The translations under genes and the position numbers were made by a program. Below are positions 1-32,357 of a DNA stretch of 32,357 nt, in pieces. The notes under the pieces were generated by a model. The model was not told the origin of the DNA and ran no database searches. It was given only the letters and a program-made list of their open reading frames with translations. The number at the start of each line of letters is the position of its first letter. The first letter of the stretch is position 1. Where the stretch lies: the NCBI GenBank assembly GCA_001789205.1, contig MFYT01000079.1, positions 1 through 32,357 on the forward strand, written 5' to 3'. This DNA comes from Candidatus Raymondbacteria bacterium RIFOXYA2_FULL_49_16 (GTDB lineage Bacteria; Fibrobacterota; OXYB2-FULL-49-7; XYB2-FULL-49-35).

Positions 1-99
1 CGGGGTTCCGTACCGGTCTGGTGGTTAGCCTTTGACCGGGTTGAATTGTTCAACTTGCACAGGACAGTTTATTCTTGACGCACTCATAATATTCGCCCC

Positions 100-2301
100 T
101 TATTTGATAAGAGAAATATGCTTGCTGACTGTGTGGTTTCCGGAAATAGCTTTGATTATATAGACTCCTGACGGTAACTGTGCCGCGTTCCAGGAATACG
201 TATAGCGGGAACTGTTTATCCCGGGAAATACATGACGCATAATCAGCTTTCCAGCGACAGTATAAATTTCAAAGGAATGTTGCCGCACAGCCAGGTCTGC
301 GGGCGCGGTCAGAGTGATGGTCGTGCTTGGATTAAACGGATTGGGGAAAACGCTCAGATTGGTTTGACCGGCTAATGACCTGGTAGTATTGATCGAAGCA
401 ACCAGCCCGTCACCCGTATCGGCAACAGTGACGCTTAAAACATTTCCCACGGCATTATATTCAAAATTTCCTACGGTGAATATCCCGTTTTCATCGGCAG
501 TCACGTTGCCCGACGCAACCACTGCTCCGCTTATCTGGGTATTTACCCAATGATATGTCCCGTGTGCGTACCGGGGAAACCGCTGGAGGCGCCTGGGTGT
601 AATATTGGCATGTTCCGTTCCGCTGCCCGTATAATTCGGGATGCCCCATGTTACCGCAGTCTTGAGTTTAATTGTAGTTTCGAACAATTCAGGCGAATCA
701 ACTGGTGCTTTGTTGATAACGCTATACGTCGTGGACCAAAATACCCTGGCGTTGAACTGCCCGTCATCATTGCAAAAGCCTGTCAGGCAGGCTTGGGCCA
801 ATTCTTCATCACTCGTCGCACTGGCCACGGCCAAAACAAAATGGGTTTTGGGCACTTTTCCGCAAGGGTTATGCCCTTTCTGGGAATTAGTATGACCCAC
901 ATCAATCCATGCTCCGGAATAGGGGATTTTATTGGCGGCAAACTTGTTGTTTGCATGGTCTGACCACACAGGCCTGCCCTGTGTCGGCCATTCAATTGTA
1001 CCGTCCTGAGTCCCATGGGAAAAATTAAGAAAGGGAAGGTCGGTCCGCTGCGCAATCGTTGGAAGCACGCTGTCCCGTACATCCATCCATCCAGCTATGG
1101 AGAAGCCCACGTTCCGGTCATCGATAAGAATGTTGGATTGGAGCGGGATAAGGTCGTGGCATGCCAGGTTTTTATATACGCCGGCTGATGTGGAACCCCA
1201 TTGGGAAGATTCAGCCCAGTAGGTGCCACCCTGGGTACCGGCGCTTGGCCAGCTGTTAATGCCTTCGGAGGATTCGTTATAGGCAAACAATTCAGGATGG
1301 TGGATGGACCAGGTCATGGAACCCGTACCGCCCATGGAATGACCAGCTATGTACATGTCGTTACGATCCGCGCGCCATGGGGCGTTTCCGGAAAGAAGCC
1401 ACCGCAAGGGGCACCAGTTACGGTACTCTGTAAAGTTTTTCACAGTACTTCCGTTCATGGCCATTGGTTTTGGCCCTCCAAACTCCAGTTGATCGGCAAA
1501 ACCGTAATGCCAGGTAGTTCTGGGATCGTCGCAAAACAGTCCCAGGGTAGTGCTGTTATAGGCTGCTTCGGCTGTTCGAAGCGTTGGTCCGTCGGACATC
1601 CAGGAGTTAAAGTAGGCCCCGCGTCCATGCACATTCACTGAAATTTTTTTGGTCAATCCCTTAAACTCTTTTTTTGCCGCTAAATAAAAAGGGTAGGCAT
1701 AGCCTTCCAATTGGGTATTCCATTTATCATAGGGCATCCATTGCACAAAAACGTGGCCGGAACTGTCGGAAGTGCAGACCTGTTCAACGGGATAGATCAT
1801 AGTACACTGCTCTTCCGAGACCGGACCTGTGGTATTGCCGGAAGCCGCTGAGGCGTCTTCACTGCTGCCCGATACGGCGGTTACCGCATAATAAAAATTT
1901 CCACCGCCGTTTTCCTGGCAGGTCCATACAAATAATTCATCCGAGCCTCCCAGAGGGGCGCCCAAATCAGTGATCCGGAAATAACCGGTTCCCACAGCGT
2001 CTTTAAAACTTCCCCTGAGGCCGCTTAGATCAGCCCAATATTTCATATATGATGATCCACTATCTATTTCAGCTATCCTGTGCGCTGGCGTCAGATCTGA
2101 AGCTGCTAACATGGATGTTGACCGGTAAATCCGGTATTTTGTTGCACCACTCACATCATTCCATGTTAGAAATGTCTGTCCATGTTTATGCAGCGCGGTA
2201 AGATTGGCAGGGGTCGCGGACGAGGTTGGCGCATTTAATATTAATATCGTGACGCACACAGCCAGAAAAAGAAAACGATTTAAAAAAAGTTCCCTATGCA
2301 T
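100..2301 (-). CDS. Secreted serine hydrolase (esterase/peptidase-like) with C-terminal sorting domain
   Basis: The 733-residue protein opens with a signal peptide (about residues 1-29, hydrophobic core LFLAVCVTILIL). A fibronectin-III-like segment follows (about 30-165), then an alpha/beta-hydrolase domain with nucleophile elbow GHSMGG (Ser322). Candidate acid and base lie in HGTQDG and DVGHTN further on. A beta-rich module containing ITPRRLQRF precedes a type IX-type sorting domain (PNPFNPSTT, SGVYII, basic end). Its core and the RRLQ module are shared with the gene at 9831-11474, so the two are paralogs. The start is supported by an AGGGGG ribosome-binding site just upstream (about 2309-2314). 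By family it should be exported and act on an ester or peptide substrate, but the substrate cannot be read from sequence. It is the last gene of the minus-strand secreted-enzyme cluster and has its own 258-bp upstream region. Confidence 0.85.
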   Translation of the reverse strand: MHRELFLNRFLFLAVCVTILILNAPTSSATPANLTALHKHGQTFLTWNDVSGATKYRIYRSTSMLAASDLTPAHRIAEIDSGSSYMKYWADLSGLRGSFKDAVGTGYFRITDLGAPLGGSDELFVWTCQENGGGNFYYAVTAVSGSSEDASAASGNTTGPVSEEQCTMIYPVEQVCTSDSSGHVFVQWMPYDKWNTQLEGYAYPFYLAAKKEFKGLTKKISVNVHGRGAYFNSWMSDGPTLRTAEAAYNSTTLGLFCDDPRTTWHYGFADQLEFGGPKPMAMNGSTVKNFTEYRNWCPLRWLLSGNAPWRADRNDMYIAGHSMGGTGSMTWSIHHPELFAYNESSEGINSWPSAGTQGGTYWAESSQWGSTSAGVYKNLACHDLIPLQSNILIDDRNVGFSIAGWMDVRDSVLPTIAQRTDLPFLNFSHGTQDGTIEWPTQGRPVWSDHANNKFAANKIPYSGAWIDVGHTNSQKGHNPCGKVPKTHFVLAVASATSDEELAQACLTGFCNDDGQFNARVFWSTTYSVINKAPVDSPELFETTIKLKTAVTWGIPNYTGSGTEHANITPRRLQRFPRYAHGTYHWVNTQISGAVVASGNVTADENGIFTVGNFEYNAVGNVLSVTVADTGDGLVASINTTRSLAGQTNLSVFPNPFNPSTTITLTAPADLAVRQHSFEIYTVAGKLIMRHVFPGINSSRYTYSWNAAQLPSGVYIIKAISGNHTVSKHISLIK

Positions 2302-2559
2302 ACTGTCCCCCTTTATTTGTTGTAATCCATTGTTTCATAAGCCATTATCACATGATGTCGGGTATTATAAAATATAACGTATATTGGTTGTTTTTTAGAA
2401 ACTATAGCTGTCTGAAAATGCAGATTAAACCAGAAAAACGACTACTTTTCCGGAAAACCAGGGATTTTTCCGGAAATAGCTCTGTTTTCAGGCTTATTTT
2501 TCTTTAAATTGGCTGGGGATTTTATCCGACTATTTCGAAAAGTTGTTGCGCTAAAAACC
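2302..2559 (-). promoter_or_regulatory. Upstream region of the secreted hydrolase with two CCGG-centred palindromes
   Basis: This AT-rich 258-bp gap separates the broken esterase gene from the hydrolase at 100-2301. On the minus strand it holds a TATAAT -10-like box (2364-2369) about 63 bases from the start codon; I see no clear -35. Further upstream lie two near-identical palindromes, TTTTCCGGAAAA (2446-2457) and TTTCCGGAAA (2467-2476). Their centres are 20 bp apart, about two helical turns, as expected for tandem operator half-sites of an activator. The regulator is unknown; the AraC-type proteins of the locus are candidates. Confidence 0.4.
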
Positions 2560-3737
2560 TTATCTCACCAATAATATTTGATTTGTCCGCTCGTAATTGT
2601 TCGCTTTAAATTTGATCAAATATATTCCGCTTGGTACTTTATATTTTTCTTCATCCATGCCGTCCCAGGTTATCGTATGCCTTCCGGCATTCACCCTGCC
2701 ATTAATCAACTTCTTGACGATTTTTCCCTGCAAATCAAAAATGCGCGCAGTTATTTTTTGGTTCTCAAATATGTGAAAAACCATGTTGGTGGTTTGATTG
2801 AATGGATTCGGGTAGTTCTGAAAAACGACCAATCCACATGACCTGGACCGGCTTAGCGGTTCAGAAATAATACTGGACATGGGATGCTGGTTGAAAAACT
2901 CCCACATGGCGTTGTTTGCATCCATATCCGAACACGTATCCCCGGCCATGGCCACATAACAAGTACACAGAGTTCCTTTCGGACGTGTGATGCAGGCATC
3001 CAGGCCGTAGTCATGTCCGGCCCATGTATGACCCATGCTGTCGATGGTGCAAAGCGTGACCGCGGAACCATTGAGGCATTGGTCAAACGTGACGCAGACG
3101 GCTCTGCCATTCTGGTATGTGATGACCGTATGATCATCACAGCCGTTTATGGTCTTCCATTCCTCAATGTAGTCTGGAACAGGCCGGCACGCCCATTGAT
3201 TTACTTCGATTTCACCTAATCCAAGACACGCATAGTAATCATGCGTGAAAGTTCGCACGCGAGCCTGTAGGCCATTAGCGCGCCATTCGACATGCCAAGG
3301 GCAAAAATTCTTTGAGGATCAATATTAAAATCATCCTCCATCTGATCTATTAATGTATCAATAAAGGCAACGTCATCAATATTATTTTCCGTGGCAGGCG
3401 GACAGCACCTGCCCGCGTTCCATGATCCATATAATTTGCCAAGTACGGTTTTGCCGGTTCCTTGCGGATAGGCCACTATGAAATCCGATGTATCCGCTTT
3501 TCCATTCAGTTTGAAAAACTTGATACTACCTTCAGCGTCCCCGCCGCCTCCGTGAAAAGCCAAGACCAACGGCATAGGCATCGTTGAATCATAAGAAGAC
3601 GGGACATGAACTTTATATATACGTTCCAGCGTGTCCTGCTGAATGGAGAAATTATAATCACCAGGGCCAAAAGAAAATTGGGAAAAGACCGGCAAAGCCG
3701 CAACAAAAACAAACACGGGAATAATAACCGTTTTCAT
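2560..3737 (-). pseudogene. Broken PHB-depolymerase/feruloyl-esterase-like gene with sorting domain
   Basis: Two reading frames make up one disrupted gene. The 5' part (3216-3737, 173 codons) has a signal peptide (MKTVIIPVFVFVAALPVFSQ), the oxyanion region AFHGGGG and the nucleophile motif GMSNGALMAYRLACE typical of the LpqC/CE1 esterase family. The 3' part (2560 to about 3258) is in another frame. It carries the catalytic-His region GHTWAG and a complete sorting domain (YPNPFNQTT, SGIYLI). Compared with the family, the stretch after LACE that normally carries the catalytic Asp (HGTxDxxVPY) is missing, so a deletion plus frameshift near 3230-3260 is the simplest reading. It lies 25 bp downstream of the AraC-type regulator. 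A sequencing indel alone would not explain the missing Asp segment. Confidence 0.8.
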
Positions 3738-3762
3738 TCAATTCCTCTATCCTTTTATATTT

Positions 3763-5733
3763 TCAGGCTTGTTTTTCCCTAAACTGCCTGGGGGTCAGGC
3801 CTGTCTGGTTCTTAAAATTGCGCTGGAATATGACAGGATCAGAAAAACCAACTATATAGCCGATTTCCGACACTGTCTGCCGCGTGGTCTTGAGGAGCTC
3901 GCGCGCCTTTTCAATCCGCATTTCGCGCAGGTGCTGGACCGGAGATCTGCCCTGTATTGCCTGGTAGATGGTACTGAGGCGCCTCTCGCTCAAACGGACT
4001 GTTGCCGCTATTTTCTGGCTGTCGAGTTCCTGCTCTCCATAATGGTCTTTCAGGAACTGCTCCACTTGTCTTGCAATAACGGTCCATCCCGGAGAATGCT
4101 GTTCGTGCCTGATGTATGCGCGGACTGCGAGAGCTGTGCAAAGAACCAATATGGCGCTTCCAATATAAACCGCTATACGCCAATGGCTTGACTCTGTAAT
4201 TGTGATATACAGCGGGGAAAATGATACCATACGCGCCTGCTTATCAGACACTATGTATGCATTGACTGTCCACAAGCCTTTCCGCATAGCTTTGTGCATC
4301 CTGAATGCAATCCGCATCTCTCCAAACTCACGTTGAACAACAACCTTTTCGATTAAAAGAATTTGCAGGGGAAATAAGGCGCTGTCTGTTGTTTGTGCGA
4401 GACTGTGCCAGAAATTGCTCCCCTCGGGATACTTGAAATAAACGCCGCTGGAATGATCAATGCTATACGTGATGTTTGCCCCAGGATCAAATGCGCCAAA
4501 CTGGTCATTCCGCTGGCCCGCATAGGATTCGGCGCTCAAATTGAGGTCAATATACCAATCTTTCCAGCTTGGGTTACAATGGAATTGAAGTTTAACAGTG
4601 TCGCCAGAATGAAATTCATTGCTACCCTCTGCAGAAGGCTCAAGCGACATACGGAAGACCTTGGGATCCATAGAGGAAGAAAACCCTTGTTGCATCCCAA
4701 TATGGAACGGCTTATCATTTCCACGGATTCTGATATTCCCGCTACTGTCCGCAAACCCAGTCCGATAAGTATAGGAAACACCCGTAATAAATTTTCGTGA
4801 AAAACGAAGTTGTTGGTCAGCGGTAAAGAGGCTTTCGGCAAGAGTACGGCCCGCGGAATCAACGGCTATCCACACATAGGGAGTCAGGGCTGTCGCGGCT
4901 GGGCCTGAAAGGAGTATAAATTCGGGCTGCATGTTATTAAGGTATCCGAAGGCTGGTGGGAATGCCATTGCGGGCGCTTCAATGGGGATTTCATTGCCCT
5001 CAATGGTTGAAGCCTGAACAATGCTGATGTTATCGACGTCCATTGCAGCGATATGGGTTTTTGAGCAATTGGACAGGCCGAGGTTCCAACTGTGGAATAT
5101 ACCCAGCCTTACCGCCAAAGCTCGCGACCCGGTCATAAAGAGCGAATCATTGATATACATTGAATCGGTGAGGGTATCATTCCGTATGCGCACAAAAAAC
5201 CGCGCCTTGTACCAAGTATCCTGTTGAAGCGGACACAGGAACCTAGTCGGAACATGCAGCGGTTGATCGCCTTTACGCGACCGCATGAGCACTTGGAGGT
5301 GGTTATTCCCATCTTCTTTTTTACTGATAATAACTGTGGGGTTACTGAGGTTTTCTCCTGAGGCGGAGACAATAATGAACCTGAGCATCGCGGTAAACAC
5401 CTTGTCTGTATTGGGACATATAGTATCGGAATAGAAGAGCCTGAAATACCATGTGCAGTAGAACCCATGTCCGAAAAGGCCTGAATCAATGGGTATCCGC
5501 ATATTGCGGGAAAGATAATGACCAGCGCTGATACGCAGTCCGCCGTTGCCTTGGAACGCAAACGAACGGTCCACTAATACCGGAACATTGGCCGAATCGT
5601 CCCCTCGCATGTCCCATGTGTTCAGAGTCTGCGGCGATTCAAAGTCCTCTGAAAGGAAGTCAGAGGTAAAAACTGTCTGGGTAAAAAAAACAGCAAACAA
5701 AAAAGAAAATCGTTTTATTTTAAATGTACCCAT
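3763..5733 (-). CDS. Membrane-anchored AraC-family regulator with extracytoplasmic lectin-like domain
   Basis: I chose the Met at 5733 because the residues after it form a signal peptide or anchor (KIKRFSFLFAVFFTQTVF). An in-frame GTG at 5781 would add 16 residues, and neither start has a clear ribosome-binding site. The 656-residue protein has a jelly-roll/LamG-like region (about 25-240, ending DVDNISIV) and further beta-rich sequence. A single membrane segment follows (about 518-540, VYIGSAILVLCTALAV), then a C-terminal AraC double helix-turn-helix (about 552-656, ending TGLTPRQFREKQA). By architecture it should sense a ligand outside the membrane, probably a glycan, and bind DNA from the inner face. 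It lies within the secreted-enzyme cluster, 25 bp ahead of the broken esterase and downstream of the gene at 5821-7464. Unlike hybrid two-component regulators, it has no kinase or receiver domain. Confidence 0.8.
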   Translation of the reverse strand: MGTFKIKRFSFLFAVFFTQTVFTSDFLSEDFESPQTLNTWDMRGDDSANVPVLVDRSFAFQGNGGLRISAGHYLSRNMRIPIDSGLFGHGFYCTWYFRLFYSDTICPNTDKVFTAMLRFIIVSASGENLSNPTVIISKKEDGNNHLQVLMRSRKGDQPLHVPTRFLCPLQQDTWYKARFFVRIRNDTLTDSMYINDSLFMTGSRALAVRLGIFHSWNLGLSNCSKTHIAAMDVDNISIVQASTIEGNEIPIEAPAMAFPPAFGYLNNMQPEFILLSGPAATALTPYVWIAVDSAGRTLAESLFTADQQLRFSRKFITGVSYTYRTGFADSSGNIRIRGNDKPFHIGMQQGFSSSMDPKVFRMSLEPSAEGSNEFHSGDTVKLQFHCNPSWKDWYIDLNLSAESYAGQRNDQFGAFDPGANITYSIDHSSGVYFKYPEGSNFWHSLAQTTDSALFPLQILLIEKVVVQREFGEMRIAFRMHKAMRKGLWTVNAYIVSDKQARMVSFSPLYITITESSHWRIAVYIGSAILVLCTALAVRAYIRHEQHSPGWTVIARQVEQFLKDHYGEQELDSQKIAATVRLSERRLSTIYQAIQGRSPVQHLREMRIEKARELLKTTRQTVSEIGYIVGFSDPVIFQRNFKNQTGLTPRQFREKQA

Positions 5734-5773
5734 GAATACTTTTTTTTTGAGCCTGATAGCAAAAAAATAACCC

Positions 5774-5788
5774 TTCCACACCGTGGAA
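5774..5788. promoter_or_regulatory. Inverted repeat upstream of membrane AraC gene
   Basis: TTCCAC-ACC-GTGGAA is a perfect 6-bp-arm inverted repeat about 40 bp upstream of the chosen regulator start and just after the stop of the preceding gene. It could be an autoregulatory operator or a weak hairpin. There is no T-run of the right length for a classical terminator. Confidence 0.25.
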
Positions 5789-5820
5789 ACAATACAAAAA
5801 CTTTCTTTGGAAAGTAAGCG

Positions 5821-7464
5821 TTATTTCATCAATGTTATCGCCTTTGCCAAAACCTGTTTACCCATCCTGAAATTGACAATATATATACCTGACGGGCAGG
5901 CGGACGCATCCCAGGAAAAGGAATTATGAATGTCAGGGGTAAATTGCATAACGATCTTTCCCTGGATATTGAAAATTTCTAATTCGTAATTCGTAATTCG
6001 CTCGCCTCGATTCGCGGGCGAAGCGGATAATTTTAAATTCGTAATGGTTATTTTTGTCCGTGGATTAAAGGGATTCGGTGAAACACTGATGGCCGCGTCC
6101 GGGTCTTTTTTAACGGTCTTCTCACTGTGCACGGGCCCATTTTTTATATGCCATACATGGACCAGCGGCCGGGGTTCGTAACTGTTGGTAATGCGGTCCT
6201 CGGCAATCGACGAGATAAACAGGAGCCTGCTTGTCGAATCAAAATACACGCCGCCATGATGGGCCGTAGCCACGTTTTCCCAGAATACATTCACGCCGCT
6301 CATGCGGACAAGGTGCGCTGGCGTAAGCCCCCATGGCTGACTGGTTCCCTCGAGTACTTTGACAAAATCAGCGGGATCATAGATAAACCAATGCGGCACC
6401 CGCGATGATGCGGCATCGCCTTTGCCCGAAAAGAAGGGATCGGAAAAACCATGGCAGCAGGTTTCGGGTCCATACCAATAGTGCGGCAGGGGATCACCAG
6501 CGTGGGCCGGAGTGATAAGTTGGCCGAAATACACCACTCCCTGCTTGTCCGGCAGGTCGATCCACGTTGCGGCGCTTATCATATCAAGTCCAGCGAATAC
6601 CGTATCCGCGGGCCGCTCCCACGAACCATTTGCGCAATCGTATCCCGCTATAACGTCCCATCCGCAACTGACATAGTCCGGGGAACGGTATTGCTTGTGG
6701 CTGAGGGTGTGCTGTATCAGGGTTGAACAGGCAATGCTTATATGCGTATTGGTTGTGTCATCCGCGGGCGTACCCGTATCTACAACAGGGGAAGCAAAGG
6801 TCACTGCACCCCAAGGAGAGTTCGCATTGCCCGCAGCTATGGAACCACCGGTCCCCAGAGTATGGCCATTAACATACTGGTCTGCAAACCATTGGGGGAT
6901 CTCCATCATATAACCCCTCGTCATTTGGCTATGCGCTTCCGTACGCCAGGGACCAAAACTTTTAAAAGTACCTGCGCTGTCATTGAGAATTGTGCAGCCA
7001 ATAGACGGATCGTGGTATCCTGCGGTATTGTAATAGTCGCCATAGGCCCACCAAAGCTTGTCCGCATGCCATAGCAATCCCCTGACAACGCCGCCCGCAT
7101 TATTACGCGTAATAAGCCGGTCCTGATATATGTCGCCCCAGGCGCGGACAAGGGCCGCCCGGGGCGCTGTATTCACATCCGCGCCAACTCCGGGATAATT
7201 GATCTCGTACACCTCGTGCGGTTGATGAGGAGGGGTCCTCGCCTGGTAGATGCCTTTCCCTGTGATGAAAAGATGGATTTGTCCGCCCACGCGTCTTCCC
7301 GCAAGCGCTCCAGTGGTGAATCCCCACATGACATTCGCGCTATCCCCCGGCAGTGTAAATACGCCCTGGTATTCAAAATCGCTGGAATCAAGGATTGCCG
7401 CTGTTGCAAGGGAACAGCTGATTAAAACAACTGCCAGAAAAAAATAAAGTACGGTTGTCATCAT
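5821..7464 (-). CDS. Secreted protein of unknown function with C-terminal sorting domain
   Basis: The start is set at the Met at 7464 (the next Met, at 7461, is equally possible). A GGGGGTG ribosome-binding site precedes it and a signal peptide follows (LYFFLAVVLISCSLATA). The frame is open further upstream, but that part overlaps the GH20 gene. The 547-residue product has a long Trp/Tyr/Gly-rich domain (motifs LLWHADKLWWAYGDYY, GPETCCHG, ATAHHGGVYF) that I do not recognise; a beta-propeller-like fold is possible but unproven. It ends in a sorting domain (SPNPFNPRTK, SGIYIV, short basic tail). The sorting domain has an unusually long loop whose DNA contains tandem heptamers (5982-6043). The start lies 19 bp downstream of the GH20 stop, so the two are probably co-transcribed. 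Confidence 0.75.
   Translation of the reverse strand: MMTTVLYFFLAVVLISCSLATAAILDSSDFEYQGVFTLPGDSANVMWGFTTGALAGRRVGGQIHLFITGKGIYQARTPPHQPHEVYEINYPGVGADVNTAPRAALVRAWGDIYQDRLITRNNAGGVVRGLLWHADKLWWAYGDYYNTAGYHDPSIGCTILNDSAGTFKSFGPWRTEAHSQMTRGYMMEIPQWFADQYVNGHTLGTGGSIAAGNANSPWGAVTFASPVVDTGTPADDTTNTHISIACSTLIQHTLSHKQYRSPDYVSCGWDVIAGYDCANGSWERPADTVFAGLDMISAATWIDLPDKQGVVYFGQLITPAHAGDPLPHYWYGPETCCHGFSDPFFSGKGDAASSRVPHWFIYDPADFVKVLEGTSQPWGLTPAHLVRMSGVNVFWENVATAHHGGVYFDSTSRLLFISSIAEDRITNSYEPRPLVHVWHIKNGPVHSEKTVKKDPDAAISVSPNPFNPRTKITITNLKLSASPANRGERITNYELEIFNIQGKIVMQFTPDIHNSFSWDASACPSGIYIVNFRMGKQVLAKAITLMK
5982..6043. repeat. Heptamer direct repeats inside a sorting-domain coding region
   Basis: ATTCGTA occurs twice in tandem plus a partial third copy at 5982-6000, and once more at 6037-6043. 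The copies flank a GC-rich core with TCGCC/GGCGA arms (6002-6021). The stretch is in frame and encodes the loop between the PNPFNP strand and the EIFNIQGK strand of the sorting domain. The sibling GH20 domain lacks such an insert. It looks like a small dispersed repeat that entered a tolerant loop. Confidence 0.5.
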
Positions 7465-7483
7465 CACCCCCTGTTGGATGAAT

Positions 7484-9805
7484 TTATTTGCTGAGCAGTA
7501 TTGTTTTACAAATAAACTTACCGTCAATCCTCGCGCGGATAAAATACAATCCCGAGGAAACGTGTTTGCCAACAGCGTTGGTGCCATCCCAAGAAGCATA
7601 GGCGCCATGCGCAGGCGCGTTCACTATGGTGACAAGCCTGCCAGACATGTCGAATATCTCGATCTTCAGTTTGTCCCCACTTGCATACCCGCTCACAGAT
7701 ACTGTTACCGAAGGATTAAAAGGATTGGGCCAGGCATTGAGAGACGTGTGCGTTTCTACCCGTGTGTTGACCGGCGCGGCCTTTGATCCCTGGTATTCGA
7801 GCAGGTTGATCTCGGCGACAGTGGTCCATATACCGACCCCCGAGAGCGCGACCAGGCGTATATAGCGGGCAATAACGGGCTGAAACGTGATCTTTTGCCC
7901 CAGCCGCGTACTGATATCCAATGTCCCCTGCGCAACTGGAGTTCCCCAGGCAGCCCCATCCATGCTTGTATAGAATTCGTAATTCTGTATCTGGCCGTTC
8001 TGGCTGCCTGTCTGACGCGGAAGATAATCAAAAGCGCATATGGTGTAGTCCGCCCCGAGATTTATCTGGATTTCATGGGGTGGAACAGGCTGGCTGTCGG
8101 TGTAGGCCGTATGCCAGATCGTGGCATAGTCCCCGTCAAATGCATTGGCCGCACTTCCGTTCTCGGCTGTATGTTCCTCTGAGTCAACATACTGAAGGCT
8201 CCATCCGGCCTGGGGAATGACCTCGTCTTTGGGAAGCGGCATGCCCCAATAGATCTCCAATGCGTGGTAGAATTTGACTCCCAGGTAATCGAGCCGGATC
8301 CCATGCACGCCTATCCTGTCCCTGAAGCTGTTCCAGTCCTTTGCTGAATCGGGCAGCCACGCTGCCTCGGCGAGCGCGCATAGGCGCGGGAAGGTCTGGC
8401 GGTCCACAATGCTGTCGGTCGGTGTAGATTCTCCCCACATGCACCCTTCAAGGCCCAGTATATACTTTTTTGCGCTGTCAGGGAGCGTTGCCGGTATGGG
8501 ATTGTACGACAATGCCTGCAGCATGCTGATCGATGAGTAGCTGTAATCAAGGTAACAATGGCTTTGAGGCGACATTATCGCGTCGTGTCCCGCAGCGGCC
8601 GCGCTAATGCCGCCGGTTTCACCGCGCCATGATTGGACTGTGGCGTTTTGCGCAAGCCCGCCAGCCAGAATTTCGTCCCATCCTATAATCCGTTTGTTTT
8701 TAGTCTGCAAATAGTTTTCTATGCGCTGGATAAAGTAGCTTTGCAACTCGTTCTCATCGGCCAAGCCCTCTGCGACCATACGGGCCTGGCATTTGGGACA
8801 TGCCTGCCAGCGGGCCTTGGGGCATTCATCACCGCCGATATGGATCCACTGTGAAGGGAACAAAGAAACAACCTCATCAAGCACATCTTCGAGAAAGGTG
8901 AACACGCTGTCGTTGCCCGCGCAATAGACGTCCTCTTTGATACCCCAGCTGGTTGGCACCACAAAAGGACCGCCCGTGCACGACAGTTCCGGATACGAAG
9001 CCAGCGCTGCCATGCAATGGCCTGGCATCTCTATTTCCGGAACAATCTCCACGAATTTGCTCTGCGCATAGGCGACAATCTCGCGGACATCATCCTGGGA
9101 GTAATAGCCCCCGTATGTGCCACCGCTGCCGTCTTCCCGCCAGGCGCCTATCTGCGTCAGTTTCGGTTTGCCAAGAATTTCAATGCGCCATCCCTGGTCC
9201 TCTGTAAGATGCCAGTGAAAACGGTTCATTTTATGGTATGACAAAAGGTCGATATATTTTTTAACGTACGCCTTTGACCGGAAATGACGGCCAACATCGA
9301 GCAGGCAGCCGCGCCAGGGAAAACAGGGCCAATCCCGTATGGCAGCGCAAGGAACAGTCCATTGTGTGTCCGCCATGGCTGTCTGACTTTCAATGCATAA
9401 TGGCAGCATCTGCCGCAGCGTTTGGCAGGCGTAAAAAGCGCCCGCGCCTCCCTGCGCCCGTATGATGATCTTGTCCGGCAATACCTGCAGGCTGTATCCT
9501 TCAGTGCCAAGCGCACTATCGTGTACTGTGTCAATCACAATGCTGTGGACCGGATATGCGCCGCTTATACCGCTTACTGGCAGGCTGAATCCGGTTGGTA
9601 TTGCCAGAAAATCTGAAAGATACTGACCGATTCCCAGGAACGTATCGGACGTGACTATTGCCGTTGATCCATTAATTGTGAAGGATCCGGCGTCTATGCG
9701 CATTTCCCGGGGTTGCGGGATAATGTACGGGGCCTGGCAATATGCTGAAAAGGACAGAAAACCAATGGCAAAAATACATTTCAATAAACCGATTTCTCGA
9801 AACAT
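7484..9805 (-). CDS. Secreted GH20 beta-N-acetylhexosaminidase with discoidin and sorting domains
   Basis: The 773-residue protein has a signal peptide (about 1-23), a GH20 N-terminal domain (PQPREMR onward) and a GH20 catalytic barrel. The catalytic Asp-Glu pair is visible in HIGGDECPKARW (Asp326/Glu327), along with other family landmarks such as LLDVGRHF, FHWHLTEDQGWR and PEIEMPGH. An F5/8 type C (discoidin) carbohydrate-binding module follows (about 545-690, ending ARYIRLVAL and VAEINLLEY). The type IX-type sorting domain comes last (WPNPFNPSVT, SSGLYFIRA). By family it removes terminal beta-linked GlcNAc/GalNAc from chitin oligomers or glycoconjugates by substrate-assisted catalysis. A ribosome-binding site (AAAGGGG) supports the start. 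It lies 25 bp after the esterase upstream and 19 bp before the next gene, so an operon is likely. Confidence 0.95.
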   Translation of the reverse strand: MFREIGLLKCIFAIGFLSFSAYCQAPYIIPQPREMRIDAGSFTINGSTAIVTSDTFLGIGQYLSDFLAIPTGFSLPVSGISGAYPVHSIVIDTVHDSALGTEGYSLQVLPDKIIIRAQGGAGAFYACQTLRQMLPLCIESQTAMADTQWTVPCAAIRDWPCFPWRGCLLDVGRHFRSKAYVKKYIDLLSYHKMNRFHWHLTEDQGWRIEILGKPKLTQIGAWREDGSGGTYGGYYSQDDVREIVAYAQSKFVEIVPEIEMPGHCMAALASYPELSCTGGPFVVPTSWGIKEDVYCAGNDSVFTFLEDVLDEVVSLFPSQWIHIGGDECPKARWQACPKCQARMVAEGLADENELQSYFIQRIENYLQTKNKRIIGWDEILAGGLAQNATVQSWRGETGGISAAAAGHDAIMSPQSHCYLDYSYSSISMLQALSYNPIPATLPDSAKKYILGLEGCMWGESTPTDSIVDRQTFPRLCALAEAAWLPDSAKDWNSFRDRIGVHGIRLDYLGVKFYHALEIYWGMPLPKDEVIPQAGWSLQYVDSEEHTAENGSAANAFDGDYATIWHTAYTDSQPVPPHEIQINLGADYTICAFDYLPRQTGSQNGQIQNYEFYTSMDGAAWGTPVAQGTLDISTRLGQKITFQPVIARYIRLVALSGVGIWTTVAEINLLEYQGSKAAPVNTRVETHTSLNAWPNPFNPSVTVSVSGYASGDKLKIEIFDMSGRLVTIVNAPAHGAYASWDGTNAVGKHVSSGLYFIRARIDGKFICKTILLSK

Positions 9806-9830
9806 ACAACCCCTTTATTATACGATTAAT

Positions 9831-11474
9831 TTATTTCAGCAATGTTGCCCGTTTGATTATCTCCCTATGTCCCATACGGACCTTAATGATATAAATGCCG
9901 CTGGGCTGGTTGGATGCGTCCCAGGAAACAGACCCGTTGATGATATGTGATGTTAAATCCGTGACAAACCGGCCGTTGGCGTTGTATATGGCCAAATGTA
10001 AGGGAGTCACGCTCGCACGGCTGCTCTCAATGATGCGTGACGCCCCTACGGAAATCGTAACGGCCGGATTAAACGGATTCGGCGCAATCACAACATCCGA
10101 GGCCTGCAGGTCTGTACCCTGATCCACGCCTGACCCATGGACAACCAGGTCGATTGACGCGGCGTCGGCCACCTGCGGGATGGTGACAAGCCCGTACTGG
10201 TCAGCGGTAATCTGGCCGGATGCCGTATTATTGATCTTCAGATCATACACAGTGCCAGGAGTATGAACAAGCTGCTGGAGCCTGCGCAACGTGACATCAG
10301 CGGTTCCCGCGCCGGTCAGTTTTACATAATAATGGTTCGTTTCATCGACTATGGTGGTATGGTCCCACCCATGTACGGCAATGTCATTGAAACGGCCGGT
10401 CGTGGTGCATCCATCGAGGTAAAGGCAGTCGTTCAGGCCGTAATTACGATTCGTGAACGCCAGAAAGCTCTGGTTGCGCCGGAAATTCTGCATATACTGC
10501 ATGCCACCATTGAAAAGATTAAAACTATTACCTCGTAAATATACATATCCCCGCTTTTGGGCTTCCAGCACTGGCCAAAGATTGTCCCCCATATGATTGA
10601 GATCATTGTGGCCATATACCGGCGGTACATTGCCTGAAAACATGGCAAAAGGCGCTGGCCAGGAAGGATCACGAACTTGGTCCAGGTAATAGGCCAGGTT
10701 TGTATAATCCATTGCGCGCAATTCCGGACCCAACGGAAGATGCGTCTGGTCAGCATTTACCTTGATATACACCGTGTCCCTGTCCGGATATTTGATGGGA
10801 TACCCCCTGTCGCAACCTTCGCACGAACCGATAATCTTTAGAAATGAGGATTGAAAAGCGTTTGCCCCGCACACGCCGCCTTCATCGTCAAACCGCGACC
10901 ATCCTGACATGGCGAAATATGCGGCAAAAATCTCCGGATGGCGCATGCCCAGCTGGTGGGTGCCTGTTCCGCCGATGCTGCCGCCGGTAATATAGATGCG
11001 GTTGGTATCGATTGTTGCTCCCACGGCGGTCTGGACAAGGTCCGTAGTCTCGCATTCGTGTATAATGGAGATAATAGCATTGTGGATCCATGGTATGGTC
11101 CTGGACGTGGAAAGGTTGACGTTTCCATACCACCAGTTCCAGGTATTGTCCGATGAGTTCTCGAACTGGAAATTGATTGCGGCAAAGGACAAGCCATTGG
11201 GCATATAATAGTATTTAGGTTCCATGGTATCCCAACCGCCGCCCCATTCGTGGACCTGGACCACAAAAGGAAGATTGGCCGTTGCGCTGCCATAACGGTA
11301 CACCCTGAAATGCAGATTGATAGTTGTTATGCCATCTTCCCTTATGATTGGCCGTGTATATTCCTGCATTGCGGTCCAACTATGCTGGGTGGTACCAGGT
11401 ATGGACTCGACGATTGTTGCTGCTGTAAGAGCCATGCAGAGCATGGAAATAAGAAAGAAAATCTTCATTGCCAT
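9831..11474 (-). CDS. Secreted alpha/beta-hydrolase (esterase-like) with sorting domain
   Basis: The 547-residue protein has a signal peptide (KIFFLISMLCMALTAA) and an alpha/beta-hydrolase core with nucleophile motif GGSIGGTGT (Ser166). A beta module (VTLRRLQQL, ADQYGLVTI) is homologous to that of the hydrolase at 100-2301, and a sorting domain ends the protein (APNPFNPAVT, SGIYIIKV). The start is ambiguous. AAAGGAGG lies 4 bases before the first ATG (11474) but 10 bases before the second in-frame ATG (11468), which gives the cleaner signal peptide. It is the first gene of the minus-strand cluster, reads divergently from the AraC-type regulator at 11608, and is followed 25 bp later by the GH20 gene. 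An acyl/feruloyl-ester or peptide substrate is possible; the sequence does not decide. Confidence 0.8.
   Translation of the reverse strand: MAMKIFFLISMLCMALTAATIVESIPGTTQHSWTAMQEYTRPIIREDGITTINLHFRVYRYGSATANLPFVVQVHEWGGGWDTMEPKYYYMPNGLSFAAINFQFENSSDNTWNWWYGNVNLSTSRTIPWIHNAIISIIHECETTDLVQTAVGATIDTNRIYITGGSIGGTGTHQLGMRHPEIFAAYFAMSGWSRFDDEGGVCGANAFQSSFLKIIGSCEGCDRGYPIKYPDRDTVYIKVNADQTHLPLGPELRAMDYTNLAYYLDQVRDPSWPAPFAMFSGNVPPVYGHNDLNHMGDNLWPVLEAQKRGYVYLRGNSFNLFNGGMQYMQNFRRNQSFLAFTNRNYGLNDCLYLDGCTTTGRFNDIAVHGWDHTTIVDETNHYYVKLTGAGTADVTLRRLQQLVHTPGTVYDLKINNTASGQITADQYGLVTIPQVADAASIDLVVHGSGVDQGTDLQASDVVIAPNPFNPAVTISVGASRIIESSRASVTPLHLAIYNANGRFVTDLTSHIINGSVSWDASNQPSGIYIIKVRMGHREIIKRATLLK
10001..10047. 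repeat. Palindromic element inside the esterase sorting-domain coding region
   Basis: An imperfect inverted repeat has arms AGGGaGTCACGC (10001-10012) and GCGTGACgcCCCT (10035-10047) with a 22-bp centre. It is in frame within the sorting domain and encodes a Ser/Arg-rich insert in the loop between PNPFNPAVT and LAIYNANGR. The position matches the heptamer insert in the gene at 5821-7464. It resembles dispersed REP-like palindromes. Confidence 0.45.
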
Positions 11475-11607
11475 AGAACCTCCTTTAAATCGTTCATTGT
11501 CTTACTTAAATTATTATACTTTATTTATTGATGTATTTAAATGGTATAAACAGAAAATAAATTGGTAATTTAAGCCGATTTTGATGTATTTTAACGCTTA
11601 AAGTGAT
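11475..11607. promoter_or_regulatory. Divergent promoter region between esterase operon and AraC-type gene
   Basis: This very AT-rich 133-bp gap lies between two divergent starts. It contains a direct repeat, TTGATGTATTTAA (11528-11540) and TTGATGTATTTTAA (11581-11594), with a 53-bp offset. The second copy lies within 30 bp of the regulator start. These are candidate binding sites for the regulator. I cannot assign -35/-10 boxes with confidence. Confidence 0.4.
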
Positions 11608-13281
11608 ATGAAACAACTCGTAACCCTCAATAATCCCAATCTATTAGAACTGATAATCGATAATACCGGCTGCATCTGCGAGGCCTCCGGCAATATACCC
11701 TATCTGGCGTTTTGGGACCGAAAAGAGGTCTTGGGAAAAAAGCTTTCAGACCTTTTCACGATCCTTGAACCCATGGACCAGGATTTTCTGGATCTTGATT
11801 TCATCCGTAAAAACCCAGTTTGTCCGGACAATCTTTTTATCAAATCACAGCATCCGTCGATACTCAGGGAAAGCAATACCGGGATTTTCCAGTTTTCCTA
11901 CACTAGTTGGTTCAAAGACAATGCCGGGAAATCTATTCGAATAAGCCTTGCGCCGCAGCGGTTTAATTCACCCATTGCCCAGTGGCTTATGTGCCTCTAT
12001 CGCAGGCTGAGCCAGCCCATGGTTTTAACCCATTGTGATTTCAGGATACACACCTATAATACCGAATTTCTCACGCTCCTCAATTTCTTTGAGGAATCAA
12101 AAATCGCGGGTTCATCCCTCTTTTCATTCATTGAAGAACAATACCAGCACCCAAACCCCTTCCTAAACGACGAGAAAGTACGCTATATAAAAAGTTTGTC
12201 TGAAAAACCCGGAAACCCATGGGAACAAAACTTTGACCTTTTCACCAAAAGCGGCCTTCTCCAGTCCCTTAAAGCACGGTTTGTCATGGACAGGGTCTGT
12301 ATTTCCCGGCCATTACCGGATACCGTGGCCTTGTGTCCGGGTATTGGAGCGGGAACAAGCTATATGATTTATTCCAAGGCCGTAAATTTCCCCAACCAGG
12401 ACCTGCGCATCGAATGCATATGCGTGTTCGAGCACAACTGCGAAGTCACCATTGGCTTTGGAAGGCCCTTTTCAGGAAGCAGGTCGTTTTTGTTCGACCT
12501 TGGTTACCAATTTGACCTGCGGTTTTCACAAAAGCTTGTCTGCCAGTTCAGGCGGCGTAACGCGCTCCTTGCAAGCGGTATTGCTGACCATGTGGAAGCG
12601 GGCACACCCTTCACTCTTACCCTTACAAGAATTGGCGCCCATATGACCCTCGAAATCGGTGATAAACGGATACTCGAGTATCCGGACACGTCTCCGCTTT
12701 TTGGAACATACACATCTCACCTGTATATGTATTTCTGGCAGGGCATATTCTCTCTGAAAAAAATGACCATAAGTACGCGGCCTTCTGAGCTGGACATGGA
12801 TACAATCGCCAGCGAACAATTGATCGCCTTTAAAACGACCCCTGAAAAACTCTACCGGTTCCGGTCTGAGCCAATCAGGTATATACAGTCATTGATGTAT
12901 GCGATAACCTTTGAGCATATTCCGGTACTGCTCCAGAGCAACAGGAAAAGTACAACCATCACGCTTATTGAAGAAGCGCGGGATTATATACAGAAAAATT
13001 ATTTTAGAAAGATCGATTTCCCGCACCTGGCGCGGCAATGCGGCATAAGCTATAAGCTCTTTACGGGTCAATTCAACGACCTGTATAAATTCACCCCTAA
13101 AGCATACCAGATGGAATGGAAACTCAAGGAAGCCCGCATCTTATTAAAAAGCGGCAAGTATAAAATCCAGGAAGTCGGGGAAATGGTTGGTTTTGAGGAT
13201 GCGCCGAATTTCCAGCATATATTCAAGAAAAAGTTCGGCAAGGCGCCCGGCGAATGGGCCGGAAAGCACGCCGGACTATAA
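11608..13281 (+). CDS. Soluble AraC-family regulator with PAS-like and jelly-roll sensor domains
   Basis: The 557-residue protein has no signal peptide or membrane segment. The N-terminal half holds two PAS-like segments (about 11-115, with DNTGCICEASGNIPYL and VLGKKLSDLF; and about 122-232, with AGSSLFSFIEEQ). A beta-rich, lectin/jelly-roll-like domain follows (about 236-390). A C-terminal AraC helix-turn-helix pair ends the protein (about 455-557, motifs IDFPHLARQCGISYKLF and VGEMVGFEDAPNFQHIFKKKF). It is divergent from the secreted hydrolase operon, the usual place for a local activator. The domain calls for the N-terminal two-thirds are by pattern only; the DNA-binding end is certain. The next gene starts about 53 bp downstream. 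Confidence 0.8.
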   Translation: MKQLVTLNNPNLLELIIDNTGCICEASGNIPYLAFWDRKEVLGKKLSDLFTILEPMDQDFLDLDFIRKNPVCPDNLFIKSQHPSILRESNTGIFQFSYTSWFKDNAGKSIRISLAPQRFNSPIAQWLMCLYRRLSQPMVLTHCDFRIHTYNTEFLTLLNFFEESKIAGSSLFSFIEEQYQHPNPFLNDEKVRYIKSLSEKPGNPWEQNFDLFTKSGLLQSLKARFVMDRVCISRPLPDTVALCPGIGAGTSYMIYSKAVNFPNQDLRIECICVFEHNCEVTIGFGRPFSGSRSFLFDLGYQFDLRFSQKLVCQFRRRNALLASGIADHVEAGTPFTLTLTRIGAHMTLEIGDKRILEYPDTSPLFGTYTSHLYMYFWQGIFSLKKMTISTRPSELDMDTIASEQLIAFKTTPEKLYRFRSEPIRYIQSLMYAITFEHIPVLLQSNRKSTTITLIEEARDYIQKNYFRKIDFPHLARQCGISYKLFTGQFNDLYKFTPKAYQMEWKLKEARILLKSGKYKIQEVGEMVGFEDAPNFQHIFKKKFGKAPGEWAGKHAGL

Positions 13282-13334
13282 CACCGTACCATCATTTCTA
13301 TAGCATTGATATTTATTATATATTTCCGGTCCCT

Positions 13335-14399
13335 ATGATAGAAGAAATACTCCATCATTTAAAAAAAGACTTCCTGGGATACGCGGTATGTGTTGGCCTG
13401 GTGGTCCTGATTGTTAAATTCCATCTGCTGTCATTGTGCGTATTCCTGCTCTTCATCCATCTAGTGACCGACATCTTCGTCAATGGCCTTGGTCGCCGTA
13501 TTCCCTGGATGCCGCGTCGCATTCTGCTCTGGTTTCTCTATGCAGTCCTGGTAACAGCCATTGGTTTCTGCTGTATGGTTGTTGCCCCACGGCTTCTGAC
13601 CGACCTTGCACGCTACTGGACCGCCATTCAGCGCGACACGCTGCGCTTTCTGGCCGGCATTTCCGCACGCTATGGTATTGTGATCGATATCGCGATCATT
13701 AAGAATTATGCCGTCTCTGAAAGTTCCGATATCTTTTCCAAGACCCTTGGCATCCTCAATGTTGTTTCCAAAGGAATGGTATATTTCATTTTTGCGGCGG
13801 TCCTGAATCTTCTCATGTTCCTTGAAGGAGACAGAATCAGCGCCACTTTTACACGAACGCAGGACAGCTTAATGTCCTATGTATTCATTTTTGTAGTCAA
13901 CCGCACACACACCTTTTTCGGATATTTCCGCAAGGTCATGATGGGACAGCTTTTTATCTCGCTCATCAATACCGCCATCACCACCGTGGTACTCATTGTC
14001 CTCGACATTCCCCACAAGACCACGCTGGTATTTGTCGTATTCATCTGCGGGCTGATCCCCGTGGTAGGCAACCTGATATCAAACACTATTCTTACGATCA
14101 CAGCGCTGGTTTCCGTGGGCCCCCTGGCTGCCGTGATATGCCTTGGCCTGCTTGTGGGAGTTCATAAGCTGGAATACTTTCTGAACAGCAAAATCATCGG
14201 TACCATTATCGATGTGCCCATGTTCGTCACGCTCCTTGCCCTGCTTGTCGGTGAAGCGCTTCTGGGTGTCATGGGGCTTGTGGTGGCTCTGCCCCTGGCC
14301 ATGACCATTAAAAATGATCTGGAGCAGGCCCGTGCTGACCGAGCTGCTGCCGCGCGGCAACATACAACACTATGGGGATCGGACAAACGGTTTGAGTGA
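13335..14399 (+). CDS. AI-2E family (UPF0118) transporter-like membrane protein
   Basis: I start at the ATG at 13335 (MIEEILHHLKKDF). The open frame reaches back to 13254, but that part overlaps the regulator gene and has no membrane character. The 354-residue product is dominated by hydrophobic helices: one pair near the N-terminus, one around FCCMVVAPRLL, and a cluster of four or five in the C-terminal half. The family signature region is present (FVVFICGLIPVVGNLIS, followed by GPLAAVICLGLLVGVHKLE and a PLAMTIKNDLE end). The family includes the E. coli TqsA/YdgG exporter and Na+/H+ antiporter-like members, so the substrate here is open. It converges on acsV with only 11 bp between stop codons, so the transcripts probably overlap. 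Confidence 0.85.
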   Translation: MIEEILHHLKKDFLGYAVCVGLVVLIVKFHLLSLCVFLLFIHLVTDIFVNGLGRRIPWMPRRILLWFLYAVLVTAIGFCCMVVAPRLLTDLARYWTAIQRDTLRFLAGISARYGIVIDIAIIKNYAVSESSDIFSKTLGILNVVSKGMVYFIFAAVLNLLMFLEGDRISATFTRTQDSLMSYVFIFVVNRTHTFFGYFRKVMMGQLFISLINTAITTVVLIVLDIPHKTTLVFVVFICGLIPVVGNLISNTILTITALVSVGPLAAVICLGLLVGVHKLEYFLNSKIIGTIIDVPMFVTLLALLVGEALLGVMGLVVALPLAMTIKNDLEQARADRAAAARQHTTLWGSDKRFE

Positions 14400-14410
14400 G
14401 GTATTCCTGT

Positions 14411-16318
14411 TCAGAGACGCTGTTTCATGTGCAAAACAGAGGGAAACCGCGAAGGATCAGTATGGGGTAAAAACAGCGCCCCTGTATAATGGTCCATGTA
14501 TGCAGGGTCTGAGCTGAGCTCCATATAGGTCATGCGCCGCGCCAGTTCCTGCTGATGCTCCTTGTATTCCTGCGACACAACCACCATATACGATCCCATG
14601 AGCGACGCATTGCCGATATAATGGAATTTCTCCTTTGCCACATCGGGTACAAGGCCGATGATTTTGGCCTTCTCAAGGTCAAGGAAACGGCCAAAACCGC
14701 CGGCAATATAAATATGCGCCAGATCGTTAAAATCCATGCCCGCCTGGTTGAGCATGAGCGTGCATGCCGAATAGATGGCTGCTTTTGCCCGGATAATATT
14801 CTCTATATCCAGTTCGCTTATCATGATGGGTTTATCGATGCCGCTCTGCGTTTCGGGTACAATGATATAATACGTACGCTTGCCAATTGTTTTTATACAA
14901 GCACATTCTCTGACTCGGTTCAGTTTGCCGGCAGAATCGAGCCATCCGGTAATAAACAATTCGGCCAATAGATCGATTATTCCCGATCCACAAATGCCTT
15001 TAGGCCGCACATCGCCGATGGTCGAGTAACTGGCAATACCTGTGATGGGATCGACCTTCACCTTTTCAACCGCGCCAAGCGCGGCCCGCATACCGCATTC
15101 AATGCCGCTGCCCTCAAAAGCAGGCCCTGCCGAACAGGCGCATGCCATAAGAAAATCTTTGTTGCCAAGAACAATTTCGCCGTTTGTTCCAATGTCGATA
15201 AAGAGATTCATTTCATCAATAGGCGTGGACAGATCAGTGCAGAGCACGCCCGCGGTAATATCGCCGCCCACATAACTGCCCACGCTTGGTGAAAAATAGA
15301 TCCAGGAATCGGGGTTGATCGTGATGCCCGTGTCAGCTGCGTTTAAATACGGGACTTCATGAACTGTTGGCGTATAGGGATCGAGCCTGATGTATTCGGG
15401 TTTGAGTCCAAGGAGCAGATGGGTCATGGTGGTATTGCCCGAGATCACCGCGTTGCAGATCTCCTCGGGCTGCACGCCGTGGCTCTCGGCCGCTTGCTTG
15501 ATGAGCTTGTTTATGGTATCGAGTACACGCGTGCGCAACTCCTGCTGTCGGTCGGGCCGTGCCGCATAGTTGATCCGGGAAATAACATCGAGTCCGCACG
15601 GTATCTGTCCGTTATAATCAGTGCGCGTGCAGAGAATATTGGCCTGTCCCAGATTTATAAGCTGCACCGCAATGGTAGTAGTGCCCACGTCAACGGCAAT
15701 GGCAAAATGGCGCAGCGTGGTATCGCCTTTTTCTATGCGAATGGCATGCACGCGCTCCTGGTCGCGCACAAAGGTGATGGTGACCTGGCCGTCTTCAGAG
15801 CGCAGGGCTTCTGCAGTGTCCCGGATGACAGAGAGCGGGTAGACGATCTCTATTTTCCCCCACCATTGCTGGATGGCACGGGTAAGACGGTCGAGGTCCG
15901 AGAGGCCGTCGCCCAGTTTTGGTCCCGGCACCTGGAGAAGCCATTTGACAGCCAGGGGATCGTACTGCCACTTCTGGGGCAGCAGCTCGCCACGGACAAG
16001 ATAGGTCTCGTCCTCGTCTGAAAATTTACCGCCTTCATACCCCTTGCGGTCAGGTACTTCCACCACCACGCACTCGTCAAGCACCCTGGTGCGGCAGGCA
16101 AGCACAATGCCCTCGGTCGCAGCCTCGGGCGGCAGCATGCCAAAACTCTCGGTATCAACCTGCCCTGATTTGATTTTGACCACGCACTTGCCGCAGGTGC
16201 CTTTTCCCCCGCACGGCACGTCGATTTCCACGCCCGCTTTGCGCGCAGCATCATGCAGCAGCGCGCCAGCCGCAACGTGTATGGTCTTCTTCGAGGGAAG
16301 AAATTCAATGACAGGCAT
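14411..16318 (-). CDS. acsV: RACo-type corrinoid activation protein (AcsV)
   Basis: The 635-residue protein has an N-terminal [2Fe-2S] ferredoxin domain with ligands Cys36, Cys42, Cys45 and Cys75 (PCGGKGTCGKC, LACRT). A linker and middle region follow, then an ASKHA-type ATPase domain (DUF4445) with AVDVGTTTIA, ISGNTTMTH, FIDIGTNGEI and YIAGGFGRFLDLEKA. Length and order match RACo of Carboxydothermus, the ATP-dependent reductive activator of the corrinoid iron-sulfur protein. It returns inactive Co(II) to Co(I) using an electron passed through its [2Fe-2S] cluster. It is the last gene of the acs operon, 76 bp after acsC, with a palindromic repeat in the gap. No ribosome-binding site is obvious before the ATG. 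Similar proteins serve other corrinoid methyltransferases, but the position next to acsC favours CoFeSP as partner. Confidence 0.93.
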   Translation of the reverse strand: MPVIEFLPSKKTIHVAAGALLHDAARKAGVEIDVPCGGKGTCGKCVVKIKSGQVDTESFGMLPPEAATEGIVLACRTRVLDECVVVEVPDRKGYEGGKFSDEDETYLVRGELLPQKWQYDPLAVKWLLQVPGPKLGDGLSDLDRLTRAIQQWWGKIEIVYPLSVIRDTAEALRSEDGQVTITFVRDQERVHAIRIEKGDTTLRHFAIAVDVGTTTIAVQLINLGQANILCTRTDYNGQIPCGLDVISRINYAARPDRQQELRTRVLDTINKLIKQAAESHGVQPEEICNAVISGNTTMTHLLLGLKPEYIRLDPYTPTVHEVPYLNAADTGITINPDSWIYFSPSVGSYVGGDITAGVLCTDLSTPIDEMNLFIDIGTNGEIVLGNKDFLMACACSAGPAFEGSGIECGMRAALGAVEKVKVDPITGIASYSTIGDVRPKGICGSGIIDLLAELFITGWLDSAGKLNRVRECACIKTIGKRTYYIIVPETQSGIDKPIMISELDIENIIRAKAAIYSACTLMLNQAGMDFNDLAHIYIAGGFGRFLDLEKAKIIGLVPDVAKEKFHYIGNASLMGSYMVVVSQEYKEHQQELARRMTYMELSSDPAYMDHYTGALFLPHTDPSRFPSVLHMKQRL

Positions 16319-16340
16319 GATATTTTTCTTTTTTTCTTTT

Positions 16341-16392
16341 ACCCTCTCCTTGCAGGAGAGGATCGACTGGCCTGGAAAGTCCAGCGGGGTGA
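16341..16392. repeat. Palindromic repeat between acsC and acsV
   Basis: Two hairpins lie back to back: CTCTCCT-TGC-AGGAGAG (16344-16360) and CTGGA-AAG-TCCAG (16372-16384), followed by GCGGGGTGAGG-type sequence. It fills most of the 76-bp gap between acsC and acsV. On the transcribed strand a T-run does not follow the stems, so I read it as a dispersed REP-like element or an mRNA-processing/stability site rather than a terminator. Confidence 0.55.
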
Positions 16393-16394
16393 GG

Positions 16395-17732
16395 TCATAT
16401 CCTAGCCTTTACAAAACTCTCGATATCCGCGGCCTCCTGCGGGCCCACCAGCACCTTCCAGCCCGGCAGATTTTCCTCAAGTTCGCCTGATATCTGGGCC
16501 ACATAGCCGGGTATGACAATGTTGCGGCAAGTGACCTGTTGCTCAAAACCGATTTCCTTGATAAATTTGGCAATAGTACTGCCCGAAAATTTTCCCGCTG
16601 CCCAGGCAGTAAGTACGCTCATGCCTTCACATTCAGGCACTACCAGCCAGGCGGATAGGCCGCTGTTCTCAATTTCACCTGATACCATGAAATAGGTGAG
16701 TGAAAAATTCGTTGTTACAAAAACAGGCGAATCGGCCTTGGGTTCGCCCACAGGATAAACCTTTGGTTCTACCTGAATGGGCTTTTGCGGATCGGTATAG
16801 ACGTTCAGGCGCAGGGTCATGAGCGACGCCATCTGCGCAGCATCAAATCCCGGAAGCACGCACACGCCGCCGAACTTGCAGATTTCATTTATTGCTTCGG
16901 CAGTATCGGCCATCAGGCCGCCTGTCTCAACAAACCGGAGCGTCGGATACCCGAGCGGTTTGTAGGAATCCTTGAGCGCGGTCCGCCGCGCAATGGTATT
17001 GGTCTGAAAAAGCTCGGCCAGCGAATGGGTGGAAAACTGCAGAAGAAGATCATTGAACCCCGCGTCCTTGACCCGCGCGGCAAGCGGAACAAGATCGTCC
17101 AGGCTTTCCGCGGTAAGCGCCAGCGCATGGTCGTTTTCCTTTGCCACAGGCCAAAGCTGGTCAGCGGTTCCGGGAGTGGCGGATGCTATGATGCTCCGCG
17201 AACCTTTGACAGCGGCAGCGGCCGAAACCAAGGCCTTCAGATCCGGACTGTTCAGAACAAGGGGTTTCTTCGTCATTTCCCACGCTTTGGTTGCCAGCGA
17301 AACAAAGGCTGAGGCGTCCGTGCCTTTCTGGGTCACGCTTACCATGTCAATGACCAGCCGCTCTCCCACCCGTTCGAGCACATAGTCTCGAACGGTTTTC
17401 AGAATCGTATCAGCGGTTTCGATGCTGTCCGTGTCGCTGACATTGACCGCTAAAAGCGTCTGATGCGCAAAGGTTTTTTCATGACGATACAGGACTGTTT
17501 CACCGCCAATTTTCAATGTCCGTCCGGGTCCAATGTCAACGCACTTCACCGGCGGTTCGGACGCAGCGCCCAAAACGCGCTTTGCCTCGTCCGACGCGTA
17601 GGGGCATTCGGACAGTTCCGTCTTCTTGGCCGCCAGCTTCATGGCAAAGGCCAGACAGGTGTTTGAACCGCATTCCTTGCAGTTTGTTTTGGGAAGAAGT
17701 TTCTGTATCTGGAGTCCGGTTAATGCTGCCAT
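16395..17732 (-). CDS. acsC: Corrinoid iron-sulfur protein large subunit (AcsC)
   Basis: The start is set at the ATG at 17732, preceded by GGAAAGG and one base after the stop of the fused acsB-acsD gene. The open frame extends 12 codons further but without support. The product is 445 residues, the usual size of AcsC (gamma subunit, CdhE homolog). The N-terminal [4Fe-4S] motif has Cys18, Cys21, Cys26 and Cys43 (KTNCKECGSNTC, ELSECPY). A TIM-barrel domain and a C-terminal B12-binding Rossmann-type domain (LPGWKVLVGPQEAADIE near the end) follow. The protein carries the corrinoid that shuttles the methyl group to the A-cluster of acetyl-CoA synthase. Its partner, the small subunit, is the C-terminal part of the gene just upstream. 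Confidence 0.95.
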   Translation of the reverse strand: MAALTGLQIQKLLPKTNCKECGSNTCLAFAMKLAAKKTELSECPYASDEAKRVLGAASEPPVKCVDIGPGRTLKIGGETVLYRHEKTFAHQTLLAVNVSDTDSIETADTILKTVRDYVLERVGERLVIDMVSVTQKGTDASAFVSLATKAWEMTKKPLVLNSPDLKALVSAAAAVKGSRSIIASATPGTADQLWPVAKENDHALALTAESLDDLVPLAARVKDAGFNDLLLQFSTHSLAELFQTNTIARRTALKDSYKPLGYPTLRFVETGGLMADTAEAINEICKFGGVCVLPGFDAAQMASLMTLRLNVYTDPQKPIQVEPKVYPVGEPKADSPVFVTTNFSLTYFMVSGEIENSGLSAWLVVPECEGMSVLTAWAAGKFSGSTIAKFIKEIGFEQQVTCRNIVIPGYVAQISGELEENLPGWKVLVGPQEAADIESFVKARI

Positions 17733-17733
17733 G

Positions 17734-20700
17734 TTATGCCTTTCCTTTCCCGTCCATGAGCTGTTCAATGGTGTTTTTTAAACCCTGCACAGCATCCGGG
17801 TGATACATGATAAAAACATCCGCGCCAGCATAGAGCAGACTGGTCGCAGTGGTGAGTTCCCAGAGGGCGGCGCGTTTTTTAAGCTCGCCCCAGGCGGGAA
17901 ACTCTTTTTCACTGGACTTGAGTTCCTTGATCTTCGCGCACTCCTGTCCGGGCGACACAATAATGGGAAACGCGAGCATGGCATCGCCGCCAAGGCCGGT
18001 TAGCCGTATCCGCTCCATGACCGAATAGGTGTATTCTATGCCGTATCCCATGGCGCCGGTCATTGCATCCATGACAATCTGGCCAGGTTTTACGTCCATG
18101 TTCGACAACAGAATATTGAGCTGCTTGCCGATATTAACGTCAATGGGGCTCATGGCCACAACCGAATGGCCATAGGCCAGCGCTGCGCCCGCAATGGTAC
18201 GGTAATTATCGGATTCGACCCAGTTTAACAGAAGATTTTCGCCCTTGCACGCGGCTGCCACTGCCTTCATCACCTCATTGCACCGGTCAAAACTGCTGTG
18301 GCCCGTGATAATGAGGGGCACATCCACTGCCGCAAGCACTGATTTGACAAGTTCGACCGCCTGATCGGGCGTACGGTCGCCTTTTTCCGGGTGCGTGCCT
18401 TCGAGCCGCACGGAGATAAGCTCTGCACCGTATTTTTCAACGCAGGCCTTTGCCATGTCAGCAGGATGGTTCAGCAGGTCGCCGTAGATTTCTCTGAGCA
18501 CTGCCGGGTACTTTGGCCCCACAACATCAAAGACCTCCATGGCAACAAGGGGTTTGTTTGGCATAACGCCTTCCCAGAGATGAAACGGCATTGCCGTTGC
18601 TCCGCCAATCTGGCAGACCTTTCCTCTGGTCCCGCCTTGCTCGCGCGTTGCGCCCAGCGTGACTGTATTCACCGGGATTGTCCCTGTATCTTTTTTAACG
18701 TTGAAAGCCGTAATTCCCGCAATCCGGTCCAATGCCCTGGGTCCTTGTGACACAGCCGGTTTTATTGATGGTTTTACCGGAAGAGGCCTGGGCCTTTCCG
18801 GTATGGATTGAACAGCGGCTTTTAATCCCAGAAATTTTTCGCTTAAGGTATTGATAATGTCTTTGACGATTTCTTCGGTTACCCGCGCCTTGAAGTCTTT
18901 CCTGACCTTTTCGGTAAGCTTGTTTGTTATTTCTTCAATAAGTTCAGGGGTTATTTCGGTCTTCTTGTCCCTGACCTCAGCATGAGCCTCAGCCTTGACC
19001 TCAACCTTGACTGGCTCTGGCTTGACCTCTTCCTGCTTCGCAGCGACCTGCGTCGATACACTCATGTCGTCCATTCCAAGCGCTGGATGACCTACTTTTT
19101 CCATGTGCATACGTATCTGTTTGGCGTCCGTTGCCACGGTCTCGTCCGCGATCTGATCCAGAAGACCCGGAACTCCCTGCTCCTCAAAACGCTTTACCAG
19201 ATCTTCTTTCAGGAGTTCTTTTAATTCTTTTGGCATCCAGACCAGTCTTTTAAAACCGCCGTCTGCCTTAAGAAACTTGCGGGAGGTCAGAAAGACCTTG
19301 CCGCAGCCCATGAAACCAGGGGTCTGCTGGCCGCCGCCCACCGAGCCGGCAAGCGTTGAAAAGATCATGCCGCTTGGCGTATCGCCGGTAAACTCGCGGT
19401 TGACCACCATGACCCCGTTGCATTCGGGAACATAGCCGCAGATAACCTCGAAACACCCGCACGAGGTCATGGGATGATCCATGATCGAGTATGCGGAAAA
19501 TGTCTCAATGGTCTTGTGCGAATTGATAAACACATAGTCATTGATGTTTTTCCAAATTCCCCTGACCGGGTCAACACACTCGCCTTTTATGACCGGCTGG
19601 TTGGGGCCGGTGTTGTCTATTTCGTATGCTGCCTTGCCATCGAGCCAGTTATACGCACCGCACAGGCCCAACCGTTCAGGCGTTATAATGCACACATGGT
19701 TTGGGGCAAAAGACTGACAAAGCAAACATGAATAAAAAGTGTCCACTGCTTCGTCAGTCATGGATTCCATGCGCCTGTTGCGCTCGTTATAGACCTTTCG
19801 TGCTATGACAATGCGCTTCTCAACTTCGTCCCTGTCAGTGATCATAGTGACCTGGACTTTATCGACAATGGCCGGATAGTCTGACAGAAATTTAGCATGG
19901 ATGATTTCGCCATAGTGTTTGAGCCGCAGTCCCTTGGCAAAACCGGCCTTTGACACACGCGTCCAGATAATATCGCGCTGGCCCATGTGCCACAGGCCTT
20001 CGGCGCCGTTGAGCATATGATGTATCTGGCGTTCAAGTATGGGCTCAAAATCAGACTGCATTTTTCGGCCCGCCACCTCGACCCAGATGGCAAGAGGCAT
20101 GCATTCGCCCTCAGGAATTTGGTCAATGTCCGGACCAATAACATCGATCTTTCCATCGACCACTTCCTCAAGTTCGCGCGAGGTGACAAATTCAAAGGCC
20201 GTGGTCTTGTTGCCGCCGAATTCGGCCTGGGTGTCTGCCTTGCGGATGCGCTCGCCTTCGAACGCAGGACCATAAGGCACGGGTACCGGCACCTTGGTTA
20301 TCTTGACCTTGCACCCGCGTACTTCGAGCGCTTTTTCAACCATGACCGCATGGGATACGTTTGACACAACATGCTCATAGGTGCAGATTCCCGTGGGAAG
20401 AATCTGAGGAATATCTGTGTCTGCGATGACCGGAAAGCCGTAGTTGATTGCGCCGGCAGCGGCCGCGTATTTTTCCTTGTCAACTTCGCCAAAGGCCAAA
20501 ACAAAGGCAAAAACCCGGTTTTTATTGTACTGAAGGTTGGCCGCGAAATCCCCGGGTTTTACCGCACCAAACGAAAGCGCGGCCCGGTTGGCAAATCCAA
20601 GCGCATATACCAGGGCCGAGACATCCCTGCCAAACGGGACCAGCCGCGTCTCCCATCCCAATTGCACGCCCGCCTCGTGGAGCTGCTCGGCAAACTGTTT

Positions 20701-21237
20701 GCCATTGGTCGAACCGGCCATGAACACATAGAGGTTCTTTTCCTGAAGTTCGCGCGCAATGGCCACCGCAATCTCGGTCGTAGGCGCTGCACCCGTGATG
20801 GCCGCAAACCCCGGCGCTGTACCGTCGACAAATTCTATTCCCCGCTCACGCATGATAATATCGTTTGCAGCGCCCAGCCAGATTCCTTCAGCCGGATTTG
20901 GGCCAATGAGATATTTGCACGCCTCAATGACTTCACAGGCAAAAAGCGAGGCAACACCCGCATCGAGCGTATTGCCAAGATAGGGCAGCCAGACCGAACC
21001 CGCGGGCCGGGCCGGAACCAGCGCTTTTGCACGTTTGAGAATGCAGCGCAGGTCAGCAAGCGTCTGCATCTTCTCAGCGGTAAGAGAATAAATGATGGGC
21101 AGAAAATAGGCTGTGTCCGGAAAACCAATGGTACACGATTCGCCCTTGGCCGCAATGGCCTGGTCGAGTTTTGCCTCGGCGCGCGCCACCCATTCGATGG
21201 CACCGTCAATGGCCTGTGTGCTGATGTGTTTAGACAT
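17734..21237 (-). CDS. acsB-acsD: Fused acetyl-CoA synthase / CoFeSP small subunit (AcsB-AcsD)
   Basis: One uninterrupted 1167-codon frame encodes two Wood-Ljungdahl proteins that are normally separate. Residues 1 to about 725 are a full-length bacterial acetyl-CoA synthase. The A-cluster ligands are all present: Cys504, Cys507, Cys516 and Cys526 (SCLLCQSF, HVC, LGLC) for the [4Fe-4S] cluster, and Cys593-Gly-Cys595 (TSCGCF) for the distal nickel. The spacing matches the Moorella enzyme with a 2-residue offset. Residues about 726-835 form a linker: a Lys/Glu/Pro/Val-rich stretch, two amphipathic helices (about 762-805) and a Pro-rich stretch. Residues about 836-1167 are a complete CoFeSP small subunit (AcsD) TIM barrel (QIGGATAMPFHLWEG, WVESDNYRTIAGAAL, MDAMTGAMGYGIEYTYSVME). 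The start overlaps acsA by 8 bp with a GGAGAG ribosome-binding site, and the stop is 1 bp before acsC. The fusion should tether CoFeSP to its methyl acceptor. Confidence 0.95.
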   Translation of the reverse strand: MSKHISTQAIDGAIEWVARAEAKLDQAIAAKGESCTIGFPDTAYFLPIIYSLTAEKMQTLADLRCILKRAKALVPARPAGSVWLPYLGNTLDAGVASLFACEVIEACKYLIGPNPAEGIWLGAANDIIMRERGIEFVDGTAPGFAAITGAAPTTEIAVAIARELQEKNLYVFMAGSTNGKQFAEQLHEAGVQLGWETRLVPFGRDVSALVYALGFANRAALSFGAVKPGDFAANLQYNKNRVFAFVLAFGEVDKEKYAAAAGAINYGFPVIADTDIPQILPTGICTYEHVVSNVSHAVMVEKALEVRGCKVKITKVPVPVPYGPAFEGERIRKADTQAEFGGNKTTAFEFVTSRELEEVVDGKIDVIGPDIDQIPEGECMPLAIWVEVAGRKMQSDFEPILERQIHHMLNGAEGLWHMGQRDIIWTRVSKAGFAKGLRLKHYGEIIHAKFLSDYPAIVDKVQVTMITDRDEVEKRIVIARKVYNERNRRMESMTDEAVDTFYSCLLCQSFAPNHVCIITPERLGLCGAYNWLDGKAAYEIDNTGPNQPVIKGECVDPVRGIWKNINDYVFINSHKTIETFSAYSIMDHPMTSCGCFEVICGYVPECNGVMVVNREFTGDTPSGMIFSTLAGSVGGGQQTPGFMGCGKVFLTSRKFLKADGGFKRLVWMPKELKELLKEDLVKRFEEQGVPGLLDQIADETVATDAKQIRMHMEKVGHPALGMDDMSVSTQVAAKQEEVKPEPVKVEVKAEAHAEVRDKKTEITPELIEEITNKLTEKVRKDFKARVTEEIVKDIINTLSEKFLGLKAAVQSIPERPRPLPVKPSIKPAVSQGPRALDRIAGITAFNVKKDTGTIPVNTVTLGATREQGGTRGKVCQIGGATAMPFHLWEGVMPNKPLVAMEVFDVVGPKYPAVLREIYGDLLNHPADMAKACVEKYGAELISVRLEGTHPEKGDRTPDQAVELVKSVLAAVDVPLIITGHSSFDRCNEVMKAVAAACKGENLLLNWVESDNYRTIAGAALAYGHSVVAMSPIDVNIGKQLNILLSNMDVKPGQIVMDAMTGAMGYGIEYTYSVMERIRLTGLGGDAMLAFPIIVSPGQECAKIKELKSSEKEFPAWGELKKRAALWELTTATSLLYAGADVFIMYHPDAVQGLKNTIEQLMDGKGKA
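18733..19062 (-). other. Interdomain linker of the AcsB-AcsD fusion
   Basis: This in-frame stretch encodes residues 726-835 of the fusion. The first 35 residues are low-complexity (KPEPVKVEVKAEAHAEV). Two related amphipathic segments follow, ITPELIEEITNKLTEKVRKD and VTEEIVKDIINTLSEKFLGL, which look like an internal duplication able to form a helical hairpin or oligomerise. A Pro-rich hinge (PERPRPLPVKPSIKP) then leads into the AcsD barrel. Charge and composition resemble swinging-arm linkers. An in-frame ATG at 19065, with GGAATGG about 9 bases upstream, could allow internal initiation of a linker-AcsD product; this is weak. Confidence 0.7.
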
Positions 21238-23179
21238 GGGCCTCTCTCCTCTGTTTCATATCAAGAAGCGTGCGCTCACTCTTTTTGTTGATATTCAGTT
21301 TGTCGCGTTTGGCGTTTATCAGGTCCATGACAAGCGTTGCGGCCTCGTGCGGATCGGGGCATACGTGAAACGAGGCGCCAAAGAGCTCGTGTGTTCCCTT
21401 GTTGAGAAAATTGGTCACCTTCTCGGAACCGGAAATGTGAAACGGCAGTCCCAGCACAACATCGATACCCGATGCAACGCAATAGGTGCCAATGGCAACG
21501 GCCTTCTCGCTCATCCATTCAGGCGCAATTCCCACGGCCGGAACATCGGACAGATCGTCCCCCAGACCTCCTTCAAGGACAATCTCAGTCGCTGCCTCGA
21601 GAATACGCGCATTGTCGACACAGCTGCCCATATGCAGCACCGGTGGGATGCCAACGGCCTCGCACACTTCGCGAAGTCCCGGACCCGCAAGTTCAAGCGC
21701 GGCCTCGGGAGTCAGCAGCCCCTCTTTTGCCGAGGCAATTGCCGCGCAGCCCGTGTTGAGCACCAACACATCGCGCTTGATGAGTTCGCGTGTAAGTGTG
21801 ATCATATAGGAATCCATCCTGATCTTGGGATTGTTGCATCCCACAATGCCCGCCACACCCTTGATACGTCCCTGGATAATCGCATCGTTGAGAGGCCGGA
21901 AAGTACTCCTAAACGTGCCGCCCAACATGTATCTGATGGATTCAACTGAGAAACCAGCCACAAGCGCCCGCTTTGCCAAAGGAATGCAGACCTTGGCCGG
22001 GTCTCTGCGTTTGTAATTTTCGATTGCCCGGCGGACAAGTCCTTTGGCGCTTTCAAGCGCATGTTGCTCGTCAAAGGCCTCGTGCACTGCGCCAATCGTC
22101 TGGGCAATATCGCTTGTTGAGACTATTTGCGTATGATAGGCCTTTGCGATCTCAGGCAGACTCGGCATGCAGCACTGCACATCAGTAATCATCACTTCCA
22201 CTGCGCCAGTGAGCAGGGCAAGCTCCTGCTGAAGAAAATTACCTGCAAGGGGAATGCCGTGGCGCATTAAAATTTCATTGGCAGTGCAGCAGATGCCGGC
22301 AAGGGTAATGCCCTCTGCTCCTGCCTCTTTGGCCGCTTTCACCATCTCAGGGTCAGAAACCGCAATTGCCAGCATTTCAGAAAGTGCGGGTTCGTGACCA
22401 TGAACCAGAATGTTCACTGTCTTTTCGCCCAGCACCCCCAGGTTTGCATTGCTAGCAATCGGGATGGGCGTGCCAAAAATAATGTCTGAAACAATGCTTG
22501 CAACGCGCGACCCGCCCCAGCCGTCTGAAAGCGCTGTCCGGAACGCGTGCATGAGAATGTTTTTATAATCATGGTCAACGCCCATGGTGGTACGGTGCAG
22601 CGCCTCGACCAGCATCCGGTCTATGCCGGCTGGTTCAATGTTCTGCCGTTTCCACACTGCCTGACGCTTCAGCGGAGCAAGGGACAAAGTTTTAAGATGC
22701 TCTTCCTGGGAGGTGAATTCTTTGAGAAAAATATCCGCAAGTTCACCAGCGACCTGCTTTTTTGTTTTATCAGCATCAATAATGCCGAATTTGCGCGCTG
22801 CTCTGCGCAACACCTTTTCGTCCTTTATTGCGTATTGCCCGCCCTTGCCCTCTGCCACACTCTTGAGCAGCAGTACCAGGTGTCGGCCATGGTCTGAATG
22901 GGCCGCAGTACCCCCTGCAACTTCGCGCAGATAGTTACGGGCCACAATGGTATCTGCATCAGCACCACAAATGCCCAGCGGCGCTTTTGCAGTAATACGG
23001 CAGGGGCCCATGTGGCATATGCGGCAGCAGACGCCGCTTTTCCCGAATCCGCATTGCACCTTCTGCGTTTCGTATCGAGAAAACGTGGTGCTTGCGCCAA
23101 GCTTTTCTGCACGCTCAATCATCTGAAGCGATGCCTGGTCCATGGCCTTTTTTTCCCGAGGGACGTTTGTTTCACTCAT
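21230..23179 (-). CDS. acsA: Anaerobic Ni-CO dehydrogenase catalytic subunit (AcsA)
   Basis: The 649-residue protein is a complete Ni,Fe-CODH. The N-terminal D/B-cluster ligands are Cys43, Cys51, Cys52, Cys55, Cys60 and Cys71 (QCGFGKSGVCCRICHMGPC). C-cluster ligands are found at His262 (VHGHEP), Cys297/298 (GICCTANE), Cys336/337 (VQCCMPS), Cys448 (VGCNNP), Cys478 (NTGCAA) and Cys520 (MGSCVDNAR). It interconverts CO2 and CO and passes CO to acetyl-CoA synthase. The start (ATGAGTGAA) overlaps the stop of the upstream ATPase by 4 bp and has a GGAG site. The stop overlaps the acsB-acsD start by 8 bp, so CODH and the fused synthase are probably translationally coupled, as expected for a CODH/ACS complex. 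Confidence 0.97.
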   Translation of the reverse strand: MSETNVPREKKAMDQASLQMIERAEKLGASTTFSRYETQKVQCGFGKSGVCCRICHMGPCRITAKAPLGICGADADTIVARNYLREVAGGTAAHSDHGRHLVLLLKSVAEGKGGQYAIKDEKVLRRAARKFGIIDADKTKKQVAGELADIFLKEFTSQEEHLKTLSLAPLKRQAVWKRQNIEPAGIDRMLVEALHRTTMGVDHDYKNILMHAFRTALSDGWGGSRVASIVSDIIFGTPIPIASNANLGVLGEKTVNILVHGHEPALSEMLAIAVSDPEMVKAAKEAGAEGITLAGICCTANEILMRHGIPLAGNFLQQELALLTGAVEVMITDVQCCMPSLPEIAKAYHTQIVSTSDIAQTIGAVHEAFDEQHALESAKGLVRRAIENYKRRDPAKVCIPLAKRALVAGFSVESIRYMLGGTFRSTFRPLNDAIIQGRIKGVAGIVGCNNPKIRMDSYMITLTRELIKRDVLVLNTGCAAIASAKEGLLTPEAALELAGPGLREVCEAVGIPPVLHMGSCVDNARILEAATEIVLEGGLGDDLSDVPAVGIAPEWMSEKAVAIGTYCVASGIDVVLGLPFHISGSEKVTNFLNKGTHELFGASFHVCPDPHEAATLVMDLINAKRDKLNINKKSERTLLDMKQRREAHV

Positions 23180-23946
23180 GTGGATTCTCCAGGTATATGA
23201 GTCAATAATGTATCAATGCATTGTACTGTCTGATTCTGCCCGGACAATTTATTAACACTCTCCCCTGCTTCGCTCAGACCGGCAACTTCCGGATCATTTG
23301 CAATACACATCAGGAGATCAGCCTGCGTTACTTCTTTAACTCGCTCCGCTGCCTGGGGAGTAACCCCGCTCTGGGATCGGTTCACCACCACAGCCAACTT
23401 TTTGTACTCTATCTCCATTTCATGCGTGAGACCATGGAGACGCGTCACAGTGTCCAATCCCCGCGCAGACGCGTCAGAGACCATGACCAGCAGATCGACC
23501 TTCTGCACAATACGCCGCGACAGATTCTCGAGTCCGGCTTCATTGTCGATGACCACAAAGGGATAGTTGTCCGCAATGGCCTTGATCACTGACCTCAAAA
23601 CATTGTTGGCATAGCAGTAGCAACCCGGGCCTTCAGGCCGGCCCATGGCAATAAGATCAAAACCATCTGATTCAACAAGGCTCTCCTCAATCTTCATTTC
23701 AAGCATCTGCTGTTTGGAAACGCCCTGTACCGCACCCGAACCAGCCGCCTTTTTCGTCTCCTCGCGCGCGCTGCCTACGGTTTTTGTTATGGAAACGCCA
23801 AGCGCTGCATCGAGACACGAATTTGGGTCAGCATCCACTGCCAGCACCGGTGTTTTTCCTGCGGCCACCAGCCGTGAAATAATAAGGCTTGAGATGGTCG
23901 TCTTCCCCACCCCGCCTTTTCCCGTCACTGCAATGATATAGCTCAT
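23176..23946 (-). CDS. CooC/AcsF-type MinD-family ATPase (nickel insertion)
   Basis: The 256-residue protein has the deviant Walker A GKGGVGKTT (about 10-18), a VDADPNS switch region and a Cys-X-Cys motif in GRPEGPGCYCYANN (Cys109, Cys111). This matches the CooC family of nickel-dependent ATPases that mature CODH; the related AcsF matures the A-cluster of acetyl-CoA synthase. It is one of two such proteins in the operon, the other being at 25375-26154. It overlaps acsA by 4 bp, so it may serve either cluster. I favour an AcsF-like role because the other paralog has the more typical CooC signature, but this is inference. Its start is 54 bp after the methyltransferase stop, across a palindromic repeat; the ribosome-binding site is weak. 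Confidence 0.85.
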   Translation of the reverse strand: MSYIIAVTGKGGVGKTTISSLIISRLVAAGKTPVLAVDADPNSCLDAALGVSITKTVGSAREETKKAAGSGAVQGVSKQQMLEMKIEESLVESDGFDLIAMGRPEGPGCYCYANNVLRSVIKAIADNYPFVVIDNEAGLENLSRRIVQKVDLLVMVSDASARGLDTVTRLHGLTHEMEIEYKKLAVVVNRSQSGVTPQAAERVKEVTQADLLMCIANDPEVAGLSEAGESVNKLSGQNQTVQCIDTLLTHIPGEST

Positions 23947-23970
23947 AAGATTTTTATTCCCTCATAAAAC

Positions 23971-24000
23971 TCCCCCCTTTGTAAGGGGGGAAAGGGGGGA
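23971..24000. repeat. C6/G6 palindromic repeat between methyltransferase and ATPase genes
   Basis: The hairpin CCCCCCTT-TGT-AAGGGGGG (23972-23990) is followed by AAAGGGGGGA, directly abutting the methyltransferase stop codon. This sequence pattern is common as a dispersed intergenic repeat in many bacteria. It sits inside the acs operon, so it is unlikely to be a full terminator. Confidence 0.55.
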
Positions 24001-25074
24001 TCAGAACCCGTATTTCTTTTTCAATGCAATGGACAGTTCGCCCAGAAGCTTGAACACCCGCTCCGCGTCTTCGACAGGAAGCGATCCAGTGCCGCACGAA
24101 GGTGTTATCACGGCCTGTTCGAGTATGAGCTGTTTATCGATGCCCTTGGCCGCCAGATTGTCCACAACCTTTTCGAATTGAGCGACAAGCGTTTCCACAC
24201 TCTGGTCGCGGATTGCGGCTGAAGTGGGGACAACACCCCAGGCAAGCGCACCGCCTTTCTGCAGGTGGTTTTTGACAGCCTCGGGGTACATGGCAATGGT
24301 TTCGCCAAAACCAAATGCGTCAAAATTGACAATATCGACCTCAGCATCGATCAGAATGCTCCATTCCGTATTGCCGCAGCAGTGCACGCCCGCAAGAGCG
24401 CCTTCGGAATGAATGGCCTGGACCAATTCGTTGATGGCCGCGACAACGTCCTCGCGTTTCACCGAAACATAGGTGGAGCTGCCGAATGCCGAAAGGATGG
24501 GTTCGTCGATAAAACAGATGATTCTCTGCGCAAAGGGCTTGAACTTCTGGATCTGCCAGCGGCACTTCATGGCAAGCGCTTTGATGATCAGGTCTCTGAA
24601 TTCATCGTTGTACCACATGGCGCGCTTGTTTTCATCGGTAATGGTAAGGGCGAAGCTGCAGGGACCCGTGGTCTGTACCTTTATAAAAGGCCGTGTACCA
24701 CCCGTAGAGGTCAACCGTTTTTCGAGCGCATAGATGCCTTTAGAAAAATCTGGGCCAATGGCCAGGGCCGAGCAATCGCCGGTTCCGGTCTCAGGGTCCA
24801 TGGCAGCCATATAGGATTCGTAGAACCCGGCAAACTGCTCTGAAGAATCAACGGCAGTGTCAAAATACATGCGTTTTTTCGCCTCGTCAATTACCGCGGA
24901 GGGCATGCCCTCGGAATATTGTATTTCCATCTGCTCGTGCAGGCCAAATGCAGGCAGCTGCGGCCAGATGGGCGCGTAGGGAATAGCTGACAAAACAACA
25001 GAGACCGCCTTGTCAGGGTCTGCATGGGGCAGGCTGCCGATTGCGGTTGCGAGACATTTTGGTTTGAAAGACAT
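24001..25074 (-). CDS. MetE-like (core) zinc methyltransferase, candidate corrinoid-dependent methionine synthase
   Basis: The 357-residue protein belongs to the MetE-C/uroporphyrinogen-decarboxylase-like barrel superfamily. It opens with ATAIGSLPHADPDKA and carries a zinc site resembling the His-X-Cys...Cys pattern: His231-Cys232-Cys233 (GVHCCGN) and Cys327 (ITPSCGTGS). The glutamate that is the third zinc ligand in MetE is not at the expected place; Asp252 (NFDAFGFGE) lies there instead. It lacks the N-terminal half of MetE that binds folate. Core-MetE proteins of anaerobes are proposed to make methionine from a methyl-corrinoid protein. Placement inside the acs operon, with AAAGGAG before the ATG, makes methyl-CoFeSP the obvious donor candidate. 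A different acceptor thiol, or a methyltransferase feeding CoFeSP, cannot be excluded. Confidence 0.75.
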   Translation of the reverse strand: MSFKPKCLATAIGSLPHADPDKAVSVVLSAIPYAPIWPQLPAFGLHEQMEIQYSEGMPSAVIDEAKKRMYFDTAVDSSEQFAGFYESYMAAMDPETGTGDCSALAIGPDFSKGIYALEKRLTSTGGTRPFIKVQTTGPCSFALTITDENKRAMWYNDEFRDLIIKALAMKCRWQIQKFKPFAQRIICFIDEPILSAFGSSTYVSVKREDVVAAINELVQAIHSEGALAGVHCCGNTEWSILIDAEVDIVNFDAFGFGETIAMYPEAVKNHLQKGGALAWGVVPTSAAIRDQSVETLVAQFEKVVDNLAAKGIDKQLILEQAVITPSCGTGSLPVEDAERVFKLLGELSIALKKKYGF

Positions 25075-25087
25075 GTATGGTCTCCTT

Positions 25088-25145
25088 TGTGAACCCCTCC
25101 CCTAGCCCTTCCCCTAGTATTTACAAGGGGAGGGAACGGGGTGGA
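25088..25145. repeat. GC-skewed palindromic repeat overlapping the end of the coiled-coil gene
   Basis: CCCTTCCCCT (25107-25116) pairs imperfectly with AGGGGAGGG across an 11-bp AT-rich loop, with extra CCCCTCCCCT and GAACGGGGTGGAG flanks. The right arm lies inside the coding region of the 83-residue protein and supplies its last residues (INYTPPRSLPL) and stop codon. It belongs with the elements at 16341 and 23971. Confidence 0.5.
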
Positions 25146-25372
25146 GTATAGTTTATTGGATGCGGCTTGCCACAGCCGTCACTGAGACGGGACAATTCAT
25201 TGCGTTTCCCAGCCAGAGACTGCCTGATATCAGCAAGTTCTGCTTGAATAAAACCAGTTTCCTCTGCATTGTCCGGATCTTCTATCTGCTCTTCAAGATC
25301 AGCAACCCGTTCCTCAAGCTCATCGATCTCCTGCATAAGCTTCTGGTATCTCTCGCGCGTAATATCAGCCAT
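25121..25372 (-). CDS. Small coiled-coil protein in the acs operon
   Basis: The 83-residue protein starts 2 bp after the cooC stop, with a GGAGG site in the end of cooC. Residues about 5-67 are a continuous charged helix with heptad-like spacing (QEIDELEERVADLEEQIED, then IQAELADIRQSLAGKRNELS), i.e. a likely coiled coil or helical hairpin. The C-terminal 15-20 residues, starting near CGKPHP, are Pro-rich and are encoded partly by a palindromic repeat, so the tail may be recent and non-functional. I do not recognise the family. Position suggests an accessory to CODH/ACS maturation or to the neighbouring methyltransferase, but nothing in the sequence proves it. Confidence 0.7.
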   Translation of the reverse strand: MADITRERYQKLMQEIDELEERVADLEEQIEDPDNAEETGFIQAELADIRQSLAGKRNELSRLSDGCGKPHPINYTPPRSLPL

Positions 25373-25374
25373 TG

Positions 25375-26154
25375 CTACTGCCTCCGGGACAAAAGTGTTG
25401 AAAGAATGGTTTCAAACTGTTTTACCAGGGCCGGGGCCATGCCTGAAAGTACTGAGGTGGCGTCCCTGTCCGCGCCCCGTATTTCCTCGGTGAACGGGAT
25501 GCTGCCGATAAGATCCGCACCAGACAGATGTTGTTCGATATAGCGGGCATCAGCGGCAGAAGCGACCTTGTTGGCCACCACACAGATGTCTTTGATTCCT
25601 ATTCTGCGAGCCATGGGCACAATACGGCAAGCAGCATTAATTGAGCGTTGGCCAGGTTCAACCACAATAACCAGTATATCCACCCCTTTGGCGGTTGCGC
25701 GGCCAAGATGTTCGATGCCCGCCTCCATGTCCATGACCAGGGATTCATCCTTGTGCAACACCAAATCTGTGACCAGCGCCTTGATCAGCACATTCTCAGG
25801 ACATGCGCATCCCGAACCACCATCTTTGACAGCGCCAAGCACCAGCAGTCCAACGCCATTGTGCGTGTAAGCGAACTTCTCGGCAATGTCTGAAACCTCG
25901 GGATTCAACTTGAATATCTGTCCATACTGTTTAACTTTTGCGCCGGTCCGCTCCTCAACAAGGGCCTTGTGTTGGGAAATAGGTATAATCGTGCGCTGTT
26001 CTTCAGCGGAAATTCCAAGGGCAGAGGCAAGGTTCGCGTCAGGATCAGCATCAAGCGCCAGCACTTTCTTTCCCTGGCGCGCCATAAGCAGGGCCAGGCT
26101 TGCTGCCAGCGTTGTTTTGCCCACCCCGCCCTTGCCAGATACCGCGATCTTCAT
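25375..26154 (-). CDS. cooC: CooC-type nickel-insertion ATPase
   Basis: The 259-residue protein has the deviant Walker A GKGGVGKTT (7-15), a LDADPDAN switch I region, the metal-binding Cys-X-Cys in GGSGCACPEN (Cys116, Cys118) and the DMEAGIEHLGR switch II segment. These are the hallmarks of CooC, a homodimeric MinD-type ATPase that binds nickel and drives its insertion into the CODH C-cluster. It is the first gene of the acs operon, with a strong ribosome-binding site (AAAGGAG) 8-9 bases before the ATG. It is separated by 101 bp from a divergent PocR-AraC regulator. Confidence 0.92.
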   Translation of the reverse strand: MKIAVSGKGGVGKTTLAASLALLMARQGKKVLALDADPDANLASALGISAEEQRTIIPISQHKALVEERTGAKVKQYGQIFKLNPEVSDIAEKFAYTHNGVGLLVLGAVKDGGSGCACPENVLIKALVTDLVLHKDESLVMDMEAGIEHLGRATAKGVDILVIVVEPGQRSINAACRIVPMARRIGIKDICVVANKVASAADARYIEQHLSGADLIGSIPFTEEIRGADRDATSVLSGMAPALVKQFETILSTLLSRRQ

Positions 26155-26255
26155 GCTCTTCTCCTTTTCGGATACGTATAATATAGCTAATGGCTGGCTT
26201 ATTATCTTTGTAATTTAAGTTGTTTTTTAGGTACTATCTTGCTATTTTATAAAAC
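26155..26255. promoter_or_regulatory. Divergent promoter region of the acs operon and the PocR-AraC gene
   Basis: This 101-bp AT-rich gap must carry the promoters of both the minus-strand acs operon and the plus-strand regulator. On the minus strand, TATATTATAC (about 26175-26184) lies roughly 20-30 bases before the cooC ATG and could be a -10 box; no consensus -35 is visible. On the plus strand TATTTTATAAAA lies only a few bases before the regulator ATG, and that gene has no ribosome-binding site. No convincing operator repeat was found by eye. Confidence 0.45.
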
Positions 26256-27509
26256 ATGAACGTTCCAGGACTGGATACGGTAAGACAAAAATTCAAGGCG
26301 CAGTTTGCGCTTCCCATAGAAATTACCGGACACGGATGCGAGTTCAAGGCGGCCGCGTCCTTTTTCCCCCCATTCTGCAAAGTTGTGTATACGCGCCAAG
26401 AACATCGGAACTGCCTCGACATCCGCCGCCGCGCCCTTGAAACCGCTGTCCAGACCGGCAGGGAAAACATTTTTCTCTGCCACCGCGGGCTTATCTGCTG
26501 TGTCTATCCGCTCCTGCGCGACAATGAATGCGCGGGCGGGCTCTTCATGGGCAAAGTGCGTGTTAGGTCCGACAGCGACACCAGCGTCCCCATGCCCGAC
26601 ACAGTGAAATCAGGCCTTTCCAACCTGAAAAAAGCGGAAAAAGCATGGAACAGAACTATCATGGTCACGCCCGAAGAGTTTCAAAAGGCTGTGGATTATT
26701 TTGTCGCACTGATAAAAACACATATTAAACACGACACCACGGCTCTTCGCGAAAAATACATTACCGCTGACCAACAGTCGCGCATTGCGGAGATAATCCA
26801 CGAACACAAGGTGCGGAACCAGCAACCCGGCTACCCCTATGCGCTTGAAAAGAGCCTCTCGGCCATGGTGGCAGAGGGCAACAGGATAGAGGCGATCAAA
26901 GCATTAAATGAGGTACTTGCCAGCATCCTCTTCAAAGATCCGGGAAATATGGCTGTCATCAAATCACGCATGCTCGAACTGGTCGTGGTGCTTTCCCGGG
27001 CTGTTGCTGAAACCAATGCGGAGCAGGACCGGCTCTTTGAGATAAACCGGGAATCCATGGAAAAAATAACCGGATCCGATAATCTTGAGCAGATATGCCT
27101 TTACGTGGCCCGTACGCTCGAAAAATACCTCGACCTGTCGGTATCTGGTCAATCCAAACTGAAAAACCGCTCCCTGCAGTTGGCGCTTTCCTATATCCAT
27201 TCGCATCTTGAGGAAAAACTGACCCTTGGAGCGGTTGCCAGGCAGGCGGGCATTGGCCCTTTCCGGCTCGCCCATCTTTTCAGGGAAATCATGGGAACTA
27301 CCTTTGTGGACTATGTAACCAACCAGCGTATCAGCCTCGCCCGCAAGCTGCTGGTCAACTCGGACCTGACCGCCACAGAAATAGCGTTTCGCGTTGGTTT
27401 CTCGGACCAGAGTTATTTTACAAAGATTTTTAAAATTATCGCTGGTGTCACACCAAAGAAATTCCAGACAGAAAACAAAAAATTGCAGAAATATTTTTCA
27501 GGAGCATAA
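26256..27509 (+). CDS. PocR-domain AraC-family regulator
   Basis: The 417-residue protein has an N-terminal PocR sensory domain (about 5-160). Conserved cysteines are in HGCEF, FFPPFCKV, EHRNCLDIRR, FLCHRGLICCVYPL. A central helical region follows (about 185-300). A C-terminal AraC helix-turn-helix pair ends it (about 305-405, KLTLGAVARQAGIGPFRLAHLF and ATEIAFRVGFSDQSYFTKIF). PocR domains sense small organic ligands in regulators such as PocR of the propanediol/cobalamin operons, and the domain occurs widely in anaerobes. Divergent placement 101 bp from cooC makes it the likely regulator of the CODH/ACS operon. A phosphatase-like gene follows after 1 bp, so the two are co-transcribed. Confidence 0.88.
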   Translation: MNVPGLDTVRQKFKAQFALPIEITGHGCEFKAAASFFPPFCKVVYTRQEHRNCLDIRRRALETAVQTGRENIFLCHRGLICCVYPLLRDNECAGGLFMGKVRVRSDSDTSVPMPDTVKSGLSNLKKAEKAWNRTIMVTPEEFQKAVDYFVALIKTHIKHDTTALREKYITADQQSRIAEIIHEHKVRNQQPGYPYALEKSLSAMVAEGNRIEAIKALNEVLASILFKDPGNMAVIKSRMLELVVVLSRAVAETNAEQDRLFEINRESMEKITGSDNLEQICLYVARTLEKYLDLSVSGQSKLKNRSLQLALSYIHSHLEEKLTLGAVARQAGIGPFRLAHLFREIMGTTFVDYVTNQRISLARKLLVNSDLTATEIAFRVGFSDQSYFTKIFKIIAGVTPKKFQTENKKLQKYFSGA

Positions 27510-27510
27510 T

Positions 27511-28305
27511 ATGACCATGCCAGACAGCGACCGTTCCATATCCCTGGAAGGCGCATACAATTTCCGCGACATAGGGGGCCAGGCGACCACTGCTGGCCGA
27601 CGCATGAAAAAAGGCCTTTTTTTCCGGTCAGACAACCTGGCAAGGCTTTCAGACCAGGACCTGGAGAAAATTTCATCCCTGCACCTCAGGACAATTATAG
27701 ACCTGAGAACACCCAACGAACAGAAGGCAAAAAGAGACCGGATTCCTGGCAACCAGGCCATTCGCGCTGTCTCAATTCCCATATACCCCACGCTTGAAGA
27801 TCCTAGTCGTCTGAAAAGTCTCTTCTGGCTTATTTCTGGAAAATACCGGCGCGTGGATTTTGAGCAGTTCGCCAAGGAACTGTATCTGCGTATCGCCTTT
27901 GACCATGCGTCGCAGGTGGGGTCACTCATAACGCTTGTCTCGGATAAGGAGAATCTGCCAGTTCTCATTCACTGCAATGGCGGAAAAGACCGCACCGGCT
28001 TCATGGCCGCCCTGCTGCAATCACTCACGGGTGTCTCTCACAATGATATCATGCACGACTACCTTCTCACAAACCAGCGTATGGCGCCCTATGTCAGCCG
28101 TTTCATCCGCCGCTCACGTTGGATGAATCTCTTTGGTTTTTCCCCTGAACGCATGCGCCCTGTTTTAGAGGCACGTACCGAATATCTCGAAGAAGCGTTT
28201 AGGAGCATCCTGGAAAGACATGAATCAGTAGAGCACTATCTGAGCGAAGCCTGCGGCGTTGCCCCGGAAACTCTCTCTCGAATCAGAGACTTGTTGCTGG
28301 ACTGA
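27511..28305 (+). CDS. Tyrosine-phosphatase-like (DSP/PTP) protein
   Basis: I start at the ATG at 27511, one base after the regulator stop, with GGAG 7 bases upstream. The frame is open to 27394 but lies over the regulator gene. The 264-residue protein has the family opening GAYNFRDIGG, the substrate-side motif FFRSDNLARLS, TIIDLRTPNE, and the P-loop HCNGGKDRTG with nucleophile Cys155. This matches the bacterial Tyr_Phosphatase_2 family (LipA/MptpB-like), which acts on phosphotyrosine and, in some members, phosphoinositides or phospho-Ser/Thr. Coupling to a transcription regulator is uncommon and hints at a regulatory role. No signal peptide is present. Confidence 0.88.
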   Translation: MTMPDSDRSISLEGAYNFRDIGGQATTAGRRMKKGLFFRSDNLARLSDQDLEKISSLHLRTIIDLRTPNEQKAKRDRIPGNQAIRAVSIPIYPTLEDPSRLKSLFWLISGKYRRVDFEQFAKELYLRIAFDHASQVGSLITLVSDKENLPVLIHCNGGKDRTGFMAALLQSLTGVSHNDIMHDYLLTNQRMAPYVSRFIRRSRWMNLFGFSPERMRPVLEARTEYLEEAFRSILERHESVEHYLSEACGVAPETLSRIRDLLLD

Positions 28306-28410
28306 GAAACAAGCATCCTTGCAGTAATCATTGAAAAAAATGTATTTCCTAAAAAATGTATAGTATCTTTTAAAACATACTTATCCACAAATTCATCAAA
28401 GGAGACCGCA
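28306..28410 (+). promoter_or_regulatory. Upstream region of homocysteine methyltransferase gene
   Basis: This AT-rich 105-bp gap contains a direct repeat, AAAAAAATGTA and AAAAAATGTA (about 28333-28343 and 28351-28360), followed by TATAGTATC. A promoter is plausible, but the spacing to TTGAAA (28331) is too long for a classical sigma-70 pair. A strong ribosome-binding site AAAGGAG (28398-28404) precedes the start codon. Confidence 0.3.
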
Positions 28411-29277
28411 ATGGCCATTTCAATAGCCGACATCACCACCCAGTCCGCCCATATCAGCGATGGCGCATGGGGCACTGAATTTGCCAAACTTGGATCCCTG
28501 GGCGGCATGTGCGCGGAGATCTGGAATCTAAAGAAACCGGAAAATGTGGAAAAAGTCGCTAAGAGCTACATTGACGCAGGCAGCCAGATCATCCTCACCA
28601 ACAGCTTCTCCGGCAACCGCTTCAGACTCAAGGAATACAATCTGGACAGCAAGCTTAAAGAGATAAACATGAAGGCCGTGGAAATTTCAAAAAAAGCCGC
28701 TGCAGGCAAAGCCCTGGTATTTGCCTCCATGGGACCTGTTGGAAAACTGGTTTCCATGGGCGAGATTTCAGAAGAGGACGCTTATGCCGCGTTCCTGGAA
28801 CAGGCCCAGGCGTTTAAAGAAGCGGGCGCAGACGGCGTGGTCGCAGAAACCATGAGCGATGCGCCTGAGGTAAAACAGGCAATTCTTGCCATAAAGAAAA
28901 CCGGCCTTTTTGCCGTGGCAAGCATGAGTTTTGATTCTGGTGAACACAAGACCCACACCATGATGGGCGTGTCAGCCGAGGACGCGGTCACCCTCTGCAC
29001 CGAAGTCAATGCTGACATGATCGGCGCCAATTGCGGCACAGGGATTAATAATTTCGTCAATATCTGCAAAGAATTCAAACGTCTCTGGAAAAAACCCATC
29101 TGGATCAAGGGCAATGCGGGTCTTCCCGAGGTTGTGGAAGGAAAGACCGTCTATAAAATGGGTCCTGATGAATTTGCCCGGCACGCGCTCGAAATAGTGA
29201 AGCTCGGTGCAAATGTAGTGGGCGGCTGCTGCGGCACCTCCCCTGCACATCTTGCTGCACTGGCAAGGGTAATGTAA
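28411..29277 (+). CDS. Homocysteine S-methyltransferase (zinc-dependent, MetH-N/BHMT-like)
   Basis: The 288-residue protein is a single homocysteine-methyltransferase barrel. The opening ISDGAWGTEF and TNSFSGNRFRL match the family. The zinc ligands are Cys208 (GANCGTG) and Cys273-Cys274 (GGCCGTSPAH). It transfers a methyl group to homocysteine (or a similar thiol), usually from a methylated corrinoid protein, betaine or S-methylmethionine. No corrinoid-binding or folate domain is fused, so a separate methyl donor protein is needed. With the MetE-like enzyme in the acs operon, this is the second zinc thiol-methyltransferase in the window. The stop codon overlaps the first of two GC-rich palindromes. 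Confidence 0.9.
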   Translation: MAISIADITTQSAHISDGAWGTEFAKLGSLGGMCAEIWNLKKPENVEKVAKSYIDAGSQIILTNSFSGNRFRLKEYNLDSKLKEINMKAVEISKKAAAGKALVFASMGPVGKLVSMGEISEEDAYAAFLEQAQAFKEAGADGVVAETMSDAPEVKQAILAIKKTGLFAVASMSFDSGEHKTHTMMGVSAEDAVTLCTEVNADMIGANCGTGINNFVNICKEFKRLWKKPIWIKGNAGLPEVVEGKTVYKMGPDEFARHALEIVKLGANVVGGCCGTSPAHLAALARVM

Positions 29278-29302
29278 GGGGCGGGTTTAAAACCCGCCCC
29301 TT
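29276..29302. terminator. Perfect GC-rich palindrome after homocysteine methyltransferase
   Basis: The 13-bp arms AAGGGGCGGGTTT and AAACCCGCCCCTT are separated by a single A, overlap the stop codon and are followed by one further T. It could act as a bidirectional hairpin terminator, although the T-run is short. Its near-copy lies 45 bp downstream, so it is also a repeat element. Confidence 0.5.
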
Positions 29303-29347
29303 TGATTACGGTGAAAACAAAGGTCGCCAGATTCCCCCAATGAAAGT

Positions 29348-29376
29348 AAGGGGGCGGGTTTGAAACCCGCCCCCTT
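29348..29376. repeat. Second copy of the GGGCGGGTTT palindrome
   Basis: The 14-bp arms AAGGGGGCGGGTTT and AAACCCGCCCCCTT are separated by a single G. This is almost the same sequence as the palindrome at 29276-29302. It lies 26 bp upstream of the small cysteine-rich gene. GGGCGGGTTTNAAACCCGCCC-type elements are dispersed repeats in many genomes. Confidence 0.6.
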
Positions 29377-29402
29377 CTCACAATATAGAGGCATCAAGAC
29401 AT

Positions 29403-29642
29403 ATGCTCGACAAATGTCCTGGTTCGGCAAATATCCGGACCCCTACGCTCAAGGTAAAACAATGCCCCGAATGCGGGACCGAGGTCGAACTTTTTTCAAA
29501 CGAGATCAAGACCAAGTGCGCCAAATGCGGGTTTGAAATTTACAACGACATTGAATCGTGCATTAAATGGTGCAGATACGCACGCGAATGCGTGGGTGAC
29601 GCTTTGTACGAGGAATTGATGGAAAAAGCGCGCAACGCCTGA
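29403..29642 (+). CDS. Eight-cysteine zinc-ribbon-like mini-protein
   Basis: The 79-residue protein has eight cysteines. A zinc-ribbon-like set CPECG...CAKCG (Cys21, Cys24, Cys39, Cys42) is flanked by Cys5 (KCPG) and a C-terminal helical set Cys53, Cys57, Cys63 (SCIKWCRYARECVG). The outer cysteines could bind a second metal or an iron-sulfur cluster. The protein is soluble and acidic-to-neutral, with no membrane segment. It lies between the homocysteine methyltransferase and the symporter on the same strand. I have an impression of similar short Cys-rich proteins in anaerobes but cannot name the family or function. Confidence 0.75.
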   Translation: MLDKCPGSANIRTPTLKVKQCPECGTEVELFSNEIKTKCAKCGFEIYNDIESCIKWCRYARECVGDALYEELMEKARNA

Positions 29643-29700
29643 TCATGTTCGCTCTTTCTTCTTACCCGGCACATGTCTTGTTTGTTATTTTTAGATAACC

Positions 29701-31395
29701 ATGCATTTCAACCTTCATGCAATAGACCTGGCAGTCATAGCCCTCTCTCTGGGCTTTACCGTGTTCATGGGACTCTGGTATTCGCGGCATGCGGGCGACA
29801 ACAAGGAAGAGTTCTTTCTTGCCGGACGCTCTCTCACCTGGCCACTCATCGGCGCTTCACTTTTTGCAGCGAATATTTCGAGCCAGCAGTTTGTGGGACA
29901 AGGAGGCCTTGCTTTTTCCCTTGGCATTGGCGCGGTCATTTTTCAACTCGTCGGATCAATCGCCATCATGGTCTTTGGCCTCATCCTGCTCCCCATGTAT
30001 CTCCGCAGACGGCTCTTCACTCTGCCGCAGTTCATGGAAGACAGGTTTGGCAGGGAAATCCGCCTTTTTCTCTCGGGAACCAATATTTTCATGCTTGCCA
30101 CAACAAGTCTTTCCGGGGTGCTCTATTCCGGATCCATAGTCATGCAGAAGGTCCTGGGCTTTCAATCACAGACATCCCTTTATACGGGCGTGGTGATCAT
30201 TGCCGCTCTCTTCGGCCTGTACGCGTTTACCGGAGGGCTGAAGTCCGTGGCTGTTGCCGATTTTATCCAGAATATCATCATGATCCTGGGCGGTTTTGCA
30301 ACGCTCTGCTTCTGCCTGTATTTTGCCTCAAACATGCCCGAAGGCCTTTCCGGCCTCAAAAACCTGATCGAAACCCTGCCCGACGGCAGGACTTTCAGCA
30401 AATGGAGCTGGGTACGGCCTGCTGACCATCCGGTCATTCCCTGGATGGGAGTGCTTACCGGCGCCTTTATCGTAGCACTGTACGGCCATGCGACCGACCA
30501 CGACTATGTGCAGCGCGGCCTTGGCGCAAAAAACCTGTACCATGCGAAAATGGGCGCGCTCTTTGCCAGTCTGCTGAAAATTTTTGCGGTCTTCATGATT
30601 GGCATGCCCTGCGTCATCGGCGCATATATTCTACAGGGCGAAAACATCGCGCCCGACCAAGCCTATGCCGCACTTATAATGAAAGTGCTGCCCATTGGCG
30701 CAACCGGACTGGTGCTCTCAGCCCTCATTGCCGCTGTGGGGTCAACGGTCAGCTCAACTCTCACGGCCTGCTCCTCACTGTTCACCGTTGATTTTTACGT
30801 GAAAAAAAGCGTTCCCATTGACGAGAAAAAAATCGTGCGCGTGGGAAGGCTGACCATGGCAGTCATTCTACTCTTTGCCATACTATGGACCCCCATCATC
30901 GCTTCGTTCGGTTTTCTATACGTCTATCTGCAGACCCTGGGATCATATATAGCCGCGCCCATATTCATCTGTTACCTGGCCGGATTTTTCTACAAACGGG
31001 CAAACAAAACCGGTGCCATGGCAACGCTGATTATTGGTGAAGCCATTGGCCTGGGCATGTTTTTCATTACCAGCCTCCAGAACCTTGCCACCGCAACCTT
31101 CAATGGCATACCCGCGGTTCGCGACGCCCTGCTCGCCCTGCACCACACCCTTCCTTCCTGGCTCACTGGAATTAATTTCATGTACGGGTGCTTTTTCCAT
31201 TTCATTGTTTCAGGAATCATTTTTCTCATCTTCACCCACCTCTCGGCTCCCCAACCCGAGCCAGACGCAGCCAACCAGGTAACCCACGACATGGGTGACT
31301 ATGCAGACGAACCGCCCTATGCTGCAAAACGGCTGAAAATCCTGACCGTAATCTGGCTGGTCTGCCTCATCACCGTTCTGGCGATTTTCTTTTAA
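29701..31395 (+). CDS. Sodium/solute symporter (SSS family)
   Basis: The 564-residue polytopic membrane protein has about 13-14 hydrophobic helices and SSS-family features: an N-terminal helix followed by FFLAGRSLTWPLIGASLFAANISS, the GGLKSVAVADFIQ segment, and VLSALIAAVGSTVSSTLTACSS (the sodium-site region of helix 8). The N-terminus starts directly with the first helix (LAVIALSLGFTVFMGLWYS). It imports a solute with Na+, and homologs carry sugars, myo-inositol or related compounds. The substrate cannot be told from sequence. No ribosome-binding site is visible before the ATG. The stop is 8 bp before the metallo-beta-lactamase-fold gene, suggesting an operon. Confidence 0.93.
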   Translation: MHFNLHAIDLAVIALSLGFTVFMGLWYSRHAGDNKEEFFLAGRSLTWPLIGASLFAANISSQQFVGQGGLAFSLGIGAVIFQLVGSIAIMVFGLILLPMYLRRRLFTLPQFMEDRFGREIRLFLSGTNIFMLATTSLSGVLYSGSIVMQKVLGFQSQTSLYTGVVIIAALFGLYAFTGGLKSVAVADFIQNIIMILGGFATLCFCLYFASNMPEGLSGLKNLIETLPDGRTFSKWSWVRPADHPVIPWMGVLTGAFIVALYGHATDHDYVQRGLGAKNLYHAKMGALFASLLKIFAVFMIGMPCVIGAYILQGENIAPDQAYAALIMKVLPIGATGLVLSALIAAVGSTVSSTLTACSSLFTVDFYVKKSVPIDEKKIVRVGRLTMAVILLFAILWTPIIASFGFLYVYLQTLGSYIAAPIFICYLAGFFYKRANKTGAMATLIIGEAIGLGMFFITSLQNLATATFNGIPAVRDALLALHHTLPSWLTGINFMYGCFFHFIVSGIIFLIFTHLSAPQPEPDAANQVTHDMGDYADEPPYAAKRLKILTVIWLVCLITVLAIFF

Positions 31396-31403
31396 ATAGA
31401 AAT

Positions 31404-32195
31404 ATGAAAACAAGAAATATCCCGAAAATCATCGAAGGTGTCTATTGGGTTGGCTGCGGAAGCTGGGGCGGTTTAACCAAAATCATCTCGGCTGAAGGAA
31501 GCGGTAATGTCTTTTGCGTGGGCGCAAAGGAGGATTGGGCGCTGGTCGATGCGGGCACAGCCCATGCTGTCAAACCCTTGCTGCACAACCTTGAGAGCGT
31601 TAACATCCGGCCCCAAAACATACGCCGCATTGTCCTAACGCATTCTCACGCAGATCACGTCACCGGAGCCGGCATGCTGGTCAAGCGAACCAGAGCGAAC
31701 ATTGCCGCAAGCACCATTGTGGCAAAGGCCATGGAAGGCGATGAAAAGAGCAGGAACCACCTCTTTATGCAGCAGGAATACGAACCCCTGCCAATTGCCA
31801 AACGCCTGACCGAAGGTGACATCGTCAAGTTAGGCCCCTATAATTTTTCGGTCATGCTCACACCAGGACATATTCCCGGTTCAATCACCCTGTTTGGAAA
31901 AATCGAAGGCGTACGGATCCTTTTTACCGGCGATACAGCCATCGGCGACCAGGGAGATGCGTTGGGGGTAACCGGATGGCTCGACGGCCACTGGCATTCA
32001 AATCCCAAACATTTATTGAAAAGCATAGAACGGATAAGGGCGTGCAACGCGGATATTATGTTGCCCGGCCACGGTTTCCCCATACGCGGCAAAGACAAGG
32101 TGAAGGCATCGCTTGAACACTGCGCTGAACGGATCCAGAGACTGCTTACCATCCCCAACCTAGACTGCATGTTTCCGTTAGATCTGGATGAATAA
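31404..32195 (+). CDS. Metallo-beta-lactamase-fold hydrolase
   Basis: The 263-residue soluble protein has the MBL signature THSHADH (His80, His82, Asp84, His85) and later metal ligands in TPGHIPGS, FTGDTAIG and MLPGHGFP. This is the glyoxalase-II-like branch with a binuclear zinc or iron site. The family includes hydroxyacylglutathione hydrolases, lactonases and other (thio)ester hydrolases, so the substrate is undefined. It is 8 bp downstream of the symporter and may process the imported solute. The proposed start has no ribosome-binding site but fits coupling with the symporter stop. Confidence 0.9.
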   Translation: MKTRNIPKIIEGVYWVGCGSWGGLTKIISAEGSGNVFCVGAKEDWALVDAGTAHAVKPLLHNLESVNIRPQNIRRIVLTHSHADHVTGAGMLVKRTRANIAASTIVAKAMEGDEKSRNHLFMQQEYEPLPIAKRLTEGDIVKLGPYNFSVMLTPGHIPGSITLFGKIEGVRILFTGDTAIGDQGDALGVTGWLDGHWHSNPKHLLKSIERIRACNADIMLPGHGFPIRGKDKVKASLEHCAERIQRLLTIPNLDCMFPLDLDE

Positions 32196-32196
32196 A

Positions 32197-32227
32197 GGAC
32201 AGGGCGGCGCAGATACGCCGCCTGTCC
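32197..32227. terminator. Strong hairpin between convergent genes
   Basis: GGACAGG-G-CGGCG pairs with CGCCG-CCTGTCC across the loop CAGATA, with a single bulged G. On the minus strand the stem is followed by TTTATT, which makes it a plausible rho-independent terminator for the incoming sorting-domain gene. On the plus strand it lies directly after the MBL-fold gene and may also serve that transcript. Confidence 0.65.
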
Positions 32228-32268
32228 GCTAGCTAAAAAGCAGTAACTTGGGTGGATAAAAAATACTG

Positions 32269-32357
32269 CTATTTAACAATGACCATTGATCCTTTTTTCA
32301 CCAGATTTCCGCAAGAGAGCCTGTAGAAATAGAGGCCTGATGCGACCATTGCGCCTG
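32269..32357 (-). CDS. Partial gene: C-terminus of a sorting-domain secreted protein
   Basis: The last 28 codons and TAG stop of a minus-strand frame are visible; the rest lies beyond the window. The residues (VASGLYFYRL, then a short basic tail ending MVIVK) match the final strands of type IX-type C-terminal sorting domains, as in the genes on the left of the window. The body of the protein and its function are not visible. Confidence 0.6.
   Translation of the reverse strand, partial: GAMVASGLYFYRLSCGNLVKKGSMVIVK

Follow-up and report, generated by a model that had tools for sequence, protein, structure and literature searches.

The window, a 32,357-nucleotide stretch of contig MFYT01000079.1 from Candidatus Raymondbacteria bacterium RIFOXYA2_FULL_49_16, encodes a natural in-frame fusion of acetyl-CoA synthase (ACS, AcsB) to the CoFeSP small subunit (AcsD), in which a complete three-domain ACS is joined to a complete AcsD barrel. 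Far from being confined to this genome, the fusion is the mark of a single widespread clade, and it represents an inherited variant of an ancient machinery for CO2 fixation. It is apparently undescribed: like the earlier note on this DNA, which knew of no such protein, a search of the open-access literature, outside which part of the key literature lies, found no description of an AcsB-AcsD fusion.

The fused acsBD gene

The fused gene, designated acsBD, and its parts are listed below.

17734..21237, minus strand: acsBD, fused acetyl-CoA synthase and CoFeSP small subunit, 1167 aa (single open frame; NF040764 and NF003376 above cut-off; architecture common to 41 loci)
19057..21237, minus strand: ACS (AcsB) part, residues 1-727, domains A1-A2-A3 (profile matches, Foldseek)
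19453..19728, minus strand: codons of the A-cluster ligands C504, C507, C516, C526, C593 and C595 (invariant in 29 fused sequences)
18709..19056, minus strand: linker, residues ~728-843 (~116 aa), disordered/helix/disordered, rich in A, P, E and S (length and composition of 41 linkers; pLDDT)
18832..18948, minus strand: predicted linker helix, residues 764-802, with the conserved pattern EIVxDIIxTLxxKFLG (AlphaFold; motif count)
17734..18708, minus strand: AcsD (CoFeSP small subunit) TIM-barrel part, residues 844-1167 and stop codon (NF003376, Foldseek)

As read from the ORFs of the window, the 1167 codons (21237-17734) include no internal stop. NF040764, the ACS equivalog, covers residues 10-725 with 1046 bits (cut-off 800), and the AcsD model NF003376 covers residues 853-1161 with 369 bits (cut-off 280), the AcsD part scoring below the cut-off of the narrower model NF040759. 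The Pfam matches are CODH_A_N (21-110), CdhC (318-472), ACS_CODH_B_C (483-725) and CdhD (862-1096). In Foldseek comparisons, the folds of all parts agree with the assigned families, with TMt values of 0.91 for the ACS part against A1 of the C. autoethanogenum ACS, 0.93 for the same part against the truncated ACS 3git, and 0.95 for the AcsD barrel against 4djd_D. All six A-cluster cysteines are invariant among the 29 aligned fusions. The proposal that one intact frame, with no stop or frameshift between the domains, holds a full-length ACS with its six A-cluster cysteines and a full-length AcsD barrel was therefore borne out.

Distribution and origin of the fusion

The source genome is a draft of 5.43 Mb in 112 contigs, estimated to be 100% complete. 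A standalone acsD elsewhere in it, raised in the earlier note as a point to check, was not found, acsBD being the sole match to either acsB or acsD in the 5.43 Mb. The count of full-length two-domain matches, also proposed there, gave 41 fetched loci carrying the same fusion as one open frame; these come from independent projects and, by record titles, about 13 lineages, and include the closed chromosome CP070691.1 (locus L050, genome G089). No other acsB or acsD was found in 33 further fusion-bearing genomes. Hence, the fusion must supply both subunits in these genomes and in that of the window.

A draft of 112 contigs could harbour two genes joined artefactually by assembly or sequencing, but this explanation retains virtually no probability, as the identical join recurs in the 41 loci and on the closed chromosome, and the linker is homologous across the fused loci. 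With no stop, a sole copy and the same join in dozens of assemblies, misassembly or frameshift was rejected as the source of the fusion. In two Hydrogenedentota members (L044 and L045), the frame is split within the linker by an N-gap or frameshift, which may reflect either a draft-assembly error or a real fission.

In the ACS tree (100/99) as well as the AcsD tree (91/90), the fused proteins fall into a single clade, which suggests a single origin of the fusion followed by spread between phyla. The fused AcsD part clusters robustly with AcsD of the Aminicenantes type (100/99), and a Brocadiales origin for it was rejected (p 0.0003); its closest relatives are encoded by genes of their own, in operons with the order acsA-acsB-cooC-acsD-acsC-acsV. 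For the ACS part, a grouping with Aminicenantes was weakly rejected (p 0.022), and no sister group was settled in the ACS tree. The two halves may be of mosaic origin. A 1063-aa open frame in genome G316, considered as a second kind of fusion, was discarded, since acsB, acsD, acsC and acsE lie side by side there as individual genes.

The acsBD operon

The genes neighbouring acsBD were assigned as follows.

14411..16318, minus strand: acsV, corrinoid reductive activator (RACo) (RACo_C_ter, Raco_middle, RACo_linker, Fer2; NF040756 675 bits, below the 800 cut-off)
16395..17732, minus strand: acsC, CoFeSP large subunit (corrinoid and 4Fe-4S) (NF003195 496 bits, cut-off 306; junction sequence)
21230..23179, minus strand: acsA, Ni-CODH catalytic subunit, with an 8-base overlap with acsBD (TIGR01702 648 bits, cut-off 478)
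23176..23946, minus strand: cooC1, Ni-insertion type ATPase (AAA_31/CbiA; gene orders)
24001..25074, minus strand: MesB-type core methionine synthase with S14, D190 and H231-C233-D252-C327 (conserved residues; MetE structures are the nearest folds)
25375..26154, minus strand: cooC2, second CooC-like ATPase (CbiA/ArsA-type; conserved neighbour)
26256..27509, plus strand: divergent AraC-family regulator with a PocR sensory domain (PocR, HTH_18)
28411..29277, plus strand: stand-alone homocysteine S-methyltransferase domain (PF02574 217 bits; gene orders)

Directly downstream of acsBD lie acsC and then acsV. The acsC gene is intact, as had been noted; from the junction sequence, it most likely starts at the ATG at 17732, directly past the acsBD stop, and not at the upstream TTG. 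The arrangement described as usual in acetogens, with acsC and acsV between acsB and acsD, is seen in the Desulfotomaculum-type locus L066 but does not hold for L101, in which acsB and acsD are adjacent without being fused. In fused operons cooC is upstream of acsA, whereas in the closest unfused operons it lies between acsB and acsD. The probable first gene of the operon is cooC2. Relatives of the AraC/PocR regulator adjoin loci L050, L062, L073, L074 and L082, and relatives of the homocysteine S-methyltransferase directly precede mesB in several fused operons.

Linker and proposed working of the fusion

Across the 41 fused loci, the linker is 64-251 aa long (median 127). The AlphaFold model of acsBD has two confident folded blocks and, between them, a disordered linker (pLDDT <50 at residues 732-761 and 804-832) with one 39-residue helix, and its pTM of 0.49 points to no fixed mutual orientation of the ACS and AcsD blocks. 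The helix motif occurs in 32 of 41 linkers versus 0.4 in shuffled linkers. However, the helix is not essential, as three Syntrophaceae linkers of 64-70 aa are without it. Assignment of the linker to a known domain was rejected, as searches of PDB and Pfam gave no relatives beyond chance-level helix matches.

The product of acsBD is probably one chain in which a working ACS bears the AcsD of its own methyl donor on a flexible arm. It would be translated as a single uncleaved polypeptide, and AcsC, the corrinoid subunit, would dock on the attached AcsD, bringing CODH, ACS and CoFeSP into one stable assembly. The methyl-cobamide would then be kept near the mobile A3 domain with its A-cluster, and methyl exchange might become faster or more exclusive. 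Tethering of CoFeSP to the A-cluster is most likely, and a fixed 1:1 ACS:AcsD ratio combined with a tether, as suggested earlier, is plausible and agrees with the flexibility predicted for the linker. A rough random-coil estimate for 125 residues puts the reach at ~62 angstrom rms and the local concentration on the order of 2 mM. Attachment of AcsD also fits known docking, since the ACS N-terminal domain touches the CoFeSP beta subunit, i.e. AcsD, in a published ACS-CoFeSP model (PMC12289521).

Being largely disordered by prediction, the linker should be accessible to proteases, and a cut in it, or additional AcsD made from an internal start, would leave two ordinary subunits in the cell. Such an outcome is unlikely. 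In-frame starts accompanied by a Shine-Dalgarno-like sequence occur no more often in the linker (22/41) than in ACS control stretches (57%), no conserved internal start was found among the 41 linkers, and AcsD synthesis from within the linker was rejected on this lack of excess. Moreover, no conserved cleavage motif was seen in the aligned linkers, while the linker helix is conserved.

Supply and fate of the methyl group

No acsE was found in or near the fused operons examined. The window's own genome has no recognisable AcsE, the best candidate falling far under both AcsE model cut-offs. Stand-alone AcsE-like ORFs, counted at a threshold of >=115 bits that was set after the scores were seen, occur in 1 of 43 fusion genomes versus 21 of 31 unfused ones; within Spirochaetota, at this post hoc threshold, the counts are 0/10 and 11/15 (Fisher p 0.0005). 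ORFs of ~800 aa with high AcsE-model scores in fused genomes were dismissed, as those checked (G061 and G075) represent the MetH pterin domain in a MetH without the activation domain. A stand-alone 238-bit candidate in G029 was also dismissed; it adjoins MttB genes, and its score on the AcsE exception model is only 116 bits. Fhs (FTHFS) was not found in the window's genome and is absent from 18 of 33 fused genomes, including a closed chromosome. Thus, of the Wood-Ljungdahl acetogen/autotroph set of Fhs, AcsE and MetF, only MetF was recognised in the window's genome. With no Fhs and no recognisable AcsE, the host is probably not an ordinary acetogen, and the acetogen framing of fusion-bearing genomes is doubtful, given that AcsE is mostly missing, about half are without Fhs, and a MesB-type synthase is usual in the operons.

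In the MesB-type protein, S14, D190, H231, C233, D252 and C327 are all invariant and are spaced like the MesB positions of PMC7857596; it thus carries the HCDC form of the MesB zinc ligands (HCDC or HCEC) together with the Ser and Asp substrate residues. A possible scheme, though one falling short of probable, is AcsE-independent acetyl-CoA cleavage, in which ACS cleaves acetyl-CoA, CODH oxidises the CO and the methyl group of the tethered CoFeSP passes to this MesB, as proposed for Dehalococcoides mccartyi, which is without AcsE and MetF and uses MesB (PMC7857596). The scarcity of AcsE and Fhs in fused genomes, the MesB signature on a MetE-like fold and the presence of mesB in 19 of 23 fused loci examined are consistent with this. 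However, the window's genome has MetF and full MetH, so MesB would be redundant, and mesB is also found in unfused operons of AcsE-bearing genomes. The D. mccartyi study cautions that MesB-like proteins in such bacteria may have another role (PMC7857596).

Fhs is present in 15 of the 33 fusion genomes, which argues against cleavage and for the usual Wood-Ljungdahl direction, with methyl-THF or other donors serving CoFeSP via a methyltransferase that the AcsE models miss. This we hold to be conceivable without being likely. It is favoured by MetF, by MttB-family methyltransferases in 15/35 fusion genomes and by a stand-alone 291-aa pterin-binding methyltransferase, encoded beside a homocysteine methyltransferase in the window's genome, that is weakly AcsE-like (97 bits, NF005719). 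Yet on the AcsE exception model, with its cut-off of 370, this protein reaches no more than 41 bits, the operons examined have no acsE, and the window's genome is without Fhs. No MttB was found there either, and methylamine supply via MttB was rejected for it.

A broader proposal, which we regard as rather unlikely, is that the fusion defines a separate, horizontally spread AcsE-free class of CODH/ACS, whose tethered CoFeSP would swap methyl groups with a MesB-type enzyme and not with methyl-THF, forming a self-contained machine between acetyl-CoA and the methionine methyl group, run in either direction by numerous uncultured, non-acetogenic anaerobes.

Significance and comparison with known systems

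The way in which ACS and CoFeSP come together for methyl transfer is still being worked out; according to AlphaFold models and low-resolution maps ACS moves extensively, and imaging was hampered by crowding from free CoFeSP (PMC12289521). A natural single-chain version offers structural and kinetic studies a construct of fixed stoichiometry, and a simple way to ask if docking is rate-limiting. In genome data, the fusion also serves as a marker of one CODH/ACS operon clade, found mostly in uncultured phyla. In this clade, routine annotation may list acsD as absent or flag an oversized ACS, and may assign a Wood-Ljungdahl pathway even though AcsE and, often, Fhs are missing. If the AcsE-free reading is true, metagenome-based claims of acetogenesis in these phyla would need re-examination.

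The CODH/ACS systems of Moorella thermoacetica, Carboxydothermus hydrogenoformans and Clostridium autoethanogenum have the same three-domain ACS, A-cluster ligands and AcsD TIM barrel, and also group AcsC, AcsV, CODH and CooC in one operon. They differ in having one gene each for AcsB and AcsD, a free-standing CoFeSP heterodimer and, as a rule, an acsE gene. Separate AcsB and AcsD polypeptides, a feature of the known bacterial systems, are replaced here by one frame.

The archaeal ACDS (CdhC, CdhD, CdhE) shares a stable ACS-CoFeSP association with the proposed fused assembly, but its subunits are separate chains and its ACS is without the A1 domain that acsBD has. The methanogen ACS carries a flexible C-terminal extension of ~75 aa, thought important for motion towards CoFeSP (PMC11474084). 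In Desulfurivibrio alkaliphilus, where a MetF-AcsD fusion is annotated (PMC5016858), AcsD is fused within the same pathway, but to methylene-THF reductase and not to ACS.

The Aminicenantes/KSB1-type unfused operons (L053, L057, L062 and L079) hold the closest AcsD relatives and, in most cases, mesB and two cooC genes, but have the order B-cooC-D-C-V and encode two separate proteins. D. mccartyi likewise has no recognisable AcsE, and its MesB-type synthase is thought to take the CoFeSP methyl group (PMC7857596, PMC7005905); unlike this MetF-less organism, the window's genome combines CODH, MetF and MetH with an ACS fused to AcsD.

The acsBD gene encodes ACS and AcsD in one frame

The acsBD gene (21237-17734, minus strand) is an uninterrupted open frame of 1167 codons. 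Residues 10-725 of its product are matched by the ACS equivalog model NF040764 (1046 bits, cut-off 800) and residues 853-1161 by the AcsD model NF003376 (369 bits, cut-off 280). In a comparison with the sequences of solved structures, residues 5-725 align with the ACS of Carboxydothermus and Moorella over almost the full length, and residues 846-1162 with the CoFeSP small subunit. Foldseek TMt values for the AlphaFold model were ~0.91 for A1, ~0.93 for A2-A3 and ~0.95 for AcsD. The A-cluster cysteines, all six of which had been reported as present in the earlier note, are found at positions 504, 507, 516, 526, 593 and 595 and are unchanged across 29 aligned fusions. The acsA and acsBD genes share an 8-base overlap, and the most probable start of acsC lies two bases past the acsBD stop.

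The proposal of a natural AcsB-AcsD fusion in one intact frame is borne out by both family models scoring above their cut-offs and by the same frame in 41 loci, and the fusion is not an artefact. A search for a standalone acsD in the same genome (5.43 Mb, estimated 100% complete) returned exactly one match, acsBD itself. No family combining both parts was among the NCBIfam and Pfam matches of acsBD. In the earlier note no such fusion was known to be described, and none was found in full-text searches of an open-access library.

Distribution and origin of the fusion

The genome-wide collection gave 80 loci, and the one-frame script was run over 92 loci, in 41 of which, including the closed chromosome CP070691.1, ACS and AcsD share one frame. 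By record title, the fused loci belong to Fibrobacterota, Lentisphaerota, Verrucomicrobiota, KSB1, Aminicenantes, Spirochaetota, SAR324, Syntrophaceae, Ignavibacteriota, Phycisphaerae, Acidobacteria, Sumerlaeota and Hydrogenedentota, though individual assignments may be wrong because most are metagenome bins. Whole-genome searches of 33 fused-clade genomes (31 with an intact frame and two, carrying L044 and L045, with a split frame) gave no further acsB or acsD, additional rows being short fragments or other stretches of the same frame. Among 61 surveyed genomes, the full fusion is present in five, including the source of the window; in two more the fusion is interrupted by a contig end, and another two encode the proteins separately, in genes of a different type. 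In Spirochaetota (n=296 genomes), ~12 have the fusion and ~14 separate genes. Two genomes of the same phylum as the window (G033 and G055; loci L007, L008, L011 and L012) have an unfused CODH/ACS of another kind (53% identity), and two operon lineages therefore coexist in this phylum.

The fused sequences form one clade in both the ACS tree (support 100/99) and the AcsD tree (91/90). Clade members labelled as separate (L006, L009, L010, L040, L043 and L064) are contig-end truncations, and in the Hydrogenedentota members L044 (4333-4468) and L045 (10256-10520) the linker is interrupted by an N-gap or frameshift, reflecting either draft error or secondary fission. The halves may differ in their nearest relatives, AcsD being firmly of the Aminicenantes type and ACS not. 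Gene order in the nearest AcsD relatives (Aminicenantes/KSB1 type) is acsA-acsB-cooC-acsD-acsC-acsV, and in the fused loci cooC-acsA-acsBD-acsC-acsV. The simplest route would be movement of cooC out from between acsB and acsD, followed by loss of the acsB stop and gain of a new linker. Locus L101 (genome G316) has acsB, acsD, acsC and acsE in that order as separate genes, so acsB-acsD adjacency exists without fusion.

The linker and a possible assembly

The 41 linkers range from 64 to 251 aa (median 127), and their composition is enriched in P, S, Q and A. In the window protein, AlphaFold predicts disorder at 732-761 and 804-832 flanking one helix (764-802), and the pTM of 0.49 gives no fixed mutual orientation of the two folded blocks. 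An EIVxDIIxTLxxKFLG-like pattern on the helix occurs in 32 of the 41 linkers vs 0.4 expected after shuffling, and is absent from the short-linker Syntrophaceae and the deep branch L004, L005 and L051. Searches of PDB and Pfam gave no relatives of the helix above chance-level helix matches, and the linker shows no enrichment of in-frame starts that have a Shine-Dalgarno-like sequence.

In published work (PMC12289521), ACS alternates between a closed conformation, connected by the tunnel, and extended conformations able to receive CoFeSP; in an AlphaFold3 model from the same work, the N-terminal domain of ACS touches AcsD (the CoFeSP beta subunit), and its middle and C-terminal domains are contacted by AcsC. 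By a crude estimate for the chain, the ~125-residue arm would reach ~62 angstrom rms and produce a millimolar local concentration. Running from the A3 end to the AcsD start, this arm could span ACS-CoFeSP docking distances; AcsC would dock on the tethered AcsD, with methyl transfer probably occurring inside the assembly.

Methyl branch and neighbouring genes

The source genome has MetF. Fhs was not found in it, and the single stand-alone AcsE-like protein that it encodes falls short of both AcsE models, with 97 bits against a requirement of 259 and 41 bits against 370. This genome is nearly complete and encodes CODH/ACS and MetF, yet neither Fhs nor a recognisable AcsE, which leaves the textbook methyl branch incomplete. 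Fhs was also not found in 18 of 33 fused-clade genomes, the closed chromosome among them. Stand-alone AcsE-like ORFs (at least 115 bits on NF040758, a threshold fixed after the scores were seen) occur in 1 of 43 fused-clade vs 21 of 31 unfused genomes, and within Spirochaetota in 0/10 vs 11/15 (Fisher p 0.0005), which is an association and not proof because of the post-hoc threshold, the draft genomes and the single operon clade of the fused genomes. The sole fused-clade ORF that reaches this threshold adjoins MttB genes.

Genes in or near the operon are:
24001-25074, minus strand, MesB-type core methionine synthase with the MesB-defining residues S14, D190, H231, C233, D252 and C327
26256-27509, plus strand, AraC regulator with a PocR domain, divergent from the operon
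28411-29277, plus strand, PF02574-type potential homocysteine methyltransferase

The model of the MesB-type product resembles MetE, and 19 of the 23 fused loci checked contain mesB. As MesB is thought to accept methyl groups from CoFeSP (PMC7857596), acetyl-CoA cleavage might supply methyl groups for methionine, although the MetH and MetF of the source genome argue against a strict need for this route. Forward acetyl-CoA synthesis, with methyl groups delivered by an unrecognised methyltransferase, is about equally likely.

The MesB-type and PF02574-type genes, each for a potential homocysteine methyltransferase, are also seen in other fused operons, and similar PocR-type regulators adjoin L050, L062, L073, L074 and L082. 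At locus L097 (8203-9981), a homocysteine methyltransferase domain and a pterin-binding methyltransferase domain are encoded by two separate neighbouring genes and a corrinoid domain is lacking, an arrangement resembling a MetH split in two that relies on another corrinoid protein. Several secreted proteins encoded at 100-9805 of the window (esterase/PHB-depolymerase-like and others) carry C-terminal sorting domains of type IX secretion, which fits a Fibrobacterota/FCB host. The source genome also appears to belong to Fibrobacterota because two genomes of its phylum are identical, in the genes studied, to named Chitinivibrionales records.

Comparison with known systems

In Dehalococcoides, MesB is likewise present and AcsE absent (PMC7857596). 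The nearest published fusion is the MetF-AcsD protein of Desulfurivibrio (PMC5016858), in which the partner of AcsD is MetF, whereas here it is ACS. The fused ACS-CoFeSP may represent a bacterial counterpart of the archaeal ACDS, a stable complex whose ACS bears its own flexible C-terminal extension (PMC11474084).
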